Source: Polyangiaceae bacterium
Lineage (GTDB): Bacteria; Myxococcota_A; Polyangia; Polyangiales; Polyangiaceae
Length of the DNA: 64,000 nucleotides
Direction of reading: 5' to 3'
NCBI GenBank assembly: GCA_025937835.1
Contig: JAICQO010000016.1
Location: 1-64,000 of the forward strand
Position numbers and translations under genes: made by a program. How positions within the stretch are numbered: position 1 is the first letter of the stretch; each line of letters begins with the position of its first letter. Shown here piece by piece: positions 1-64,000 of this stretch. The notes beneath the pieces were generated by a model that had not been told where the DNA came from, made no database searches, and worked only from the letters and a program-made list of their open reading frames with translations.

Positions 1-233
1 CCCGCCAGCAGATAGCCGGAGAGGTGCGGGAGCCCGAGCGGTTCGACGAGCTCGCTCAAGAGCGTCCCGCCGAGCAGCAAGAAGCCGATCGCCGCCACGA
101 GCTCGAGCCGTGACTCGGTCGAGGGCTGAAAGCGCGTCGCCCAATACAAGAGCCCGAAGACGACCACCAGCGCCAAGAGCTGCACGGCGCGCGTCACGCT
201 GTTCTTGGGCGCGCCCCCACCGTGGCCGCTCAT
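1..233 (-). CDS. Cation:proton antiporter, N-terminal fragment (cut by window edge)
   Basis: This reading frame starts at an ATG and runs off the left edge, so only about 77 N-terminal residues are visible. A hydrophobic helix (VQLLALVVVFGLLYWA) is followed by a second segment ending in LGLPHLSGYLLAG. That Leu-Gly-Leu-Pro ... Gly-Tyr-Leu-Leu-Ala-Gly pattern is typical of the first helices of CPA2/Kef-type Na+ or K+/H+ exchangers, inner-membrane proteins that exchange cations for protons. Its ATG overlaps the stop of the upstream gene (ATGA), so translation is probably coupled to the second antiporter-like gene. Transport specificity cannot be read from this piece. Confidence 0.7.
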   Translation of the reverse strand, partial: MSGHGGGAPKNSVTRAVQLLALVVVFGLLYWATRFQPSTESRLELVAAIGFLLLGGTLLSELVEPLGLPHLSGYLLA

Positions 234-1480
234 GGCATGCTCCTCCGGTTCGCATCGTCGAGGCTCGGCCTCACGGGCGGCGGGATCAGCGAATCTTCGT
301 TGATTTCATGGGCACGCTCGAGAGCGCGGCGCAGCGACAAGGGCCCGACCAGCTCCCCCGCGAGCACGCCGGCGGCGGCGATCACCAGCGCGCTGGGGCC
401 GAGGGTGTCGGGGAAGCGCGCGGCGATCGCGACCGCGCAGCCGACCGACAGCGGCCCGGTAGAGGCCATGCCGAGGCCGAGCACCACCCAGGAGCCGCGC
501 GGCGCCTTGAGCACGAACGACAGCAACAGCCCGCGCAAGAGCTCGAGCGCCAGCCGCCCGAAGATGGCGACCGCCAGCACCCAGCGCATGAAGGTGGCCG
601 GATCGACCTCCACGAAGGCGCCGGCCAGCACGGTCATCGGCAACATCACCGGCCGCTCCGTGGGCGCGATCATGGCCTTGAGCTCGGTGCGGTGTTGCGA
701 GACGAGCGCGACCGTGAGGCCCATCATGAAGCTGGTCGCGACGGCGCTCAGGCCGAGCCGCTCCGAGACGCCCATGCCGAGCAGCGAGGTACCGAGCAGG
801 ATGCCCCAGCTCTCGTCACGCCGGAATTCCCGACCGAGCAACAGGGTCGCGACCAGGCCGAGCAAGCCGCCGATGCCGAGCGTGATCCCCACGCGCGCCC
901 CGATGCTCACGCTCTCGAGCCCTGCCGCAGGCATGACCGCGAACAGCACCGAGAGTGCTGCGGGCGGCACCAGCGAGCTCGCCCGCGCGAGATCCGCGAT
1001 CGCGTTCGAGAGCGGGCCGCTCGCTCCGTGACGCTCTACCACCCAGCGCAGGGCGTGGCGCGTCGATTCGCACGAGACCGCGCCGGCCGCGGCGGCGAAC
1101 AGCCAACGCTCCAGCACCGCGAACTGGCCGAGCGCCGTGAGCACCAGGTACACGCCGCCCGCGACTCCAGCGCCTATCAACGCCGAGAGCACCACGCCGC
1201 CGAGCGCGCGCGGCAGACGCACCCGCCGCTCACCGACCCGCGGGAAACTGACGCCCGCCACCAGCGCGAGCCAGGCGGCGCCGACGATCAGGATCGGCTC
1301 GAAGCTGCCGACCAGGGAACGATTCATCAGCCCGAGCACGTGCGAGCCGAGCACGAACCCGAGCAGCAAATACTCGGCTCCCGACGGCAGCCCGAAGCCG
1401 CGGATCGTGCGATTTCCGGCCAGGATGCTGCCGACGTACGAGAGCAGCAGCAGGCCGAGCAGCAGCGACGTCGCGGTCAC
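230..1480 (-). CDS. CPA2-like cation:proton antiporter membrane protein
   Basis: A 416-residue, almost entirely hydrophobic protein with roughly 11-13 predicted membrane segments. It has the helix-rich, glycine-rich layout of sodium/hydrogen exchanger domains (for example FGLPSGAEYLLLGFVLG near residues 29-45, again a Gly-Leu-Pro ... Gly pattern). It probably exchanges cations for protons across the inner membrane. The start is a GTG overlapping the stop of the MscS-like gene, and its own stop overlaps the ATG of the next antiporter gene. Two consecutive antiporter-type genes suggest either a two-subunit exchanger or a duplicated pair. The C-terminus (residues about 395-416) is polar and cytoplasmic. 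Family assignment is by pattern only, and ion specificity is unknown. Confidence 0.65.
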   Translation of the reverse strand: MTATSLLLGLLLLSYVGSILAGNRTIRGFGLPSGAEYLLLGFVLGSHVLGLMNRSLVGSFEPILIVGAAWLALVAGVSFPRVGERRVRLPRALGGVVLSALIGAGVAGGVYLVLTALGQFAVLERWLFAAAAGAVSCESTRHALRWVVERHGASGPLSNAIADLARASSLVPPAALSVLFAVMPAAGLESVSIGARVGITLGIGGLLGLVATLLLGREFRRDESWGILLGTSLLGMGVSERLGLSAVATSFMMGLTVALVSQHRTELKAMIAPTERPVMLPMTVLAGAFVEVDPATFMRWVLAVAIFGRLALELLRGLLLSFVLKAPRGSWVVLGLGMASTGPLSVGCAVAIAARFPDTLGPSALVIAAAGVLAGELVGPLSLRRALERAHEINEDSLIPPPVRPSLDDANRRSMP

Positions 1481-3360
1481 GGAGAACCCAGATGCGCGGA
1501 GCCGCGTCCGAGCGAGACGGCCGCCGCGGCGAGGGCCTCGAGCAGGGACTTGGCGAGCTCCGAACGCGCGTCGAGCGAGTCGCAGGTGGCTCCGACGCGG
1601 TAGCGAATACCGCTACCGTCCACTGTCGAGAGCTCGACCGAGACTTCGCGGCCCACGTTGGCGGCCGCCTCTTCGAGCAGCCGCACCACCGCCGTCGGGG
1701 AAGCGGTCGCGCTCACGATGAGGTCGACGAACAGCCGCGGGCGCAGCCCGAGCCGGGTCAAGGGCTCGCGCAAGAGCACCAGATGCGGCACGCGGATCTC
1801 GGTGCGATCCGGGGTCTCGAGGCGAAAGTCGAACAGGTCCAAGGCGGCGATGCGTCCGACGCGGGCGCCGAGCTGCACGTGCTCGCCGACGCGCAGCCGT
1901 CTGCCGAACACCATCACGGTGCCGACGATACCGGTCGCGAGCAACGGCGCAGACGAAAGGCCGATCGCCACCAGCGCAATCAGCCCCGCGCGCGCGAAGG
2001 CGCCGTCGGTGCCGCCGGTCACGATCGGCGCCGCGAAGACCAGCGCCGAAATCACGATCCCGACGCGGACCAGGACACTGACGGGGCCGGCCAGGTCCGC
2101 CGGCAACCAGCTCAGCGTCGCCTCGCCTCGCGCCACGCTGGCCAGAAACAGGCCGATGAAGCGCACCATCACGAACACTACCAGCGTGGTGGTGGCGCCG
2201 AACACGACCAGCGGCACGGCCGCGGCGACGCGCGAGACGAGCGCCGAGAACGGCTGGACCAAGAAGGCCGTGAGCTCGCTCGTGTAGTGCCGCGTCGACT
2301 CGAACTGCGACAGCACGAACACGAGCCACGCGAACAGGATCCCGAACTGACCGAGCAGCTTGGTCAGACCGAGCAAGATCAAGGTGGCGCTGCGCAGGGT
2401 CGCCGGGCGCACCAGCTCGATGCGCTGGACGCGGATCGCGAGCATCTGGTCGCCGTGGGTATCGAGCCATTCGCGCCCGCGATCCGCGAACTCTCCCAGC
2501 TTCTTGACCAGGAACAGCGCGATCAGCGCGAACAGCACGCCGACCGAGACGGCGAAGACCTTGTGCTCGATCCGGCTGCGCTCGCGCTCCGCTTCCAGCG
2601 CCTTGCGCACCTCCGCCGCCAGGGAGCCCGCGTAGACGTCGAGCGACATGTCACCCGCGAGCTCGGCGTCTTCCTTGACGAGCGTGATGATCGGCACGGG
2701 CCCGGCGTAAATCACGGCCGTATCCGCCTCGCGCACGACGCGCACGTCCTTGGAACGCTCGTCCTTGACGGCCGCGAGCAGCTTGCCCTCGGCGAAGCGC
2801 GCGCGGTCCGCGGCGGATTGGCTGCCGCGCGCGGCGCGCAGCGTGAACACCGTGGTTTCATCGATCCGCACCGCGCCCGATTTGTCGAGCTTGCCTGCCG
2901 ATGCCGAAGGGGCGGGGACGGCGGCCGGCGGCGGCGCGGCCGAGACGGGAGGCAAGACGAGCGGCGAAGGAACGAGCAGCGGCGGGGTGACGACGATCGG
3001 CGGAGCGGCGACCGGCGTCGGGGCCACGCTCACGACCGGGGCCGGCTCGGATGGAGCGGGCGCAGCCGGTGGCGGAGGAGCCGGCGCTGCCGGCGGCGGG
3101 GGAGCGGGCGCTGCCGGCGGCTCGGGGACGGGCGCAGCCCGCGGCGGAGAAGCAGGCGCAGCCGTGACGGCCGGAGCGGCGCTGTCCGGCGCAGCGGGCG
3201 CGCTCGACGCGCTCGAAGGCGGGAGCGGCGGCCCCATCTCCTGCGAAAGCGGACGCGCCGGGAGCCCGGTCGCAGAGACAGAGCCCGGCGCAATGGGTGA
3301 CTGCGCCCGGGCAACCGAGCCCCCGAGCAACAGCACCGCGCAAATCAGCGAAGCGCGCAC
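1477..3360 (-). CDS. MscS-family mechanosensitive channel with Pro/Ala-rich periplasmic region
   Basis: 627 residues. Residues 1-20 form a cleavable signal peptide ending in ARA. Residues about 25-150 are extremely Pro/Ala-rich with near-repeats such as PPPPAAPAP. A small globular periplasmic region follows, then four to five membrane helices (from about residue 265) and a pore-lining helix leading into a beta domain with RRLRVGEHVQLG and RIAALDLFDFRLETPD. This is the layout of the MscS pore and beta domain, which opens under membrane tension to release osmolytes. The gene heads an operon with two antiporter genes (GTGA, then ATGA overlaps), suggesting a joint role in osmotic or ionic homeostasis. 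The long Pro/Ala tract is unusual and may span the periplasm or cell wall. The MscS call is good; the function of the N-terminal part is unknown. Confidence 0.75.
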   Translation of the reverse strand: MRASLICAVLLLGGSVARAQSPIAPGSVSATGLPARPLSQEMGPPLPPSSASSAPAAPDSAAPAVTAAPASPPRAAPVPEPPAAPAPPPPAAPAPPPPAAPAPSEPAPVVSVAPTPVAAPPIVVTPPLLVPSPLVLPPVSAAPPPAAVPAPSASAGKLDKSGAVRIDETTVFTLRAARGSQSAADRARFAEGKLLAAVKDERSKDVRVVREADTAVIYAGPVPIITLVKEDAELAGDMSLDVYAGSLAAEVRKALEAERERSRIEHKVFAVSVGVLFALIALFLVKKLGEFADRGREWLDTHGDQMLAIRVQRIELVRPATLRSATLILLGLTKLLGQFGILFAWLVFVLSQFESTRHYTSELTAFLVQPFSALVSRVAAAVPLVVFGATTTLVVFVMVRFIGLFLASVARGEATLSWLPADLAGPVSVLVRVGIVISALVFAAPIVTGGTDGAFARAGLIALVAIGLSSAPLLATGIVGTVMVFGRRLRVGEHVQLGARVGRIAALDLFDFRLETPDRTEIRVPHLVLLREPLTRLGLRPRLFVDLIVSATASPTAVVRLLEEAAANVGREVSVELSTVDGSGIRYRVGATCDSLDARSELAKSLLEALAAAAVSLGRGSAHLGSP

Positions 3361-3470
3361 GAGCCCGGAGCTTTTCTCACCTGCGCCGTTTCGGGCAAGA
3401 GAGATCCGAGGCCCGAGCGCCCTGGCCCGGGGTCCGACGCCAAATAGGTAGGCGCGGGTGTGCCCGCGGC
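3361..3470. other. Short intergenic gap between serB and the channel operon
   Basis: About 110 bases between the serB stop and the MscS-like gene, both on the minus strand. It must hold the promoter of the channel operon unless that is read through from serB. I see no clear hairpin followed by T residues and no confident -10/-35 pair. Confidence 0.4.
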
Positions 3471-4679
3471 TCAGAACCCGAGCTCGGTCGCGTCGAAGCC
3501 CATCAGGTAGAGCAGCGTGTCGAGCCGCTCGTGGTGGTTGAGGCTCATGTGCGCCACCTCTTGGAGCTTGGGCTTGGCGCGGAAGGCGATGCCGAGCCCG
3601 GCTGTCTGGAGCATGTGCATGTCGTTCGCACCGTCGCCGACGGCGACCGTCTGCTCGAGGCGACAGTTGTAGACCTGCGCCATGTCCTTCAGCACCTGAG
3701 CCTTGCGCTCGCCGTCGACCACCGTGCCCTGAACGCGGCCCGTCAACTTGCCGTCGCGGATCTCGAGCTCGTTCGCGAACGCGAAGTCGAGGCCGTAGCG
3801 CCGCTTCAGCTCGTCAACGAACACGGTGAAGCCGCCGCTCACGAGCCCGATCCGGAAGCCCAGACTGCGCAGGGCCTTCACGAAGCGATCGGCGCCGGGC
3901 GTGAGCTCGATCTTCTCGAGCAGCGTGAGCGCGTGGTCGAGCGGCAGGCCTTCGAGCAACTTCACGCGCTCGGCGAGCGCCTGCTTGAAATCGAGCTCGC
4001 CGCGCATGGCGCGCGCCGTGATCTCGGCGACCTGGGGCTTGACCCCGACCAGCTCCGCCAGCTCGTCGATGAATTCCCCACGAACGAAGGTGGAATCGAC
4101 GTCCATGCAGACCAGGCGCTTGGTGCGCCGGAACAGGTCGTCTTTCTGCACGGCGAGGTCGACGCCGAGCTCCATGCCCATACGCAAGAAGGCACCGCGC
4201 AGGTCGAGCAGCTGCTTCGGCGCGAGCTCGGTGCCGGGCGGCATGTCGGCGATCAGCTCGAGCCCCGACAGCTCGGGCTCGCTGAGCGAGCGGATCTCGC
4301 GGATGTTCATGTGCTGGGTGGCCATGAAGCCCGTGATGCGCGAGGCAGCGCTGCCGTCGGCGAGCGGCCCGAGCACGGTCACGCACAAGGACGCGCCGCG
4401 CGGGTGACCGACTTCCGGACCCGGGGCTCGAAACGGCGTGACCTCGCAACGCACACCGAGCTCGTTGACTTCGAACAGCACGCGGCGGAGCGCGCGGGAG
4501 CTACTCGGAATATTCACGATCGCGGACAACGTGAGGTAGCCGTGCAGCTGGGACTGACCGATGTCCACGAGCTCCGCGTTCTCTTCCGCGATGATCTTCA
4601 TGATCCGAGCGGTCACACCGGGGCGATCCATGCCGGCGACATGCAGAACGACGCGATCGGGATGTTCGATTGAGGTCAT
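3471..4679 (-). CDS. serB: Phosphoserine phosphatase with two N-terminal ACT-like domains
   Basis: 402 residues. This enzyme hydrolyses O-phospho-L-serine to serine, the last step of serine synthesis, in the cytosol. The N-terminal half carries ACT-type regulatory sequence (VVLHVAGMDRPGVTARIMKII, residues about 9-85) and a second ACT-like region to about 170, as in the long actinobacterial and proteobacterial SerB forms. The HAD catalytic part starts near residue 185 with motif I CMDVDSTFV (nucleophile and acid Asp), followed by a SGGF motif (motif II region) and GDGANDMHML (motif IV). All catalytic motifs are intact. It is transcribed divergently from the lipoprotein gene at 4786. The ACT domains suggest amino-acid feedback, an inference. 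Confidence 0.93.
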   Translation of the reverse strand: MTSIEHPDRVVLHVAGMDRPGVTARIMKIIAEENAELVDIGQSQLHGYLTLSAIVNIPSSSRALRRVLFEVNELGVRCEVTPFRAPGPEVGHPRGASLCVTVLGPLADGSAASRITGFMATQHMNIREIRSLSEPELSGLELIADMPPGTELAPKQLLDLRGAFLRMGMELGVDLAVQKDDLFRRTKRLVCMDVDSTFVRGEFIDELAELVGVKPQVAEITARAMRGELDFKQALAERVKLLEGLPLDHALTLLEKIELTPGADRFVKALRSLGFRIGLVSGGFTVFVDELKRRYGLDFAFANELEIRDGKLTGRVQGTVVDGERKAQVLKDMAQVYNCRLEQTVAVGDGANDMHMLQTAGLGIAFRAKPKLQEVAHMSLNHHERLDTLLYLMGFDATELGF

Positions 4680-4785
4680 CGGGGCCGGAGCCTAGTCTCG
4701 GGAACGCCGGTCTGCGACCCGCCGGAGGAATCCGCAGAACCCTCGGGGTTTTGACAGTCGCCGGGTCCGGCCCCAGGCTTAGGCC

Positions 4786-6033
4786 GTGCGCCTGGCCCTT
4801 CTACCGACGCTGCTCTTGGCCCTCTCCTGTAGCTCGGAGTCGCTGACTCCCGAATCCGATGAGCTGGAGGGCGGCACGGGCGGCTCCCCGAGCGCTGGAG
4901 GCGGCCCTGGGGGCACCGCGGCCGGCGGCGGAGCGCCCAGCGCGTCCGAGGGAGGCGCCGCTTCGGAACAGGTGTTGGCGCGGGTCTTCGGTGAGGAGTC
5001 GGATGCTCCGCTCACGGTCACGACGCTGTTCCAGCCTGGGAGCAAGCTGAGCGCGACGGCTCTCGCCTTCGATCCCCTGCGGGAAGGCGAGCTGTGGGTC
5101 GTGCTGCGGCAGTTTCCGACCGACGCGCCCTGCACGGAGGACGTGAGCACCGGCTGCCGCGCGCTCCCCGGGCGCATCGCGCTGATCACGGGCGCCACGG
5201 GCGGCTCACCGACCACCGTCGTCAAGGACGACGGCAACGCTTGGCACTTCATGCGCCGTCCGACCGCGATCGCCTTCGGCGACAACGGCAACCTTTCGAC
5301 CTGCAGCGAGTACCGCACCGGCAACTACGACGACGATCCCGTGGACTACATGGGCCCGACGCTCTGGTCGTCGGATCCCACGATTTTCGGGGTGGAACCG
5401 CAGCCGGACCAGAACGGCACGCACCTCGACATGCTGCACAACACGCCGTTCGGCATGGGCATCGCCCACGAGCGCGACAACGTTTATTGGCTGTTCAACG
5501 GGCAGCTCGGCTCGCTCGATCGCTACGACTTCCACGAGCCACACGTGATCGGCGGGGAAGATCACTCCGACGGCGAGATGGCGCGCTACGTCGAAGGGGA
5601 GCTGCTACGGGTCCCCGAGCTACCGAGCCATTTGGTCCTCGATAAGCAAAACCGGCGGCTCTACGCGGTGGATTCCGGGCACGAGCGCGTGGTGCGGCTC
5701 GACATCGACAGCGGCGTCGAGAATGGCGAGGTGCCGACCTACGATCCGATCGTCCGGCACGCGCGGATGGACGGCGCGACCCTCGAAGAGGTCGTTGCGC
5801 CGGGCACGCTGCAACGACCGAGCGGGATCGCGCTCGGCGGGGGCGTGGTGTTCGTGTCCGACAACGCCACGAACCGCATCTACGCCTTCGATACCTCGGG
5901 CAATTTGCTGCGCGCCGCCGAGGTCGATCTGCCGGAACAGAGCCTGGGGGGCATCACGCTCGGGCCCGATGGGCGCCTGTACCTGGCCGATCTGAAGAAC
6001 GGCGCGAGCTACCGCTTGAACGGCGCGCAATAA
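4786..6033 (+). CDS. Secreted or lipoprotein beta-propeller (NHL/SMP30-like)
   Basis: 415 residues from a GTG start. A short hydrophobic leader ending LALSC (lipobox-like) is followed by a Gly/Ser/Ala-rich linker to about residue 60, a common layout in myxobacterial surface lipoproteins. The rest has repeated strands such as PSHLVLDKQNRRLYAVDSGHERVVRLDI, PSGIALGGGVVFVSDNATNRIYAFD and LGGITLGPDGRLYLADL. This is the NHL/SMP30-type six-bladed propeller pattern. No catalytic residues can be assigned, so it may bind ligand, adhere, or act as a lactonase-like enzyme. A TTGACA hexamer lies at 4751-4756, close enough to the start to serve as a -35. The gene ends three bases before the convergent phosphoesterase gene. 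Confidence 0.6.
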   Translation: MRLALLPTLLLALSCSSESLTPESDELEGGTGGSPSAGGGPGGTAAGGGAPSASEGGAASEQVLARVFGEESDAPLTVTTLFQPGSKLSATALAFDPLREGELWVVLRQFPTDAPCTEDVSTGCRALPGRIALITGATGGSPTTVVKDDGNAWHFMRRPTAIAFGDNGNLSTCSEYRTGNYDDDPVDYMGPTLWSSDPTIFGVEPQPDQNGTHLDMLHNTPFGMGIAHERDNVYWLFNGQLGSLDRYDFHEPHVIGGEDHSDGEMARYVEGELLRVPELPSHLVLDKQNRRLYAVDSGHERVVRLDIDSGVENGEVPTYDPIVRHARMDGATLEEVVAPGTLQRPSGIALGGGVVFVSDNATNRIYAFDTSGNLLRAAEVDLPEQSLGGITLGPDGRLYLADLKNGASYRLNGAQ

Positions 6034-6036
6034 CCT

Positions 6037-8445
6037 TCAGCGCCAGCGCTTCGAGATCTGGGTGATGCGCTGGTGCAAGGTGCGCAGATCCCTGGCGCCG
6101 TTCAGCACCTCGGCGCTCGCCTGCTCGAGCTCTGCCGGAGAGAGCTTGCCCCCTGCGAGCGCGACCAGGAGGCGCGGCGCCATCAACCGGTGCAGGGCGT
6201 GCACGGGCGCGTTCCCGGGCTCGCGAGCCTGGCTCGGGTAAGCCTGATCGTACGGCGGGGTGAACGTCGGATGATCTTTGCGGGGTGACGACTCGCAGAG
6301 CACGCCTTCGAAGGTGGGGGCGTGCTGCACGCGCGCGCCCATGCACCAGCGCTCGCGAGGGATACCCTGCCACTCGAGCAGCGTGGCCAACACCGAAGTC
6401 GAGTCGTAAGCGACGCTCGTGGTCGAGCGGAACACGGTCTGCGGCTTGATCCAGGGCGAGACCAAGATCGCCGGAACGCGCGGCCCCATCAGGTCGTAGC
6501 GGAAGCCGTCGCGGACGTCGTTGGGCCAGGCCTTGGCCGCGTACGGCGGCGGAACATGGTCGAAAATGCCGCCTGGCTCGTCGAACGAGATCACGAGCAG
6601 TGTCTCGTCCCAGCCCTTGCCGCCGCGGAGCGCCTCGTAAATCCGGTTCAGCTGCCGCTCGCCGGGGATCAAGTCACCGCCCGGGTGGTACGAGCTCGTG
6701 CCGGTGAGCGAAATCCAGATCGGCTCGAGGAAGCTGAACGCGGGCAGCGTGCCGTTCCGGGCGTCGTCGAAGAAGCGATCGATGCCGGCGACGTGACTCG
6801 CCGGGTTCGCATCCACGCTCGGGATCTGACCGTCGAGGAACAGGTGGTAGGTGAACACGAACGTCATCCACTCGACGGCGTTGTAGATCTTCCAGTCGGT
6901 GACGCCGTTCGTCCACAGCGTCTTCCAGATCGAGGCCCGGTGCGGGCGCTCGGGCCAGTACTGGTACTCGGCGCCGTTCTGCCAGTTCTCGAGCATGTTG
7001 AGCGCCGAGCCCGTGAGGGCGAAGGCGCGATTCACGTCGGTGGCGCCGGGTGATGACGAGAACCACGCGTCCGAAATCGCGAACTGCCGCGCCAGGCCGT
7101 TCAGCACCGGGAGCTGCTCCGGCGTGTAGGTTTGCATCACGTCGGGCGTGCCGTTGTTCCAGACGAAGCCCCCCATGTTGGGGGTGCGCCGGCGCACGTA
7201 ACCCTCGGGATCCTGAAAGAACAGGTGCCGCATCATGTCGGACACGTCGTGGTACGGGTCGTCCTCGAAGCCGTCGAGCGTGTAGTCCGTACCGAGCTTG
7301 CCCCCGTGCGCCTTCTTCAGGTGCACCTCCTTGCCGCCGGGCTCGTCGAGGTTGAAGTACTCCGTGCTCGCGCCGTCGTAGGGCCGCGAATCGCCGGGCG
7401 CTCGCAGGTAGTGGACGCCCTGATCGCCGTGCTCGTACAGCCAACCGCACACGTGATCGAAGGAGCGATTCTCGAGCATGTAGTAGACGACGTGCTTGAT
7501 CTTCGAGCGCATGAAATCGAGCGTACCGGGCTCTGACGTCTGCTCGGCGCGGAGCGGCAGCCTGGTCTGAACCCCGACGAACCGCGTGCCTTCGTCGAAG
7601 CGCGCCGGATCTCCGGGCGGCGCGGCCGGCAACGTGCCCTCGCAGAGCGGACGTTCACCGAGCGGGTCGGGTGCGGTCGGGTCGAACTGCCAGACGCGGT
7701 AGGCGAGCGTCTTCGGCTCGAAATCGAGGATGTACTTCCCGACCACCACGAGCTCGTGGGTGGCATCGATGCGCTTCGAGGCCCAGTTGCCGCGCGTGAG
7801 CACCGGGCGGGACAGCGGCATCTTGTCCTGCGGATCGAAGCTCCACAGCGCGAAGTCGGAGCTTGCGACGTCTCGAGTCAGCACGTAGTCACCGAGCGCG
7901 AGCAACTCGGTACCGTGTTGGATCGTCTCGAAGGCGCCCATCGGTGAATACGCCACCGGCAACGGATCCGCGGTGCCGGGAGCGGTGGGCGCCGGATCGA
8001 AGTTCCACAGGTGAAACGTGCCGCGGCCCGCGGTCAGGATCAGGTGCAGCACGAAGCCGCCGAGCGGTAGGAGCTGTAGCTCGCGCTCCGTCGCATACTG
8101 GCGCTCGCGGCCCGCCGGGTTCCCGAAATCTGCGCGATAACCCCAGAACTTCTGCTTCGACCAGAGGCCCTTCTGGACGCTGCGCTCGGCGCTGAGCGGA
8201 TCGGCGGCCGCGGGCTCGAACTCGAACAGACGATAAGGGAACGACGGCGCGTACTCTTCGAGCGTGAGCGGCCCCCACTCGAGCAGGTACGCGCCGGCCT
8301 GAGCCAGGTGATGGCGGCGGTCGAACTTGGTCTCGCGCTCGGGCTGGGTCCGAGTGAACACCTCGGGCGCGCGCGGATCGAAGCGCCACACCGCGTAGTA
8401 GTCGTTGCCCCTGTTACGGCTGATGAGAAAATCGTTCCCGGTCAT
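6037..8445 (-). CDS. Phospholipase C/acid phosphatase-type phosphoesterase with N-terminal propeller-like repeats
   Basis: 802 residues from an ATG at 8445. A longer frame reaches 8988 but would cover the divergent gene at 8515, so I rejected that start. Residues about 1-310 contain at least five repeats of the type YAVWRFDP, YRLFEFEP, FHLWNFDP, FALWSFDP, YRVWQFDP, probably a beta-propeller or lectin-like fold. From about residue 315 comes the phosphoesterase (PF04185-type) domain: VVYYMLENRSFDHVCGWLYE (metal-binding signature), TDVNRAFALTGS and ISFDEPGGIFDHVPPP. Family members cleave phospholipids or phosphate monoesters and are usually exported, yet no N-terminal signal peptide is visible here. 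The repeat region may direct substrate or surface binding. Domain call strong, substrate unknown. Confidence 0.85.
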   Translation of the reverse strand: MTGNDFLISRNRGNDYYAVWRFDPRAPEVFTRTQPERETKFDRRHHLAQAGAYLLEWGPLTLEEYAPSFPYRLFEFEPAAADPLSAERSVQKGLWSKQKFWGYRADFGNPAGRERQYATERELQLLPLGGFVLHLILTAGRGTFHLWNFDPAPTAPGTADPLPVAYSPMGAFETIQHGTELLALGDYVLTRDVASSDFALWSFDPQDKMPLSRPVLTRGNWASKRIDATHELVVVGKYILDFEPKTLAYRVWQFDPTAPDPLGERPLCEGTLPAAPPGDPARFDEGTRFVGVQTRLPLRAEQTSEPGTLDFMRSKIKHVVYYMLENRSFDHVCGWLYEHGDQGVHYLRAPGDSRPYDGASTEYFNLDEPGGKEVHLKKAHGGKLGTDYTLDGFEDDPYHDVSDMMRHLFFQDPEGYVRRRTPNMGGFVWNNGTPDVMQTYTPEQLPVLNGLARQFAISDAWFSSSPGATDVNRAFALTGSALNMLENWQNGAEYQYWPERPHRASIWKTLWTNGVTDWKIYNAVEWMTFVFTYHLFLDGQIPSVDANPASHVAGIDRFFDDARNGTLPAFSFLEPIWISLTGTSSYHPGGDLIPGERQLNRIYEALRGGKGWDETLLVISFDEPGGIFDHVPPPYAAKAWPNDVRDGFRYDLMGPRVPAILVSPWIKPQTVFRSTTSVAYDSTSVLATLLEWQGIPRERWCMGARVQHAPTFEGVLCESSPRKDHPTFTPPYDQAYPSQAREPGNAPVHALHRLMAPRLLVALAGGKLSPAELEQASAEVLNGARDLRTLHQRITQISKRWR

Positions 8446-8514
8446 CGTGCTTCGCCGGCTATCATGGCGGGCATTGACACCTCTCGAAAAGGAGAGAAAG
8501 CTCGCTGACCCCGG
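8446..8514. promoter_or_regulatory. Divergent promoter region, phosphoesterase / MBL protein
   Basis: The 69 bases between the two divergent start codons must carry both promoters. An AAGGAGAG ribosome-site-like stretch sits at about 8490-8497, about 17 bases before the ATG at 8515. This is rather far for that start, and there is no closer in-frame start. I see no confident -10/-35 hexamers. Confidence 0.4.
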
Positions 8515-9231
8515 ATGACCGACTTTGCTCCCTCGATGCCGCACGGCGAGCTCGACGAGGTGTTCCCCGACGTATTCCTGGTCACGGGCACGATGCGCGG
8601 CGAGTTTTTCGGCTCGGCCTGGCAATTCAGCCGCAACATGACGGTGGTCCGCGACGGCGACGCGCTCACGCTGATCAACGCCGTACGTCTGGACGAGGCA
8701 GGTCTCGCCCAGCTCGAGCGCCTCGGGACCGTCGCTCACCTGGTCCGTCTGGGCTCGATGCACGGCCACGACGACTCGTTTTACCTTCACCGCTACGCGC
8801 CGGAGTTCTGGGCGCTCGGCGGCATGCCGGAGCCGCCGGGGGTGCGGACCCGCCGCGAGCTCGGGGTCGGCGGCCCGATGCCGTTCTCGGACTGCAGCCT
8901 GTTTCAGTTCCAGACCACGCGCCTGCCCGAGGGCATCCTGCACCTCGACCGCGAGGGCGGGATCCTGATCGCCTGTGACTCGCTCCAAAACTGGGTCGCG
9001 CCGGACGAGTTCTTCGACCCTGCGACGGTCGAGACCATGACCAAGCTGGGCTTCTTCACGCCCGCGAACCTCGGTCCGGCCTGGGTCCAGCTGAACGAGC
9101 CCGGGGCCGGCGATTTCCGGCGGCTACGCGAGCTCTCGTTCCAGCACGTGCTGTGCGGTCACGGTCGGCCGTTGCGACACACCGCGATGCAGGACTACGC
9201 TGCGACTTTCGCGCGCCTGTTCGACGTCTAA
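8515..9231 (+). CDS. Metallo-beta-lactamase-fold protein with atypical metal motif
   Basis: 238 residues. The order of elements (VFLVTGTMRGEFFGSAWQF, hydrophobic strand, MHGHDDSFYLHRYAP, later ACDSLQNW and VLCGHGRPLRHTA) resembles MBL-fold hydrolases. The usual HxHxDH motif reads H83-G-H85-D86-D87 here, so part of the metal set is altered. It could be an active hydrolase with a variant site or a binding protein. The stop lies 35 bases before the start of the giant kinase/cyclase gene on the same strand, so the two are probably co-transcribed. The fold call rests on motif order only. Confidence 0.55.
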   Translation: MTDFAPSMPHGELDEVFPDVFLVTGTMRGEFFGSAWQFSRNMTVVRDGDALTLINAVRLDEAGLAQLERLGTVAHLVRLGSMHGHDDSFYLHRYAPEFWALGGMPEPPGVRTRRELGVGGPMPFSDCSLFQFQTTRLPEGILHLDREGGILIACDSLQNWVAPDEFFDPATVETMTKLGFFTPANLGPAWVQLNEPGAGDFRRLRELSFQHVLCGHGRPLRHTAMQDYAATFARLFDV

Positions 9232-9266
9232 AAGGCTCGCTCCCGCGGCCGCGCCGCGTACGACCC

Positions 9267-12200
9267 ATGTCCCTCAGCATCCCCGGTTTCCGGATCGTGA
9301 AGCGCCTTCACGAGTCGGGGCCGCGGATCGTGGCGCTTGCGACCCGCGAGCGCGATGGCGAGTCGGTGGTGCTGAAGACGCTCGGCGGACAGTATCCGTC
9401 GAAGCGCGACGTCGCCGAGCTCCGCTGCGAATATCAGATCGCCAGAAGCTTGCGCGGGGTGAGCGGCGTGATCCACGTGCACTCGCTCGAGACCTACGGC
9501 AACGGCAGCCTGGCGATCGTGATGGAGCCCTTCGGCCTGTCCCTCGCGGATCTGCTGCGCGAGCGGGCGGGGCGTCCCCTGCCTCTCGTGCCGTTCCTCC
9601 GGCTCGCGCTGCGTCTGACCGAGATCCTCGGTGAGCTCCATCAACGCGAGGTCGTGCACAAGGACGTGGTCCCGAGAAACGTCCTCGTGCAGCCGCGGCG
9701 AGATCCCGAAGATTTCTCGGATCTGCGCCTGATCGATTTCGGCATCTCGTCCGAGCTCCGCCGCGAACGGCAGAGCACCACGCTGTCGAAGCGCCTGGAG
9801 GGCTCGCTGCCCTACATCTCCCCCGAGCAGACCGGACGCACCAACCGCGACCTCGACTACCGGTCCGATTACTACTCGCTGGGCGTCACCTTCTTCGAGC
9901 TCTCGACCGGGACGCTGCCGTTCGCGGCCGACAGCCCGCTCGAGTGGGTTCACCGTCACATCAGCATGCCGGCGCCGCCGGCTTCGAGCGTCAATCCGGA
10001 GGTACCAGCGGCGGTGTCGGCGATCCTGCTCAAGCTGATGTCGAAGAACGCCGAGGATCGCTACCAGAGCAGCTACGGGCTGAGCTCGGATTTGAGGCGC
10101 TGCCTCGACGCGCTCGTCGAACAGCAAAGGCTCGACGACTTCGAGCTCGGCCAGCACGACGTGTCGCGGAGCTTTCGCATTCCACAGCGGCTCTACGGAC
10201 GGGACGCCGAGCTCTCACGGCTCGAGTCCTGTTTCCAGGACGCGGCCTCGGGCCTCACGGAAGTGTGCTTTTTGAGCGGGGCTTCCGGTATCGGCAAGTC
10301 GGCGCTGGCCGGCGAGCTCACGCGGTCGATCGCGGCTAGGGGCGGGTACCTGGTCGCCGGCAAGTTCGAACAATTCCAGCAGAGCGGCGCGTACTCGGCG
10401 CTCGCCCGCGCCTTCGACGGCCTGGTTCATCAGCTGCTGGGCGAGCGGCGCGAGCGCCTCGATGCGTTGCGCGGGGCGCTGAACGAAGCGCTCGGCCCCT
10501 CGCTCCGCCTGATCGTCGAGCTCGTGCCGGCGCTCGAGCTCGTGACCGGCCCCTGCCCCCCGCTCGCCAAGCTGCCGCCGACCGAAGCGCAACACCGCTT
10601 TCAGCTCGCGTTCGTGAGCTTCGTCAAGGTCTTGACCGCGGACCACCCGCTGGTGGTGCTGATGGACGACCTGCAATGGAGCGACGCGCCGACGCTGAGC
10701 CTGCTGCAGCGCCTGACCACGGCCCGCGAGATGCACCGCCTGCTGGTGATCGGCGCGTTCCGCAAGAACCTGGTCGACGCGGGCCACCCGCTGAGCCTGA
10801 TGCTCGACCAGGTCCGGAAGACGCGAAACGTCACCGAGCTTTCCCTGCACGCTCTCGAGCTCCCCGCCGTCACACGAATGCTGGCGGACGCGCTGCACCG
10901 CGAGCCCGAAGGCGTCGCCGAGCTTTCGGAGGTGGTGTTCCAGAAGGCCCATGGCAACCCGTTCTTCGTGCGTGCGTTGCTGCAAGAGCTAGCCGACGAG
11001 GGCTCGATCCGCTTCGACGGCGCGGCCGGGCGCTGGAGCTTCGACCTCGACGCGGTTCGTCGCAAGGGCGTGAGCGAAAACGTGGTCGAGTTCGTCGCCG
11101 GGGGGTTGCGCCGGTTGCCGGAGGCCACGCAGCAGGTGCTGGAGCTCGCGGCCTGCATCGGCAGCTCCTTCGAGCTCCGCACGCTGGCCGTGATCGACGA
11201 GCGCTCACCGTCCGCCACGGCGGCGCGGCTCCAAGCCGCGGTCAAGCAAGGCGTGCTGGTGCCGACCAACGAGCAATACAAGCTGGTTGGCCTCGACGAG
11301 AGCGCTGCCCGCTCGGAGCGAAGTGGCGGGAACGCGGCCGCGGGTCTCGAACCCGACTTCAACCCGAGCTACCGCTTTCAGCACGATCGCGTGCAGCAAG
11401 CCGCGTATGCGCTGATCGACCGGGACCGCAAGCAGGCGGTTCACCTGTCGATCGGGCGGTCGATGCAGGGTCACGCGAGCGAGGCCGAGCTCGAGCAGCG
11501 CCTGCTCGAAATCGCCGGGCACCTGAACGCGGGGCGGCGGCTGCTCGAATCGCGCACCGAGCGCCTCGAGCTTGCGCGGTTGAACCTGCGCGCCGGACGC
11601 AAGGCCATGGCCTCCGCCGCGTACGATCCCGCGCTCGAGCTGTTCGGGAACGGGCAAGAGCTGCTGCCGGAGGACCGCTGGGAGTCGGAGTACGAGCTCA
11701 GCCTGGCGCTCGCGCGCGACTACCAGCAGTGCGCCTACCTGACCGGCGATCACCGAGAGGCCGAAGCCTGGGTCGAGCTCATGCTCGCCCGCGCGCGCAC
11801 GAACCTCGACAAGGCCAAGGTCCTGTCCCAGCGCACGCGGCAGTACGCGACGACCGGGAAGATGCGCGAGTCGATCCAGGCCGCAATCGCCGGCCTTTCG
11901 TTGCTCGACATCGCCACCAGCGAAGATCCGAGCCAGGAGACGATCGAGCTCGAGCTCGAGCGCGTCAACGCGAACCTGGCCGGGCGCTCGATCCGAGAGC
12001 TGATCCACGCGCCGCGGCTGACCGACCCGCAAAAGCTCGTGGCGATCGAGCTGTTGATGGAGATATTCCCGGCCGCGTTCCTGTCGGCGAGCGGCAACCT
12101 GTTTCCATATCTGGTGTTGAAGGCCGTGAACCTCTCGCTCGAGCACGGCAACAGCCCCGAATCGGCATTCGCCTACGCCGCGCACGGCATGTTGCTGTGC

Positions 12201-14657
12201 GGTGCGCTCGACGATCCGGCGCAAGGCTACGAGTTCGGCAAGCTCGCCGTGTCGATGAACGAGCAGTTCGAGGACATCCGGCTCAAGTCTCGGGTGATCT
12301 ACCTGTACGCGATGTTCATCCACCACTGGACGCACCACTGGACCAGCATGACGCCCTGGTTCCAGCGCGGGATCGAGGCGGGCTACCAGTCCGGCGATCT
12401 GCTGTACCTCGCCTACAGCGCTCAGGACTGCGTGATCTGGGATCCGAAGCTCGACCTCGAGACCGCGACCGCCGAGCAACGCAAGTACCTGACGATCGTG
12501 CGCGACTGCAAGTACCAGGACTCGTTCGACTCGGGCCGGCTGTTTTTGCAGATGCAGCTGAACTTCCAGGGGCTCACGCGCGATGCTTTCTCGCTGAGCG
12601 ACGACGGCTTCGACGAGCTCGATTGCGTGGCCGGCATGCTGGAGCGGCGGTTCATCACCGGCATCGCGAACTTCCACATCTACAAGGCCGAGATTCATTT
12701 CTTGTACGGCGACTATCAGGGCGCGCTCGAGCACGTGATTTCTCACGAAGCCATCCTCGCCTCGTCGATGTCCCTGCCGCAGCTGGTGCGCGCCCGGCTG
12801 ATCGCGTTCCTGACGCGCTCCGCGCTGCTCGTCGGCGCGGCGCCACGGGTCGCGGCGGACTTCGAGCAGAGGCTGCGCGAGATCTTGGCGCAGTTCACGC
12901 GCTGGGCGGCGCACTGCGCCGAAAATTTCGAGCACCTGCGGCTCTTGATGGAGGCAGAGCTCGCGGCGCGCTCCGGCGCGATGCAGCGCGCTCTCTCGCT
13001 GTACGACGCCTCGATCGAAGCGGCGCGCCAGAGCGGCTTCGTCCGCGACGAGGCCCTCGCCAACGAAGCGGCAGCGCGCTACCTCGGGTCGGCGGGCGTG
13101 CCGAAAGCGGGCGAAGCCTACCTCCGGGCCGCGCAGCACCTCTACTATCGGTGGGGAGCGAAGCGAAAGCTGCAGTACCTCCGCCTGCAGTTCCCGGAGC
13201 TCCCCGAGCTCGACGCCGCCTTCGCCGGCACGCACCGCGAAACCACCTCGTCGCGCCCCTCCGAGTCGCTCGACATGGCCTCGGTCATGAAGGCGTCCCA
13301 GGCGATCTCGGGCGAGGTGGTGCTCGAGCGGCTTTGGAAGGTCACCCTGCAGATCTTGCTGGAAAACGCCGGCGGTCAGCGCGGGTTCCTGATCGTGCGC
13401 AAGGGCTCCAGCCTGTTCGTCGAGGCGCGCGGCGAGGCCGGCGTCGACGCACCGGCGATGCTCGAGCCGGTCGAGGTTGGGCAGGACGGCTCGCCGGACC
13501 TCCCGCTGTCGGTGCTGAACAGCGTGTTCCGCTCTCGACAAGCCGTGGTGTTGAACGACGCCACGCAAGCCGGGCGCTTCGCGGCCGATCCGTACCTGGA
13601 GTCGCACCGCCCGCAGTCGCTGATTTGCGTGCCGGTGCGCCACGGGCAGTTCGACGCGGCGCTGTACCTCGAAAATACGCTGACGCGCGGCGCGCTGACC
13701 GAGGAGCGTGTCGAGGTGGTGCGGCTGCTCTCGGCGCAGGCCGCGATCTCGACCGAGAACGCCGAGCTCTACGAGGCCCAGCTGCGGCTGATCGAGGCGC
13801 AACGGCGCTTCGTGCCGAGCCAGTTCCTCGAGAGCCTCGGGCACCATGACATCGCTCGGGTCGGCCTCGGCGAGTACGTCGCCAAGGAGATGAGCGTGAT
13901 GTTCAGCGATCTTCGCGACTTCACGCCGCTCGCCGAGCGACTCAAGCCGGGCAAGGTGATCGAGCTTTTGAACGACTACTTCAGTCGTGTCGGCTCGCCG
14001 ATCATGCAGATGGGCGGCTTCATCGATACGTACAACGGCGACGAGATCATGGCGCTGTTCGGCGGCTCACCCGATTTCGCCGTGCGCGCCGGGATCGGCA
14101 TGCGCCGGGAGCTCGAGCGCTTCAACCGCGACCTCGAGCTCGCCGAGCAGCCGCGGCTGGCGATGGGCATCGGCGTCAACACCGGGCCACTCGTGCTCGG
14201 CACCCTGGGCGCGAAAGAGCGGCTGAAGTGCGGCGTCGTCGGGGACACGGTGAACCTCGCCTCGCGGATCGAGCAGCTCACCAAGCAGTACGGCGCGCCG
14301 TTCCTGATCGGCGAGAGCACCTACGCCGGCCTGACCGAGGGCCTGCGAGCCTCGATCCGCGTCGTGGATCGCGTCGCGGTCAAGGGCAAGCAACGCGGCG
14401 TGACCCTGTACGAAGTGCTCGACGCGGAGACCGAGCAGCGCCGCGAGCTGAAGCTAGCCACGCGCTCGCTGCTACTGGCAGCGCTCGCGAGCTACGAGGC
14501 TCGCGAGTTCGCGACCGCACGCGATAGCTTCCGTGAGATGGCGCGCATGGATCCCGACGACCGGGTGCCCCCGACCTTCCTCGAACGCTGTGAGCGCTAC
14601 CTCGAGCACGCCCCCCCGGACAGCTGGCAGGGCTACGAATCACTGCATTTCAAGTGA
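9267..14657 (+). CDS. Giant Ser/Thr kinase - ATPase - TPR - GAF - adenylate cyclase signalling protein
   Basis: 1796 residues from the ATG at 9267; a frame open from 9153 overlaps the preceding gene. Residues 1-265: protein kinase domain with VVLK (ATP lysine), catalytic loop HKDVVPRNVL and DFG; the usual loop Lys is Val. Residues about 330-640: STAND/predictive ATPase with P-loop GASGIGKSAL (about 338) and VVLMDDLQWSD (about 461). A long alpha-helical TPR-like region follows to about 1330, then a GAF domain (about 1345-1500). A class III nucleotidyl cyclase (about 1535-1715) follows, with both metal Asp motifs (FSDLRDFT and YNGDEIMA) and the Asn/Arg motif VNLASRIE intact. It likely converts a small-ligand or redox signal to cAMP, but the signal is unknown. 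It is cytosolic, with no membrane helices, and ends five bases from a convergent gene. Confidence 0.88.
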   Translation: MSLSIPGFRIVKRLHESGPRIVALATRERDGESVVLKTLGGQYPSKRDVAELRCEYQIARSLRGVSGVIHVHSLETYGNGSLAIVMEPFGLSLADLLRERAGRPLPLVPFLRLALRLTEILGELHQREVVHKDVVPRNVLVQPRRDPEDFSDLRLIDFGISSELRRERQSTTLSKRLEGSLPYISPEQTGRTNRDLDYRSDYYSLGVTFFELSTGTLPFAADSPLEWVHRHISMPAPPASSVNPEVPAAVSAILLKLMSKNAEDRYQSSYGLSSDLRRCLDALVEQQRLDDFELGQHDVSRSFRIPQRLYGRDAELSRLESCFQDAASGLTEVCFLSGASGIGKSALAGELTRSIAARGGYLVAGKFEQFQQSGAYSALARAFDGLVHQLLGERRERLDALRGALNEALGPSLRLIVELVPALELVTGPCPPLAKLPPTEAQHRFQLAFVSFVKVLTADHPLVVLMDDLQWSDAPTLSLLQRLTTAREMHRLLVIGAFRKNLVDAGHPLSLMLDQVRKTRNVTELSLHALELPAVTRMLADALHREPEGVAELSEVVFQKAHGNPFFVRALLQELADEGSIRFDGAAGRWSFDLDAVRRKGVSENVVEFVAGGLRRLPEATQQVLELAACIGSSFELRTLAVIDERSPSATAARLQAAVKQGVLVPTNEQYKLVGLDESAARSERSGGNAAAGLEPDFNPSYRFQHDRVQQAAYALIDRDRKQAVHLSIGRSMQGHASEAELEQRLLEIAGHLNAGRRLLESRTERLELARLNLRAGRKAMASAAYDPALELFGNGQELLPEDRWESEYELSLALARDYQQCAYLTGDHREAEAWVELMLARARTNLDKAKVLSQRTRQYATTGKMRESIQAAIAGLSLLDIATSEDPSQETIELELERVNANLAGRSIRELIHAPRLTDPQKLVAIELLMEIFPAAFLSASGNLFPYLVLKAVNLSLEHGNSPESAFAYAAHGMLLCGALDDPAQGYEFGKLAVSMNEQFEDIRLKSRVIYLYAMFIHHWTHHWTSMTPWFQRGIEAGYQSGDLLYLAYSAQDCVIWDPKLDLETATAEQRKYLTIVRDCKYQDSFDSGRLFLQMQLNFQGLTRDAFSLSDDGFDELDCVAGMLERRFITGIANFHIYKAEIHFLYGDYQGALEHVISHEAILASSMSLPQLVRARLIAFLTRSALLVGAAPRVAADFEQRLREILAQFTRWAAHCAENFEHLRLLMEAELAARSGAMQRALSLYDASIEAARQSGFVRDEALANEAAARYLGSAGVPKAGEAYLRAAQHLYYRWGAKRKLQYLRLQFPELPELDAAFAGTHRETTSSRPSESLDMASVMKASQAISGEVVLERLWKVTLQILLENAGGQRGFLIVRKGSSLFVEARGEAGVDAPAMLEPVEVGQDGSPDLPLSVLNSVFRSRQAVVLNDATQAGRFAADPYLESHRPQSLICVPVRHGQFDAALYLENTLTRGALTEERVEVVRLLSAQAAISTENAELYEAQLRLIEAQRRFVPSQFLESLGHHDIARVGLGEYVAKEMSVMFSDLRDFTPLAERLKPGKVIELLNDYFSRVGSPIMQMGGFIDTYNGDEIMALFGGSPDFAVRAGIGMRRELERFNRDLELAEQPRLAMGIGVNTGPLVLGTLGAKERLKCGVVGDTVNLASRIEQLTKQYGAPFLIGESTYAGLTEGLRASIRVVDRVAVKGKQRGVTLYEVLDAETEQRRELKLATRSLLLAALASYEAREFATARDSFREMARMDPDDRVPPTFLERCERYLEHAPPDSWQGYESLHFK

Positions 14658-14662
14658 GTGCG

Positions 14663-16171
14663 TCACTCGAGCGCGGCGCAGCGAAACCAGTCGTGCGACG
14701 GCTTCGCAGGGCAGCCGGCCTGGCCGTCCGCCTCGGTACAGGACAGGTGCGAGCCGTCCGGCGAGCTCGAGCAGGCGTTGTTTTCGTGAGCCGAGCAAAA
14801 GCGCTCGGCCCCGGCTCGGCAGTGACAGTTGCCGTCCGAGTCGAAGCTGTAGTCGAGCCGCGCTTGCACGCAGAGCGGTTCGGCCATCGTCGCCACCCAG
14901 GCGTCGCAGGCGCCGCGCTTGGCGAGCGCGCTGCCCGGCGCCGCCGCCGCGAGCCGCGTGTAGCAGATCTGCTCGAAGTCCCCGCGCTCCGAGGCCACGA
15001 GCTCGTGCGAGTCGGCGCGACACGCCGGATCGCCGGGACAACAATTGTAGGTCGTGAACACGGGATGGTTCGCCGCCCCCCACAGCGTCTTTTTGCCAGC
15101 GACCAGCAGAGAGGTCTCGCCGGTCTTGCCGACCGGGACCGAGCCGCTCTGCCCGAGCATCTCGCCCAGCGCCTGCCGCGCGGGCCCTCCGGAGGCGAGC
15201 ACCGGCAGTGACCGGCCGCTGTAGTCCACACCCGCTCGCCGCTCGAGGTTCGGCGGCGTCAACAAGACCTCCAAAATCGCCTTGACGTAACTCTTGAAAA
15301 ATCCTGTGTTTTTGGCGATGGCGATGGACTCCCCCGAGCCATCCGCGGCGATCGGGTGGACGTCGACCAAGGCCTCGAAGATGTCCGCGTTGGTTCCCTG
15401 CCAGGCAAAGACCTGGGCCCAGCGCTGCATCGTGAAGTTGTTCAGGTAATCTGCTCCACACAGCGCGGCCGACGGCGGGTAGTCGAGCAGCAACACGCTC
15501 CAGTGGTTCACGAGCGGCAGACCGAGCGGCAGCATGAAGGCCCAGGGGGCGCACTGTTGGGCGTTCGACGCGCACTGATGCTCCTTCACGTACGGCGCGC
15601 AGCCCGAGCCGTCGGCGGCGCTCGGCTGCTTCGCCACGCACGCATCCCAGCCGGCAAGTCCGAGCACCCCGGCCTCGACGAAGCGCGGCAGCTGCGTGGC
15701 GTAGTCCTCGAGGTGGCAGCCCACGGCCGTGATCGTGAGCTTCGTGCCCTCGGCCTCGACCGCGACCTGAACGTCGATGTTCGAGAACTGATCGCGCGTC
15801 AGCGACGCGGTCAGAAACGTGCGCAGCGAGTCTTCGAGCGTCTCGGGTACGCGGCTCTTCGCCCCCGGCGCGGCGTAGGGCAGCGGCAGCCCGCTGCGAA
15901 CCGGAAACAGGCGCTCGAGCGTGGCGCGCTTCTGGTTCAAGGCCACGGCCACGCTCGACTTCGCCGGCGACGGACAGATCGCGGGCAGGACCGCCGGATC
16001 GGACGGAGCGGGCGCCTCGACTTTCGGGACCGGAGCCTGGCTTTCCGGCGTGGCGCTCGGTTCGTTGTGCCGGCAGCCGGCCGACGCCAAGAGCGCAGCG
16101 AGCACGAGCACCGTCGCGCACGAGGCTCGCGCTCGCCCGGGTCCCCTTCCCGATCGGTGTTCCAAGGTCAT
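14663..16171 (-). CDS. Probable lipoprotein of unknown function
   Basis: 502 residues. An Arg-rich n-region and hydrophobic helix end in LLASAGC, a lipobox-like site at about residue 33, followed by a Pro/Ser/Glu linker to about residue 60. The remaining 440 residues show no motif I recognise. They are rich in Cys in the last third (for example CPGDPACRAD and GNCHCRAGAERFC), consistent with disulphides in the periplasm or outside the cell. A possible carbohydrate- or peptide-binding role cannot be supported from sequence. The gene converges on the giant kinase gene with only five bases between stops. Real protein, function unknown. Confidence 0.6.
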   Translation of the reverse strand: MTLEHRSGRGPGRARASCATVLVLAALLASAGCRHNEPSATPESQAPVPKVEAPAPSDPAVLPAICPSPAKSSVAVALNQKRATLERLFPVRSGLPLPYAAPGAKSRVPETLEDSLRTFLTASLTRDQFSNIDVQVAVEAEGTKLTITAVGCHLEDYATQLPRFVEAGVLGLAGWDACVAKQPSAADGSGCAPYVKEHQCASNAQQCAPWAFMLPLGLPLVNHWSVLLLDYPPSAALCGADYLNNFTMQRWAQVFAWQGTNADIFEALVDVHPIAADGSGESIAIAKNTGFFKSYVKAILEVLLTPPNLERRAGVDYSGRSLPVLASGGPARQALGEMLGQSGSVPVGKTGETSLLVAGKKTLWGAANHPVFTTYNCCPGDPACRADSHELVASERGDFEQICYTRLAAAAPGSALAKRGACDAWVATMAEPLCVQARLDYSFDSDGNCHCRAGAERFCSAHENNACSSSPDGSHLSCTEADGQAGCPAKPSHDWFRCAALE

Positions 16172-16261
16172 GGCTTCTCCGCGGTGTTGCGGGGCGATCA
16201 GACTGCGCCGGCCGCGCCGGGGCCAACTTCTCCCGTCGTCCGTAGACCGCGGCGGAGCGGC

Positions 16262-16921
16262 TCAGAGCTTGCGAGCGAGCAGCAAGCCGTCGCCGATCGG
16301 CACCAGCGAGGCGCTGACGCGCGGGTCCGCGGCGGCGAAGGCGTTCAGGGCGCGAATGCTGGCGGTGTCGCGATCGGTGACTGAAGGCTCGGCGACCTTG
16401 CCGTTCCAGAGCGCGTTGTCGACCGCCATCACTCCGCCGGGTCGGAGCAGCTCGAGGCAGCGCTCGTAGTAGTCGCGGTACGCCTCCTTGTCGGCGTCGA
16501 TGAAGGCAAAGTCGAAGCTCCCCGCGGCACCGTCTGCCAGCAGCCGCGCGAGTGTCTCGAGCGCCGGAGCGAGCCGCAGATCGATCTTGTCGGCGACGCC
16601 GGCGCGCGCCCAGTAGCGGCGCGCGACGCGGGTGTATTCTTCACTCACGTCGCAGGCCACGATGCGCCCTCCCGGTGGCAGCGACAGCGCCACGGCGAGC
16701 GAGCTGTAACCGGTGAAGACGCCGATCTCGAGGCACTGCCGCACGCCCAGGCACTCCACCAGAAAACCCATGAATCGCCCCTGTTCCGGCGAGATCTGCA
16801 TGCCGGCATTGGGTAACTCACGGGTCTCGGCGCGCAGCGCCTGGAGCGGCTGCGGCTCGTCGTTGTGCGCCCAAAGGTAATCGTAGAGCGCGGGGCTGAG
16901 TCCGAGCGAACGCGACGACAT
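16262..16921 (-). CDS. SAM-dependent O-methyltransferase (caffeoyl-CoA OMT family)
   Basis: 219 residues, the usual length for class I cation-dependent O-methyltransferases (PF01596). Motif I is CLEIGVFTGYSSLAVA (SAM binding, about residues 63-78). The acidic SAM-ribose motif is VACDVSEEY, and the metal/active-site region reads FAFIDADKEAYRDYYE followed by GGVMAVDNALWNGKV. It likely methylates a hydroxyl of a catechol-like small molecule using SAM; the substrate is unknown. It stands alone, separated from neighbours by 40-90 bases, on the minus strand with the diguanylate cyclase gene upstream. Confidence 0.88.
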   Translation of the reverse strand: MSSRSLGLSPALYDYLWAHNDEPQPLQALRAETRELPNAGMQISPEQGRFMGFLVECLGVRQCLEIGVFTGYSSLAVALSLPPGGRIVACDVSEEYTRVARRYWARAGVADKIDLRLAPALETLARLLADGAAGSFDFAFIDADKEAYRDYYERCLELLRPGGVMAVDNALWNGKVAEPSVTDRDTASIRALNAFAAADPRVSASLVPIGDGLLLARKL

Positions 16922-16965
16922 TGCCGCATGCTACCAAAGCTTCTCGCGCGGCGAACTGGCTCGTG

Positions 16966-18012
16966 TCAGGCCTTTTCGCCGGCGCGCGGCCGGGGCTCTG
17001 CTGCCGAAGCGGCCAGCAGCGGCGCCGGGGGTTCCGACTTGGTCCCTTCGAGCCCGGGCGCGACGACCTCGACGCGGTTACGCCCGGCGCGCTTGGCGGC
17101 GTAGAGCGCCGCGTCCGCGCGCCGCATCAGCTCGACCTCCGACTCGCGGTGCTTCTGCGGATCGTGCACGGTGGTGCCGACGCTGAGCGTGACCTTGGGA
17201 GGGCCGCCTGGTACGGGCGGCATCCCTTCCACCTGGAGCCGCAAGCGTTCGGCGACGAGACGCGCCGACTCGGTACCGGCGTCGGCTATCAGCGCCACGA
17301 ACTCTTCGCCGCCGTAGCGACAGACCGCGTCTTCCGGGCGCAGCGTGGAGCGCAGGGTCGTCCCGAGCGCTGCGAGCACGCGGTCACCGACGACGTGCCC
17401 GTAGCGGTCGTTGATCGACTTGAAGTGGTCGATGTCCATGAACAGCACGCCGAAGCGCTTGCTCGACTGGCAGCGCTCGCGCACGTCCGTCTCCAGCGAG
17501 CGCCGGTTGAGCAGGCCCGTCAGCGGGTCGATCTGGGCGTCTTGCCTCAACGAATCCCGCTCGGTCTTCACCCGTTGCAGCGTCTCGAGCGTGCGGCGAT
17601 TGCGAAGCTGCACGCGGATCCGAGCGCGCAGCTCGGCAGTGCGCCCGACGTCGGCGACGTAGTCGTCCGCGCCGGCGTAGAGCGCGGCGGCGACGGTCGC
17701 CTCGTCCGCGTTCGAACCGACCAAGATCACCAGCGGCTGGGCCGAGCCGTAGCCGGCCCGGAGCCGCGCAATCAGCTCCAGCGGGCTCTCGCACCGCGCG
17801 TGCGAGCAAAGCAAGAGCTCGGCCTCGAACTCGGCGCGTGCCACTCCGAGCTCACTCGGGTCGGAGACCGCGCGAACTCGGTATCCTTCGGAAGCGAGCA
17901 CGCGCGACAGGGCATCCCGCCGCGCTGGTTCCGCCTCGACCAAAGCAATCCGCCCTGGTCGTTCCGATGGATTGATCGAGAGCCTGACGAGCTCCGGTAG
18001 CATCAACGGCAC
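16966..18012 (-). CDS. Diguanylate cyclase with degenerate receiver domain
   Basis: 348 residues from a GTG; an in-frame ATG three codons later is an alternative. Residues about 20-135 align in pattern with a receiver domain (RIALVEAEPARRDAL ... AGADDYVAD) but the phosphorylation Asp is replaced (LLLCSHARC), one acidic pocket residue is lost (VEAE) and the conserved Lys is missing. A coiled linker leads to a GGDEF domain with an intact GGEEF active site (about residues 237-241) and the inhibitory RxxD (RPED) exactly five residues before it. It should make c-di-GMP from two GTP and be feedback-inhibited. The decayed receiver implies control by something other than phosphorylation. No membrane segments. 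Confidence 0.88.
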   Translation of the reverse strand: MPLMLPELVRLSINPSERPGRIALVEAEPARRDALSRVLASEGYRVRAVSDPSELGVARAEFEAELLLCSHARCESPLELIARLRAGYGSAQPLVILVGSNADEATVAAALYAGADDYVADVGRTAELRARIRVQLRNRRTLETLQRVKTERDSLRQDAQIDPLTGLLNRRSLETDVRERCQSSKRFGVLFMDIDHFKSINDRYGHVVGDRVLAALGTTLRSTLRPEDAVCRYGGEEFVALIADAGTESARLVAERLRLQVEGMPPVPGGPPKVTLSVGTTVHDPQKHRESEVELMRRADAALYAAKRAGRNRVEVVAPGLEGTKSEPPAPLLAASAAEPRPRAGEKA

Positions 18013-18036
18013 GGTCCCCTCACTCAGCCGCGAAAC

Positions 18037-18306
18037 TCAGGTCTTCGGTACGAACTCCGGCGGTGCAGCGGAGCCATCTCCGAAAAAGAACTTTTCGCAC
18101 TCCTTCATCCAGACGCGCTGCCCGTCTGGGCTGGTCAAGTCGAGCCGATACTCGTTGATCAGCATTTTGGAATGCTCGAGCCAGGCCCGCCAAGCTTGCT
18201 TGGAAACTTGTTCGAACACTCGCTCCCCGAGCGGGCCCTTGAAGGGCGGTCGATCGAGGCCCTCGGACTCTTGTCCGAGGTGCACGCACTGAATCATTCG
18301 GGCCAT
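18037..18306 (-). CDS. yggX: YggX-type Fe(2+)-trafficking / oxidative-damage protection protein
   Basis: 89 residues from an ATG preceded by GGGGAA six bases upstream. A longer frame to 18408 adds unrelated residues. The sequence matches the small YggX family in layout: MARMIQCVHLGQ (conserved Cys7), a central RVFEQVSKQAWRAWLEHSKML, then INEYRLDL and a terminal EKFFFG. The family is associated with protection of iron-sulphur clusters and iron handling in the cytosol. It lies 24 bases upstream of the diguanylate cyclase gene on the same strand, so the two may be co-transcribed. Confidence 0.9.
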   Translation of the reverse strand: MARMIQCVHLGQESEGLDRPPFKGPLGERVFEQVSKQAWRAWLEHSKMLINEYRLDLTSPDGQRVWMKECEKFFFGDGSAAPPEFVPKT

Positions 18307-18424
18307 ATCGATTCCCCGACTTTGAAGGCCAGCGCGTGCGGCGTCAATAAAGCGATCGCCAGGCTCGATCGGGCGTTCCGGGCGGCGCGCCCATGCTCCC
18401 ACAGGCACGCCGCGCTGCGGCGGT
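18307..18424. other. Intergenic gap upstream of yggX
   Basis: 118 bases between the small secreted peptide gene and yggX, all minus strand. The only clear element is the yggX ribosome site GGGGAA at its lower end. No hairpin terminator was evident. Confidence 0.35.
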
Positions 18425-18571
18425 TCAGGCCGGGTTCTTTTCCTTCTTCTTCTCTTCTTCGCCCTTCTTGTCGTCGCCGCCGCAGCTCGGATTGTCGAGC
18501 GCGCTGGCGAGGGCGGGAGCGGTCACGGCGAGGAGCAAGAGACCAGTGAGGAGCGAGGTGAGCTTGATCAT
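18425..18571 (-). CDS. Small secreted Lys/Glu-rich peptide (48 residues)
   Basis: A 48-codon frame with a textbook signal peptide, MIKLTSLLTGLLLLAVTAP followed by ALASA. A mature tail of about 24 residues follows: one Cys, two Gly, two Asp, then alternating Lys and Glu (KKGEEEKKKEK) ending NPA. Short Lys/Glu-tailed exported peptides of this kind occur in myxobacterial genomes, but I cannot name a family. The frame is intact from ATG to stop and sits between the PDZ and yggX genes on the same strand. Reality as a gene is inferred from the signal peptide; function unknown. Confidence 0.45.
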   Translation of the reverse strand: MIKLTSLLTGLLLLAVTAPALASALDNPSCGGDDKKGEEEKKKEKNPA

Positions 18572-18604
18572 GGTGCCGGAAGCTTGCGCTCGCGGCATGA
18601 GTCG

Positions 18605-19240
18605 TCAAGGCGCAGCGCTTACCTGAACCGACTCGGGCGCCGCGAGATAAGGCTGCTCGACGGCGAGCGGGAGCACGCGGCCGTCGCGCCAGAACTGCCC
18701 GCTGATAATTCGCACGTTTTGCGCGCGCGCCTGGATGACAGCGCTCACCACGGCAGCCACGGACGTTGCCGGTGCTCCCAGGACGTGAGTCAGAATGTCC
18801 CCGTCGCGCATGCCGATGCCGAGCGCGGCCACGCCGTCCAGCCTCAACCCCGCGGGCCTTTGACCCAAAGCGGCTACGGGCACGCCCCGAGGGACTGCTC
18901 GCCGCTCGGCGAGCTGCAGGACGCGCTGTGCGGAAACAAAAACGCCTCGCTCCGCAGCCGGCGGGGCCGCCTTTGGTTTCCGACTCCGCCGTCCGGTAAC
19001 CGGCTTTGGCTCACTCGGCTTGCTGAGCACGTCCGCGAGCTCCGGAATAGCGACCGGCTCGGTCGGAACCGAGGGCGGCGGCTCTGCTGCGGGACGGTGC
19101 AGCGGCAGCTCGGCGCACGCCAGCGCCGCTTCGCGCCCCAACGCCCGACCCATCGAGTCGGCTACTCGCTGGTTTGCGAACACGGCGCCCGTCGGGACCG
19201 CGACGAAGAGCAGTGCTGCGAGCACGTACCGAGGGAGCAC
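18605..19240 (-). CDS. Membrane-anchored PDZ-domain protein (GspC-like)
   Basis: 211 residues from a GTG at 19240; the frame is open to 19318 but that start overlaps the DUF3293 gene, and GTG 19258 is another option. A single N-terminal membrane helix (YVLAALLFVAVPTGAVFA) is followed by a Pro-rich linker. The C-terminal 90 residues contain a PDZ-like core, LRLDGVAALGIGMRDGDILTHV and AAVVSAVIQARAQNVRII. The topology, a single anchor then linker then PDZ, resembles type II secretion GspC or periplasmic scaffold proteins. No other secretion genes are nearby, so this is better read as a lone periplasmic adaptor. Moderate confidence in PDZ, low in role. Confidence 0.55.
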   Translation of the reverse strand: MLPRYVLAALLFVAVPTGAVFANQRVADSMGRALGREAALACAELPLHRPAAEPPPSVPTEPVAIPELADVLSKPSEPKPVTGRRSRKPKAAPPAAERGVFVSAQRVLQLAERRAVPRGVPVAALGQRPAGLRLDGVAALGIGMRDGDILTHVLGAPATSVAAVVSAVIQARAQNVRIISGQFWRDGRVLPLAVEQPYLAAPESVQVSAAP

Positions 19241-19268
19241 GGGGCCCCACTCTAGCACGCGGGCTCGG

Positions 19269-19736
19269 CTAGCTCCGGACCCGCCAGTGCCCCTGGAAAG
19301 TCTTCCCGATATCGTCACAGGTCGGGTCGGTAACGATCAGCTCCGGGCGAGCGCCCTGGCAGTAGACGATGGTGTTCTGGCGAAAGGTGCGTCCGAAATC
19401 GATCGCCTCTTTGCGGTCGATGCCGTGGACGAGCCACGCGGGCTCGCGCCAGACGCCCTCCGGCTCCTCGTCGTATCCGACGCAGTGCTCCACGCGGTAA
19501 CAGCCGTACACCAGCAGATCCCTGAGCACCTGATGCCGGGTGTCGTTGACCCGGCGCGGCAGCAGCATGCTGCGCGGGTTGTAGGCGGTGAGCACCGCGA
19601 AGTCGCGGCGCAGGAGCTCGGGCAGGGTAGCGATGTCTTTGACGATCTCGCCGTCGAGCGAGACGCGCAGGACGCCGTTTTCAGAGGGGAGCTCGTAGAC
19701 GGTGGCGAAATAGGAGCGGAGAAGGTTCGAATCCAC
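19269..19736 (-). CDS. DUF3293-type protein
   Basis: 155 residues, soluble. The conserved core LLRRDFAVLTAYNPRS, the later VEHCVGYDEEPEGVWREPAWLVHG and the FGRTFRQNTIVYCQG segment are the pattern I associate with DUF3293 domain proteins, whose function is unknown. It lies 52 bases downstream of the response regulator gene and 28 bases before the PDZ gene on the same strand, so it could be the tail of the two-component operon. Confidence 0.65.
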   Translation of the reverse strand: MDSNLLRSYFATVYELPSENGVLRVSLDGEIVKDIATLPELLRRDFAVLTAYNPRSMLLPRRVNDTRHQVLRDLLVYGCYRVEHCVGYDEEPEGVWREPAWLVHGIDRKEAIDFGRTFRQNTIVYCQGARPELIVTDPTCDDIGKTFQGHWRVRS

Positions 19737-19788
19737 GGGGCGGGCGGCTTATACCACGCTCTCCGCTCGAGACGAGCCGGGGCCGGCC

Positions 19789-20487
19789 TCAAGTCCGGAA
19801 CCGGTAGCCGACGCCGCGTACGGTGAGCAGGTGGCTCGGCTCGGCTGGATCGCGCTCGAGCTTGGTACGGAGCTGCAGCACGAAGTTGTCGATGGTCCGC
19901 AGCGTGCCGTGGTGCCCCGGGCCCCAGACGCGCGTCAGGATCTCTTCTCGGGACAGCGGGCGGTTCGAGGCCTCGACCAGGCACCACAGAACGTCGAACT
20001 CGGTGGCCGTGAGCCCCACCGCTTCCCCGGCGCGATACACCTCGCGCATGCCGGCGTTGATCTCGAGCTCCCCGGTGCGAACGATTTGCTCGACCTTCTG
20101 ACGCGCGATCCCGTCGCGCCGCAGCACGGCCTTGATCCGGGCCAAGAGCTCAGCGAGCCCGAACGGCTTGGTGATGTAGTCCTCGGCGCCGAGCTCGAGG
20201 CCCATCACCTTGTCCATCTCGGCGCCGCGCGCGCTGAGCATCACGATCGGCACGGTTTGTCCGCGGGCGCGCAAGGCACGCACCACCTCGAAGCCGTTCA
20301 TCTTCGGCAGCATCACGTCCATGATCGCGAGATCGATGTCGCCCTCGGCTGCGCGCGACAACGCCGACTCGCCGTCGACCGCGATGCTCACACGATAGCC
20401 CTCTGCCCGCAGGTTCATCTCCAGACCGAGGGTGATGCTCTCGTCGTCCTCGACGATCAGGATGTGCTTGCCGGTCACGACCGCCAC
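19789..20487 (-). CDS. OmpR/PhoB-family response regulator
   Basis: 232 residues from a GTG one base after the sensor kinase stop. The receiver domain is complete: acidic pair in LIVEDDES, phospho-acceptor D57 in AIMDVMLP, S85 and K107 in ITKPF. The C-terminal winged helix (about 135-230) has the expected TATEFDVLWCLVEASNRPLS, EEILTRVWG and VRGVGYRF motifs. It should bind DNA after phosphorylation by the kinase encoded just upstream. All key residues are present; target genes are unknown. Confidence 0.95.
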   Translation of the reverse strand: MAVVTGKHILIVEDDESITLGLEMNLRAEGYRVSIAVDGESALSRAAEGDIDLAIMDVMLPKMNGFEVVRALRARGQTVPIVMLSARGAEMDKVMGLELGAEDYITKPFGLAELLARIKAVLRRDGIARQKVEQIVRTGELEINAGMREVYRAGEAVGLTATEFDVLWCLVEASNRPLSREEILTRVWGPGHHGTLRTIDNFVLQLRTKLERDPAEPSHLLTVRGVGYRFRT

Positions 20488-20488
20488 C

Positions 20489-21400
20489 TCAAGGGCTCGC
20501 TCGTAGCACCAACGTGAAGGCGCTGCCGCGCCCCTGATCGCTTTCCAGCTCCACGCGCCCGCCGTGCGCCCGCATCACGTGTTTGACGATCGCGAGGCCG
20601 AGCCCGGAGCCCTCGCGGACCCGCGACAGGCGATCGTCCACGCGGTAGAACTTCTGGAAAATCCGCTTGTGCTCGACCTTGGGGATGCCGGCGCCGTTGT
20701 CCTTGACCGTGACGCGCACGTCGTTGCCCGTCTGTTCGACGAACACGTCGATCCGGGCCGGGTCGCCGCCATACTTGTGAGCGTTGGTGAGCAGGTTGAA
20801 GAGCGCGTCGGAGACGGCGCCGCGGTCTGCGTGCACGGTGATGGACTCGGACGGGAGCTCGACGTTGAGCTCGACGGCGCGGCGCTCACGCACCGGCTCG
20901 AAGGCCTCGACCGCGGTCTCGACGATCGAGCGTAGGTCCGTGTCTTTCATGACGAATTCGCGACGCCCGCTCTCCATGCGCCCCCAGTCGAGCAGGCGAT
21001 CGATGAGCTCCTGCAGGCGCGTGCCCTCTCTCGCCAGGCCCTGGATGCATTTGTCCTCGGCCTCGACGTCGCCGCGGCGGAGCGCGAGCGTCTCGGTGAA
21101 GAGCCGGATCGACGTGAGCGGCGTGCGCAGCTCGTGCGAGACCTTCGACACGAAGTCGCTCTGTAGCCGGGACAAGTTGGCCTCGCGGCGCACGAACACC
21201 CAGACCAGGATCACGCCCGTGGCGGCCGCGCCGCTCAGCGCCATCACCAGGATCCCCATCAGCAGGTTCAGCCGCGCTTCACCCGTGAACAGCAGGATCA
21301 CGCCGAGCGCGAGCAGCAGCGCGGTCGGCACGACGACCAGAGCGATCAGCAGGATGACGATGCGGCGATAGCCGAGCGCCGCCAGGTCGCGGGAAGCCAT
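20489..21400 (-). CDS. Intramembrane-type sensor histidine kinase
   Basis: 303 residues. Two membrane helices (about 13-37 and 46-70) are joined by a loop of only about eight residues, so there is almost no periplasmic domain. This is the layout of kinases that sense membrane or accessory-protein signals. There is no HAMP domain. The H-box is FVSKVSHELRTPLTS with phospho-accepting H89; N-box LFNLLTNAHKYGG, G1 VKDNGAGIP and G2 GSGLGLAIVKHV are all present. One base separates it from the response regulator, forming an HK-RR operon. Confidence 0.93.
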   Translation of the reverse strand: MASRDLAALGYRRIVILLIALVVVPTALLLALGVILLFTGEARLNLLMGILVMALSGAAATGVILVWVFVRREANLSRLQSDFVSKVSHELRTPLTSIRLFTETLALRRGDVEAEDKCIQGLAREGTRLQELIDRLLDWGRMESGRREFVMKDTDLRSIVETAVEAFEPVRERRAVELNVELPSESITVHADRGAVSDALFNLLTNAHKYGGDPARIDVFVEQTGNDVRVTVKDNGAGIPKVEHKRIFQKFYRVDDRLSRVREGSGLGLAIVKHVMRAHGGRVELESDQGRGSAFTLVLRASP

Positions 21401-21437
21401 CTCCCGGAACTATACCCAGAACTCGAGGTCTCGGCTC

Positions 21438-23447
21438 TCAGACATCCAGATCCACCACTAGGGCCCTGAGCAACTCCGCCACGGCGATGGCCTGCACCGG
21501 GCAGCCCCGCGCGCGATGCGGCGCGTCGCCGTCGGCGAGCTGGGCGACCTGTCCGAGGATGAGGCCCTCGTCCGCTCCCTGCTCGATCAGCGCGCGGAGG
21601 TCGTAGTACACGTCCATGTCGTCGGGGGCGAGACGCAGCGCAGCGCGCACGTAAAAGCCGAGCAAGTGCGCCCACGCAGTCCCCTGGTGGTACGCGACCT
21701 CACGCTCGGCGGCATCACCCGCGAACTGCGGCACGTAGCGGCGATCGCTCGGCGACAGGCTGCGCACGCCGCGCGGAGTCAAGAGCTCCGAGCGCACGCG
21801 TTCCAGCACGGCCTGCGCTTGCCAGGGCTCGAACAGGTCCGGATCGACCGCGAGGGCGATCAGCGCGTTGGGGCGAATGCTGGTGTCGCCCCAGGCGTCG
21901 CTGCTGTCTTTGGCCTCGCTCAAGCAGTCATAGGGATAGTCGGTCTCGTGACACCAGAACCGAGCCCGGAACGCGCTGCGGACGCGCGCAGCCGAGTCGC
22001 GCGCCAGCGCAGCGAGCTTTTCGTGCCCGTAGGCGCCGGCGAGGCGGGCCAGCGTCTGCGTACCGCGCGACCACAACGCCTGGTGCTCGATCGCGAGGCC
22101 TGGACGGGGCGTAATCAGGTGCGGCCCGACCTTGGCGTCCATCCAGGTGAGCGCCATGCCGCTCGCTCCAGTAGCGACGAGCCCGTCGGAGGAGAGCCAG
22201 ATCAAGCGGCGCGCCCGGCTGCGAACGCGCGTGAAGGCGCGGACCAGGGCCGGGAACAGCAGGTTCTTGAGCAGGTGGTGCTCGACGCCCGAGTGCCGCT
22301 CGAGCGCCCGCGCCACCTCGAACAGCCACAGCGTGGCGTCCGGCAGGCTCTTGCTGCGCCGCGCGCCGAGCTCCGGCAGACGCTCGGGTAAAAGCCCGCC
22401 GCGCTGAGCGCCGAGCAACGTCTCGAGCGCGCCTTCCAGCAGATCCAGCCGATTTCGCGCGATGTGCAGGCCGGGCAGGGCCATCACCCAGTCGCGGAGC
22501 AGCGCGGCGTGCCAGGGGTAGCCCGCGATCACCCGCGGCCGCTCGGAACCCTCGAGGCAGAACTCCGAGGCCGCGACCCAGAGCGCGCGCACGCTCGCAG
22601 GCCGCTCCTCGCCGGGATCCTCGGACAGGATGGCGTTGGCTGCCTGCTCCATCAGCTCTTGAGGCGAGCCGTTGGGGAGCCGATCCACGGCCACGACCAG
22701 ATACGCGGTGCGCTGCGGCTCGAGGTGCATCTCGAACACGCCCGGCGTCCAGATGTCCTCCTGGAACGGGATGCCGTCGCTGCGATCCGCGAGGTATTCG
22801 AAGCGCCGCCACCAATCGGGCGAGCCCATGAACATGCCGGTGTGCCCGAACACGACCGGCGGCAGATCCGGAACCGGCCGCATCTCGACGGCGCCGGACT
22901 TGAGCGACAAGACCTGCATCATGCCGCCGTGCTCCTGCACGAGCGCGTCCGCCGGCCGCATCGGCATCAGCGGCCGCACGTTGAGCAAGCCCGGGGTCGG
23001 ACCGAGCAAGCGATAGCCGATGATCAGCGCGTTTTTGCCGCGCACGAGGCACATCGTGCGCTCCAGCGTGTGCTGCCCGAGCCGGAACGCCCAGCGTGGC
23101 AGCGGCTGCTGGCTGAAGCTCGCGAGCGAGCGGTAGCCGGGCGTCGGCGCGACGTTCGGGAACTGATGGGTCGAGATCCGGTACGTGCGACGCTCCGGGC
23201 CCAGGGTCACGGAGGTCTCGCCGTGGCTCATGATCACGTGGCGTCCGAGCGGTGCCGGCAGATCGGCGACCAACACGCCATGGTGCCGGCGCGTGTGCAT
23301 GAGCGAGATCGTGCTCATCGCGTAGGCACCGGCGCCGTTGGTGTGGATCCACTCGCGCTCGGCGGGCGCGAGCTGGCCGTGTGTCTCGACGGTCGGCCAA
23401 GGCCCGTCACGAGACAGCCGGTAGTCGCTGCCGGGGCGAACCTTCAC
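21438..23447 (-). CDS. Glycogen debranching enzyme (amylo-alpha-1,6-glucosidase type)
   Basis: 669 residues from a GTG that overlaps the aroE stop (GTGA). The N-terminal half has the beta-rich GDE N domain (EWIHTNGAGAYAMSTISL, MHTRRHHGVLVADLPAPLGR). The C-terminal (alpha/alpha)6 half carries LVATGASGMALTWMDAK, the acidic catalytic region, IEHQALW and AYHQGTAWAHLLGFY. It should hydrolyse alpha-1,6 branch points during glycogen or maltodextrin breakdown in the cytosol. It sits at the distal end of an operon xseA-aroE-GDE, an association I find hard to explain functionally. Confidence 0.87.
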   Translation of the reverse strand: MKVRPGSDYRLSRDGPWPTVETHGQLAPAEREWIHTNGAGAYAMSTISLMHTRRHHGVLVADLPAPLGRHVIMSHGETSVTLGPERRTYRISTHQFPNVAPTPGYRSLASFSQQPLPRWAFRLGQHTLERTMCLVRGKNALIIGYRLLGPTPGLLNVRPLMPMRPADALVQEHGGMMQVLSLKSGAVEMRPVPDLPPVVFGHTGMFMGSPDWWRRFEYLADRSDGIPFQEDIWTPGVFEMHLEPQRTAYLVVAVDRLPNGSPQELMEQAANAILSEDPGEERPASVRALWVAASEFCLEGSERPRVIAGYPWHAALLRDWVMALPGLHIARNRLDLLEGALETLLGAQRGGLLPERLPELGARRSKSLPDATLWLFEVARALERHSGVEHHLLKNLLFPALVRAFTRVRSRARRLIWLSSDGLVATGASGMALTWMDAKVGPHLITPRPGLAIEHQALWSRGTQTLARLAGAYGHEKLAALARDSAARVRSAFRARFWCHETDYPYDCLSEAKDSSDAWGDTSIRPNALIALAVDPDLFEPWQAQAVLERVRSELLTPRGVRSLSPSDRRYVPQFAGDAAEREVAYHQGTAWAHLLGFYVRAALRLAPDDMDVYYDLRALIEQGADEGLILGQVAQLADGDAPHRARGCPVQAIAVAELLRALVVDLDV

Positions 23448-24331
23448 TCTGCCCTCCGCCGGGCGAGGGCGAGCTCCGCCGCCTCGCGCAGGGGACCGAG
23501 CGGCGGCAGCACGCCGAGCCAGAGCTCGATCGCAAGCGCCGCCTGCCCGACCAACATGCCGAGGCCGTGGCTCGCGCGCACTCCCGCGGCAGCTGCCGCC
23601 TTCACGAACTCGGTGTCGGGCGGGTTGTAGACGAGGTCGTAGCCGACGGCGCCGCGGCGAAGCTCACGCCAGGGCACGATTTCAGCCACGGCCGCGCCCG
23701 AGTCTGCGCCGTGCATGCCGGCGCTCGTGCCCTGAACGATCACGTCCGCGCTGCGCAGCGCTCGCCCGAGCGGCTCGGCCACGGGCGCCGTGTGCACGCA
23801 CCACTCGACGAGCTCGGCGTCGAGCCGCAGGAAGGCCTCGGCGTGAGCCCACTGTGCGCGAGGCAGGGCCGAGGTCCAGCGCCGGGCGCTCACGGTGACG
23901 CGCGCACCGAGCGCGCGCAGCGCCGCGACGGCCGCGATCGAAGCGCCGCCGCTGCCGAGCACGACGGCGGTCTCCGGCTCGGGCACGAGCGCCGCGAGCT
24001 CTCGGGACAGCGCCGGAACGTCCGTGTTGTGCGCGACCAAACCGCCGTTGGCCTCGCGCTTCAACACGTTGGCCGCGCCCACGGAGGCGGCCACGGGATC
24101 CACGCGGTCGGCGAGCGAGAGTGCGGCGCGCTTCCAAGGGATCGTGACGTTGGCACCAGCGATGTCGCCGCGGCGCACGGCGTCGACCGCGTGAGCGAGC
24201 GCGACTTCGTCGGGCAGATCGACGAGCTCGTAGCGATGCGGCAAGCCGAGCGCCCGGTAAGCGGCGGCGTGGATCGCCGGTGACATGGAGTGCTGCACCG
24301 GGTGCCCGAACAAGGCGAATTTCAGGCTCAT
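23444..24331 (-). CDS. aroE: Shikimate dehydrogenase
   Basis: 295 residues. NADP-dependent reduction of 3-dehydroshikimate to shikimate in aromatic amino-acid synthesis. Substrate-binding SxS is S15-M-S17 (QHSMSPAI), catalytic Lys is K67 in NVTIPWKR and catalytic Asp D104 in HNTDVPAL. GAANVL and the NADP loop VVLGSGGASIAAVAAL are present. A second segment near the C-terminus, VYNPPDTEF, and GLGMLVGQAALAIELW complete the family. It overlaps xseA by ATGA at its start and the debranching enzyme by GTGA at its end. Confidence 0.95.
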   Translation of the reverse strand: MSLKFALFGHPVQHSMSPAIHAAAYRALGLPHRYELVDLPDEVALAHAVDAVRRGDIAGANVTIPWKRAALSLADRVDPVAASVGAANVLKREANGGLVAHNTDVPALSRELAALVPEPETAVVLGSGGASIAAVAALRALGARVTVSARRWTSALPRAQWAHAEAFLRLDAELVEWCVHTAPVAEPLGRALRSADVIVQGTSAGMHGADSGAAVAEIVPWRELRRGAVGYDLVYNPPDTEFVKAAAAAGVRASHGLGMLVGQAALAIELWLGVLPPLGPLREAAELALARRRAE

Positions 24332-25707
24332 TCGGGCTCCTCCGGCGCGGCGGTCGCTGGCACGGCATCGCTCGTCGTGTCGGTCACGCTGGCTCGCAGG
24401 CGGCCGGACGACAGGCGGATGTCGAGCGCGTCACCGGGCGAGGCCTGCTTGGCGTCGAGCAGCGCGCGCCCGCGTGCATCGAGCACGATCGAGTAGCCGC
24501 GCGCCAGCACCGACAGCGGCGAGAGCGCGTCCAGGCGTCCCGAGGCGCGCGACAGCTCCGAGCGGCTCACGCCGAGCCGGAGCCGCATCGCGGCCGAGAG
24601 CCGCGCCGGCATCGGACCGAGCTCGGCGCGACCGAGGGCTATCACCGCGCGCGGGTGCCGGGTCAGGAGCCGCGCGTGCAGCGCCGACAGCGCCGAGCGC
24701 CGTTGCGACAGCGCGCGCGTCAAGCGGCTCCGCAGCCGGCGCTCCAGATCGTTGAGCTCGCGATCGCGGAGCGCGATCACGAACCTCGGGTCGGCGAGGC
24801 GCGTTCGCTTGCGCTGGACCGCTGCGCGCTCGAGGTGGAGCCGGTTCTGGAACGTGCGCGCGAGCGCCGTGCGGCAGCGCTCGAGCCGCTCACGCTGTGC
24901 GCGCGCGTCGGGGACGCACAGCTCGGCGGCCTGCGAGGGCGTGGCCGCGCGCCGGTCCGCCACCAGATCGGCGAGCGAAATGTCGGTTTCGTGGCCCACC
25001 GCGCTCACGACCGGGACACGCACGGCGGCGATCCGCCGCACCACCCGCTCGTCGTTGAAAGCCATCAGATCCTCGTTGGAGCCGCCGCCGCGCCCCACGA
25101 TCAGCACCTCGAGCCCAGGATAGCGCTCGATGCGCGCTATCGCATTCAGCAAACTGCGCACGGCGCCGTCGCCCTGGACCAGCGCCGGAGACAGCACGAG
25201 CCGCACGCTGCCGCGCCGGAACGCGACGGTGCGGATGTCCGCAAACGCAGCGCCGGCGCCGCTCGTCACCACGCCGACCACGCGCGGTGCTTCCGGCAAC
25301 GGCCGCTTTCTGGCCGGGTCGAACAGACCCTCGGCCTCGAGCTTCTTTTTCAGCTCCTCCAGCGCGACCAGCAGCGCCCCGCGACCCGCCGGCCGCACGC
25401 GCTGCCCGACGAGCTGCAAACGCCCCCGGGGCGCCCAGACCGTGACTTTGCCCCAGAGCTGGATGCGCGCGCCGTCTACGAGCACGCGCGCTGCTCGGAG
25501 CGCGTCGAAGCGATACAGAACGCAGTCGATCACCGCGTCTTCGGCCTCATCTTTCAGGGTGAAGTACACGTGGCCGCTCGTGGCCCGCTTGAGCGAGCTC
25601 ACCTCGCCCTCGATCCAGAAGTCGCCGCTCGCGGTTTCGACCGCGAGACGCAGCCGCCGGTCCAGCTCGGCGACACTGAGAACGGGCTCTGGGTTCCCTC
25701 CGCTCAC
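24328..25707 (-). CDS. xseA: Exodeoxyribonuclease VII large subunit
   Basis: 459 residues from a GTG. N-terminal OB-fold (FWIEGEVSSLKRATSGHVYFTL) followed by the catalytic domain with VVGVVTSGAGAAFADI, VGRGGGSNEDLMAFNDE and VSAVGHETDISLADLVADRRAATPSQA spread over about residues 135-260, then a long coiled region. It degrades single-stranded DNA together with a small subunit, XseB. No xseB gene is seen in this operon or window. The promoter is in the divergent region shared with accC, and a TATAGA hexamer lies only about nine bases before the start. Confidence 0.93.
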   Translation of the reverse strand: MSGGNPEPVLSVAELDRRLRLAVETASGDFWIEGEVSSLKRATSGHVYFTLKDEAEDAVIDCVLYRFDALRAARVLVDGARIQLWGKVTVWAPRGRLQLVGQRVRPAGRGALLVALEELKKKLEAEGLFDPARKRPLPEAPRVVGVVTSGAGAAFADIRTVAFRRGSVRLVLSPALVQGDGAVRSLLNAIARIERYPGLEVLIVGRGGGSNEDLMAFNDERVVRRIAAVRVPVVSAVGHETDISLADLVADRRAATPSQAAELCVPDARAQRERLERCRTALARTFQNRLHLERAAVQRKRTRLADPRFVIALRDRELNDLERRLRSRLTRALSQRRSALSALHARLLTRHPRAVIALGRAELGPMPARLSAAMRLRLGVSRSELSRASGRLDALSPLSVLARGYSIVLDARGRALLDAKQASPGDALDIRLSSGRLRASVTDTTSDAVPATAAPEEPE

Positions 25708-25866
25708 GGCGGCCCTCTATAGCATCCCTGAGCGACCCGCACGCCTCGGAAGCTCGCTTCCGAGCAGCGCCGATCGGCAGAGAGTCACCTACATTTCCCG
25801 CGACAAAGCCGCCCCTAGCGGCGCTCCCGTGTTCAGCCCGACGGTGGCTCTGCTACTAGGGGTGCG
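25708..25866. promoter_or_regulatory. Divergent xseA/accC intergenic region with two inverted repeats
   Basis: A perfect 8-bp inverted repeat with 4-base spacer (CTCGGAAG and CTTCCGAG) lies at 25745-25764, and a perfect 10-bp palindrome GCCGATCGGC at 25769-25778. A third, short one (GCCG/CGGC) lies near 25808. The first two are placed where an operator or the accC 5' leader would be. A TATAGA on the minus strand at 25716-25721 could be the xseA -10. The sites are seen in the sequence; a regulatory role is inferred. Confidence 0.45.
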
Positions 25867-27339
25867 GTGCCCACCAAGCTCCTGATCGCGAATCGCGGCG
25901 AGATCGCCGTCCGCGTCGCGCGTGCGGCGCGCGAGCGCGGGATCGAGGTCGTGGCCGTGTTCACCGAGGCCGACCGTCACAGCCTGCACCTCCGCTACGC
26001 GGACGAGGCCGTGGCGCTGGGCGACGACCCGCGGGCCTACCTCGACATCGAACGCATCATCCAGGCGGCGCGTCGCTCCGGAGCCGACGCCGTCCACCCG
26101 GGCTACGGCTTCCTGTCGGAGAACGCCGACTTCGCGGAAGCGTGCCAGCGCGCGCGGCTCGGCTTCGTCGGCCCGCCGCCGTCCGCGATCCGGGCCATGG
26201 GTAGCAAGGAGCGAGCGCGCGCCGCGATGACGGCCGCCGGCGTACCGGTCGTGCCGGGCGGGCCCGCGTCGACGCTGGAAGAAGCACGGGAGACGGCGCG
26301 CCGCGTGGGCTATCCGATCCTGGTCAAGGCCACCGACGGCGGCGGCGGCAAGGGCATGCGCCGCGTCGATCGCGAGGCGGAGCTCGCCCAGGTGCTCGAG
26401 CGCACGGCCAGCGAGGCGCTCTCGGCCTTCGGCAGCCGCGCCGTCTACATCGAGAAGGCCATCGATCACCCGCGCCACGTCGAGATCCAGGTGCTCGGCG
26501 ACCGCGAAGGGCGGCTCGTCCACCTGTTCGAGCGCGACTGTTCGATCCAGCGCCGCCACCAGAAGATCATCGAAGAGACGCCGTGCCCCCCGCTGCCACC
26601 GGCCACGCTCGAGGAGATGTGCCGCGTGGCGCTGCGCGCGGCCGAATCGATCGGCTACTACTCCGCGGGCACCTGCGAGTTCCTGCTCGACTCGAACGGC
26701 GCCTTCTACTTCCTCGAGATGAACACGCGGCTCCAGGTCGAGCACCCGATCACGGAGCTCGTGACGGGCGTCGATCTGGTGCACGAGATGCTCCGCATCG
26801 CGGACGGCGAACCGATCTCGATCGACGTCCCGCGCCGGCGCGGCGCCGCGATCGAGGCGCGCATCAACGCCGAGGATCCGAAGCGCGGCTTTTTGCCGAG
26901 CCCGGGCAACATCGAGCAGTGGCTCGCGCCCTCGGGCCCGGGTGTGCGCGTGGACAGCGGCGTGGCAGCCGGCTCCGAGGTGAGCCCGCACTACGACCCG
27001 CTGCTCGCCAAGCTCGTCGTGTGGGGCGAGACGCGCGCGGCGGCCGTGGCGCGGCTCCGGCGCGCGCTCTCGGAGTTTGCCGTGGTCGGCATCGACACGA
27101 ACCTCGGCTTCCTGCTCGATCTCTCGCAAGATCCCGCGTTCGTGCGCGGCGATTACGCGACCGACTTCGTCAATCTGCACCCGGAGCTCGGAGCGACGGC
27201 GCTGCCGCAAGCCGCCCTGCACGATCTCGGCCGTGCGCTCGGCGCCCTGTCGCTGCTCGACGAAAAGAGCGAGCCCCGGGCGCCGAACGGCACGTCCCCG
27301 TGGGTGCTCGCCGACCGCGCCCGCCTGCGCGAGCGCTGA
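25867..27339 (+). CDS. accC: Biotin carboxylase subunit of acyl-CoA carboxylase
   Basis: 490 residues from a GTG preceded by AGGGG five bases upstream. It carboxylates biotin on its carrier protein using ATP and bicarbonate, the first step of acetyl- or propionyl-CoA carboxylation. Visible are the N-domain LLIANRGEIAVRVARAA, ATP-grasp loop KATDGGGGKGMRRV, CSIQRRHQKIIEE, and EMNTRLQVEHPITE. The C-terminal domain has INAEDPKRGF. It is about 40 residues longer than E. coli AccC. No biotin carrier gene is adjacent, so the carboxylase partner must be encoded elsewhere. It ends six bases from the convergent kinase gene. Confidence 0.92.
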   Translation: MPTKLLIANRGEIAVRVARAARERGIEVVAVFTEADRHSLHLRYADEAVALGDDPRAYLDIERIIQAARRSGADAVHPGYGFLSENADFAEACQRARLGFVGPPPSAIRAMGSKERARAAMTAAGVPVVPGGPASTLEEARETARRVGYPILVKATDGGGGKGMRRVDREAELAQVLERTASEALSAFGSRAVYIEKAIDHPRHVEIQVLGDREGRLVHLFERDCSIQRRHQKIIEETPCPPLPPATLEEMCRVALRAAESIGYYSAGTCEFLLDSNGAFYFLEMNTRLQVEHPITELVTGVDLVHEMLRIADGEPISIDVPRRRGAAIEARINAEDPKRGFLPSPGNIEQWLAPSGPGVRVDSGVAAGSEVSPHYDPLLAKLVVWGETRAAAVARLRRALSEFAVVGIDTNLGFLLDLSQDPAFVRGDYATDFVNLHPELGATALPQAALHDLGRALGALSLLDEKSEPRAPNGTSPWVLADRARLRER

Positions 27340-27345
27340 CGCTGG

Positions 27346-28935
27346 CTACGCCGACGCTGCTCGATCGTCTACCGCGACGGCGATCGTGCGCGGTCCCGAG
27401 GCTTCGACCTGGCTCGCGTGCCGACCCGACACGCGCCACCAATCTTCTGCCCGGCTTTGAGTCCAGCGCTCTGCGAGCCCGGTGCCCTGCAACAGCTCGC
27501 GCAGCGCCCGCGCTCCGTCGGGACGCGCCTCCGGCTTCTTTGCCAGACACGAGAGCACGATCGCCTCGAGCTCGGCCGGGACCTCGCTGGCAACCAGCTC
27601 CGAGGGCCGGCGCGGCGCTTCGTGCAGGTGCAGCGCGCAGACCTCGACCACGGTCCTGCCCTCGAAGACCGGCCGCCCCGCGAGCAGGTACCAGGCCACG
27701 GCGCCGAGCGCGTACAGATCGCTCTGCGCGTTCACCGAGTCCGGATCCTGGATCGCCTCGGGCGACAGGTAGAGCGGAGTGCCCGTGAGCGCGTTGGTCG
27801 CGGTCAGCCCGAGCTCGGGCGTCTCCGATTTCACGCTCTTTACCAGGCCGAAATCGACCAGCTTCGAGAACTCGTGCTCGTGCTGGCGCATCGCGACCAG
27901 CACGTTGGCGGGCTTCACGTCGCGGTGGACGAGGCCTAGATCGTGCGCCTCGCCGAGCGCGCCGCAGACCTGGATCAAGAGGTGCGCGACGCGCTCCGGC
28001 GGCAGCGGGCCGTGCGCCGCGACGAGCCGCTCGAGGTCGGTGCCCTCGATCAGCTCCATCGCATAGTAGAAGATGCCGTCGCGCGTTCGCCCGTAGTCGT
28101 AGATCGCGACGGTGTTCGGGTGCGTGAGCCGGGCCGTGAGCTGCACCTCGCGCTCGAAGCGCCGGATCGCGGCGTCGCTCATGGCCTCCGGCGGCAACAA
28201 CTTCACCGCCGTCGGGCGCCGGAGCAGCGCGTGGCTCGCGCGCCAGACCGCGCCCATCCCGCCCTCGCCGATCTTCGACTCGAGCGTGTACTGACCGAAC
28301 ACGCGTGCCTTCTGCACCTCCCGGCGCAGGCCGTAGATCGTGTACGAGGCCAGGGTCGCGATCGTGACGGCCGAGGCCGCCCAGCAGGCGGCGCCCATCG
28401 ACATGCCGATCCTGGCCTCTATCGGCCCGTCGAATCGCGTCCCGAAAGCCACGACCAGGAGCGCGCCCACCACGCCGATCCGGAGCGTGCGCCGCGGCGT
28501 GCTGGGCACGACGATCGCGCGCGCCAGAAACCCGAGTACGAACGCCAGCAACGGCACGAAGCGGCCTGCCGCGGGGTCGGGGATCGCCGCGCCCGTCGCA
28601 CCCCAGACCGCGAACAGCCCAACGGAGGCCGCGATATCGAGCGCGTGCAAGACCCGCGCATCGAGCGGCTTGCTTCGCGTGACGAGCCACAGCCCGCCCG
28701 TGATCAGCGCGTTCGTCAGATGCAGCAAGCTCGCCGGGGCGAACAGCTCGTGCTGAGGAAAAAACCCGGCCAGGTATGCCGACGACATCACCAGCCAGGT
28801 GACGCCCGCCAGCAGGAACACGCACAAGCCGAACGCGGACAGCCGCTTCTGGAAGAAGGCTCGGCCCTCTTCCGTATCCGTCACGGTGCTGGCGAGCTCC
28901 GAGCGCGGGTTGCGCCGGGGCTGTTCGGTCGGCAT
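27346..28935 (-). CDS. Ser/Thr protein kinase with N-terminal six-helix membrane domain
   Basis: 529 residues from the ATG at 28935; an upstream in-frame extension covers the HAD gene and was rejected. About residues 35-200 hold six hydrophobic helices with short loops (for example CVFLLAGVTWLVMSSAYLAG and LLAFVLGFLARAIVV). The cytosolic kinase domain (about 217-480) has IGEGGMGAVWRA, TAVKLLP, LVHRDVKPANVLV and VDFGLVK, all catalytic residues present. Most bacterial Hanks kinases have the membrane helix after the kinase; here a polytopic sensor-like domain precedes it. It is the last gene of the kinase-HAD-kinase operon. Confidence 0.9.
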   Translation of the reverse strand: MPTEQPRRNPRSELASTVTDTEEGRAFFQKRLSAFGLCVFLLAGVTWLVMSSAYLAGFFPQHELFAPASLLHLTNALITGGLWLVTRSKPLDARVLHALDIAASVGLFAVWGATGAAIPDPAAGRFVPLLAFVLGFLARAIVVPSTPRRTLRIGVVGALLVVAFGTRFDGPIEARIGMSMGAACWAASAVTIATLASYTIYGLRREVQKARVFGQYTLESKIGEGGMGAVWRASHALLRRPTAVKLLPPEAMSDAAIRRFEREVQLTARLTHPNTVAIYDYGRTRDGIFYYAMELIEGTDLERLVAAHGPLPPERVAHLLIQVCGALGEAHDLGLVHRDVKPANVLVAMRQHEHEFSKLVDFGLVKSVKSETPELGLTATNALTGTPLYLSPEAIQDPDSVNAQSDLYALGAVAWYLLAGRPVFEGRTVVEVCALHLHEAPRRPSELVASEVPAELEAIVLSCLAKKPEARPDGARALRELLQGTGLAERWTQSRAEDWWRVSGRHASQVEASGPRTIAVAVDDRAASA

Positions 28936-28964
28936 CGCGGCCGAGTCTGCCACGAGCGCCGTGC

Positions 28965-30044
28965 TCAGCCGAAGGTCATTCCGGGCCGGCGGCGATTTCG
29001 CCCGCCTCGGTAGCGCTCTGCGAGCTTCGTGTAGTCGAGCACGGGCGGCCGCTCCTCCACGTCGAAGGCGTTGGGCGCGTCGGTTTTCATCAGCGCAACG
29101 GAGCGAGCGAGATCCGCAGCGGCGCGCAACATGCCCGCGACATCCGGAAGGGCGCGGTCTAGCAGCCCGGGGGCGAGCCCTGCGGCGTGACCGCGCCGCA
29201 GCAAGTCGAGGTAGCTCCGCGCCAGCGAATCCGGCGAAAAGCCGTGCTTCTCCAAGAACTCCGAGCCGATCCGCAACACTGCCTCGGGTGACAGCACGCG
29301 CCGTTCGAGCAGTACGCACGCGGCCTGAAAGTAATTGTAAAACGGGACCAAGCGCGACCCGTAATGGCGAAAACGACTGGGGGGTGTCTGGCCGTCCAGG
29401 TGGATCAGGATCCGGTCCACCACGTCGTGGTGGGTGATGCGCGGCAGCGCCGCACGGCAGTCGCGGATCGCGGCGGAGTACGCCTCGCCGACCTCGAGCA
29501 CGCGCAGCAGCGTCGGGAGCTCGAGCGCACCCGCGCAGATGTCTGCGTAGAGCGAATACACGAAAGCATCGGACTCCGAGTCGTCGCCCACCAGGATCTC
29601 GCGCGGGTGGCGCCTGCCGTACTCGTGCTCGAGGTCACGCGCGCGCGCGGCGAGCAGCTCCGGCAGCTTGTAGCCGAGCTGATCGCGCAGCGCGCGAAAG
29701 CGCAGCTTGGCCAGGTTCGACAGGTTCGGCTTCAGCGTCAGCTCGTCGTAACGCACGCCGTCCAGCTCGAGCTTGGCGGAAAGCTTGCCGCGCATCTGAC
29801 GCGGGCTGCCGCTCAGGATGTGCACGCGCGCGCCCCGGCCGGAGAGCTCGCGCAACACGGCGGCGGCTCCGGGGACCGCGCGCTTTTGTTCCGGCGTCTC
29901 GAGCGCGGCGTTCAAGAGCTCCTTCAGCGTGTCGAAGCGGCTCCTCAGGTAGGTCTTGTCCAGGTCCCAGCGCGTGACGACGTCGGGGTTGACGAGACCC
30001 GTCCTCGCGCCTGACGCACCCGGATTCGGCGGTGCCGTCTGCAC
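28965..30044 (-). CDS. HAD-superfamily phosphatase (App1/DUF2183-like)
   Basis: 359 residues from a GTG one base after the upstream kinase stop; a longer frame into that kinase was rejected. HAD motif I is TRWDLDKTY (D-x-D), motif II region VHILSGSPRQM, and motif III/IV region ILVGDDSESDAFVYS. The spacing and the SGSP and GDDSESD motifs resemble App1-type phosphatidate phosphatases (DUF2183). It may dephosphorylate a lipid or phosphoprotein. Its position between two Ser/Thr kinase genes hints at an opposing or shared role, an inference. The C-terminal 150 residues are helical with no motif. Confidence 0.65.
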   Translation of the reverse strand: MQTAPPNPGASGARTGLVNPDVVTRWDLDKTYLRSRFDTLKELLNAALETPEQKRAVPGAAAVLRELSGRGARVHILSGSPRQMRGKLSAKLELDGVRYDELTLKPNLSNLAKLRFRALRDQLGYKLPELLAARARDLEHEYGRRHPREILVGDDSESDAFVYSLYADICAGALELPTLLRVLEVGEAYSAAIRDCRAALPRITHHDVVDRILIHLDGQTPPSRFRHYGSRLVPFYNYFQAACVLLERRVLSPEAVLRIGSEFLEKHGFSPDSLARSYLDLLRRGHAAGLAPGLLDRALPDVAGMLRAAADLARSVALMKTDAPNAFDVEERPPVLDYTKLAERYRGGRNRRRPGMTFG

Positions 30045-30045
30045 G

Positions 30046-32697
30046 TCAGGCCCAGGCGCGGCGAGTGTCGTTGAACTGCGACACGAGGTCGTGCGCGCCC
30101 GAGCGCTGCGCGACCTCGATCGCCTGTTCGATGAAGCCCACGGCCTCGCCCGAACGCTGCCGCCCGTAAGCGACGTGGGCGAGCGCCGAAAGCACCTTGG
30201 CCCGGTCGGCACCGTTGGGCCCGGCGATGTCGAGCGCCTCTTGCAGCACCCCCTCGGCGTCGGCGAGGTTACCGCTGCGGGTCAGCGCGGCGCCCAGTTT
30301 CTGGCCGAAGATCAGCATGGCGCGCAGCGGATCGTCGAGCTCGCCGCGGGCGATTTCCTCGCGCGCGATCTCGAGCCCGCGCCGCAGCGCCAGCACCTCC
30401 GCCTTGGAGTCGCCGCGGCTCGCGGCGCGCTCGGCGACTTGCTCGAGCAAGAGCAGCGCCTGGAAAGAGTCTCCCGCCTCGCAGGCGTGCGTGGCCGAGA
30501 CCTCGATCGGCGCGCCGAGCTTCTCGCGCGCGTCGAGCGCCTTCTTGTGGAGCTCGCGGCGGACCGCCACCGGAATGCCGGCCACGACGATCTCGCGCAG
30601 CAGCGGGTGCGCGGTGCTGAGCCGGTCGTCCTTCACGACCATGCCGGCGCGGACGAGCGCGTCGATCGCGGGCTCTAGCTGCTCGGTGCGCGGCAAGAGC
30701 TCCGCCACGGAGTCGGCGGCCACGCGATCCCCGAGCACCGCCAGCGCCTGGAGAGCGCGGCGCGCGTCCGGCTCGAGCGAGTCCACCCGCAGCGCGATCA
30801 AATCGGCGAGACGAGCCGGCGGATCGCTGCCGCCCTCGAGCGAATAGCGGATCACCTGCTCGACGTACATCGGAAGCGCGTTGCGCGAAGCGTCCGGCAG
30901 GCGCAGTCGATCTCCGCTGCGGCCGGAGCGCACGAGCCGCGACACCGCCGGCGGCGGCAGCGCGCCGAGCACGCGCTCTTCGCCCGTCTTCTCCCAGGGC
31001 ACGACCAGCCCGGGCGCCGCGGCGAACACGAGCAGCGCCTTCACCGGCGGGGGGTTCGTGATCAGATCCGCGAAGGCGTTGAGGCTCGCGCCGTCGACCT
31101 CGTCGAGGTCGTCCACGACCAGCACCACGCGCGGCACGTTCGCCGCCGCCAGCGAAAGCGCCCAGCGTAGCGTCTCGGCCACGCCGCCGCGCCGGACCCC
31201 GCTCGAGCGCGCGCCGTCGCGAGGGGAACGCCCGAACACCTCTTCGAGCCCCACGCGAGCCGAGTCCGGCACGCGCGGAAAGCGCCCGGTCTCGATCTCG
31301 TTGCTGTTCATGCTCGCGAGCTTCTGAATCGCCTCGCGCACCGCGTAATACGCGACGCTGGCCCGGAACGGATCCGGACCGACCACGACCACCGCGTCGC
31401 CGTCGCGCCGCGCCGCCGTCAAAAACTCCTGAAGCAGCCGAGTCTTCCCGGAGCCGGGATCGCCCGTGATCCGCACGGCGAGCGGGTGGTCTCCGACGCG
31501 ATGCCGGCAGTCGTCTAAAAACTGCATGTCCTCGTCGCGCGCTACGAACGGCAGCGGCAGCGCCGGCGTGTTCGAAGCCTCGGGAGGGATGCTGCGCACT
31601 GGCAGGCGCCCGCCGCACTCGCCGCAGAACTTGGTGAGCGGGACGACGAGGCCGCACGACGGACAGGTCGTCGTGGACGTGGCCACCGACAGCGGCGGCA
31701 TGGTCGGGCGCTCCGGCGGCAGGCTCTCCGCCATCACCAGCGCCTGCTTGAGCGCGTCCGCGAACTCCTGAGCGTCCTGGTAACGGCGCGCGGCGTCCTT
31801 GGCCAGCGCCTTCATCACCACGTCGACGAGCGGATCCGGGATGCCGCGTTCGGGAGCGAGCTGGCGCGGATCGGGGACCGGCACCGTCAGGTGCATCATC
31901 ACGACCTGCGTCGGGTTCTCCGCGCGGAACGGCAGGCGCCCAGTGAGCAGCTGGAACAGGATCACGCCCACCGCGTACAGGTCGCTGCGCCCGTCGAGCA
32001 GATCGCCCCGCCCCTGCTCGGGAGCCATGTAGTCGGGCGTTCCGCACACGATACCGGGGCTCGTGACGCTCGGAGACTGAGCGTCGGCGCGCAGCTTGGC
32101 GAGCCCGAAGTCCACGACCTTGACGAAGTCGCCGCCGCGCCGGAGCGGTTCGAGGATCACGTTTTCCGGCTTCAGATCGCGGTGGATGATGCCGAGATCG
32201 TGCGCTTCACCCAGCGCCGCGAGCACCTGGCGCAGCACGTCGACGATCCGCGTGAACGGCAGCGGCCCCTCTTCGTACGCGACGCGGGCCAGGTCCTTGC
32301 CGCGCAAGAACTCCATCACCAGATAAGGCTGGCCGTCGTCGGTGCGACCGAAGTCGAAGACGGAGACCGAGTTCGGATGATTGAGCTGACTCGCGGCGCG
32401 CGCCTCGGTCATGAAGCGCAGCGCGGAGTTCTCGTCCGAGAGCAAGTGCGGGTGGATGATCTTCACCGCTACGGTGCGACCGAGCGCGCTCTGTTGCGCG
32501 CGGTACACGCGGCCCATTCCGCCCACGCTGATCAGGTCGAGGATGTGATAGCCACCGGGCAGCGTGCGCCCGACCAAGCGATCTTCGTTGGTCGCGAGCG
32601 TGCCCACCGGAAAGCCGCAAGTCGGGCAATACTGGTGCTCGACCGCGCAGGGCGCGCTGCAGTGCGGGCAGATGCGGGCGGGGGGCTGGGTGGACAC
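30046..32697 (-). CDS. Ser/Thr kinase with two zinc ribbons, P-loop ATPase and TPR region
   Basis: 883 residues from a GTG. Zinc ribbon 1 uses C10, C13, C24 and C27 (CPHC, CPTC). The kinase domain (about 45-310) has [34 protein letters not shown] and VDFGLAK, and looks active. A second zinc ribbon (CPSC, CGEC at about 342-361) precedes a STAND-type ATPase with P-loop [13 protein letters not shown] (about 408) and [12 protein letters not shown], then a TPR-like C-terminus. Such fusions probably integrate a signal through ATP-driven oligomerisation. Cytosolic. It heads the kinase-HAD-kinase operon. Confidence 0.9.
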
Positions 32698-32871
32698 GCG
32701 CTGGCCGTGGACTCTATCGCCTCCTCTCCCAAGACGCTCGTGAGGAGGCTCGCGAAATTGTATCCGAGCCTAGCCCAAGCGGGCTAGCGGTCTCCGGGCG
32801 CACGGCTCCGCCCCACGCTCTTTTTCGGGCGCCCACCCCAAACGATCCTCTCTTGTGGGACAGAGTCTCCG
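32698..32871. promoter_or_regulatory. Leader and promoter region of the zinc-ribbon kinase, with two inverted repeats
   Basis: The 174 bases between the rRNA methyltransferase stop and the kinase start. On the minus strand a TACAAT -10-like hexamer is at 32757-32762 (no clear -35). Downstream of it, an 8-bp inverted repeat (GCCTCCTC/GAGGAGGC at 32719-32726 and 32742-32749) would fold in the 5' leader. A 7-bp inverted repeat with a 4-base loop (CTAGCCC/GGGCTAG, 32770-32787) could terminate the methyltransferase transcript but has no T tract. Confidence 0.4.
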
Positions 32872-34092
32872 CTAAACGCGCTCGAGGACGCGGCCGACGA
32901 CGAACTTCAAATAGCGCCCCTCGGGGTGCCCGGCCGCCTGCGGGTGGTCGAGCGCCTGGCCAGCCTCGTGCACGATCTGAAACCTGACCCCGGCGCGCGC
33001 GGCGGCTTCGGCCAACAGCTCGCGAAACGCCGACGGCGAAACCTGAGCGGTGCAGCTCGCCGCCGCGTAGTAACCGCCGTGCTTGGTGGCAGCGATCCCG
33101 AGCGCGTTGACCTTGGTGTAGGCGCGGAGGGCCGCGAACAGCTGATCCCGGGAATTGGCGAAGCTCGGCGGGTCGCAAATCGTCAGATCGAAACGCGGTT
33201 CGTGGTGCTTGGCCGACTCGAGGTATTCGAAAACGTCCCGACTCACGAACTCGTGAGCCCCGGGGTCGATCTGGTTCGCCTGAAAGTTGCGGCGCGCCGC
33301 GGAGTTCGCCTCGGCGGCGATGTCTACGCTGGTCACGCCCAGCGCTCCGCCGAGCGCGGCCGAAATCGAGAATGCGCCGGTGTAGGAGAAGAGGTTCAGG
33401 ACGCGGCACCCCGCCGACAGGGAGCGGACGAAGGCGCGGTTCTCGCGGTGGTCGAGGAACAGACCGGTCTTCTGTCCCTCGTGGAGATTGGCGAGCAGGC
33501 GCATGCCCCCTTCGCGCGTCTCGATCTCGCGCGGCGGCTCGGCGCCGGACACGACGCGCAAGCGCCCGCCGCTCGCGCCGTCTTCCGGACCGTTCGGCTT
33601 CTGCGCTCGCGTGCGCTCGACGATCCCGAGCGGAGACAACACGGAATCGATCGCGCGCGCGACGTCGGGCAGCACGAGCTCCGCGACTGCGCCCGCGTAG
33701 GTGACCAGCACGACGTAGCGATCGTAGACGTCGGCGACGAGCCCGGGCACGCCGTCGCCCTCGCCGTTCAGCAGGCGGAACGCGGTCGTATCCTCGGCGC
33801 GATACTTGAGGCGGAGCGACAGCGCTTGCTCCACGCGCGCGCGGAACCAGGCCGCGTCCGGCGCCGAATCCCGCGCATAGATCCTGAGCGCGATCGGCGA
33901 GACCGGGTCGTAGAGCGCGTAGCCCAGAAAACCGCCGGCCCGGACCCTCACCCAACTCGCACGCTTCGGCAACGCCGACGGCTGGAGGTGATCGCGATAC
34001 ACCCACGGATGGCCGGCGCCGAGCGAGACCGACAGCTTCTTCGGCAGCTCGAGGGTCGGGAGCCGCGAGGATGCTCCGGTGTCGCGAGCCAT
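32872..34092 (-). CDS. Class I SAM-dependent rRNA cytosine methyltransferase (RlmI/RlmK-like)
   Basis: 406 residues from the ATG at 34092; an in-frame extension to 34422 covers the LacI gene and was rejected. An N-terminal PUA-like region (about 10-85, LSLGAGHPWVYRDHLQPS) is followed by an EEHUD-like and SAM fold. Key motifs are GLFLDHRENRAFV, motif I VLNLFSYTGAFSISAA, and motif IV LTICDPPSFANS. The region YYAAASCTA is where the family has its catalytic Cys (SCS), here SCT with Cys retained. It should methylate a 23S rRNA cytosine. It lies five bases after the LacI gene. Confidence 0.88.
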   Translation of the reverse strand: MARDTGASSRLPTLELPKKLSVSLGAGHPWVYRDHLQPSALPKRASWVRVRAGGFLGYALYDPVSPIALRIYARDSAPDAAWFRARVEQALSLRLKYRAEDTTAFRLLNGEGDGVPGLVADVYDRYVVLVTYAGAVAELVLPDVARAIDSVLSPLGIVERTRAQKPNGPEDGASGGRLRVVSGAEPPREIETREGGMRLLANLHEGQKTGLFLDHRENRAFVRSLSAGCRVLNLFSYTGAFSISAALGGALGVTSVDIAAEANSAARRNFQANQIDPGAHEFVSRDVFEYLESAKHHEPRFDLTICDPPSFANSRDQLFAALRAYTKVNALGIAATKHGGYYAAASCTAQVSPSAFRELLAEAAARAGVRFQIVHEAGQALDHPQAAGHPEGRYLKFVVGRVLERV

Positions 34093-34097
34093 GGCGC

Positions 34098-35120
34098 TCA
34101 GCGCTTGTCCGGCACGGGCCCGGTGCTCTCGCGCACCATGAGCTTCATCGGGAACTCGACGTGCGGGCGCTCCACCTTGAGGTGGTCGAGCGTCGACATG
34201 ATCGCGTGGCAGGCCTCGGCGCCCATCGCGCGCATCTCCTGGCGCACGGTGGTGAGCCCCGGCCAGCACAAGCCCGAGGCCGGGATGTCGTCGAAGCCGA
34301 TCACGCTCACGTCTCCGGGCACCGACAGCCCGTGGGTCTGCACGGTGCGCATGAAGCCGAGCGCCATCACGTCGTTGGCGAGCACCACCGCCGTCGGCCG
34401 GGTGCGTCCGAGCTTCAACCACTTCTTGGCGTACGCCACGCCCTCGTCCACGTGGTAGCGCGGCATGAACGTGCGGTACGCGAGCTTGAGCTTGTGCTGG
34501 GCGAGCGCGAGCTCGAGGCCCTCGCAGCGGTGGCGGCTATCCAGCGAGTCTTCCGTGCCGCCGATGTAGGCGATGCGCCGGTGGCCGAGCTCGAGCAGGT
34601 GGTTCGCGATGTCGCGGCCGACGCCGATGTTGTCGCTGCGCACCACGATGCCGCCCTTGAAGATCTCGTCCGGTGCGATCAACGCCACGGCGAACTGCAT
34701 CTTGCGCGCAGCCTCGACCAGCGCGCGCTCGCGCCGGCCCGGACACACGAAGATCAACCCGTCCACGCGGCGCTCCCGGATCCACGACGCGACGGTGCTC
34801 GCCTCGAACGTCCCGCGCAAGAACAGGCTGCCGACCAGGAGCGAGATGTGGCGCGAGGTCAGCTCTTCCTCGATGCCGCCGAGGATCTGCGTCACCCACT
34901 CGCTCTGCGTGTCGAACACCACGAGCCCGAAGCAACCGGCCCGCCCGAGCGAGAAATTGCGAGCGGTGGTCCAGGGCGTGTAGCCGAGCTTCTGGATCAC
35001 CTTCGCGACGCGCGCGCGCACCTCGGCGCTCGCATAACCGCCGTTGATGACCCGCGATACGGTGCTCTTGGATACGCGCGCGTGTCGCGCGACTTCAGCG
35101 ATGTCCGGCCCACGAGCCAT
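34098..35120 (-). CDS. LacI-family transcriptional regulator
   Basis: 340 residues. The N-terminal helix-turn-helix is complete (DIAEVARHARVSKSTVSRVING, with the family hinge region to about residue 60). The periplasmic-binding-protein-like effector domain contains LVVFDTQSEW, VDGLIFVCPG, NIGVGRDIANHLLELGHRRIAYI and VSVIGFDDIPASGLCWPGLTTV. It probably represses sugar or nucleoside genes; the target is not obvious. A TATAGT hexamer at 35136-35141 (minus strand) may be its -10. It is 45 bases downstream of the TlpA-like gene, and rRNA methyltransferase follows directly. Confidence 0.92.
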   Translation of the reverse strand: MARGPDIAEVARHARVSKSTVSRVINGGYASAEVRARVAKVIQKLGYTPWTTARNFSLGRAGCFGLVVFDTQSEWVTQILGGIEEELTSRHISLLVGSLFLRGTFEASTVASWIRERRVDGLIFVCPGRRERALVEAARKMQFAVALIAPDEIFKGGIVVRSDNIGVGRDIANHLLELGHRRIAYIGGTEDSLDSRHRCEGLELALAQHKLKLAYRTFMPRYHVDEGVAYAKKWLKLGRTRPTAVVLANDVMALGFMRTVQTHGLSVPGDVSVIGFDDIPASGLCWPGLTTVRQEMRAMGAEACHAIMSTLDHLKVERPHVEFPMKLMVRESTGPVPDKR

Positions 35121-35165
35121 TCTGAGAAGGCGCGGACTATAACACCGAAATCAGCGCCGTCGCGC

Positions 35166-35858
35166 TCATGCACCGCCGAGAAGGCGTACCAAATCGGGAA
35201 GGTCGCGGTCCTCGATCGCGCCCTGAACGCGGCAGCGCACCCGATTCTGCGGGTCGACCAGCAGATGGAACGGCAGCTCGGGGTCGGAGCCGAGGCCGGC
35301 GGCGCTCATCCAATCGTCCCGCTCCTTGCCTTCGCGGAGCCAGAAGGTCTGCTGGAGCTCGCGCGATCCCGCGAGGAACTGCTGGAGTTGACGCAGGTCG
35401 TCGTCGAGCGACACGAACTCGACGCGCAGCCTCGGAACCTCTCGTTCCCAGGCCCTGAGCCGCGGGATCTCCTCCTTGCAGGGGGCGCACCACGCAGCCC
35501 AGAAGTTCACCCAAGTCCATTGCCCCGCCGCCCCGGAAATGGCGCGCGCCGGCAGCTCGGAGGCTCCACTCCGGCGGCTGACGTGCTGCTTGGGTAGCGG
35601 CTTGCCCTCGCTCATCTGCCCCTGGCACAAGGCGCGCCGAGCCTGCTTGGGCGTGGTGCTCGCCGCGGGGTTCGCGGCCGCGCTCTTCGGGGCAGCGGGC
35701 GGGCTCGTCACTCCTGTGGGTGGAGCCGCCGCAGCGACGGCCTGGCTCCGCTCGCGAGTCACCGCGGGCGGATGCGACTCCTCGCACCCGAGCAAGCTCA
35801 GGCCGAAGAGCGCAGACAGCGCAGACAGCGCGGCGTTCACAGCCGGCAATCGACCCAT
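35166..35858 (-). CDS. TlpA-like thioredoxin-fold lipoprotein
   Basis: 230 residues. The ATG at 35858 gives an Arg-bearing leader and lipobox LLGC (C25); an alternative GTG at 35840 would form a GTGA overlap with the upstream gene. An Ala/Pro-rich linker to about residue 90 leads to a thioredoxin fold with FWAAWCAPCKEEIP (C124-A-P-C127) and a cis-Pro region LPFHLLVDP. It probably acts as a periplasmic thiol reductant. It overlaps the OmpA-like gene by 22 bases and is the last gene of the VKOR-OmpA-TlpA unit. Confidence 0.85.
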   Translation of the reverse strand: MGRLPAVNAALSALSALFGLSLLGCEESHPPAVTRERSQAVAAAAPPTGVTSPPAAPKSAAANPAASTTPKQARRALCQGQMSEGKPLPKQHVSRRSGASELPARAISGAAGQWTWVNFWAAWCAPCKEEIPRLRAWEREVPRLRVEFVSLDDDLRQLQQFLAGSRELQQTFWLREGKERDDWMSAAGLGSDPELPFHLLVDPQNRVRCRVQGAIEDRDLPDLVRLLGGA

Positions 35859-36562
35859 GAGATGAAGGCGCTCCGGTTGATGGCTTGCTCGTCGCATTTT
35901 TCGTCGGGCCGCGAGGTCTGCCAGGAACAGTAGTCCTTGGAGAGCTGGGCGAACTCGTTACCGAGCCACAAGAGCCCCACCTTTTTCTCGAGCTCCGGAT
36001 CCTGGCCGGCTTCCTTGAGATGATACATCACCGAGTTGGCGCGGCGGTGCGACAGCGCGCGATTCTTGGTCTGGGTGCCGGTCTTCGAGGCGCGGGCCAC
36101 CACGAAGAAGTAACGAGCGCCCTTCCTCGCGAACCATTTGTCATCCAGCAACTTCTTGGCCGCCTCGTCGAGCTCGTGCAGGTTCTCGTCGAACAAGAGC
36201 ACGGCGCCGCGCTCGCGGAGCGGCGTGAAGAGCTCGTTGAAGTCCTTGTCGTCGATGCTGGCGAAGGTCTTGACGTCGGCCGGCTTGCAGCCGCGGCGCG
36301 TCTCGTCGGCCGCGAGCCCGCAGGAGTGCAGGACCCGCTCGAGCACTTCCTTGAAGCGCGGCGTGCAATAGGCCACCTCCGCGTGATCGGCCTTCGCTAC
36401 CTTCGGGCGCTCGGCTTGGGGCGCGAGCAAGCGCTCCGTTGCCTGGTTGACCTCCGAGCGCACGGCCAGCGCCACTCCCGTCAACGACAGCAGCGCAACG
36501 GCGATCCCGACCAGCCCAGCGACGCCGGCCGAAGGACCCCGAGCTTCGGGCTCGTCATTCAT
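35837..36562 (-). CDS. Membrane-anchored OmpA-like protein
   Basis: 241 residues with one N-terminal membrane helix (GVAGLVGIAVALLSLTGVAL). The C-terminal part has the pattern of an OmpA/MotB-type fold: VLLFDENLHELDEAAKKLL, FVVARASKTGTQTKNRALSHRRANSV, and a final segment INRSAFISWVDC. The fold usually binds peptidoglycan, although the last strand lacks the canonical NRRVE. Several Cys residues (YCTPRF, CGLAADETRRGC, YCSWQTS ... KCDEQ, DCRL) could form disulphides. It sits between the VKOR-DsbA fusion and the TlpA-like protein. OmpA call moderate. Confidence 0.6.
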   Translation of the reverse strand: MNDEPEARGPSAGVAGLVGIAVALLSLTGVALAVRSEVNQATERLLAPQAERPKVAKADHAEVAYCTPRFKEVLERVLHSCGLAADETRRGCKPADVKTFASIDDKDFNELFTPLRERGAVLLFDENLHELDEAAKKLLDDKWFARKGARYFFVVARASKTGTQTKNRALSHRRANSVMYHLKEAGQDPELEKKVGLLWLGNEFAQLSKDYCSWQTSRPDEKCDEQAINRSAFISWVDCRL

Positions 36563-37758
36563 CTCAGCACCTCCGGAGCCAGCTGGTTCAGCGTGTAGCG
36601 GAGGCCGATGTCCGTGTCCTCGTCGCAGATCCGGCGCTTGCCCAGGTACATCTGCGGGGTCGACACCGGGATGCCGTTGTCGGAAGCGAAATGCAGGTGA
36701 TTGTTGAGGAGCGTTTCGGTCTTCCGATCTTCGATGCAGCGAGCGAGGTTGTCACCGAAGCGCTGCCGGAGCAGCGCCTTCAGCGCCTGCGGACCGGATT
36801 TCCCCGCGTTGGCAACGGTCTCCTGGTTTTCGTAGACCCACTCCAGCACCAGGCGAGCCTGGTCGCCGCCGCACAGCACCGCTTTGGAGACGATGCAGGC
36901 GCCGGGGTGGAGCGGCGAATCGAGCATCCAATTGCACTCGTTGTCGAGCGGGAACAGCGCGAGCTGCGCGTCGAGCCGCTCGAGCACGCGCTCGGCCGCG
37001 AGCCGCTCGTGGAACGCCTTGCACGTGGGGCACAGCGGATCCTCGAAGAACAGCGCGGTCTGCGCCGGGCGCGCTCCGCGCAACGAGACGAGCTCGCCCT
37101 GCTTGGGTTTGGGCTGTTGGAGCTCGCCGCAGCGGGTCAGAAACGGCCGGTGATCGGGCACCGACGCCGCGTACACCACCGCCGGGACGAGCGTGGCGAG
37201 GCCCAGACCGACCAGCCAGATCAACGGCATCAGCCAATGAGACGGCCGCCGCGGCTCGTTCGAGCGCAAGGAAGTGATCGCGAATGCGCCGGCGATCGCC
37301 AGCAACACGGACGCCGAATAGATGCCGGCGCAGGTCTTACAAACCTGGCCGAGCTTGGTCAGGCTGATCACCAACATCGCGACCGACACGGTCAGCGGCG
37401 CGAAGCTGACGAGCCCGAAGAACCCCAGCGCGCGGCGCGAGGCCGTCCGGCCGCCGAGCAGCAGGTAGGCGGCGAACCCCAGGTAGAAGGTGAACGCTCC
37501 GAGCGCGAACAGCGAGATCGGGATACCGCCCCAGCGGCTGTCCTTGAGCAGCGCGGAGTACGGGCTGTACATCGCCGCGCGGCAGGCTTCCCCGTCCGAG
37601 GTCGGCTTGGCCCCTGGAATGAAGCTGCAGTGAACGTCGTGGAGACCGCGATCGAGGTGCGCCGCGTAGTCGAGCGTCGACAGGCCGGCGAACACCAGGC
37701 CGATCAACGCCGCGACCAACGCAACCCAGGCGCAGATCGTGGTTCTCGACCGGGACAT
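36559..37758 (-). CDS. VKOR-DsbA fusion (disulphide-forming membrane enzyme)
   Basis: 399 residues. The N-terminal half is a four- to five-helix vitamin K epoxide reductase-like domain with loop cysteines C44 (HCSF) and C59 (ACRA) and active-site C140-K-T-C143. After another helix (about 190-213), a DsbA-type thioredoxin domain follows with CPTC at about residue 241 and the cis-Pro loop VSTPQMYLGKR. It should oxidise exported proteins and pass electrons to quinone, replacing DsbB plus DsbA. ATGA overlap with the OmpA-like gene shows co-transcription. Confidence 0.9.
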   Translation of the reverse strand: MSRSRTTICAWVALVAALIGLVFAGLSTLDYAAHLDRGLHDVHCSFIPGAKPTSDGEACRAAMYSPYSALLKDSRWGGIPISLFALGAFTFYLGFAAYLLLGGRTASRRALGFFGLVSFAPLTVSVAMLVISLTKLGQVCKTCAGIYSASVLLAIAGAFAITSLRSNEPRRPSHWLMPLIWLVGLGLATLVPAVVYAASVPDHRPFLTRCGELQQPKPKQGELVSLRGARPAQTALFFEDPLCPTCKAFHERLAAERVLERLDAQLALFPLDNECNWMLDSPLHPGACIVSKAVLCGGDQARLVLEWVYENQETVANAGKSGPQALKALLRQRFGDNLARCIEDRKTETLLNNHLHFASDNGIPVSTPQMYLGKRRICDEDTDIGLRYTLNQLAPEVLR

Positions 37759-37963
37759 CGGGCGAGCGTTGCAACGTCGGGCCGTCAGGTCAACTCGGTT
37801 GGCATTCGATGGGGGGTCCGTGGCCGAGCCGCGCGGCCGGTGGTGAGCCTGCGCACCGGCTACTCCGGAGTCCTCCCCGAACTGCCGAGCTCGAATCCCC
37901 GCGTAGAAACAGGGGAAACTTCTGAGCTAGATTAGGCCCGAGCCTCCGCTGCTCGCCTATCCA
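37759..37963. other. Divergent intergenic region between VKOR-DsbA and gntK
   Basis: 205 bases that must contain the promoters of the redox operon and of gluconokinase. I see a TAGATT at about 37928 that could be a -10 for gntK. A segment near 37887-37902 superficially recalls a tRNA T-arm, but no tRNA folds around it. Nothing else was recognised. Confidence 0.35.
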
Positions 37964-38497
37964 GTGATGCTGATTCTAGTGATGGGAGTCACGGCCGCGG
38001 GCAAGAGCACCGTCGGCCGGCGCCTGGCAGAGCGCCTCGGCCTGCCATTTCACGACGCGGACGACTTTCATCCCGAATCCAACCGCCAAAAGATGGCCAG
38101 GAACGAGGCGCTGAACGACGACGATCGGCGCCCCTGGCTCGAGCTGATGGCGACGGCGGCGGTCGACTGGGAGAAGGCCGGCGGCGCGGTGTTGGCTTGC
38201 TCCGCCTTGAAGCAGAAGTACCGCGAGCTCTTGTTCTCCCGCGTGACGGAAGGCCGCATCGTGTTCCTCGAGATCACGCCCGAGCAGGCCGCGGCGCGGC
38301 TCGAGGCGCGCAAGGGGGAGCACGCGATCATCCGCGACTACGATCGCGTGCTCCGAGGTCAGTTCGCCGATCTCGAGCCGCCGGCCCCCGCGATCCGGGT
38401 GCCGGCGGTGTTGCCGCTCGAGGAGCTCGTGGAGCGCGCCGCTCGAGCGCTCTACGCGGACGGGCTCAGTCCACCCAACCGATCTCCTGCGCCGTAG
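37964..38497 (+). CDS. gntK: Gluconokinase
   Basis: 177 residues from a GTG (an ATG follows immediately). P-loop GVTAAGKST (residues 8-16), substrate motif HDADDFHPESNRQKM and DDRRPWLE, CSALKQKYRELL, and RGQFADLEPP match the short GntK family, which phosphorylates D-gluconate with ATP to feed the pentose phosphate or Entner-Doudoroff pathway. The usual GHF(M/F) segment reads GEHAIIRDYDRVL here. The 3' end overlaps the convergent protease gene by 32 bases. Confidence 0.9.
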   Translation: MMLILVMGVTAAGKSTVGRRLAERLGLPFHDADDFHPESNRQKMARNEALNDDDRRPWLELMATAAVDWEKAGGAVLACSALKQKYRELLFSRVTEGRIVFLEITPEQAAARLEARKGEHAIIRDYDRVLRGQFADLEPPAPAIRVPAVLPLEELVERAARALYADGLSPPNRSPAP

Positions 38498-39260
38498 TGC
38501 GGCCCACGAAGAGCTCGCTCAAGCTCTCGGGCGGCCGCTCATCGGTCGCGGAAATCACGCGATTTCGCGCCATCACCTCGGCGCCCGGTTGAGGAAAGAG
38601 CGGCGAGCGCTCCGGCTCCGGCAGCCCCTCGGGGAAACGCGTGCGCCCGGTCGCGTCGTATTTGTCGCTCGCGCCGAGCGTGTGCAAGAGCTCGTGAGCC
38701 ACGACGAACAACGCGAGATCGACGGTGGTCGCATCGAGCTCCACGTGCGTCACGCCGATGCGACCGCCCTCTTCACTGAAGCCCTCGACGTGCGAAGCGC
38801 TCGAGCTCTGGGGCGGCTCGGCCACCAGGTATATCCGTGAATCGAAGCGGTGCGTGGACACCGACGCGGCGCGATCGACCGCCGCGGTGTACCGCCACAG
38901 CCGGTACGCGTGCACGACGCGCTCGAAGAAGGTCTCCCCCGGATCGTTCGGCGGCAACGACTCGACTCGCACCGGACCGATCGGCACGATCTCGATCATG
39001 CGCGGGGCCCCGGGTTGGTAGCGCGCGTACTCCTCGGCGAGCCGCTCCTCGAGCGCCACCGCTCGGCTGATCAGCGCGGGCAACGCCTTCGGCTCGACGT
39101 TGCCGCGTTCGAGCAACACCAACCCGACGCGGATCGGCTGCGCCCACTCGGTGCGCGCCTTGCGCGCCCGGACGTCGTAGCAAGCCCACAAGCAGACGAC
39201 GGCGAGCAGCGTGAGCAGGATCGACACCCGAACCCGATAGAAACCGCCGCGCCGGAACAT
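38466..39260 (-). CDS. Membrane-anchored metzincin-like zinc protease
   Basis: 264 residues. An N-terminal anchor (RVSILLTLLAVVCLWACY) leads to an extracytoplasmic domain with the zinc site FVVAHELLHTLGASDKYD. This is HExxHxxGxxD, the snapalysin-type metzincin pattern with Asp as third ligand. A later VMARNR could be the Met-turn. No family name can be given with certainty. No ribosome site is evident before the ATG; a TATATA stretch lies about 15 bases upstream, so the mRNA leader may be very short. The 3' end overlaps gntK. Confidence 0.55.
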   Translation of the reverse strand: MFRRGGFYRVRVSILLTLLAVVCLWACYDVRARKARTEWAQPIRVGLVLLERGNVEPKALPALISRAVALEERLAEEYARYQPGAPRMIEIVPIGPVRVESLPPNDPGETFFERVVHAYRLWRYTAAVDRAASVSTHRFDSRIYLVAEPPQSSSASHVEGFSEEGGRIGVTHVELDATTVDLALFVVAHELLHTLGASDKYDATGRTRFPEGLPEPERSPLFPQPGAEVMARNRVISATDERPPESLSELFVGRTTAQEIGWVD

Positions 39261-39407
39261 GTACCAAAAGGTACGATATATAAGTAAAAGTGCCCACCGC
39301 GCCCACCTGGCGTCGCGCGCTAATTACGCGATTCCTAAGTGTTTTTACGGATACGCGGCGCCTCGGGCCAAACGGCGCTTCTCAGTTTGAGACAGCCATT
39401 TCGCCGA
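39261..39407. promoter_or_regulatory. AT-rich promoter segment with GTACC-GGTAC inverted repeat
   Basis: Immediately upstream of the protease ATG lies an inverted repeat GTACC-AAAA-GGTAC (39261-39274), followed on the minus strand by a TATATA run (about 39276-39281). In such GC-rich DNA this AT-rich block is conspicuous. It may form a -10 plus an operator. The rest of the gap up to the TPR lipoprotein stop holds nothing recognised. Confidence 0.4.
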
Positions 39408-40505
39408 CTAGCGCTTCTGCGCAGACAAGAAGCGCTCGGCCTCGGCCCGGCCGGGATGAGTCTTGGGAGCCTCCGAGAGGAAGCGTTCGAACAACGGTCG
39501 CGCCTCGTTCGGTCGCTTCAAATAGTCCGCGTACAGAACCCCGAGGTTGAAGGTCGCAGACAGATTGTTCGGCTGCTTGTCGAGCGCACGCTTGAGCAGC
39601 GCCTCGACCTCGCCGAGCGCTGCCGTGTCGTCCTTCTTGGCGAGGCCGCGCCGCGCGGCGGCCAGGCCGAGCAGAGCGGGCACGTCGTCCGGGTTCACCT
39701 CGGTCACCGCCTCGAACTGCTGCCGCGCCTTGTCGTAGACGCCCGCCTGCAACAGCACGGTGCCGATGTTGAGGCGCGCGGTGGTGTCGCCCGGATCGAG
39801 CTCGCTGGCCTTACTGAAATGACGGAACGACTCGGCGTCGTCCCCCTTCTTCAGCGCGATGAGGCCCGCGGTGCGCTCGGCGCGAGCGCTGTTCGGGTCC
39901 GCCTTGCGCGCTTCCCCGATCAACAGCTCCGCGGTGTCGACCTCGCCCTTCGCGAGGTGCGTGAGAGCGAGCTCGGAAAGCGCGTTGGCGTCGCTCGAGC
40001 GCTTGATCAAGAGCTGATGCGCCTGCTCGAGTGCGCGATCGTAGGCGCCGGCTTCGCGCAGCGCCGCGACCAACGCCAGGCCGGCGGTGCGCGCTTGCGG
40101 GTGCGCTTTCACGAAGGGTTCGAGCGCCGCGACGGCGCCTTGCGGGTCGCCGCGCCGCCGCCGCACCTCGGAGAGCGCCACGGCCACGTCCTCTGCGTTC
40201 GGCGCGAGCTCGAGGGCCGCGGTGAGCTCCTTCTCCGCTGCTGCGAGGTTCCCCGCCTCGGCGTGAAGCACGCCTAGGTCGTAGCGTGCTTCCCACAGCT
40301 TGCCGTCGGTGCTGACGGCCTCCTTCAAGAGCTCGATCGCGCGATCCCGCCCGTTCGCGGTCTTCGCTGCCTCCACGCCTTGCGCCATCTTGCTGATCGC
40401 GCGCGGGTCCGAGGGCGGCAAGGCCGGAGCCTTGCTGGATTTCTTCGCGCCGCCGCAAGCGGCGAGCGCCAGGCACAGCGCAAACCCGAGCACCCGAACG
40501 CTCAT
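39408..40505 (-). CDS. TPR lipoprotein, GltE (AglT)-like
   Basis: 365 residues. Signal peptide with canonical lipobox LAAC (C17), short Lys/Ser linker, then about eight TPR units from residue 40 to the end (for example LWEARYDLGVLHAEAGNLAAAEKEL and TARLNIGTVLLQAGVYDKARQQFE). In Myxococcus xanthus the gliding gene gltE (aglT) encodes a TPR lipoprotein next to gltD (agmU), a very long TPR protein; the same pair, with an ATGA overlap, occurs here. Likely outer membrane. The name is inferred from layout only; a generic TPR lipoprotein cannot be excluded. Confidence 0.6.
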   Translation of the reverse strand: MSVRVLGFALCLALAACGGAKKSSKAPALPPSDPRAISKMAQGVEAAKTANGRDRAIELLKEAVSTDGKLWEARYDLGVLHAEAGNLAAAEKELTAALELAPNAEDVAVALSEVRRRRGDPQGAVAALEPFVKAHPQARTAGLALVAALREAGAYDRALEQAHQLLIKRSSDANALSELALTHLAKGEVDTAELLIGEARKADPNSARAERTAGLIALKKGDDAESFRHFSKASELDPGDTTARLNIGTVLLQAGVYDKARQQFEAVTEVNPDDVPALLGLAAARRGLAKKDDTAALGEVEALLKRALDKQPNNLSATFNLGVLYADYLKRPNEARPLFERFLSEAPKTHPGRAEAERFLSAQKR

Positions 40506-43500
40506 TTGCCCGCCCCTCGGGCTGCCTTCGTAGCCGGCTTCCCGTCGCCCGATTTGGAGCCAGCCTCATCGGTGCCGGGCTTTGCCTCGTCGCCTTCGGG
40601 CGCGATCAGGAACGGCTCGCTCTCGCCGCCGGCCTTGCGTCGCGGCGCGGAGATCAGCGCTGGCATCGGCGAGGCCGCCTGCGAGCGGATTTCGAAGCCC
40701 GTCTCTTTGAGCGGCGGATAGAGCTCGGCGTTCAGACGGCCCAGCGCCTCGCGCATCTTCGCCGTCCAGGCGTTGAAGATGCCGAGCTCGAGCGCTTTTT
40801 GCCAGCCGCTCTCGTAAGCTTCGAGGCTGCGCTCTTCGATGGGGATCACGAACTCCTCGATCGACTGGCGGTAAATTTCCTTCTCCTCTTCGCCGAGGCT
40901 CGGCGGCGGCGGCGAGTTCAGGAGCGCCTTGGAGAAGCTCTCGTAGGTCGCGCCGATCTGGTAGAGCGCTGCGGTCGTCCACTCGGCGACGCCCATCTCG
41001 GCCGTTGCCAGGAAGGCCTCGGCCGCCTTCTTGAGCAGCTCGCTCTTCTGCTTCAGCCGATCCTTGAGCTGCTTGACGTTGCCCTCGATCTTCACCGCGC
41101 CGAAGCGCTGGAGATAGGCCTCGCCCTGCATGTAGCGGGCCTTGGCGGCGTAGTACTTGCCGCGCTGATCGAGGGTTTGCTTGCGCTGGCCGTAGGTGTG
41201 AACCGCGCGCTCGAGCGCCGAGCCACGCGTGCGCTCGTCCTCGCTCACGGCAGCGAGGCGCACGAGGGCCTCGATCTGGCTGCTCGGCGATTTGGCGCTC
41301 TTCGCGTAACGCTCGTAAAGCGTCGCTGCTTCGCGCTTCTTGCCCGCCTTCTCGTGGGCCTTCCCCATCAGGAACGTGACCTCGTCGGCCGAGTCGTCCT
41401 TCGGGTAGTACTTCTTGAACTTCTCGCCGCTCTCGATCGCACCCTTGTGGTCGCCGATGGTGGTTCGCAGCAACACCGCGTTCAGCGCGGCGTCCTTGTG
41501 GTGCTCCGAGCGCGGGAAGTGGTCGACGATCTGCGCGTCGTAGGCGGCCGCTTCCGCGAACAGACCCACCTCCTGGTGCGTCTGGGCGGCGATCCACAGC
41601 CCCTGCGCGGCTTCGGGCCGGGCCTTGTGCTCGGTCATCAACAGCTTGGCCGCGACGCCCAGAGAGGCGAGGTCGCCCGCACGCTTGGCCTCGACGGCGG
41701 CGTTGACGGCCGCCTGGGCCGCGCGTTCCTCCCGCGGAAACTCGCGGGCGGCCCGCAAGTACGCCTTGGCTGCCTCGTCGTGCTTGCCGTCCGCGCTGAG
41801 CTGCTCGCCCTGCTTGAACACGGCGGCGACGATCAACCCGTTCAGCCGCGACTGCTGCGCGGGCGTCTGGAACGCCGGCGCGGACTTCAACCGTCGCGCC
41901 CAGGTCTCGATGTTGGCGTAGTCCCGGCTCTTGTTGAAGGAATCGAGCACGAGCTCGCCCGCGGTCGCCGCGTGCCGATCGGTCGGATACTTCTCGAGCA
42001 AGAGGCCCCACTGCCGGACCGCCACGTCGAAGACCTGGTAGTCGTAGTAGAGCTTGCCCTGTCGGAACAGGAGCTCGGGGATCTCCTTGTCGTTCGGATA
42101 GCTCCGAACATAGAGCTCCATGGCTTCCGTGAGCTTCTTGTCGAGCTCGGTCTCTTCTTGCTTCTTGCCGGCTTTTCGCGTGGCCTCGAACTCCGCGGCG
42201 CGCGCGACCTCGAGCGCCGCGAGCGCGTTGTAGAGGGCAGTTCGTGACAGCTCGCCGTTCGGGTTCAGGCGGACGGCCGCGAGATACGCATCTGCCGCCT
42301 CGGTCGCGTTTTCGAGCCTATAGAAGTGGATCTCGCCGAGGTTGAAATAGACCTCGTAGGCCTGCTTCGTCTTGCCGAAGCGGCTCAGATACACGGTGTA
42401 CAGCGCCTCGGCGCCCTCGAACTCGGCCTTGCTGTTCTTGTCCGCCTGCGCCTTGCCGTGCAGGCCCACCGCGTCCTGTCGCAGCTGCGCTTCGATCGCC
42501 TTCTCGGCCTCGGCGAGCTTCCCCGGCGTCTGCACCTGAGCCCAGGCCGAGGCTCTGCGCTTCTTCTCGCCTGCCGGCGGCGCCGTGTATTCGCGAAGGA
42601 TCCACTGGTAGTCCTTCTCGAGCTCTTTCCAGGCCTCGAGCGTGGAGTGAGCCTGCGCGATCTTGAGCGCGTATTCGTAGGCGTCGGGGCTGGTCGGCTC
42701 GAGCCGGAGCAGCAGGCGGTAAGCCTCGATCCCGCGCTCGTAGTGCGACTGATCGTAGAACGCCTCGGCCAGGGTGCGCACGATCTGCCCCGCGAACTTC
42801 TCGCCGCCGGCCTTGACGAGGAAGCGGTGCATGTCTTCGGCGCGGTTCTTCTCGTCTTCGACGAAGACTGCGACCAGGTTCTTGAGCGCCTCGTTCTGGA
42901 GCTCGTCTAGCTCGTCTTTCTTCTTCTTGCTCTTGGTCCGGTCGGAGTCCTGCGTGGCCTTGAACACCGATAGGAAGCGGCGCGCGGCTTCCTCCGGCTT
43001 GCCCAGGCGCCACAGCGTCCAGGCGCTCTTGAACAGCGCGAGGTCGTAGAGCTCGCTCTTCTCGTACTTGAGAACGGCCTCGTACTCGTCGTACGCGGTC
43101 TGGTAGTTCGGCACATCCTTCGTGAATTCGTGCTCGGCGCGCGCCATGTGCGCGTCGGGGACGAAGCGGCTCTCCGGGAACCACTCGATGATCTTGTCGA
43201 AGCGCACCAGCGCCTCGTCGAACTTGCCCTCTTCGGTCGCGAGGAAGCCGTCCACGTACAGGGCGAGGTCGTAGTCCTTGAAGGTCTTGTGCTGCTTCAG
43301 GACCTTCGCGAACCGAGCGCGAGGCACCGAGTAGTCGGGCAAGGGTGCGTCGTCCCGCAGATCGGCCGGCGTCTTCTCCCATTTTTGGAAGGCGGTGATG
43401 AATTTGTCTCGCGCTTCTTCCCACTCGAGCTCGCCGATGCGCAGCAACGCCTCCGGCATCTCGGGTGCGCCCGCCGGAGATTCGCGGATCAGCTTCTCGA

Positions 43501-43843
43501 GCAAGGCGTGGGCCTCGCGTCGCAAGCGCTTGCCTTCCTCGATGTTGCGGCTGATCCGGCGCTCGATCTTCTGCCCCAAGGCCGCGCGCAGGCGCTCGGG
43601 GATCTGCAAGCTCACCCGGCGCGCGCGGGCGTCTTTCTTGCGGGCCTCGGCGCGCTTCTTGATTGTCGGCCGCTCTTGCTTGCCGATTTGCCGCTCGGCA
43701 CGGGCCTTGATTTTCGGCGTTTCGCTGGCCGCGGCAGCCTCGACAGCGAACGACTGGAGCGGCTCCCAGAGCCCCGAAGCGAGCAGACACGAAAGCGAAA
43801 GGCCGAACCGGCCGAGCCGCCCTACACGCCGAACCGAACGCAT
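40502..43843 (-). CDS. Long TPR protein, GltD (AgmU)-like
   Basis: 1113 residues from the ATG at 43843; an in-frame start at 43882 would add 13 residues before the signal peptide. After a signal peptide (MRSVRRVGRLGRFGLS ... SFAVEA) and a basic helical stretch, more than a dozen TPR-like helical pairs fill the protein, for example FDEALVRFDKIIEWFPESRFV, AYEVYFNLGEIHFYRLENATEA and ADEVTFLMGKAHEKAGKKREAA. Length and repeat layout match AgmU/GltD of the Myxococcus gliding machinery, thought to work in the periplasm and possibly the cytoplasm. The following lipoprotein gene overlaps by ATGA. A gliding role is an inference. Confidence 0.6.
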   Translation of the reverse strand: MRSVRRVGRLGRFGLSLSCLLASGLWEPLQSFAVEAAAASETPKIKARAERQIGKQERPTIKKRAEARKKDARARRVSLQIPERLRAALGQKIERRISRNIEEGKRLRREAHALLEKLIRESPAGAPEMPEALLRIGELEWEEARDKFITAFQKWEKTPADLRDDAPLPDYSVPRARFAKVLKQHKTFKDYDLALYVDGFLATEEGKFDEALVRFDKIIEWFPESRFVPDAHMARAEHEFTKDVPNYQTAYDEYEAVLKYEKSELYDLALFKSAWTLWRLGKPEEAARRFLSVFKATQDSDRTKSKKKKDELDELQNEALKNLVAVFVEDEKNRAEDMHRFLVKAGGEKFAGQIVRTLAEAFYDQSHYERGIEAYRLLLRLEPTSPDAYEYALKIAQAHSTLEAWKELEKDYQWILREYTAPPAGEKKRRASAWAQVQTPGKLAEAEKAIEAQLRQDAVGLHGKAQADKNSKAEFEGAEALYTVYLSRFGKTKQAYEVYFNLGEIHFYRLENATEAADAYLAAVRLNPNGELSRTALYNALAALEVARAAEFEATRKAGKKQEETELDKKLTEAMELYVRSYPNDKEIPELLFRQGKLYYDYQVFDVAVRQWGLLLEKYPTDRHAATAGELVLDSFNKSRDYANIETWARRLKSAPAFQTPAQQSRLNGLIVAAVFKQGEQLSADGKHDEAAKAYLRAAREFPREERAAQAAVNAAVEAKRAGDLASLGVAAKLLMTEHKARPEAAQGLWIAAQTHQEVGLFAEAAAYDAQIVDHFPRSEHHKDAALNAVLLRTTIGDHKGAIESGEKFKKYYPKDDSADEVTFLMGKAHEKAGKKREAATLYERYAKSAKSPSSQIEALVRLAAVSEDERTRGSALERAVHTYGQRKQTLDQRGKYYAAKARYMQGEAYLQRFGAVKIEGNVKQLKDRLKQKSELLKKAAEAFLATAEMGVAEWTTAALYQIGATYESFSKALLNSPPPPSLGEEEKEIYRQSIEEFVIPIEERSLEAYESGWQKALELGIFNAWTAKMREALGRLNAELYPPLKETGFEIRSQAASPMPALISAPRRKAGGESEPFLIAPEGDEAKPGTDEAGSKSGDGKPATKAARGAGK

Positions 43844-44078
43844 GTGCTGGGGAAGAATACTGTTGCTCGCTGCTACATCCAATGCCCAACGTGGGCCCCG
43901 TGATCAGGGAACGTGCCCACATTGTGCCCCGCCGTCTCACCGCAACTGCAAAGGCAACACGGGCAACACCGCACACCGCACACCGCACACCGCGGACCAC
44001 GACGACATTCTCGAGGCCGAGAAAAAGCCGCGGCGCGCGCGAGATCTACTGGCGGGAACCTGGTACTATCGTCCGATA
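43844..44078. promoter_or_regulatory. Divergent promoter region of gltD-like and receiver genes
   Basis: 235 bases between divergent genes. It contains an inverted repeat GTGGGC/GCCCAC (43891-43896, 43915-43920), two AACGTG copies (43889 and 43910), and the 7-bp tandem repeat listed separately. These could be operator or bent-DNA elements. No reliable -10/-35 pair was found. Confidence 0.35.
43966..43993. repeat. Tandem 7-bp repeat, four perfect copies (ACACCGC)
   Basis: Four exact head-to-tail copies of ACACCGC occur in the divergent promoter region between the gltD-like gene and the receiver gene. Such short arrays can vary in copy number by slippage and so change promoter spacing. The repeat is seen directly; a function is inferred. 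Confidence 0.7.
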
Positions 44079-44474
44079 GTGGGCCCGCTGTCCGAAACGC
44101 CGCGGCACGCGTCGCTGCAGATCCTGATAGTCGACGACGATCCGATCGTGACGAGGATGTTGAGCCGCGTTCTGTCCGCGCACACCGTGCAGGTTGCCAA
44201 CAGCGGAGCCGGCGCGCTCGAGCGCCTCAGCCATCACCATTTCGATCTGATCCTGTGCGACCTCACCATGCCCGGCATGAGCGGGATGGAGCTGTATCGG
44301 GCCGTCGAAGCCGAATCTGCCGAGACCGCCGAGCGCATGATCTTCATGACCGGCGGCGCCTTCACCCGCGAGGGGCAAGAGTTCCTGGAGCGTGTTCCGA
44401 ATGGTCGGCTCGAGAAGCCTTTCGACCTCCGCGCGCTGCGGGCGGTAGCCGCGACGCGCTCATTGGCACTTTAG
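44079..44474 (+). CDS. Stand-alone receiver (CheY-like) protein
   Basis: 131 residues from a GTG, the only receiver-sized start in a longer open frame. Acidic pair in ILIVDDDP, phospho-acceptor Asp in ILCDLTMPGMSG, conserved Thr in IFMTGGAFT and Lys in LEKPFD are all present, so it should be phosphorylatable. There is no output domain. It lies alone on the plus strand between two modules of TPR and envelope genes that resemble gliding genes, and converges on the gltC-like gene with ten bases between them. It may act by protein-protein contact, as CheY does. Its kinase is not in the window. Confidence 0.85.
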   Translation: MGPLSETPRHASLQILIVDDDPIVTRMLSRVLSAHTVQVANSGAGALERLSHHHFDLILCDLTMPGMSGMELYRAVEAESAETAERMIFMTGGAFTREGQEFLERVPNGRLEKPFDLRALRAVAATRSLAL

Positions 44475-44484
44475 CCGCGCGCGC

Positions 44485-46518
44485 CTATCTCAGGCCCTCG
44501 CCGCCCACGTACTCGTCCGCCCAATCCTCGCCTTCGAAGGGCCAGTACTCCTCGTCGTCGCCGAGGTAACGCTCCGCGCGCAGCGAGTCCACGATGGTCT
44601 GGGGCAACAGACCTTGCGACAGCGCATCGACCTCGATCTCGAGCGCCTTCTTGCGTCCGAGCACGGTCTCGACGCGGCCGAGCCGCGCGCGATTCAAGAG
44701 CCGGGTCAGCCGCCGATCGAGGCGCACGAACGCGTCCTTGGCCAGCACCAGCTGCCGGTCGATCACGCCGTTTCTCAGCGCCTGGGCGGCGGAATAGAGC
44801 TCCGTCGCGCGCTCGCGATCTTTCTGGATCAGCGCCTCGAGCTCGCCCTTGCCCGAGAGCGTGCCCTCCCAGCGCGGGACGTCGCGCGACAGGTTGCGAG
44901 CTCGGAGCTCGAGCGCCTCGAGCTCTCGCCTGAGGCCGTCGAGAGCGCCCTTCACGCCGCCGCGTTCCGCGTCGCGTATCAGGCGCTTGAGCTCGACCAG
45001 CTGGGTCTCGATCCTCGAGAGCTTGGCGCGCGAGGTGTCGCCGAGCGCCGCCACGGCTTGCGGACGGGTCTCGTTGGGTAAAGCCATGCGCCGCCCGACC
45101 TCGTCGAGCTCCTGCATCGAGAAGCGCAGCCCGCTCAGCTGGTGGTCGAGCTCGGCGACGCGGCGCGCGGCACCCCGATACCCGGCGTCGACACGCAGGA
45201 TCGCGCCGAGCGCGCGGGAGCTGCTGTCGGAGATGCCGAGACCCGCGCCTGCCGGATCGGCTCCCGTGCGCACCGCGTCCACCAGCCGGCGCATGGCCGC
45301 CGGATCGCGCAGCAAGCGGCGCGCGGCGTTGCGCGCTGGTTCGTAGCGCTTCAGGAACTGGATGAGCTTCTGGTCGGCGCTCGGGAAACGACACACGGCC
45401 AGGTCGAGGTAGGCATCGAGGATGATCGCCTCGTCCTCGTAGGGATGGGAAACCTTGAGCCGGGAAAGCTGGTCGAGCGCCTCGCGCGCGCCGTCGTAGT
45501 CTTTGGCCTCGTAGCGCGTGGTCGCGGTCTCGTAGAGCGCCTCCGGCAGCCGCTCCGAGTCGTTCGGGACCAGGTAGTAGTAATAGCGGGCGTCGTCGAA
45601 GCGGTATTGTTCGTGCGCCAGCCGCCCGAGGCCCAAGCGCGACAGGTCCCGGATGCGAAAGAAATCGTTGCCGCCGAACAACGCTGCCTTGCGCGGGGTG
45701 CGCTTCGGATCGGCGACGCGACAGAACAGCTCTTCGCCGCGCTTCCAGTTCTTCTGGTCTACCTCGAGCACGCCGGCGAGGTACGTGGCCTGCGCCCAGA
45801 ACCGCGAGCGCTCTCCCACGGCGGCGTAGGCGGCCAGGGCCTTCCGGGAGTCACCGGCGCGCTCGGCGAGACGGCCGCGCACGTAGCTGACGTCGCCCCG
45901 AACCTCTTCGGGCGCCGAAGCCGGCACCTTGTCGAGCGCCGGCAGGAAGTCCTCGGGGCGATCGCTCTCGAGCGCCAGATCCGCGAGGCTTGCCACGGCG
46001 CGCCGGTACGTCCCGTCATTCGGGGAAGCAGCGAGCAACCGGCTCAGGTAGCCGCGCGCAGGTTCGTAGGCGCCGGCGCGGCCCAGCGCATCGCCGAGCA
46101 GGTAGACGGCGACGCGCCCCTCGTCGGTGGTGGCGAACGCCTCGAAGCGCGGCGACTCGACCAAATAGACGAGGTCGCCGATCGCCTCGTCGCGGCGCCC
46201 GGTCGACAGCATCTCTTCGATTTTCGTGAGCTCTTCGCGCAGGCGCTGCTGGCTGAGCGAGGCGCTGGCGGCGAGCTGCCGCCCGGACAAGGCCTTCTCC
46301 AGCGCGCGCATGGCGGACGAGCGGGTGTCGTCCGAGGGCTCCACCGCTACCGGCGGCGGCGCGGCTTCGGCGGGCCGCGTCGCGGCAGCATCGGGAACCG
46401 CAGGCGCGCCGGCCTCCGGCTCGGCCGTGGTCGCGGGCTCGGCGGTCTGACACGGCGCCGCCGTCGTCCAGGCGAGGCTCAGGGCAGCGAGCACGAAGGC
46501 CGCGCCCGCGCGCGTCAT
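44485..46518 (-). CDS. Periplasmic TPR-type protein, GltC-like
   Basis: 677 residues. A signal peptide (MTRAGAAFVLAALSLAW ... PCQTAE) and Ala/Pro-rich linker precede TPR-like helical pairs (about 100-390, for example YLLGDALGRAGAYEPARGYLSRLL) and a long coiled-coil region (about 450-620). The C-terminus is acidic and aromatic, DDEEYWPFEGEDWADEYVG. Length, signal peptide, TPR then coiled coil and the EYWPFEGE-type tail recall GltC, a periplasmic part of the Myxococcus gliding apparatus. It is last in an operon with an outer-membrane barrel protein gene. Inference, not proof. Confidence 0.55.
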   Translation of the reverse strand: MTRAGAAFVLAALSLAWTTAAPCQTAEPATTAEPEAGAPAVPDAAATRPAEAAPPPVAVEPSDDTRSSAMRALEKALSGRQLAASASLSQQRLREELTKIEEMLSTGRRDEAIGDLVYLVESPRFEAFATTDEGRVAVYLLGDALGRAGAYEPARGYLSRLLAASPNDGTYRRAVASLADLALESDRPEDFLPALDKVPASAPEEVRGDVSYVRGRLAERAGDSRKALAAYAAVGERSRFWAQATYLAGVLEVDQKNWKRGEELFCRVADPKRTPRKAALFGGNDFFRIRDLSRLGLGRLAHEQYRFDDARYYYYLVPNDSERLPEALYETATTRYEAKDYDGAREALDQLSRLKVSHPYEDEAIILDAYLDLAVCRFPSADQKLIQFLKRYEPARNAARRLLRDPAAMRRLVDAVRTGADPAGAGLGISDSSSRALGAILRVDAGYRGAARRVAELDHQLSGLRFSMQELDEVGRRMALPNETRPQAVAALGDTSRAKLSRIETQLVELKRLIRDAERGGVKGALDGLRRELEALELRARNLSRDVPRWEGTLSGKGELEALIQKDRERATELYSAAQALRNGVIDRQLVLAKDAFVRLDRRLTRLLNRARLGRVETVLGRKKALEIEVDALSQGLLPQTIVDSLRAERYLGDDEEYWPFEGEDWADEYVGGEGLR

Positions 46519-47261
46519 TCGGCGACCCGCGCGCGCAGCCGGACGCCGATCTCGTATTCGCCGTCTTGATCGTCGGGGAAGTCTTCGGCCATCTCCGAAG
46601 AGTCCTCGAGCTTGAAATGGGCTTCGACGAGCTGGCCCTCGGGCACGACCACCGAGAAACGCGAGCTCTGCCAGGTGCGAAAATTCTTCCCGCGCAGATC
46701 GTAGCGTTCGATGTCGAGGCCGAGCACGTGTTGCCCCGGAGCCACGGCGTGCTCGTAGACGATTTTCTCGTCTTCGGCGCTGAAGCGCTCGGGTGCCGCG
46801 AACACCACGCCATCGTCGAGGTTGACGTTCAAGGCCTCGATGCGCGCCTCCGAGCCGTGCGCTTCGACGATGATGCGGATCCGGCTCTTGAACAGCGTGG
46901 TGGTGAGCGCGGCGACGCGCCCGCGCAGCGTGGCGATGTCGCCGAGCAGCCGGTCGAGCTCGACCGTCGGCGTCGGCAACGGCTTACCGGGGAATTCGTT
47001 GGGCGCGGGCGTGAGCGGCGACAGCTTGCTGCCCTTCGCGTCCACGGCCGGCGTCGGCCGCTCGCCGAGGTCGTCCACCGGTTTCGGCGCTTCGGCGGCG
47101 GGTGCGGGCGGCGGCGCCTCGGCCGGAGCCGCTGGAGCGGTGGCCGCGGGAGCCGCCGCCTCTTCTGCCGGCGCTTTCGGGTTCTTCTTGGGGGGCGCAG
47201 CCGTGGCGGCGGTGCTCACGAGCAGCAAGCCGACAGTGAACCACCGACACGCCCGCGTCAT
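46515..47261 (-). CDS. Exported Ala/Pro-rich protein of unknown function
   Basis: 248 residues from the ATG at 47261, one base after the gpmA stop; an upstream in-frame start inside gpmA was rejected. A signal peptide ends STAATA, followed by a 70-residue Ala/Pro/Glu/Lys linker. The C-terminal domain (about 100-248) has a coiled start DRLLGDIATLRGRVAALTTTLFKS and beta-rich segments such as VYEHAVAPGQHVLGLDIERYDL. The linker resembles lipoyl-enzyme linkers but there is no lipoyl Lys motif, so a dehydrogenase label would be wrong. It overlaps the gltC-like gene by ATGA. Confidence 0.6.
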   Translation of the reverse strand: MTRACRWFTVGLLLVSTAATAAPPKKNPKAPAEEAAAPAATAPAAPAEAPPPAPAAEAPKPVDDLGERPTPAVDAKGSKLSPLTPAPNEFPGKPLPTPTVELDRLLGDIATLRGRVAALTTTLFKSRIRIIVEAHGSEARIEALNVNLDDGVVFAAPERFSAEDEKIVYEHAVAPGQHVLGLDIERYDLRGKNFRTWQSSRFSVVVPEGQLVEAHFKLEDSSEMAEDFPDDQDGEYEIGVRLRARVAE

Positions 47262-47262
47262 T

Positions 47263-48012
47263 TCAGCCCTTTGCCCCCTGCGATGCGACCGCCGCGGCCG
47301 CACGCGCCGCAGCCTCGGGATCGCCGAGGTAATAGCGCGGCTTGATCGGCTTCAGTGAGTCGTCGAGCTCGTACACCAGCGGAATGCCGGTCGGGATGTT
47401 GAGCTCGACGATCTCCGAGTCCGGGATGTTGTCGAGGTGTTTGACCAGGGCGCGCAAGCTGTTGCCGTGCGCGGCAATCAACACCCGCTGGCCGCGCTGG
47501 ATGGCCGGCGCGATCTCGCCGTTCCACAGCGGCAGGAAGCGCGCGACGGTGTCCTTCAGACACTCGGTGAAGGGGATCTCCTCCGGCTTCAGGTTGGCGT
47601 AGCGGCGATCACGCCCCGGCCAGTGTTCGTGGGTCTTGTCGAGGGGCGGGGGCGGGATGTCGTAGCTGCGCCGCCAGATCTTGACCTGATCTTCGCCGTG
47701 CCGTGCCGCTGTCTCGGCCTTGTTGAGACCCGAGAGTGCGCCGTACATGCGCTCGTTGGCTCGCCAGGACTTGATCACGGGCAGCCACATCAGATCGGTC
47801 TCTTCGAGCACCAGGTTCAGGGTCTTGATCGCACGCTGCAGCACCGAAGTGTACGCGACGTCGAAGGTGAGCCCTGCCTCCCGGATCATCACGCCGGCCT
47901 GCTTCGCCTCCTGGATACCTTCGGGGCTGAGCGGCACATCGACCCAGCCGGTGAACCGATTCTCCTGGTTCCACTGGCTGAGACCGTGCCGCACCAAAAC
48001 GAGCTTGTGCAT
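47263..48012 (-). CDS. gpmA: 2,3-bisphosphoglycerate-dependent phosphoglycerate mutase
   Basis: 249 residues, the usual GpmA length, from the ATG at 48012 (a frame open to 48285 was trimmed). Phosphohistidine motif [18 protein letters not shown] (H9), [26 protein letters not shown] and [15 protein letters not shown] are all intact. It interconverts 3- and 2-phosphoglycerate in glycolysis. It is placed inside an operon of envelope genes (barrel protein 14 bases upstream, exported protein one base downstream), which is unusual for a glycolytic gene. Confidence 0.95.
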
Positions 48013-48026
48013 TGTTCGAGGGACCT

Positions 48027-48722
48027 TCAGTTTGAAAAGGGAAGGAAAACGCTGAGGCCGCCCATCGCCGAGATGTCGTTCACGACCTTCTCCACGCCGA
48101 GCTGGACTCGTTTCTGTTCCCGGACATGGTCCCGAACATCGAGCCTTAGCGCAAGCCATTCGGTCAGGTAGAACTTCATGCCGAAGCCTCCGGAGCCGGT
48201 CAGACCGCGCTCCCCTTCCTCGAGCGTCACGCCCCCGCCGAGCGACAGGTAAAAATCGAAGCGTCCGATCGCGCCGCCGAGCCACCGGACCTTCCCGTAG
48301 GCCAGGGACCAGACCAGGTGGCCGAGGAAGAACTGCACGGGCGTTTCTTCGACCTCGACGATGTCGATCAGACCCTGCTGGCGATCGTTGATGGCCTCGA
48401 GCAGCTGGAAGCTCTGCTTCGTGCGGAAGTACGAAGCCTCGAGTCCCAGATCCTCGGTGAAGTGGAACGTGTAGGCGCCGCCGTAGACCGGCGCGCCGTC
48501 GGACAGGTCGCCCGCGTACCAGCCGCCCATCGCCGACAACTCGTGGCGGAGTGCTTTCTGAAACAAGCGCGGAACCACGCCGCGGTACGCGCGTTGGCCG
48601 ATCAGCTGTTCACGCAGCGCTTCGTCCACGCATTGCGCCGACGCAGCTCTCGGGAAGGCGAGCCAGATCAGAAGCCCCAGAGCGAGAGCGACCACCCGGA
48701 ACCGTGGAAGAGCGAAACCCAA
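48027..48722 (-). CDS. Outer-membrane beta-barrel protein (GltA/GltB-like size and context)
   Basis: 231 residues. The frame starts at a TTG (48722); GTG at 48695 is an alternative. A signal peptide ending RAASA precedes strands with alternating aromatic/hydrophobic residues ([55 protein letters not shown]), typical of the small barrel family common in myxobacteria. In Myxococcus, similar barrels GltA and GltB are encoded next to gltC. It is the first gene of the operon with gpmA, an exported protein and the gltC-like gene. Confidence 0.6.
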
Positions 48723-48736
48723 GACACCATTCGATT

Positions 48737-48742
48737 ATCATA
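48737..48742 (-). promoter_or_regulatory. Possible -10 (TATGAT) for the barrel-gpmA-gltC-like operon
   Basis: TATGAT on the minus strand, 14 bases before the TTG at 48722. No matching -35 is clear at 17 bases. If it is the -10, the transcript would start very close to or at the start codon, which adds doubt to the TTG start and favours GTG 48695. Confidence 0.3.
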
Positions 48743-48909
48743 GCTACCGCGCGCTCGTCGCCCTCCTCACTCGTCGCCCCCAACGGATGAGTCCGACATC
48801 TGCGCACTCGGCCGCGGGTTCTACTCGACGCCTGACGGACGTCTCGGGATCCGGTAGCTTCGAGCGCGTGCCCCATGCCCAGAACCTCCAGGACACCCGG
48901 GGATGGCGC

Positions 48910-50250
48910 GTGCCCAGACTTCCGGCGTGGTTGCTAGTCGCTGCAACGGCAGCTTCGGTATCGCCTGCGGCTGCCGACAGCCGAACAGCGGGCGGCCCGC
49001 TGTCCGACAGCTGCGCTTCGCGCCACGGGACGGCCTTGGGACTCGTGGCCTGCGAGCTTGCCCGAGGCTTGCCCCCGGCGACCTCGGAGACGTTGGTCGT
49101 GACTGCCGCAGTCGCGGGCGAGCTCACCAAGGAACGCCGCGCGGAGCTCGGCGGCCGCCTGGCGGCGTTGGTTGCGGGCGAGCTCGGCCCCAAGGCGCGC
49201 GCGCTGTCCGGCATCGTGTCGTCCCTTGCCGCACACGCTGCCGCGCGCGGCGCGAAAGTCGTCTCGCTGCGCGCAGAGCTCGATCGCTCGCGCCTCTCCG
49301 CCACGGCCGACGTGCTCGGCGGCGGGGCGCGTTTCTGGGAGCGCTTCGCGGACCAAGCGTCGCGCGTCACCGCCCACTCGTTCGCGGCACAGCCGCTCGA
49401 CGCCGAGCTCCGCAGCGCCCTGCCGCGCGTGCCGCTCGTGATCTCGAAGATCCACAAGGCCAAGCTCGATGAGCCCGCCGTAGCGCTCGTGTGCGGCGAC
49501 ATCGACGGTGACGGCTCACCCGAGCTCGGCGTCGTCGGGCGTCATCGAACGCGCATCGGCCGCATCGTCTCGGGGGCGTTCCAGGCCTCGGACAGCGCAG
49601 CCTGGTCGGATTTGTCGCCGCTCTCGGGCGCGCCGCTGCGCGAACCCGTCGCGAGCGCCGTGCTCCGGAGCGACGGCACGCTCGCGGTGGGCAGCACGGA
49701 TCGCGAGAACCTGGTGGTGCTGGATCGCGAGCTGAACGTGCTCGGCCGTGCCGCGGGTCGCATTCCCTGGGGAACGCAGGGTTGCGCCCGACGCAGCGGC
49801 CTCGGGCTCGCCGATGAGGAGGTCGCGTGCACGGGCGCGGCGAAGGCGGCCGCGCCGGGCGCGGTGGTCGACGCCATAGCCGCCGCGCGCCTCGTGGGTC
49901 GCGACGGCTCGTCCCGAGAAGTGCTCGCGCTCCGGCGGCAGAGCGACGGTCATGTCTCGATCCGCTTCGGAAAGCGCCGGCTCGAGCTGCCGGAGCCCGT
50001 GGGCGCGCAGCTCGCACTCGGAGACCTCGACGGCGACGGTCAACTCGAGCTGCTGAGCAGCGAAGCGACTCTGGATCCCGCAGCGGACGCGCTGAAGATC
50101 CGGACATTGCCGGAGAACGGTCCGCTCGCGCCGGGCCTCAGCGTACCCGTGCCGAGCGGGGTTCAGGCTCTGTGCGTGTGCCCGCCCGGGCCCAACGGCT
50201 TCTCGACGATCGTCGCCGCTACGGGCGACGGGTTGTGGGTCCTCGAGTGA
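48910..50250 (+). CDS. Exported FG-GAP/VCBS-type repeat protein
   Basis: 446 residues from a GTG that gives a clean signal peptide (PRLPAWLLVAATAASVSPAAA); the frame is open to 48787. The N-terminal 190 residues are an alpha-rich domain of unknown type. The C-terminal half has calcium-type loops VCGDIDGDGSPELGVV and LGDLDGDGQLELL, as in FG-GAP/VCBS propellers, with intervening strands such as LAVGSTDRENLVVLDRELNVL. It may bind ligand or matrix outside the cytosol. The gene overlaps the next one by GTGA. Confidence 0.65.
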   Translation: MPRLPAWLLVAATAASVSPAAADSRTAGGPLSDSCASRHGTALGLVACELARGLPPATSETLVVTAAVAGELTKERRAELGGRLAALVAGELGPKARALSGIVSSLAAHAAARGAKVVSLRAELDRSRLSATADVLGGGARFWERFADQASRVTAHSFAAQPLDAELRSALPRVPLVISKIHKAKLDEPAVALVCGDIDGDGSPELGVVGRHRTRIGRIVSGAFQASDSAAWSDLSPLSGAPLREPVASAVLRSDGTLAVGSTDRENLVVLDRELNVLGRAAGRIPWGTQGCARRSGLGLADEEVACTGAAKAAAPGAVVDAIAAARLVGRDGSSREVLALRRQSDGHVSIRFGKRRLELPEPVGAQLALGDLDGDGQLELLSSEATLDPAADALKIRTLPENGPLAPGLSVPVPSGVQALCVCPPGPNGFSTIVAATGDGLWVLE

Positions 50251-51548
50251 CGCTCGCGGCTCGGCGCGTCGGCCGCAGGCTGTTCTGCGCGGCGCTCGCC
50301 ACGTCCGCCGGCGCCGGGGCGCTCGGCCGCACGCCGTTCGGTGGTGTGTTGCGCTTGGTCGTGCCCTGGAGCCTCGAGCGCATCGACCCGCACGCGCCCG
50401 ACGATCCGATCGCGGCGCTGTTCGGCGCGGCGATCGCCGATCCGCTGTACGCGGTGGACCCGCACGGTCGCGCGTACAGCGCGCTCGCCGAGGCGCTGCC
50501 GAAACCCGTGGCGCGCGGCTTCGCGGTGCGCCTGCGACCGGGGCTGGTCACGGCGCGCGGCAAGGCGCTCGACGCGCGGGACGTGCTCTCTTCGCTGGCG
50601 CGCGCCAAGAGACGCGGGGTGCTCGTGCCCGACGCGCGGCTCGCCGGGTCGGATCGGCTCGCGCTCGAGTTCTCCGCGGCCTCGCTCGAGTCGCTCACGG
50701 ACGCGCTGGCGAGCCCGCTCAGCGCGATCTTGCCTCGCAATTACTCGCCGCTCGAGCCCGACGGCACCGGCGCTTTTCTCGCCGAGCTCGCGCGCGGCAA
50801 GCTGGTGTTGAAGCGCAACGCGGCCGGGGCACGCGGGCCGGCTTACCTGGACGCCCTCGAGGTCGCCACGGTGACGGATCTCGCGGAGGCGCTGCGCGCC
50901 TTCGAAGCGGGCAGCGTCGATCTCGGCTGGCTCGGCGCAGGCCTCCACCGGGCGCGTCGGGACGCCCGGGCGTTTCGCGGCATGGGCTACGGCTGGGCGG
51001 TGCTACGCACGGGCAAGCGCGCCGGCAGCTGGGGCGCCCCCGGCGTTGCTCAAAAGTTGCTGGACGGCGTGGATCCCGAGCGGCTACGCCACCTCGGCCT
51101 CGAGGAGCTCTCGCCGATCGCCGCCAGCGCCATCGCCTGGGGTGGAGGCAACACGCAGCTGCTCGTGGCCGACGATGCGCCGCAGCTGGTGCTGATCGCG
51201 CGCGCGCTCGCCGCGTTGCTGCAGCGCCCCGGCCACGACATCGCGGTCGAGCCCGCGCCGCGCAGCGAGCTCGAAAAGTCCCGAGCCAGCCGCGATTTCG
51301 GCCTGCTCGTGGACTTCGTGCGCGGCCTGGGCCCGGGCCGGAAGCGCATCGAAGAGACGTTCCTGCTCGCCGAGAACCCGGAGCTCGCGAAGCGCCCGTC
51401 GGGCCGCTTCGGAGACGACGCGCGGGCGGTGTGCCGCACGCTCTCCCTGGGCGTGATCGGCGAGCTGTGGGTGGAGGGCGCGCACGACGCCGCGTTCCAG
51501 CGGCTCACGGGCTGGCAGCTCGGAAACGTCTACCGTCAACCCGCGTAG
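50247..51548 (+). CDS. Family-5-type extracellular solute-binding protein
   Basis: 433 residues from the GTG overlapping the upstream stop. Leader RRVGRRLFCAALATSAGAGALG contains a twin-Arg-like start and may be a Tat or Sec signal. The body resembles peptide/nickel-binding SBP_bac_5 proteins: IDPHAPDDPIAALFGAAIADPLY, GRAYSALAEALPKP, LRPGLVTARGKALDARDVLSSLARA and DGTGAFLAEL. It is shorter than usual for the family (about 500-550). No permease or ATPase gene is adjacent. Function, likely ligand binding in the periplasm, is an inference. Convergent with the lipoprotein gene. Confidence 0.6.
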   Translation: MTLAARRVGRRLFCAALATSAGAGALGRTPFGGVLRLVVPWSLERIDPHAPDDPIAALFGAAIADPLYAVDPHGRAYSALAEALPKPVARGFAVRLRPGLVTARGKALDARDVLSSLARAKRRGVLVPDARLAGSDRLALEFSAASLESLTDALASPLSAILPRNYSPLEPDGTGAFLAELARGKLVLKRNAAGARGPAYLDALEVATVTDLAEALRAFEAGSVDLGWLGAGLHRARRDARAFRGMGYGWAVLRTGKRAGSWGAPGVAQKLLDGVDPERLRHLGLEELSPIAASAIAWGGGNTQLLVADDAPQLVLIARALAALLQRPGHDIAVEPAPRSELEKSRASRDFGLLVDFVRGLGPGRKRIEETFLLAENPELAKRPSGRFGDDARAVCRTLSLGVIGELWVEGAHDAAFQRLTGWQLGNVYRQPA

Positions 51549-51559
51549 CCCGCGCTCTC

Positions 51560-52360
51560 TCAATCCGGCAGCTTGCTCGGCACCGGGATGCTGCCGCCGC
51601 CGCGCACGAAGGACACGATCAGCTCGCTCAGCTTGTTGTCTGCCTTGACGCATTTCGCGCTGACGTCGCCGGTGGTCGCGCCCTTGCACTCGGTGCGGCG
51701 CTCGAGGAAGGCCTTGTTCACCTTCTCGTCCTTGCGCAGCGCCTCTTGCACGTTGTCGTCGAGGAAGCGCCACTCGACCTTGACGTTCTTGGTCGAGGGC
51801 GGACGTTGCTGGGTGATTTCTTCACCCGAGAGAGTGACACAAGAGCCGTCCCAGCGGATCGCGTCGTAGCCCGCTCCCGAGCCGCTCACCTGCATGCCGC
51901 CGGTGTCCGCCTTGCGCTCGGCAAGCAGCAGCACTTCCTCGTCGAACTCGAGGAAGCCGCCGGTGGAGGCGCCACCCGAGGCGTTCCAGGCTTCGGTTTT
52001 CCGCGTGAGGTACGCGCGCGTCCATTTCGAGCCGTTCCCGAACAGGTACAGCGCCATCGACGGATAGCGTCCGTTGCACAGGCGCTTCACGAACTTCGGC
52101 TCCGGTACGCACACGCCGCTGACCTTCTTGAAGCAGTCGCTCGGCACCTCGACCGGACCGCTGGCAGCGGCCTCCGACGCTTCCCCCTCGGCTTCCGCCT
52201 CGCCGTCGCCGGCCGAGCCCGAGTCGCGGCTCTCCGCGGCGGTCTCGTCGGCGGCGCTCTCCGCGGGTTGGTTCGAGCCACCGCAAGCGGACGACAGGCT
52301 CGAAAGGATCAGGGCCACACCGAGGGAGGTCACGAACGACGACTGAAGCGGGAGCTGCAT
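51560..52360 (-). CDS. Lipoprotein of unknown function
   Basis: 266 residues. A hydrophobic leader ends LSSLSSAC (lipobox-like), then an acidic Ser/Ala/Glu linker to about residue 70. The mature domain has several Cys (DCFKKVSGVC, RLCNGRYPSM, GSCVTL, TECKGA, AKCVKAD) and a Lys-rich C-terminus with KNVKVEWRFLDDNVQEAL. No family recognised. Single gene. Confidence 0.6.
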   Translation of the reverse strand: MQLPLQSSFVTSLGVALILSSLSSACGGSNQPAESAADETAAESRDSGSAGDGEAEAEGEASEAAASGPVEVPSDCFKKVSGVCVPEPKFVKRLCNGRYPSMALYLFGNGSKWTRAYLTRKTEAWNASGGASTGGFLEFDEEVLLLAERKADTGGMQVSGSGAGYDAIRWDGSCVTLSGEEITQQRPPSTKNVKVEWRFLDDNVQEALRKDEKVNKAFLERRTECKGATTGDVSAKCVKADNKLSELIVSFVRGGGSIPVPSKLPD

Positions 52361-52463
52361 GGGGGCGGTGTTTTAACCGAAAACCCCGGAGCCCGGTAAG
52401 GCCCTCAGGCACGCCCAGCGCCGCGCCCGCGGGAAACGCCTGATTTCGGCCCAGCTCGGCGCT

Positions 52464-52892
52464 TCACCTGGAGGGCTCGACGTACTTCTTCAGCGCCTCC
52501 AGCACGCCGCGCCAGTTCTGCTCGGAGTGCCCGGCGCGCTCTTCGGTGTCGAAGTTCGACTGATGAACGCGAACGCGGGTGCCGCCGTCCTGTTCGTCCA
52601 GATCGTAGCGCACGATCTGGCGCAGCTCCGGCTTGTCTTCCAGGCCACTGAAGCTCGACCAGTAGTCGTACGAGAGGCTGTGGAGCGGTTCGAAGCTCAG
52701 AACCTGACCGCGGTCCTCGTACTGTTTGCCCTGCCACTCGCCGCGGAAGAACAGCGGCGAACCGGGGTGCCAGCTGGTCTCGAGCTCGGTGCCGAAGAAA
52801 TAAGCTTTTACCGCGGCGGGCTCGGTCAGCGCTTTCCAGACGCGGTCGCGGGATGCTCGGATCACGATCGATGCGGAACAAGAGTGGGACAT
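52464..52892 (-). CDS. SRPBCC/AHSA1-family protein
   Basis: 142 residues with the AHSA1 (activator of Hsp90 ATPase homologue) pattern: IVIRASRDRVWKALTEPAAVKAYFF, SPLFFRGEWQGKQYED, LSFEPLHSLSYDYWS, and the C-terminal TEERAGHSEQNWRGVLEALKKYV. A START-like helix-grip fold that binds small hydrophobic ligands; the physiological role is unknown. It has no close operon partners. Confidence 0.88.
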   Translation of the reverse strand: MSHSCSASIVIRASRDRVWKALTEPAAVKAYFFGTELETSWHPGSPLFFRGEWQGKQYEDRGQVLSFEPLHSLSYDYWSSFSGLEDKPELRQIVRYDLDEQDGGTRVRVHQSNFDTEERAGHSEQNWRGVLEALKKYVEPSR

Positions 52893-52943
52893 GCGGCGAG
52901 TCTCGCTGCGAACGTCGCGCGCGGCTTGTACAAACGCGACGCC

Positions 52944-54080
52944 TCAGCGGGCGACGCAAACGCCGTCGGCCGAGGCCGGCTTTTGTGGGGCCCCCGCGTT
53001 GGAAGCTCCTCCCGTGATGCGAGCCCCGCCGCTCGTGCTGCCGCCGCTGGTGCTGCCGCCGCCCGTGCTGCCGCCGCTGGTGCTGCCGCCGCTGGCCCCC
53101 AAAGCACCGCCCGAGCCGCCGCCGCTCAGGCCGGCCGCCCCCCCGGTCGCGACCGGCTGGGGAATTCGCCGGCACCCGACCCGATCGGCGCCGAACGAGC
53201 TGGGCTCGCAGCGATAACCCTCGGGGCACGTCACGTCCGGCTCGTCACAGCGTCGGATGCGACAGCCATAGTCGTCCGACTCCGCGGACTCCAAATCGCA
53301 GTACGCGTAGTTGGTCCCTTCGCGAAGGTACTGGCAGTCGAAGCCCTCTCCACAGTTGCGGATCCGGCAGCCTTGGGGGTCCGTGCCTTCGGGACGCGGA
53401 CCGTCGTTCATGGGCTCGCAAATGAAGGAGCCATCATTGCTGCAGCCGCCGGTCTCCGAGCAAGGCTCCGGCACGCACCCCGAGGCTTCGTTGCTCGCCC
53501 TGTCGGGAGCACACGACCAGCGATCGCGGCACGTGAACCCGTCGGGCTCGTCGCATTGCTTGCGCACGCAGCCGCGAGCCGCTTCGCGAACGGCGTCGGC
53601 TGCGTCGCCGACGGTCGAGCCAAGCAGCGGTAGCGTCGAGGCTTCCGCGGCCACCGACGGATCGCATGCGTAGTGAGCCGGACACTCAGGCGCACCGTCC
53701 TTGTCGCAATCCTCGAGCTCGCACAGCCCGCTTTCTCTGCAGACTTCTCCCGGTGCGCAGCCGTTAGGCTGACACGGCACGGTGCAGACGCGGCTCGGGC
53801 AGGACGGGCCCTGCAACGCACCCGTATACGGCGCGCACACCTGGTCGCCCGGGCACGCGGAGCTGTCAGTACAGGAGATCAGGTTCAGGCACGGATTGAA
53901 CGGGATGGGCTGGCGCAGCTGCCCCGCGTCCGAACAGCGTTGCTCCGAAGGACAATCCGCGTCGCTCGCGCAGCTTTGCGGCTCCGATCGCTCCTCCGTA
54001 CTGCAACCGAGGGCCGCAACGGCGGCGACACCACCGAACAGAAAACCCCGCACGATTCTCGAGAACGCTCCGCTGGGCAT
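52944..54080 (-). CDS. Cys-rich surface lipoprotein with Gly/Ser repeat tail
   Basis: 378 residues from the ATG at 54080; a frame to 54236 extends upstream. Leader ends AVAALGC. About 250 residues follow with Cys every 6-12 positions in EGF- or Dickkopf-like spacing (DADCPSEQRCSDAG, PGDQVCAPYTG, APGEVCRESGLCELEDC, CRIRNCGEGFDC, CPEGYRCEPSS). A Gly/Ser/Thr-rich tail (GGSTSGGSTGGG and so on) follows. This resembles disulphide-rich surface proteins of myxobacteria. The redox operon at 35166-37758 could supply the disulphide machinery, an inference. Confidence 0.65.
   Translation of the reverse strand: MPSGAFSRIVRGFLFGGVAAVAALGCSTEERSEPQSCASDADCPSEQRCSDAGQLRQPIPFNPCLNLISCTDSSACPGDQVCAPYTGALQGPSCPSRVCTVPCQPNGCAPGEVCRESGLCELEDCDKDGAPECPAHYACDPSVAAEASTLPLLGSTVGDAADAVREAARGCVRKQCDEPDGFTCRDRWSCAPDRASNEASGCVPEPCSETGGCSNDGSFICEPMNDGPRPEGTDPQGCRIRNCGEGFDCQYLREGTNYAYCDLESAESDDYGCRIRRCDEPDVTCPEGYRCEPSSFGADRVGCRRIPQPVATGGAAGLSGGGSGGALGASGGSTSGGSTGGGSTSGGSTSGGARITGGASNAGAPQKPASADGVCVAR
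53029..53095. repeat. 15-bp imperfect tandem repeat, about 4.5 copies
   Basis: Copies of ccgctggtgctgccg, with one or two changes in two copies, run from 53029 to 53095 in frame with the lipoprotein gene and encode its Gly/Ser/Thr tail on the minus strand. Because the unit is a multiple of three, copy changes would alter tail length without a frameshift. Confidence 0.75.
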
Positions 54081-54404
54081 GCGGAACACCCCGGTGCAAA
54101 ACCCACACCCAGCTCCGACCCGCAGAATCTTCGCTAAGTATCGCAGCCGAGCCGTCCGCCTGTGCCAGCGTGTGCCACTTGCGTCCAAGCCGCAGCCGCA
54201 GCCGAAGCTCGGCGCGCCACGCGGACTGTGCACCACGTGGCGAGCGTCACGGGCCGCATCTATCCTTCTTCCCCGCTGGCCGTCGATTACGCGCGCCGCG
54301 CGCTGCCGTCCGCGCGGTCGGCTCGCTAGCGATTGCCTCGAAAGAGGTCAGGGACTACCGTCCGTCTCCCGGCAAAAACCAGCCGCCGGGAAGGAACGAA
54401 GATC
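54081..54404. promoter_or_regulatory. Divergent intergenic region upstream of osmC
   Basis: 324 bases between the Cys-rich lipoprotein and osmC starts. Apart from the osmC ribosome site (AAGGA, about 12 bases before the ATG) I see only short repeats such as GTGCCAGCGTGTGCCAC at about 54166-54182. Promoters for both genes must lie here, but none is convincing. Confidence 0.4.
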
Positions 54405-54821
54405 ATGGCAGTCTCGAAAGCTCAAGCGAAGTGGACCGGCAACCTCAAAGAAGGCAACGGCTCGGTGAAGGGCACCGCCTTCGAAGCTCCGTTCACGTTC
54501 GCCTCTCGCTTCGAGGGCAGCGGCAAGGGCACGACTCCGGAAGAGTTGATCGGCGCGGCACACGCGGGTTGCTTCTCGATGTTCCTCGCGGCGCAGCTGA
54601 GCAACGCGGGTCACCCGCCCACCAGCATCGAAACCTCGGCCACGGTTCACCTCGAAGCCGGCCCGACCGTCACCAAGATCGAGCTCGCCACCCAGGCCAG
54701 CGTGCCCGGCGTCGACCCCAAGGTCTTCGAGGAGAAGGTGGCTTTCTCCAAGGCGAACTGCCCGATCTCGAAGGCGCTCGCCGCGATCCCCGAGATCGTG
54801 ATCGACGCGAAGCTCGTCTGA
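54405..54821 (+). CDS. osmC: OsmC-family peroxiredoxin
   Basis: 138 residues, close to E. coli OsmC in length, starting MAVSKAQAKWTGNLKEG with AAGGA about 12 bases upstream. Both redox cysteines are present, in GAAHAGCFSMFLAAQLS and FSKANCPISKAL. It should reduce organic hydroperoxides in the cytosol, often under osmotic or oxidative stress control. Single gene, followed by a strong hairpin. Confidence 0.93.
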   Translation: MAVSKAQAKWTGNLKEGNGSVKGTAFEAPFTFASRFEGSGKGTTPEELIGAAHAGCFSMFLAAQLSNAGHPPTSIETSATVHLEAGPTVTKIELATQASVPGVDPKVFEEKVAFSKANCPISKALAAIPEIVIDAKLV

Positions 54822-54887
54822 CGAACGCTTCGGGGGTCGGAGAAAAAGCCCCTCCCCCCCGATCCCCACTCCGCTCCCCCGTCCCCT

Positions 54888-54931
54888 GCGCGGTCCGACC
54901 GACGTCACCCACTGAGTCGGCCGGACCGCGC
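54888..54931. terminator. Strong inverted repeat, probable osmC terminator or first hairpin of a structured region
   Basis: Arms of 16 bases (54888-54903 and 54916-54931) pair with a single A/C mismatch around a 12-base loop; the outer arm is GCGCGGTCCG. It begins about 65 bases after the osmC stop. There is no T tract after it, so intrinsic termination is uncertain. Confidence 0.5.
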
Positions 54932-54975
54932 CCCCATCACACTCACTAACTGACTGCCGGCCTGAAGCTGACAGC

Positions 54976-55147
54976 CCCACAATCAAGTGTGGGAGCGACG
55001 CTGGCAGTTCGCGCGACTGGACACGCTTCTGCCAGCGCCGCCCCTCGGGTGTGTCCGCGCGTCGCCGACCACACCCCGTACAAGCGTTTCCGGACATCGG
55101 TAACGCGGGACACCATTAGACGAGCGGTGAGCGCGCCCGGCGCGCTC
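54976..55147. other. Run of five adjacent inverted repeats with no coding signal
   Basis: In order: 54976-54993 (CCCACA/TGTGGG); 54995-55007 with 55029-55041 (GCGACGCTGGCAG, one mismatch in 13); 55047-55053 with 55070-55076 (GGGTGTG/CACACCC); 55084-55092 with 55098-55106 (GCGTTTCCG, one mismatch in 9, 5-base loop); 55129-55147 (GAGCGCGCC/GGCGCGCTC). Back-to-back stems suggest a folded RNA or a palindromic DNA element. Which strand is transcribed, if any, is unknown. Confidence 0.4.
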
Positions 55148-55157
55148 CAATCCGCCT

Positions 55158-55195
55158 GCGGGTCCGCTCCGAGGTCTTTCCCGGAGCGGACCCGC
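55158..55195. repeat. Perfect 14-bp inverted repeat with 10-base loop
   Basis: GCGGGTCCGCTCCG (55158-55171) and its exact complement (55182-55195). The strongest single stem in the window. No T tract on either side, so not a classical intrinsic terminator. Confidence 0.7.
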
Positions 55196-55676
55196 CTCTC
55201 TCCACCCATACGGCGCTGTGCGCACCACCCACTCTGATCGCCGACACCCGGGACGCGGCGCGGAACACGCGCTCGGACGTCGATCCGGGCTCCCTTGTCG
55301 CGATCAGAAAACTTTTGGAAACACGACCCTCGCTGCGCGCGCCGGCTCGATTGAGCCGTTGCCGTTTGGCAGTGCGCTGAGAGGGCCCGTTGCATGTTTG
55401 GACTCTTGAGCAACGCTCGTGCCAGCGTTCCCGACGCCACCTCGAGCGAGCTCGGCGCACCGCCGCAGAGCCGCCACCACGCCGCAGCAGGACGAGCGAT
55501 GCGGAGCTTGCCTCAAGGGTTTCGAGGACTTGTCGCGGTTCGATCCGTCCGCGTACGAGCGTGTTCCCCGGCATCCGCCCCCGTGTCGGGCGGGGCACAA
55601 CCTGTATCTTTCGGAGATACAGGTGTATCAGCAGCTGTATCACTCGCTGCTCGAGCGGCGATGCTTGCCGAAGGCC
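55196..55676. other. Intergenic continuation with a long-range stem and a weak ORF
   Basis: CTGATCGC at 55234-55241 pairs perfectly with GCGATCAG at 55300-55307. Inside it, CCCGG with CCGGG and GACG with CGTC can pair too, giving a nested stem. CGGCTC-GATT-GAGCCG is at 55343-55358. A plus-strand frame from about 55419 to 55862 reads CGACLKGFEDLSRFD and LYLSEIQVYQQLYHSLLERR with GC-rich third positions before it runs antisense into the transglutaminase gene; it may be a relic. No recognised gene. Confidence 0.35.
55602..55622. terminator. Hairpin downstream of the transglutaminase operon
   Basis: Perfect 8-bp arms CTGTATCT and AGATACAG around a TTCGG loop. On the minus strand it lies about 55 bases after the operon stop at 55677 and could terminate it. 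The flanking T content is low. Confidence 0.45.
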
Positions 55677-56549
55677 TCAGGCGCGCGCCACTTCCACGCC
55701 CACCCGCACGAGATGCTGGCCGCCTCCGAGAATCACCCCGCGCAGCGGACTGGTGTCGCTGAAGTCGCGGCCCCACGCGAGCGTGACGTGCTCGTCGCTG
55801 GGGATGGAGCCGTTGGTCGGGTCGAAATCGACGAAGCCAAAACCCGGACACCAAGCCGATAGCCAGGCGTGCGAGGCGTCGGCACCGACCAGGCACGGCC
55901 GGCCGGGCGGCGGGGTGTTGTGCACGTAACCGCTGACGTAGCGAGCCGGGATGCCCAGGCTGCGCAGCATGCCGATCTGCAGGTGCGCGAAGTCCTGGCA
56001 GACGCCGCGGCGCGACTCGAGCACGCGATCGATCGGGGTCGCGATCGTGGTCGAGCCCGGCACGTAGGCGAAGTCCGCGTGGATCCGGCGCGTGAGCTCG
56101 AACACGGCGTCGAGCAGCGGCCGCCCGGGCGCGAACGATTGCGAAGCGTAGTCGATCAGCGGGTCTGCGCGGCGAACGTGCGGCGAGTCCAGGGTCAGCT
56201 CGAGCGCGCCCAGGCCCTCGGGGCTGCGATCGCGCCGGATCCGGTCGCGCACGCCGTCCCAGGCGGGCGACAACAGCAGCGCCGGTGGCTCGAAGGGCTC
56301 GAGGTCCACCTCGGAGATTGCGCTCACGGACAGCCGGACGTGCGCCTCTTCGAGGGTGAAGAAATGCACGACGTTGCCGAAGTAGTCCGTGTCCGAGGTC
56401 AGCGTGGGAGTCGAGGGCTCGACGACCAGCCGCGAGACGAGCGGCCGCTGGTGCGGGGTCTGACGCGGCACGAGGCGCGCCTCGTTGTGACAGATCGAGA
56501 CCGGCTCGCTGTATTCGTAGCTCGTGGTGTGCCGGACCAGATAGCGCAT
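55677..56549 (-). CDS. Transglutaminase-like protein 1
   Basis: 290 residues. N-terminal beta domain of the bacterial transglutaminase type (YLVRHTTSYEYSEPVSICHNEARLVPR), then the cysteine-protease-fold core with catalytic Cys in RRGVCQDFAHLQIGML (about residue 183), His in DASHAWLSAW and Asp in VDFDPTNGSIP. Ends GGGQHLVRVGVEV. Probably cleaves or forms amide bonds; the substrate is unknown. Its ATG overlaps the upstream ATP-grasp fusion stop (TAATG). Confidence 0.9.
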   Translation of the reverse strand: MRYLVRHTTSYEYSEPVSICHNEARLVPRQTPHQRPLVSRLVVEPSTPTLTSDTDYFGNVVHFFTLEEAHVRLSVSAISEVDLEPFEPPALLLSPAWDGVRDRIRRDRSPEGLGALELTLDSPHVRRADPLIDYASQSFAPGRPLLDAVFELTRRIHADFAYVPGSTTIATPIDRVLESRRGVCQDFAHLQIGMLRSLGIPARYVSGYVHNTPPPGRPCLVGADASHAWLSAWCPGFGFVDFDPTNGSIPSDEHVTLAWGRDFSDTSPLRGVILGGGQHLVRVGVEVARA

Positions 56550-59110
56550 TAGGAGCGCGCCTCGGTCCCGCCGAGCGTGAACGACTCTTCGGCGTGTGCG
56601 AGGTAGCTCAAGGTGAGCTGGTCCGCGAGGAGCGGCAAAGCCGCTTCGAGCTCGGCGAGCGCTTCGTCGAGGTTCGCGCGCCGACCCTGGGGATCTGCCC
56701 TCGCCCAGCGTTCCAGCTCGGCGAGGCGCACCACCGACAGCGCCCGCAGCACCGTCTTCGACTCGGGAGCCAGCAGCGGCGTGCGCCCCGCGCGCGGCAA
56801 GCGATTCACGTGCTCTTCGAGCGCCGAGAGTTGATACACGACGGAGCGAGGGTTGGTCTCGTCGGTGAGCAGCAGATCGAGCACGGCCTCGTGTGCCACG
56901 ATCCCCGGGTAGCGCGAGCGATAGGTGATGGCGCTGTCGGCCGTCTCGAGCACCGCATCGAGCACCGCTGCGTCGTCGCCCGAGACCAGCGTGCTCTTCA
57001 ACAGCCGCACCATGAAGCAGCCGCGCTCGATACGGCGGCCGATGTCCGCGAAGCGCCAGCCCGGGCCGTGCGTCATGTTCTCGGTGGCGAGCCCGGAGAA
57101 GGCGGAAAACCCGAGCAGCAACGACGCGGCGACCTCGAGCGCGTCGGCCAGGGCGAGGTCGCTCTGCGAACGCGCGTGCTCGACCAGGCGGTGCAGCTCC
57201 CCGAGCACGCGCCAGGTGTCGACGGACAGCCGCTCTCGAACGACGCCCGCAGCACGATACGCGGCCGCGACGCTGGCCGAAGGCGTCCGAGACGGGTGCG
57301 CCGAGACCAGGATCCGCGCGAGCTCTGCGTCGAGGCCGTCCCCGGTGCGCGTGAGCGTGCCGCGCACCAGCTCGAGCGCGTCCTCCAGCGCCACGAGCAG
57401 CGCGCCGACCTCGGGTGCGCGCCCCTCGGCGTCGTCTACCCGCCGCGTCAGCAAGCTGCGCAGCAGACGAGTCGTGGTCTCCGCGCGCTCGATGTAGCGG
57501 CCGATCCAGAACAGGTTGTCCGCGACGCGGCTCGGCAGGTCCCCGCCGCTGCGCACGATGTCGACCTTCTGTCCCGGTGCGCGCAACAGGCTGAGCTCGA
57601 GTGGCTCTCCGCTCGACAACACCCAGCTGTCCTTGCTGTTGCCGCCGCGCTGCATCGAAACCACGAGGGAATCCTTCGAGCTCGCGACGCGGGTCAGGCC
57701 GCCCGGCATGACCTCGAAGCCCCCCTGTCCGCGCCGGCAGAGAAACGCGCGCAGGGACAGGTGGCGCGGGGTGAGGCGCTCGCCGTTCCAGGCGGGGGCC
57801 GTCGACAACCCGAGCCGCTCCTGCGCCACATAGAGCCCCGGCCGGGCGCGGATCCGCTGCTCGAGCTCGGCGAGCTCGGCGCGGCTGAGCTCACCGCCGA
57901 ACACCGGTTCGTGGCTGTTCACGGCCGGAATGGCCGGCTTGATCACGAGCTCCGGCAAGCGCGCCAGCACGCGTTTACAGGCCTCGGGCTCGCCGCACCA
58001 ATACGTGGGGACCGAGGGCAAGAAAAGCTCTTCGCCGAGCAGCGCGCGGCAGGCGGCCGGCAAGAAGCCGAGCAACGCCGGAGCTTCGAGCAGCCCGCTG
58101 CCCAGGGCGTTCGCCACCGTGACGTTGCCGGCGCGCACGGCGTGCACGAGCCCCGCAATCCCGAGCGACGAGTCCGAGCGCAGGCTGAGCGGATCGGCGT
58201 AGGTGTCGTCGAGCCGCCGCAAGATCACGTCGACCCGCTGCAAGCCGCCCAGCGTCTTCAGATGGACGGCGCGATCGCGTACGGTGAGATCGCCGCCTTC
58301 CACCAGGGTAAACCCGAGATAGCGCGCCAGATAGGCGTGCTCGAAATAGGTCTCGTTGTACGGCCCGGGCGTGAGCAGCACGATCCGCGGCGTGTCGACG
58401 TTGCGGGGCGAGAGCTCGGCCAGCCCATCGCGCAGCGTGCGGAAGAATGGCGCCAGGCGCTCGACGCGGCAGTCGCGGAACACCTCGGGCAACATGCGTG
58501 AGACGACGATCCGGTTCTCGAGCGCGTAGCCCGCTCCCGAGGGCGCCTGCGTGCGATCCCCGAGCACCCAGAACTGGCCGTCCGCACCGCGCGCCACGTC
58601 CGCCGCGTAGAGGTGGAGGCGCGCGCCGCGGACGACCGGCACGTCGTGGAGCGGCCGCAAGAAACCCGGGTTCTCGAGCACGAGCTCCGGCGGAAAGACT
58701 CCTCCCGAGAGCAAGCGACCGGGCCCGTACAGATCGGTGAGCACTGCATCCAACAGCCGCCCGCGCTGCTCGAGGCCGCGCTCCAACACCGCCCACTCCC
58801 GAGCGCCCAGAATCAGCGGTAGCGGATCGAGCTGCCACGGGCGGTCGGTGCCACGCGGATCGCCGTAGACGTTGTAAGTGATGCCGTTGTCGCGGATCAC
58901 GCGTTGGGCCTGCGTCCAGCGGCGGCTGAACTCGTCTTCACCGAGCGACGACAGCGCCGCGAACAGCTCGCTGAACGCGGGGCGCGGGCTAGCGTCGCTC
59001 TCGAACGCTTCGTCGAAGCCGAAAGCGGCGGGACGGTAACCCCAGGCGCTGGTCGGAATCGTGCTGTCGGCAGCGTCGGCCACGGTTGCCGTCGAGATCC
59101 TCCGCTCCAT
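56549..59110 (-). CDS. Circularly permuted ATP-grasp / alpha-E domain fusion
   Basis: 853 residues. Residues about 60-480 match the circularly permuted ATP-grasp family (DUF404/407-type): NGITYNVYGDPRG, RPWQLDPLPLIL, LENPGFLRPLHDVPV, YAADVARGADGQFWVLGDRTQAPSG, LTPGPYNETYFEHAYLAR, ANALGSGLLE, and PTYWCGEPEACKRVL. Residues about 540-840 match the alpha-E family (DUF403-type), starting RVADNLFWIGRYIERAETTTRLL. In many genomes these are two genes; here they are one. ATP-grasp proteins ligate carboxylates to amines, so an amide-ligase role is inferred. Confidence 0.85.
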   Translation of the reverse strand: MERRISTATVADAADSTIPTSAWGYRPAAFGFDEAFESDASPRPAFSELFAALSSLGEDEFSRRWTQAQRVIRDNGITYNVYGDPRGTDRPWQLDPLPLILGAREWAVLERGLEQRGRLLDAVLTDLYGPGRLLSGGVFPPELVLENPGFLRPLHDVPVVRGARLHLYAADVARGADGQFWVLGDRTQAPSGAGYALENRIVVSRMLPEVFRDCRVERLAPFFRTLRDGLAELSPRNVDTPRIVLLTPGPYNETYFEHAYLARYLGFTLVEGGDLTVRDRAVHLKTLGGLQRVDVILRRLDDTYADPLSLRSDSSLGIAGLVHAVRAGNVTVANALGSGLLEAPALLGFLPAACRALLGEELFLPSVPTYWCGEPEACKRVLARLPELVIKPAIPAVNSHEPVFGGELSRAELAELEQRIRARPGLYVAQERLGLSTAPAWNGERLTPRHLSLRAFLCRRGQGGFEVMPGGLTRVASSKDSLVVSMQRGGNSKDSWVLSSGEPLELSLLRAPGQKVDIVRSGGDLPSRVADNLFWIGRYIERAETTTRLLRSLLTRRVDDAEGRAPEVGALLVALEDALELVRGTLTRTGDGLDAELARILVSAHPSRTPSASVAAAYRAAGVVRERLSVDTWRVLGELHRLVEHARSQSDLALADALEVAASLLLGFSAFSGLATENMTHGPGWRFADIGRRIERGCFMVRLLKSTLVSGDDAAVLDAVLETADSAITYRSRYPGIVAHEAVLDLLLTDETNPRSVVYQLSALEEHVNRLPRAGRTPLLAPESKTVLRALSVVRLAELERWARADPQGRRANLDEALAELEAALPLLADQLTLSYLAHAEESFTLGGTEARS

Positions 59111-59152
59111 GACCTACCACATCACCTACCGACGCCCAGGCACCGCGCTCGG

Positions 59153-62100
59153 CTACCACGCCCAGCCACCGCGCGTCGGGCCCACGGCGGAGCGCCGCAA
59201 GTCGAGCGTCAGCGGGTAGTCGGGGTTCCTGGCGTCGACGGCGCAGCTCGGGTCGACGCGCCCCGGCGCGTGGCCGAACGGCACGAACAACGCCGAGCGG
59301 CGCGCCTCGGCTTCGAGCGCGTTGACCGGGCGGGTGTCGTAGGCGCGCCCCCCCGGATGCGAAACCGACAGCGAGCAGCCGCCGATCGCGCGTTCGGTCC
59401 AAGCATCGACCAGCGAGAGCTCGAGCGGCGAATGCACGGGGACGGTCGGATGCAACGTCGACGGCAGGCGCGCGGTCCGGAAGCGCACCCCGGCCACGTA
59501 TTCGCCGCGCGTCCCGGTCGGATGCAGCGGCAACCGCGCGCTGTTGCAGAGCGCCAGGTGGCGGCCCGGCACCGCGCCGCGCACCAGGACCTGCACGCGA
59601 TCGAGGGACGAATCCACGCTGCGCGCCGTGCCGCCGACCGCGCCCTCTTCGGCGAGCACGTGCCACGGCTCGAGCGCGCGCCGGAGCTCGAGCTCGACGC
59701 CGTCGGCGCTGATCTTGCCGAGCGCCGGAAACCGGAACTCGAAGTGCGGGACGAAGAACGACGGCTCGAAGGCGTAGCCGAACGCGTCGAGCTCGCTCAG
59801 CACGTCGCGAAAATCCTGCCACACGAAATGCGGCAGCATGAAGCGATCGTGGAGGGAGGTGTCCCAGCGCACGGCGCTCGAGCTGTACGGCGCCTTCCAG
59901 AAGCGGCTCACCAGCCCGCGGACCAGCAGCATCTGCGCGATGCTCATGCGCGCGTGCGGCGGCATCTCGAACGCGCGCATCTCGAGCAAGCCGTGGCGAC
60001 CCGACGCGGAGTCCGGCGAGTACAGCTTGTCGATGCAGAACTCGGAGCGGTGCGTGTTGCCCGTCACGTCCGCGAGCAGGTTGCGGAAAATCCGATCCAC
60101 GAGCCAGGGCGGCGTTCCCCCCGGCAGCGTGGCGCTGCGTCGGGCCTCGGCGAGCGCGATCTCGAGCTCGTAGGTCGCCTCGTGCCGCGCCTCGTCGACG
60201 CGCGGCGCCTGGCTCGTGGGACCGATGAACAGGCCGGAAAACAGGTACGAAAGCGAGGGGTGGTCGTGCCAGTAGCCGACCAGGCTGCCGAGCAGATCGG
60301 GCCGTCGCAAGAGCGGGCTGTCCGGAGTCGTGACGCCGCCGAGCGTGACGTGGTTTCCGCCGCCGGTCCCGACGTGGCGGCCGTCGACCAGGAACTTCTC
60401 CGTGCCGAGCCGGCACTCACGCGCCTCGTCGTACAAGATCTGCGTCTTGTCCGAGAGCTCTCGAAAGGTCGCGCTCGGATGGATGTTGACCTCGATCACG
60501 CCGGGATCCGGGGTGACCGTGAACTTCTCGACTCGTGGATCGGCGGGCGGCGTGTAGCCTTCGATGCGAACCGGAAGGTTGAACTCCTTGGCGGTCGCCT
60601 CCACCTCTTCGACGAGCGCCAGGTAGTCCTCGAGCAGCGCCTGCGGCGGCAAGAATACGTGCATCACGCCGTCGCGCGGCTCCGCACACAGCGCCGTGCG
60701 CACCACCCCCGACGCGGACTCGAAGGGCTTCGGTGATGCTTCCGAGGCTGGCCCCGGGCGCTGGAATTTCGGGTCGCGGCGGCGTCGGAGCGGCGGCGGC
60801 GGAAACTCCGAGAACGGATCGCGCTCGATCAGGTGCGGATAGTCTTCCGCCATCACCCACGGCAACGAGTCGAGCGGCAGCCGGTAACCCATCGGCGAGT
60901 CGCCGGGCAAGAGATACAAAAGCTCGCGGCGGAGGAAGAACGAGCCGCTACGAAAGCGCCCGTCGCCGAGCGGCGCCACGGGCAGCGCGTGACCGACGAC
61001 CGAGCCGAGCCCCTGTTCGAAGACCTTGGAGACGCGCGCGCGCTCCTCTGGATCGTCGAGGCGATTGTCGAGGGGCGTGACGTTGCTCGGCAAACGCCGC
61101 TCGGTCAGCAGGTAGTGGAACGGATCCTCGTAGCCCGGCAGCGCGTGTTTGGGATCGACCTCGAGGCGCTCCGCGAGGCGTTTGATGAAGCGCGCGGAGA
61201 GCTCGGAGCTCGCGCCGTAGTTGCGGTCGTCCTCGGCCACGAGCTCCGGCTCGGACCAGAACGGCGCGCCCGACTTCAGCCAATAACACCCGAGCGCCCA
61301 GCGCGGCAGCTGCTCCCCCGGGTACCATTTGCCCTGCCCGAAGTGCAAAAGCGGCTGAGTGGAGAAGCGCTTGGCGAGCCTTCGGAACAGCACGCCGGCC
61401 AAGCGGCGCTTGTTCGGGCCGAGCGCGTCGAAGTTCCACTCGCTCCCGTCGACGTCGTCGAGCGACACGAAGGTCGGCTCGCCGCCCATCGTGAGCCCCA
61501 CGCGCATCGACTCGAGATCGCGGTCGACCCGCTTGCCGAGCGACTCGATGCGCTGCCACACGCTGTCCGTGTAAGGCAGGGTGACGCGCGGAGTCTCGAA
61601 CACGCGCTCGACCTTCATCAGGTGCTCGAACTCGACCTCGCACTCGTCGACGAGACCGGTGATCGGCGCCGCGCTCGTCGGCTCCGGTGTGCAGGCGAGC
61701 GGGATGTGCCCTTCGCCCGTGAACAGCCCCGAGGTAGCGTCGAGCCCGACCCAGCCGGCGCCCGGCAGGTACACTTCGGCCCAGGCGTGGAGGTCCGTGA
61801 AATCCGCCTCGGGGCCCGAGGGCCCGTCGAGCGCCTTCTGATCGGCCTTGAGCTGGATCAGGTAACCGGAGGCGAAGCGCGCCGCGAGGCCGAGCCGGCG
61901 CAGCACCTGCACCAGGAGCCAGGCGGAATCCCGACACGAGCCGCTCGCGAGGTCGAGGGTCTGATCGGGGCTCTGCACGCCCGGCTCGAGCCGGATCAGG
62001 TACTTGACCCGGCGCTGGACCTCCAGATTCAGCTCGACCAGGAAATCGACGGTGCGGCGGCCGCTCGGGCGGAGCGAGGCGACGAACGAATCGACCAACG

Positions 62101-62473
62101 CCCCCGTGCGGATCGTCTCCAGGTACGGCTTGAGCTCGCGCAGACTGCCTTCCTCGTAGACGATCGGAAGCCGCTCGGCGCTGGGCTCCAGGAAGAAGTC
62201 GAACGGATTGATCGTGACGAGCTCGGCAGAGAGGTCGACGTCGACCTGGAAACGGTCGGTCGGGTCCGGGAACACCAAGCGCGCCAGGAAGGTTCCCTGC
62301 GGGTCCTGTTGCCAGTTCAGGAAATGACCTCCCGGCTCGACGTGCAGCGCGTAGCTCGAAATCTTGGTGCGCGAATGCGGCGCGGGCCGCAGCCTCACGA
62401 CTTGCGGGCCCAGTTTCACGCGGCGATCGTAGTGATAAGTGGTCGTGTGTCGGAGCGCGACGCGGATGGTCAT
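59153..62473 (-). CDS. Transglutaminase - DUF2126 large protein
   Basis: 1106 residues. The N-terminal 300 residues are a transglutaminase-like module (RVALRHTTTYHYDRRVKLG ... catalytic Cys in SGSCRDSAWLLVQVL, His in DLHAWAEVYL, Asp in GLDATSGLF). The remaining 800 match the DUF2126 layout: GEPTFVSLDDVDGSEWN, KWYPGEQLPRWALGCYWL, LPPQALLEDYLALVEEVE, VDGRHVGTGGGNHVTLGG, and FMLPHFVWQDFRDVL. The catalytic triad is intact. The large C-terminal part has unknown chemistry. It is 42 bases upstream of the ATP-grasp fusion. Confidence 0.88.
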   Translation of the reverse strand: MTIRVALRHTTTYHYDRRVKLGPQVVRLRPAPHSRTKISSYALHVEPGGHFLNWQQDPQGTFLARLVFPDPTDRFQVDVDLSAELVTINPFDFFLEPSAERLPIVYEEGSLRELKPYLETIRTGALVDSFVASLRPSGRRTVDFLVELNLEVQRRVKYLIRLEPGVQSPDQTLDLASGSCRDSAWLLVQVLRRLGLAARFASGYLIQLKADQKALDGPSGPEADFTDLHAWAEVYLPGAGWVGLDATSGLFTGEGHIPLACTPEPTSAAPITGLVDECEVEFEHLMKVERVFETPRVTLPYTDSVWQRIESLGKRVDRDLESMRVGLTMGGEPTFVSLDDVDGSEWNFDALGPNKRRLAGVLFRRLAKRFSTQPLLHFGQGKWYPGEQLPRWALGCYWLKSGAPFWSEPELVAEDDRNYGASSELSARFIKRLAERLEVDPKHALPGYEDPFHYLLTERRLPSNVTPLDNRLDDPEERARVSKVFEQGLGSVVGHALPVAPLGDGRFRSGSFFLRRELLYLLPGDSPMGYRLPLDSLPWVMAEDYPHLIERDPFSEFPPPPLRRRRDPKFQRPGPASEASPKPFESASGVVRTALCAEPRDGVMHVFLPPQALLEDYLALVEEVEATAKEFNLPVRIEGYTPPADPRVEKFTVTPDPGVIEVNIHPSATFRELSDKTQILYDEARECRLGTEKFLVDGRHVGTGGGNHVTLGGVTTPDSPLLRRPDLLGSLVGYWHDHPSLSYLFSGLFIGPTSQAPRVDEARHEATYELEIALAEARRSATLPGGTPPWLVDRIFRNLLADVTGNTHRSEFCIDKLYSPDSASGRHGLLEMRAFEMPPHARMSIAQMLLVRGLVSRFWKAPYSSSAVRWDTSLHDRFMLPHFVWQDFRDVLSELDAFGYAFEPSFFVPHFEFRFPALGKISADGVELELRRALEPWHVLAEEGAVGGTARSVDSSLDRVQVLVRGAVPGRHLALCNSARLPLHPTGTRGEYVAGVRFRTARLPSTLHPTVPVHSPLELSLVDAWTERAIGGCSLSVSHPGGRAYDTRPVNALEAEARRSALFVPFGHAPGRVDPSCAVDARNPDYPLTLDLRRSAVGPTRGGWAW

Positions 62474-62541
62474 TGGCCTACTCGCTATGAGAGGACGCCG
62501 AGGGCTTTTCTGGACCGCGCCCTCGATGCGACAGCTCGGGC

Positions 62542-63504
62542 TTACTGCTGCTGCTGCTGTTGCTGTTGGCGCTGCTGTTCGAGCGCGTTCAGATCGAGAC
62601 GCCGCTCCGGGACGGTCCGGTCGCCGAGCACCCGCGCGTCGAGCTGCGGGCGCGACGTCGGGGCCAGCGTCGACTCATCGGAGAGCGCTCGAATGCTGAC
62701 GCTGACGCGGATCTTCTCTTCGGCGCCACCGCGGTACACGCCGCGATTCGGCGGCACGTCCGCGTAGCTGCGGCCGACGGCCACCGCCACGTGCGACTGC
62801 CCCGCCAGCTCGCCGTGCGTCGGGTCGATGCCGAGCCAGCCGACCGACGGCAAGAAGCACTCGACCCAGGCGTGCGTCTCGAGCTCGGCGGAGCTCGGGC
62901 GGAACAGGTAGCCCGATACGTAGCGCGACGGCACGCCCAGCATCCTCAGCAGGGACAGCGCCACGTGCGCGTAGTCCTGGCAAACGCCCTGGCCCAGGTC
63001 GAGCACGTCCGAGACGGTGGTCGAGCTGTTGGTGACGCCTTTCTTGTAGGTGATGAGCTCGCGCAGACGCGCCGTGATCTGCGCCATCACCATCGAGGCC
63101 CGGCGCTCGGTGAAGAGCCCGAGGCTCTCGGCGAAGCGCGACAGGCGCACGTCACGCTGAACCGGGCCGTGGAAGAGCAGCAGATCTTCGTAGCGGTGCC
63201 CGAGCCCGCCGAGCGGCAAGGTGTCGCCGATCTCGTCGAGCCGGAGTTTGTCGATGTGCGTCTCGACGGTGGAGGCCGCCAGGATCACCACCTTGTCGTG
63301 AACATCCACGATCGAGAAGTGGTGCGCGCGGTTGCCCTGCCAATCGAGGTGCTGGAACACCGGAGCCTCGGGCCCGACCGCGAGATCGAAGCTTCGCAGG
63401 GTTTGCCGCGAGTCGCTGCGCGGCATCATTCTCAGCTCCATCACCGACTCGGTGATCGGCTCCGCGTAGGTCAGCTCGGTCTTGTGGTGAATCGAGAGCA
63501 ACAT
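62542..63504 (-). CDS. Transglutaminase-like protein 2 with poly-Gln tail
   Basis: 320 residues from the ATG at 63504; a frame to 63744 covers the alpha-E gene and was trimmed. Core as in the family: SIHHKTELTYAEPITESVMELRMMP, catalytic Cys in LGQGVCQDYAHVALSLL (about residue 171), His in ELETHAWVECFL, Asp in GIDPTHGELAG. The C-terminus ends in LNALEQQR followed by eight Gln, encoded by a CAG/CAA run. The tail is unusual for this family and may be unstructured. Confidence 0.88.
   Translation of the reverse strand: MLLSIHHKTELTYAEPITESVMELRMMPRSDSRQTLRSFDLAVGPEAPVFQHLDWQGNRAHHFSIVDVHDKVVILAASTVETHIDKLRLDEIGDTLPLGGLGHRYEDLLLFHGPVQRDVRLSRFAESLGLFTERRASMVMAQITARLRELITYKKGVTNSSTTVSDVLDLGQGVCQDYAHVALSLLRMLGVPSRYVSGYLFRPSSAELETHAWVECFLPSVGWLGIDPTHGELAGQSHVAVAVGRSYADVPPNRGVYRGGAEEKIRVSVSIRALSDESTLAPTSRPQLDARVLGDRTVPERRLDLNALEQQRQQQQQQQQ
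62545..62577. repeat. CAG/CAA simple repeat encoding a poly-Gln tail
   Basis: Ten of eleven codons immediately before the stop of the transglutaminase gene are CAG or CAA (one CGC). The nearly pure run of trinucleotides is prone to slippage; loss or gain of units keeps the frame and only changes tail length. Confidence 0.75.
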
Positions 63505-63514
63505 CGTGGATCCT

Positions 63515-64000
63515 TCAACACAGAAAGAAGGTCTTCTGCAGCAAGCTCGAGGCCTCGGACAGGCTACCGCCGAGCTCCAGCAAGAAAGGCGTGACCGTGG
63601 CGGCGTCGAGCGTGTCGAGGTCGGCGTACTCGACGCGGGCGGCGATCCGGCCGAAGCAGCGCTCGACGCGTTGCCCGAGCTCGGGGTGGAAACGCCGCAA
63701 GCGCCGCGACAGATCCGCCGCCGTTGCGGTCGAGTAGCGGACACTGCGCGGGAAGTCGGCCTCGAACAGCAAGAAGTCGATGACCGCCCGGCGCTCCACG
63801 CGCTTCGGGTGCGCGGTGCGGTAGGCGTCGACCGCGTCCAGGCTCTTCAGCAGTGTCGGCCAGGTGACGTTCTCGCCGGAGGTGCCCGAAGAGACGCCGC
63901 TCGGCGCGAGCCGCGCCCCGACCATGCGAGCCACGCCGTCGGTGCGCTCCACAAACTTGCCGAGCTTCAAGAACAGCCAGCCCTCGCCGCGGATCATCGA
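63515..64000 (-). CDS. Alpha-E domain protein, C-terminal part (cut by window end)
   Basis: The visible 160 residues start inside the domain: IRGEGWLFLKLGKFVERTDGVARMV is the family's mid-domain signature, and LLFEADFPRSVRYSTATAADL plus the final helices follow. The N-terminal half lies beyond 64000; the Met at 63997 is internal, not the start. Ten bases separate its stop from the next gene. A free-standing alpha-E protein in addition to the fused one suggests two paralogous units in this operon. Confidence 0.8.
   Translation of the reverse strand, partial: SMIRGEGWLFLKLGKFVERTDGVARMVGARLAPSGVSSGTSGENVTWPTLLKSLDAVDAYRTAHPKRVERRAVIDFLLFEADFPRSVRYSTATAADLSRRLRRFHPELGQRVERCFGRIAARVEYADLDTLDAATVTPFLLELGGSLSEASSLLQKTFFLC

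Follow-up and report, generated by a model that had tools for sequence, protein, structure and literature searches.

An HstK-Like Kinase–ATPase–GAF Chassis Bearing a Class III Cyclase with Altered Base-Selecting Residues in a Polyangiaceae Bacterium

Introduction

HstK-type proteins of cyanobacteria, typified by HstK (Alr2258) of Anabaena, join an N-terminal Ser/Thr kinase domain, an AAA_16 ATPase, a middle region and a GAF domain to a histidine kinase output (PMC2176072). Fusions of kinases with cyclases have also been described. The TOMM system kinase/cyclase fusion (TIGR03903) unites a kinase, an ATPase and a cyclase on a single chain (PMC6997564). Pkn2 of Myxococcus xanthus combines a bacterial kinase with a class III cyclase-like domain whose specificity is unclear; it is transmembrane and is described with no ATPase or GAF domain (PMC1262709).

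In class III cyclases, a Lys paired with Asp or Thr selects ATP, and guanylyl cyclases carry Glu together with a varied second residue; in the guanylyl cyclase Cya2 of Synechocystis (2w01) the pair is Glu-Gly (PMC4215837). One change at the first site of Cya2, E488K, yields an adenylyl cyclase (PMC5995499), and a Tyr of the same enzyme has been proposed to contact guanine (PMC4886424). PycC pyrimidine cyclases of Pycsar systems keep the class III fold with altered base-selecting residues, and in EaPycC Arg142 lies four residues before the metal-binding D146 (PMC11224242). XC_0250 makes cGMP with both canonical transition-state residues replaced (PMC3770947); therefore, residue rules alone cannot name a product.

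Here, we describe a gene of a Polyangiaceae bacterium that has features of several of these systems. The reading we favour, with fair rather than firm confidence, is that it encodes a cytoplasmic signalling protein on an HstK-type chassis, with a probably active cyclase whose base preference has shifted away from the ATP pocket.

Results

Domain Organization and Shared Chassis

The window is a stretch of 64,000 nucleotides (assembly GCA_025937835.1, contig JAICQO010000016.1, positions 1 to 64,000) from a genome of 6.92 Mb in 227 contigs, 95.8% complete with 2.7% contamination. The gene and the parts of its product are as follows:

9267..14657, + strand: kinase-ATPase-GAF-cyclase gene, 1796 aa, uninterrupted reading frame from the ATG at 9267 to the stop at 14657
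9330..10067, + strand: Ser/Thr kinase-type domain, residues 22–267, Pfam PF00069 Pkinase, E 5.1e-24
9663..9686, + strand: kinase catalytic loop HKDVVPRN, counted from D133, with Val135 at D+2, Arg137 at D+4 and Asn138
10188..10751, + strand: AAA_16/STAND-type ATPase, residues 308–495, Pfam PF13191, E 4.9e-35
10944..13286, + strand: long middle region, about residues 560–1340, without a Pfam family, 55–62% identity in orthologues
13323..13748, + strand: GAF domain, residues 1353–1494, Pfam PF01590, E 1.7e-10
13884..14399, + strand: class III nucleotide cyclase domain, residues 1540–1711, Pfam PF00211 Guanylate_cyc, E 5.9e-16

A residue check of the frame located the Walker A Lys (K344) and Walker B Asp (D467) of the ATPase. 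The AlphaFold model of the cyclase domain had a pLDDT of 92.3, and its best Foldseek matches were Cya2 and CyaB. The preliminary description of kinase, STAND-type ATPase and class III cyclase on one chain is thus borne out by Pfam domains within a single uninterrupted frame. The TPR that it also placed in the chain was not recovered: no Pfam TPR family reached E ≤ 0.001 in the 1796-aa protein, and about residues 560–1340 are conserved but unlabelled. The frame is not a chance one, because eight named loci match all five protein parts in the same order at 47–70% identity.

Homologues have residues 1 to about 1515 in common and then diverge. Matches at E ≤ 1e-150 were present in 19 of 59 relatives' genomes and mostly ended near residue 1515. 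All ten homologue C-termini scanned contained a GAF domain, followed by HisKA/HATPase (three), Hpt/HATPase (two) or, in single cases, STAS, a sigma-54 activator, PAS only, SpoIIE and an HWE histidine kinase. Plasmid records matching the protein at E ≤ 1e-50 numbered 221, of which 175 covered at least 80% of the query; the best of them were cyanobacterial kinase/histidine-kinase proteins, and cyanobacterial plasmid homologues of the HstK type aligned over residues 3–1524 at about 36% identity. When the GAF-cyclase part served as the query, 21 of the 289 class genomes gave matches at E ≤ 1e-60, one of them the genome of the window. The latter also encodes two further near full-length relatives of the 1796-aa protein (35% and 37% identity).

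Given a common stretch up to about residue 1515 and differing outputs beyond it, the architecture is, as judged by alignment, an HstK-like chassis with an exchangeable C-terminal output. The order of kinase, AAA_16 ATPase, middle region and GAF domain is that of HstK-type proteins, whereas Guanylate_cyc stands here in place of the histidine kinase. A cyclase domain-containing protein of Rufibacter tibetensis (WP_062546177.1) also combines this chassis with a C-terminal cyclase (residues 14–1698, 32% identity); its cyclase belongs to another lineage and, as read from the sequence, has the canonical Lys/Asp pair. Cyclases have therefore been joined to the chassis more than once.

The protein resembles the TOMM fusion in its set of kinase, ATPase and cyclase and Pkn2 in coupling a kinase to a class III cyclase-type domain. 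Membership in TIGR03903 was rejected, with a score of 133.6 bits against a cut-off of 705.75. The same genome has a 1511-aa frame of the TOMM type (contig C53, about 85552–87771; L140) in the order kinase, cyclase-like domain, ATPase. Its cyclase part is degenerate, lacks the metal motif and, unlike that of the protein described here, lies between kinase and ATPase.

Cyclase Catalytic and Base-Selecting Residues

The metal-binding residues D1548 and D1592 are both present in the alignment, as the preliminary description had claimed, and so are N1663 and R1667, which serve in the transition state. All 24 chassis-type cyclases and all 49 named cyclases have the metal Asp pair as well as the Asn/Arg pair, and 51 of 52 control cyclases have the Asn/Arg pair. 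With its catalytic set complete, the cyclase is probably active.

The canonical adenylyl cyclase Lys and Asp/Thr are absent, and both base-selecting sites are non-canonical:

14028..14030, + strand: T1588, equivalent to the ATP-selecting Lys, with the metal-binding D1592 four residues further on
14232..14234, + strand: G1656, site of the ATP-selecting Thr/Asp, placed by alignment with other cyclases

With both ATP-selecting residues missing, the suggested cAMP output lacks support, and the messenger cannot simply be taken to be cAMP. Thr-Gly fits none of the Lys-Asp/Thr, Cya2 Glu-Gly and EaPycC Arg patterns.

Among the 24 chassis-type cyclases, the Lys site was occupied by Ser (10), Thr (4), Gln (3), Gly (2), Asp (2), Glu (2) and Lys (1), and the second site by Gly in 20. 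In this set, which includes the query, a kinase was seen in 19 and an ATPase without a whole kinase in two (L070, L071); L068, L083 and L084 were counted as presumed fusions although their contigs end before the ATPase, and L083 and L084 are Glu-Gly. Of 25 chassis loci fetched, L085 and L086 scored below the filter and were not counted. In the 52 controls, by contrast, the Lys site held Lys in 45, Gln in two and Asn, Ala, Glu, Arg and His in one each; Ser, Thr or Gly occurred in none of them, compared with 16 of the 24 chassis-type cyclases. Fifty controls came from 12 related genomes and two from the genome of the window. The former were drawn from 120 PF00211 rows (about 15 of them chassis rows), 30 taken automatically among the best and 20 lower-scoring ones picked by hand; three with long frames (L195, L210, L212) were counted with their architecture unchecked, and the degenerate L140 was left out. 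"Adenylate cyclase" was rejected as a general label, the ATP-selecting Lys being present in 1 of 24 chassis-type cyclases.

The difference in Lys content (1/24 versus 45/52) gave a Fisher p of 2.5e-12, a value that ignores kinship; the kinship-aware test of pocket versus fusion had 2–3 independent pairs on the tree and a sign test p of 1. In a quick tree of 111 cyclase domains with the two trait columns removed, the query fell into well-supported sets of 10 and 13 rows, all Ser, Thr or Gly at the Lys site, within a clade enlarged by the 49 named loci, which had been fetched with a pattern requiring one of these residues and stand outside the 24-versus-52 comparison. A wider set of 31 rows around the query was likewise all Ser/Thr/Gly, with a support of 90, under the mark of 95. 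By this tree, the Lys-poor pocket on the chassis is mostly inheritance within one clade and not repeated coupling. All eight close orthologues have Ser where the query has Thr.

An ordinary adenylyl cyclase output, in which the Thr/Gly pocket still binds ATP and yields cAMP, is a possibility to be taken seriously, although we doubt it. Lys-type rows surround the query clade in the tree, where no fewer than nine changes are required between Lys and other residues; L077 combines the same chassis with a Lys/Thr cyclase, and pocket rules have exceptions such as XC_0250 (PMC3770947), so a Thr/Gly pocket could take ATP. This reading has to accommodate the change of both ATP-selecting positions in the query and the confinement of Ser, Thr and Gly at the Lys site to the chassis-type side of the comparison.

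A guanylyl cyclase of the Cya2 kind, with cGMP as the product, seems unlikely. Cya2 is the best match of the cyclase domain in both sequence and fold, and the Gly of its Glu-Gly pair (PMC4215837) is shared with the query. However, the first site is Thr and not Glu, the residue aligned with the proposed guanine-contact Tyr (PMC4886424) is Ser, and the single first-site change in Cya2 is enough to switch its base (PMC5995499). Pyrimidine cyclases are like the query in combining the class III fold with altered base-selecting residues; Arg of EaPycC stands where the query has Thr, four residues before the metal Asp, an equivalence that is one of spacing, and other PycC clades differ (PMC11224242).

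Other pockets were seen on the same chassis. L104, L105, L106 and L130 (Thiocapsa) carry a Lys-type kinase loop and an Asn-Gly cyclase pocket; three of the four are from records other than MAGs, and culturable material may therefore be available. In two related genomes (L078, L080) a degenerate kinase (HGHLSPRA, no DFG) accompanies an Asp-Ala pocket with the catalytic cyclase residues kept.

Orthologues and Gene Neighbourhood

The eight named orthologue loci are all from MAGs: four of Gammaproteobacteria, one of Acidobacteriaceae and three of Gemmatimonadetes. Identity to the query was 53–67% for the kinase, 47–58% for the ATPase, 55–62% for the middle region, 49–58% for the GAF domain and 66–70% for the cyclase. 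A ninth orthologue (L177), from another genome of the window's class, ends before the cyclase. Two genes lie upstream in the window:

8515..9231, + strand: 238-aa metallo-beta-lactamase (MBL)-fold protein, 35 bases upstream of the kinase-cyclase gene
6037..8445, − strand: phosphoesterase PF04185, divergent neighbour, start at 8445 chosen among candidates

A homologue of the 238-aa gene is located directly upstream in 9 of 9 orthologue loci, and in eight of the nine a possible kinase-cyclase start codon follows its stop by 3–5 bases (35 in the window). Given this tight and conserved order, the kinase-cyclase protein would be co-expressed with the MBL-fold protein. A phosphoesterase homologue was present within the fetched stretch in all nine loci, divergent upstream in five. 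The 238-aa family is wider, with matches at E ≤ 1e-8 in 52 of 289 class genomes. In 11 further loci of this family that were opened (43–57% identical), no phosphoesterase homologue was found, and a chassis-type kinase occurred in one (L187), within the stretch but not adjacent.

The model of the 238-aa protein had a pLDDT of 93.0, with 2p97, a metallo-beta-lactamase fold, as the best Foldseek match (E 4.1e-11). Its family profile gave no match at E ≤ 1 against PDB sequences, and Pfam at E ≤ 5 returned no family for this protein or for the product of 14663–16171. The usual metallo-beta-lactamase motif is HxHxDH; because a conserved HGxDD stands in its place in the family alignment, hydrolase activity of the 238-aa protein is uncertain. 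The gene at 14663–16171 (−) encodes a 502-aa lipoprotein-like protein, with weak homologues (26–40%) inside the fetched stretch of six of the nine orthologue loci (L169, L170, L173–L176).

The patchy spread suggests that the gene set may have moved between phyla. GC-content in 2-kb steps over 6001–16000 was 0.664–0.687, inside the window range of 0.645–0.721; therefore, despite the patchy distribution, composition gives no sign of recent transfer. Elsewhere in the window, two protein kinase-like stretches (27496–28038 and 31738–32508, −) and a gene whose product joins a GGDEF diguanylate cyclase domain to a response regulator-like N-terminus (16966–18012, −) were noted, along with strong AT skew (+0.31 at 1–2000; −0.23 and −0.18 within 40001–44000).

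A role in anti-phage defence was not supported. No PADLOC family, including the PycTIR and PycTM effectors sought, was matched in the three neighbour genes scanned, and the models hit by the kinase and the cyclase themselves were generic kinase and PycC ones. A phage-record search returned seven records, none covering 80% of the query. A more speculative idea, which we regard as quite improbable, is that the chassis-linked clade with its Ser/Thr/Gly plus Gly pocket produces neither cAMP nor cGMP but another cyclic nucleotide, e.g., a cyclic pyrimidine, for everyday signalling unrelated to defence, for which the MBL-fold protein and the phosphoesterase would be turnover or response partners. 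The literature searched, which lay largely outside subscription journals, yielded no description of a Ser/Thr-Gly cyclase pocket and none of the MBL-fold/kinase-cyclase gene order.

Kinase Domain

The catalytic loop does carry Val135 at the usual Lys, as first described, and the further remark that related kinases have Asn at this position also held. Of 108 gathered sequences, 80 had a kinase match; the domain was almost complete in 60, of which 59 differed from one another. The D+2 residue in these 59 domains was Lys in 23, Asn in 16, Thr in 9, Val in 4, Ser in 4 and Gly, Glu and Gln in one each. None of the nine orthologues compared (the query and the eight named) has Lys at D+2, the residues being V, T, T, T, T, G, V, T, T. 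Among cyanobacterial kinases surveyed, 86.7% have Lys at this position (PMC2176072), and a family so rich in other residues is therefore unusual. The chassis protein of Rufibacter tibetensis, on plasmid 1 (L239), has the loop HLDLHKSN. The receptor tyrosine kinase loop HRDLAARN carries Arg at D+4, and the query has its Arg at the same position.

The inference of a weak or dead kinase, drawn from this Val, did not survive comparison across homologues. All four catalytic residues were intact in 28 of 36 non-Lys kinases versus 15 of 23 Lys kinases (Fisher's test, p = 0.37), so that a non-Lys residue is common at D+2 and shows no link to loss of catalytic residues. We rejected Val at D+2 as a mark of a dead kinase in this family; as far as residues can tell, it is no sign of inactivity. 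In the query, K37, D133, N138 and D157 are all kept, and no catalytic residue whose loss would define a pseudokinase is missing. Of the eight close orthologues, two lack catalytic residues (L092 with HKN; L093 with NFG and Asn replaced by Ser); hence, not every member of the family needs an active kinase. A third (L095) has DFD for DFG.

That the protein is a dead scaffold, its kinase and perhaps its cyclase inactive and only holding or sensing nucleotides, is improbable: 16 of the 59 homologous kinases, including L092 and L093, lack at least one of the four catalytic residues and 43 keep them all, but the query retains all four kinase and all four cyclase residues, and the latter are invariant in the chassis-type cyclases.

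Discussion

The HstK-type chassis and kinase-cyclase fusions were already known; what appears new is the altered pocket fixed in a clade, together with the conserved gene set. For a signalling protein of the kind we favour, with a probably active cyclase of shifted base preference, the following course of events may be envisaged. A ligand or partner would bind the middle region, presumably a helical sensor region, or the GAF domain, and the ATPase would change state with ATP. The signal could then pass through the GAF-to-cyclase linker and align two cyclase domains, upon which the nucleotide would be cyclised, while the kinase probably phosphorylates its own protein or a partner and so tunes cyclase output.

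The label adenylate/guanylate cyclase is given to class III cyclases as a matter of routine, and here a multi-phylum clade combines invariant catalysis with changed base-selecting residues. The conserved gene order offers two candidate partners, the MBL-fold protein and the phosphoesterase, and genetics is possible in culturable carriers of related proteins, namely Thiocapsa, Variovorax and Enhygromyxa.

Follow-up and report, generated by a model that had tools for sequence, protein, structure and literature searches.

The gap of 855 bp (54822–55676) between osmC (54405–54821, plus strand) and a transglutaminase gene (55677–56549, minus strand) in a 64,000-nucleotide stretch of a Polyangiaceae genome (the window hereafter) raises the question of what a dense run of strong inverted repeats is doing where no gene is called. 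The initial annotation had proposed, for 54880–55360, a possible new structured RNA or DNA element, and it had placed the repeats correctly, in a gap without a called gene. The source genome (G000) is 6.9 Mb in size with a GC content of 68%, the members of the family being 12–16 Mb. We analyzed the repeats, their conservation and their surroundings, and here describe a candidate small RNA gene in the right part of the gap.

Results

The inverted-repeat cluster within 54880–55360 was confirmed, and 11 stems with 8 or more pairs and no more than one mismatch were found against a shuffle mean of 5.5, the largest number of such stems in 200 shuffles being 12. The length of the arms was beyond chance, as had been claimed: the longest reached 15 bp, compared with at most 12 in 200 shuffles, and stems of at least 12 pairs numbered 3 in the region, compared with a shuffle mean of 0.015 and a shuffle largest of 1. 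The stems found by the program included I1 (15 of 16 bp, 54888–54903/54916–54931), the core of I2 (12 of 13, 54995–55007/55029–55041), a stem of 8 of 8 (55129–55136/55140–55147) and P1 (14 of 14, or 15 of 16 if extended, 55158–55171/55182–55195), and the long-range stem with nested pairs was present as described, with 9 of 9 pairs at 55233–55241/55300–55308. The proposed folding check gave, for the whole region as RNA, z values of −7.0 on the plus strand and −7.7 on the minus strand, with none of 100 shuffles as low, and a scan with 120-nt segments located the fold signal in three separate places (around 54890–54930, 54990–55050 and 55110–55200).

The region split into a left part (54888–55147), which contains I1, I2 and the 8-bp hairpin, and a conserved module on the right (55158–55308). 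For the left part, no relative was found in a search of G000 itself and 59 related genomes. The I1 hairpin (54888–54931) lies 67 nt past the osmC stop and was not conserved, and the I2 hairpin (54992–55044) lies inside a stretch of 335 bp (54822–55156) that bears both I1 and I2 between osmC and the module, is missing from the related genome G004 and had no other match. In a sample of 756 kb of G000, the density of strong inverted repeats in convergent gaps was about seven times that in coding DNA (0.82 vs 0.11 per kb), indicating that a hairpin where convergent genes end is nothing unusual in this genome, and no other gap in the sample carried more than one such hairpin. I1 is thus well explained as a transcript end and is probably the terminator or transcript end of osmC, outside the RNA described below, and the hairpins of the left half are most likely mere transcript ends.

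The search of the 59 related genomes yielded, for the right part, a 90-bp match in G004 (MAG ZC4RG46), directly downstream of the G004 osmC gene (blastn E 9e-12). It comprises P1, with invariant arms and a changed loop, an invariant CCACCCATACGG (plus strand) and the beginning of P2, and P1 lies in G004 18 bp past the osmC stop. The alignment of the RNA between the two genomes scored 70, compared with a shuffle maximum of 29. On the far side, the module is followed by the transglutaminase operon in G000 and by glmS in G004; since these neighbors differ, the module is not kept there merely through conserved flanking genes.

Among 108 family genomes, the linker pattern without mismatch occurred only in G000 and G004, which are the two certain members. 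There was no second copy in G000, and the exact P1 hairpin was found in no other family genome but G004, so that a repeat family was rejected. Linker-pattern matches with three mismatches in six other genomes were attributed to chance, as they had neither a P1-like hairpin module nor a sigma-54 site, and a covariance-model match in G014 (35 bits) was a hairpin resemblance only, also lacking a sigma-54 site. A scan of genome contigs for the linker-hairpin pattern returned 27 contigs, one of which was a confirmed relative (L138, which is G004); of the other 26, an Archangium match was inspected and not confirmed, and the rest were judged to be chance from their unrelated taxa. The search of Rfam 15 gave no match above the gathering score in the window and chance-level matches only in the region, consistent with the suggestion that the RNA is new.

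G000 and G004 share a consensus of P2, P3, an unpaired GUAUGGGUGG and P1, amounting to 38 pairs, in which all 76 of 76 pair cells across the two genomes are standard. P2 is a long imperfect hairpin (55233–55308, minus strand), the basal helix of which is CUGAUCGC/GCGAUCAG in G000 and CCGAUCGC/GCGAUCGG in G004. P3 is a small conserved hairpin of 5 bp (GGUGC-N5-GC(G/A)CC; 55212–55226, minus strand). The single-stranded GUAUGGGUGG (55202–55211, minus strand) is identical in the two genomes and is a candidate seed or protein site. The terminal hairpin P1 (55158–55195) forms 16 pairs on the minus strand, with invariant arms and a variable loop. Covariation had been named as a check, and three pairs, all in P2, differed on both sides between the two genomes with pairing kept; with two sequences, 59 of 500 shuffles did as well, so that covariation gives weak support to the shared structure. 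The minus-strand reading kept all pairs, compared with 35 of 38 (G000) and 37 of 38 (G004) on the plus strand, and a U-G pair of P3 in G000 is possible on the minus strand only.

We infer that the RNA starts 12 nt past the −12 element of the promoter described below (about 55398) and ends at the base of P1, which gives a proposed non-coding RNA of about 242 nt (55157–55398, minus strand) with a fold z of −4.8, the equal-length G004 segment having a z of −4.1. Its 5′ domain (55309–55398) was structured in both genomes, with sequence that could not be aligned. The 3′ end is uncertain because P1 is not followed by a U-tract, the minus-strand sequence past it being AGGCGGAUUGG, and a search for intrinsic terminators gave no site. 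A test for terminator hairpins after genes gave a weak signal (14 of 208, compared with 6 of 208 coding controls), and termination at P1 was thus not established.

An exact consensus match to a sigma-54 promoter, TGGCACGAGCGTTGCT (−24 TGGCAC, −12 TTGC), was found at 55409–55424 on the minus strand, pointing into the module. TGGCACNNNNNTTGCW had one match in the 64-kb window, with 0.01 expected, and exact YTGGCACGNNNNTTGCW sites numbered four in the 6.9-Mb genome, including the promoter. The homologous site in G004 is TGGCACGTGGGTTGCT (L058, 4755–4770), and promoter and P1 are 266 bp apart in each genome, the DNA between promoter and P2 being unalignable. G000 has a sigma-54 gene (PF04552, E 5e-63). 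In eight genomes of the genus, the sigma-54 pattern gave 48 matches, compared with 17 for the reversed control, and 26 of 30 inspected sites were intergenic, 17 of these 26 having a gene start on the same strand no more than 120 bp away, indicating that such sites are usually real promoters. No same-strand gene lies downstream of the promoter, the next gene being osmC on the opposite strand. The right edge previously set at 55360 therefore cuts the element, as both the promoter and the upstream site at 55603–55641 fall outside it.

The RNA model matched none of the further sigma-54 sites that lack a called gene after them (L163, L164, L168, L171, L172 and L177). A second perfect site, TGGCACGCTGATTGCT (G000:C86:25404–25419; L174, 1501–1516), has a 14-bp hairpin, CGCAGCGAGGAGCT/AGCTCCTCGCTGCG, no more than about 120 nt downstream, with a convergent gene behind the hairpin. 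The site is located some 1 kb past the genes that come after the kinase-FHA-activator orthologue; it is possible that this site with its hairpin represents a second sigma-54 small RNA, or just the terminator of the convergent gene.

Upstream of the promoter, a predicted activator-type site (55603–55641) consists of the palindrome TGTATCTTTCGGAGATACA (TGTATC-N7-GATACA, 55603–55621) and, beside it, extra TGTATC half-sites at 55624–55629 and 55636–55641. The center of the palindrome precedes the inferred RNA start by about 214 bp, and a homologous palindrome in G004 (TGTATC-N8-GATACA) lies about 176 bp upstream; sigma-54 activators bind at such distances. Each of G000, G004 and G001 has a single copy of the N7/8 palindrome. 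The G001 copy, the remaining intergenic one in the genus, is located about 50 bp before a kinase-FHA-activator gene, and a divergent sigma-54-like site with a single mismatch follows some 80 bp downstream of the palindrome. The remaining matches in the 108 genomes searched had no convincing sigma-54 site nearby. Besides the palindrome and the one-mismatch sigma-54 site, the G001 locus (L141, G001:C876, 1065–1540, minus strand) contains several stretches of the GGUGG type in what would be a leader or an RNA, and the predicted minus-strand product has a long stem, then TTTTTT, before a lipoprotein-like gene, divergently from the activator gene. The G001 RNA was rejected as a homologue, as it has no sequence similarity to the G000/G004 RNA.

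A single protein encoded in L192 (3065–5305) combines a Ser/Thr kinase, an FHA domain, a sigma-54 activator and a Fis-type HTH. Full-length orthologues of this fusion were found only in G000, G001, G003 and G004 among the eight genus genomes, and they have the recognition helix TTRAQVYR in common. Because the palindrome adjoins its gene in G001, and from the distribution of the orthologues and the shared recognition helix, the kinase-FHA-AAA+ fusion at G000:C86 appears to be the best candidate activator, although it is not a proved one. In G000 and G004, the fusion gene is far from the RNA locus and has no palindrome of its own, and in G003 the fusion gene is present and the palindrome absent.

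Discussion

The conserved structured module, the perfect promoter directed into it, the fixed spacing, the palindrome, the lack of a same-strand gene and the presence of a sigma-54 gene make it likely, as judged from sequence, that a non-coding RNA of about 242 nt is encoded on the minus strand from 55398 to 55157 and depends on sigma-54. The earlier idea of a new structured RNA thus holds for 55158–55308 together with the promoter to its right, where a fold far below shuffles, a structure kept with compensated pairs and a conserved, inward-pointing promoter come together. It does not hold for the left stems, which are unconserved and resemble transcript ends, and the cluster is therefore not one element.

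It is unlikely, but to be weighed most seriously, that all the hairpins are only the transcript ends of osmC and the convergent transglutaminase operon and that no RNA gene exists. The high density of inverted repeats in convergent gaps and the closeness of P1 in G004 and of I1 in G000 to the osmC stop (18 and 67 bp, respectively) agree with this, and it probably holds for I1; P1 may also double as the osmC end. A terminator, however, needs neither a conserved linker nor a second, covarying hairpin, nor an opposing sigma-54 promoter at fixed spacing. It is highly improbable that the promoter drives a small protein or a gene leader instead of a functional RNA. Most sigma-54 sites of the genus do precede protein genes, and a frame is open through the RNA stretch in G000, but in G004 two frames are interrupted by stops and the conserved part contains single-base indels, so that no reading frame is common to the two genomes, and the next gene, osmC, is on the other strand. 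We regard as equally remote the explanation that the module acts as DNA, namely as a repeat, a recombination site or a protein-binding site: the invariance of the two P1 arms would suit a protein-bound DNA palindrome, but there is no further genomic copy, the G-U pairs fit a minus-strand RNA, and the promoter would be left without a role.

If the locus is an RNA gene, the activated kinase-FHA-activator fusion would bind TGTATC-N7/8-GATACA and open the sigma-54 promoter, giving a structured transcript of about 242 nt that stops at P1 or past it. Through its exposed GUAUGGGUGG/GGGUGG stretch, the RNA would most likely pair with CCACCC-containing mRNAs, or else bind a protein. As the RNA runs toward osmC in G000 and G004 alike, it may also act on the osmC mRNA. 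It is a more tentative and rather doubtful proposal that the fusion itself activates a small RNA of its own by way of a palindromic operator used by no other gene. This would constitute a one-protein route from kinase signaling to riboregulation, and the RNA family would be a fast-evolving one in this myxobacterial genus.

Sigma-54-dependent small RNAs are known in Gammaproteobacteria, such as GlmY/GlmZ, Qrr and CrcZ. The proposed RNA is like them in promoter class and in remote activator sites and a structured non-coding product, both of which are predicted here, and differs in organism and activator and in having no Rfam match. With intrinsic or bidirectional terminators between convergent genes it shares GC-rich hairpins past osmC, but it has no U-tract and has a conserved linker, a covarying second hairpin and a promoter. 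The nearest known analogue is Pxr of Myxococcus xanthus and other Cystobacterineae, an intergenic small RNA of about 108 nt with an apparent sigma-54 promoter, an upstream enhancer region and several stem-loops (PMC5568312, PMC5684412). Pxr adjoins the activator gene nla19, and its origin is placed at the base of the Cystobacterineae (PMC5568312). Both are myxobacterial and intergenic, with an apparent sigma-54 promoter, a putative upstream activator region and several stem-loops, and both are associated with an enhancer-binding protein gene, a candidate one in the present case. The RNA proposed here is longer, at about 242 nt, and has osmC and transglutaminase genes as neighbors, whereas Pxr is flanked by nla19 and an NADH dehydrogenase gene. 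Similarity to Pxr scored within shuffles in a comparison with the pieces of the gene printed in PMC5568312. Because it has no Rfam match and no similarity to these published pieces, the RNA probably represents a new family, of a known functional kind rather than a new kind of system.

In the literature searched, Pxr is the described sigma-54-driven small RNA of myxobacteria and is regarded as restricted to another suborder. The set of sigma-54 activators is very large in myxobacteria, and the naming of a candidate activator and its operator makes the present idea directly testable. If it is true, a second, unrelated RNA in a different lineage would suggest that the coupling of small RNAs to sigma-54 activators had more than one origin.
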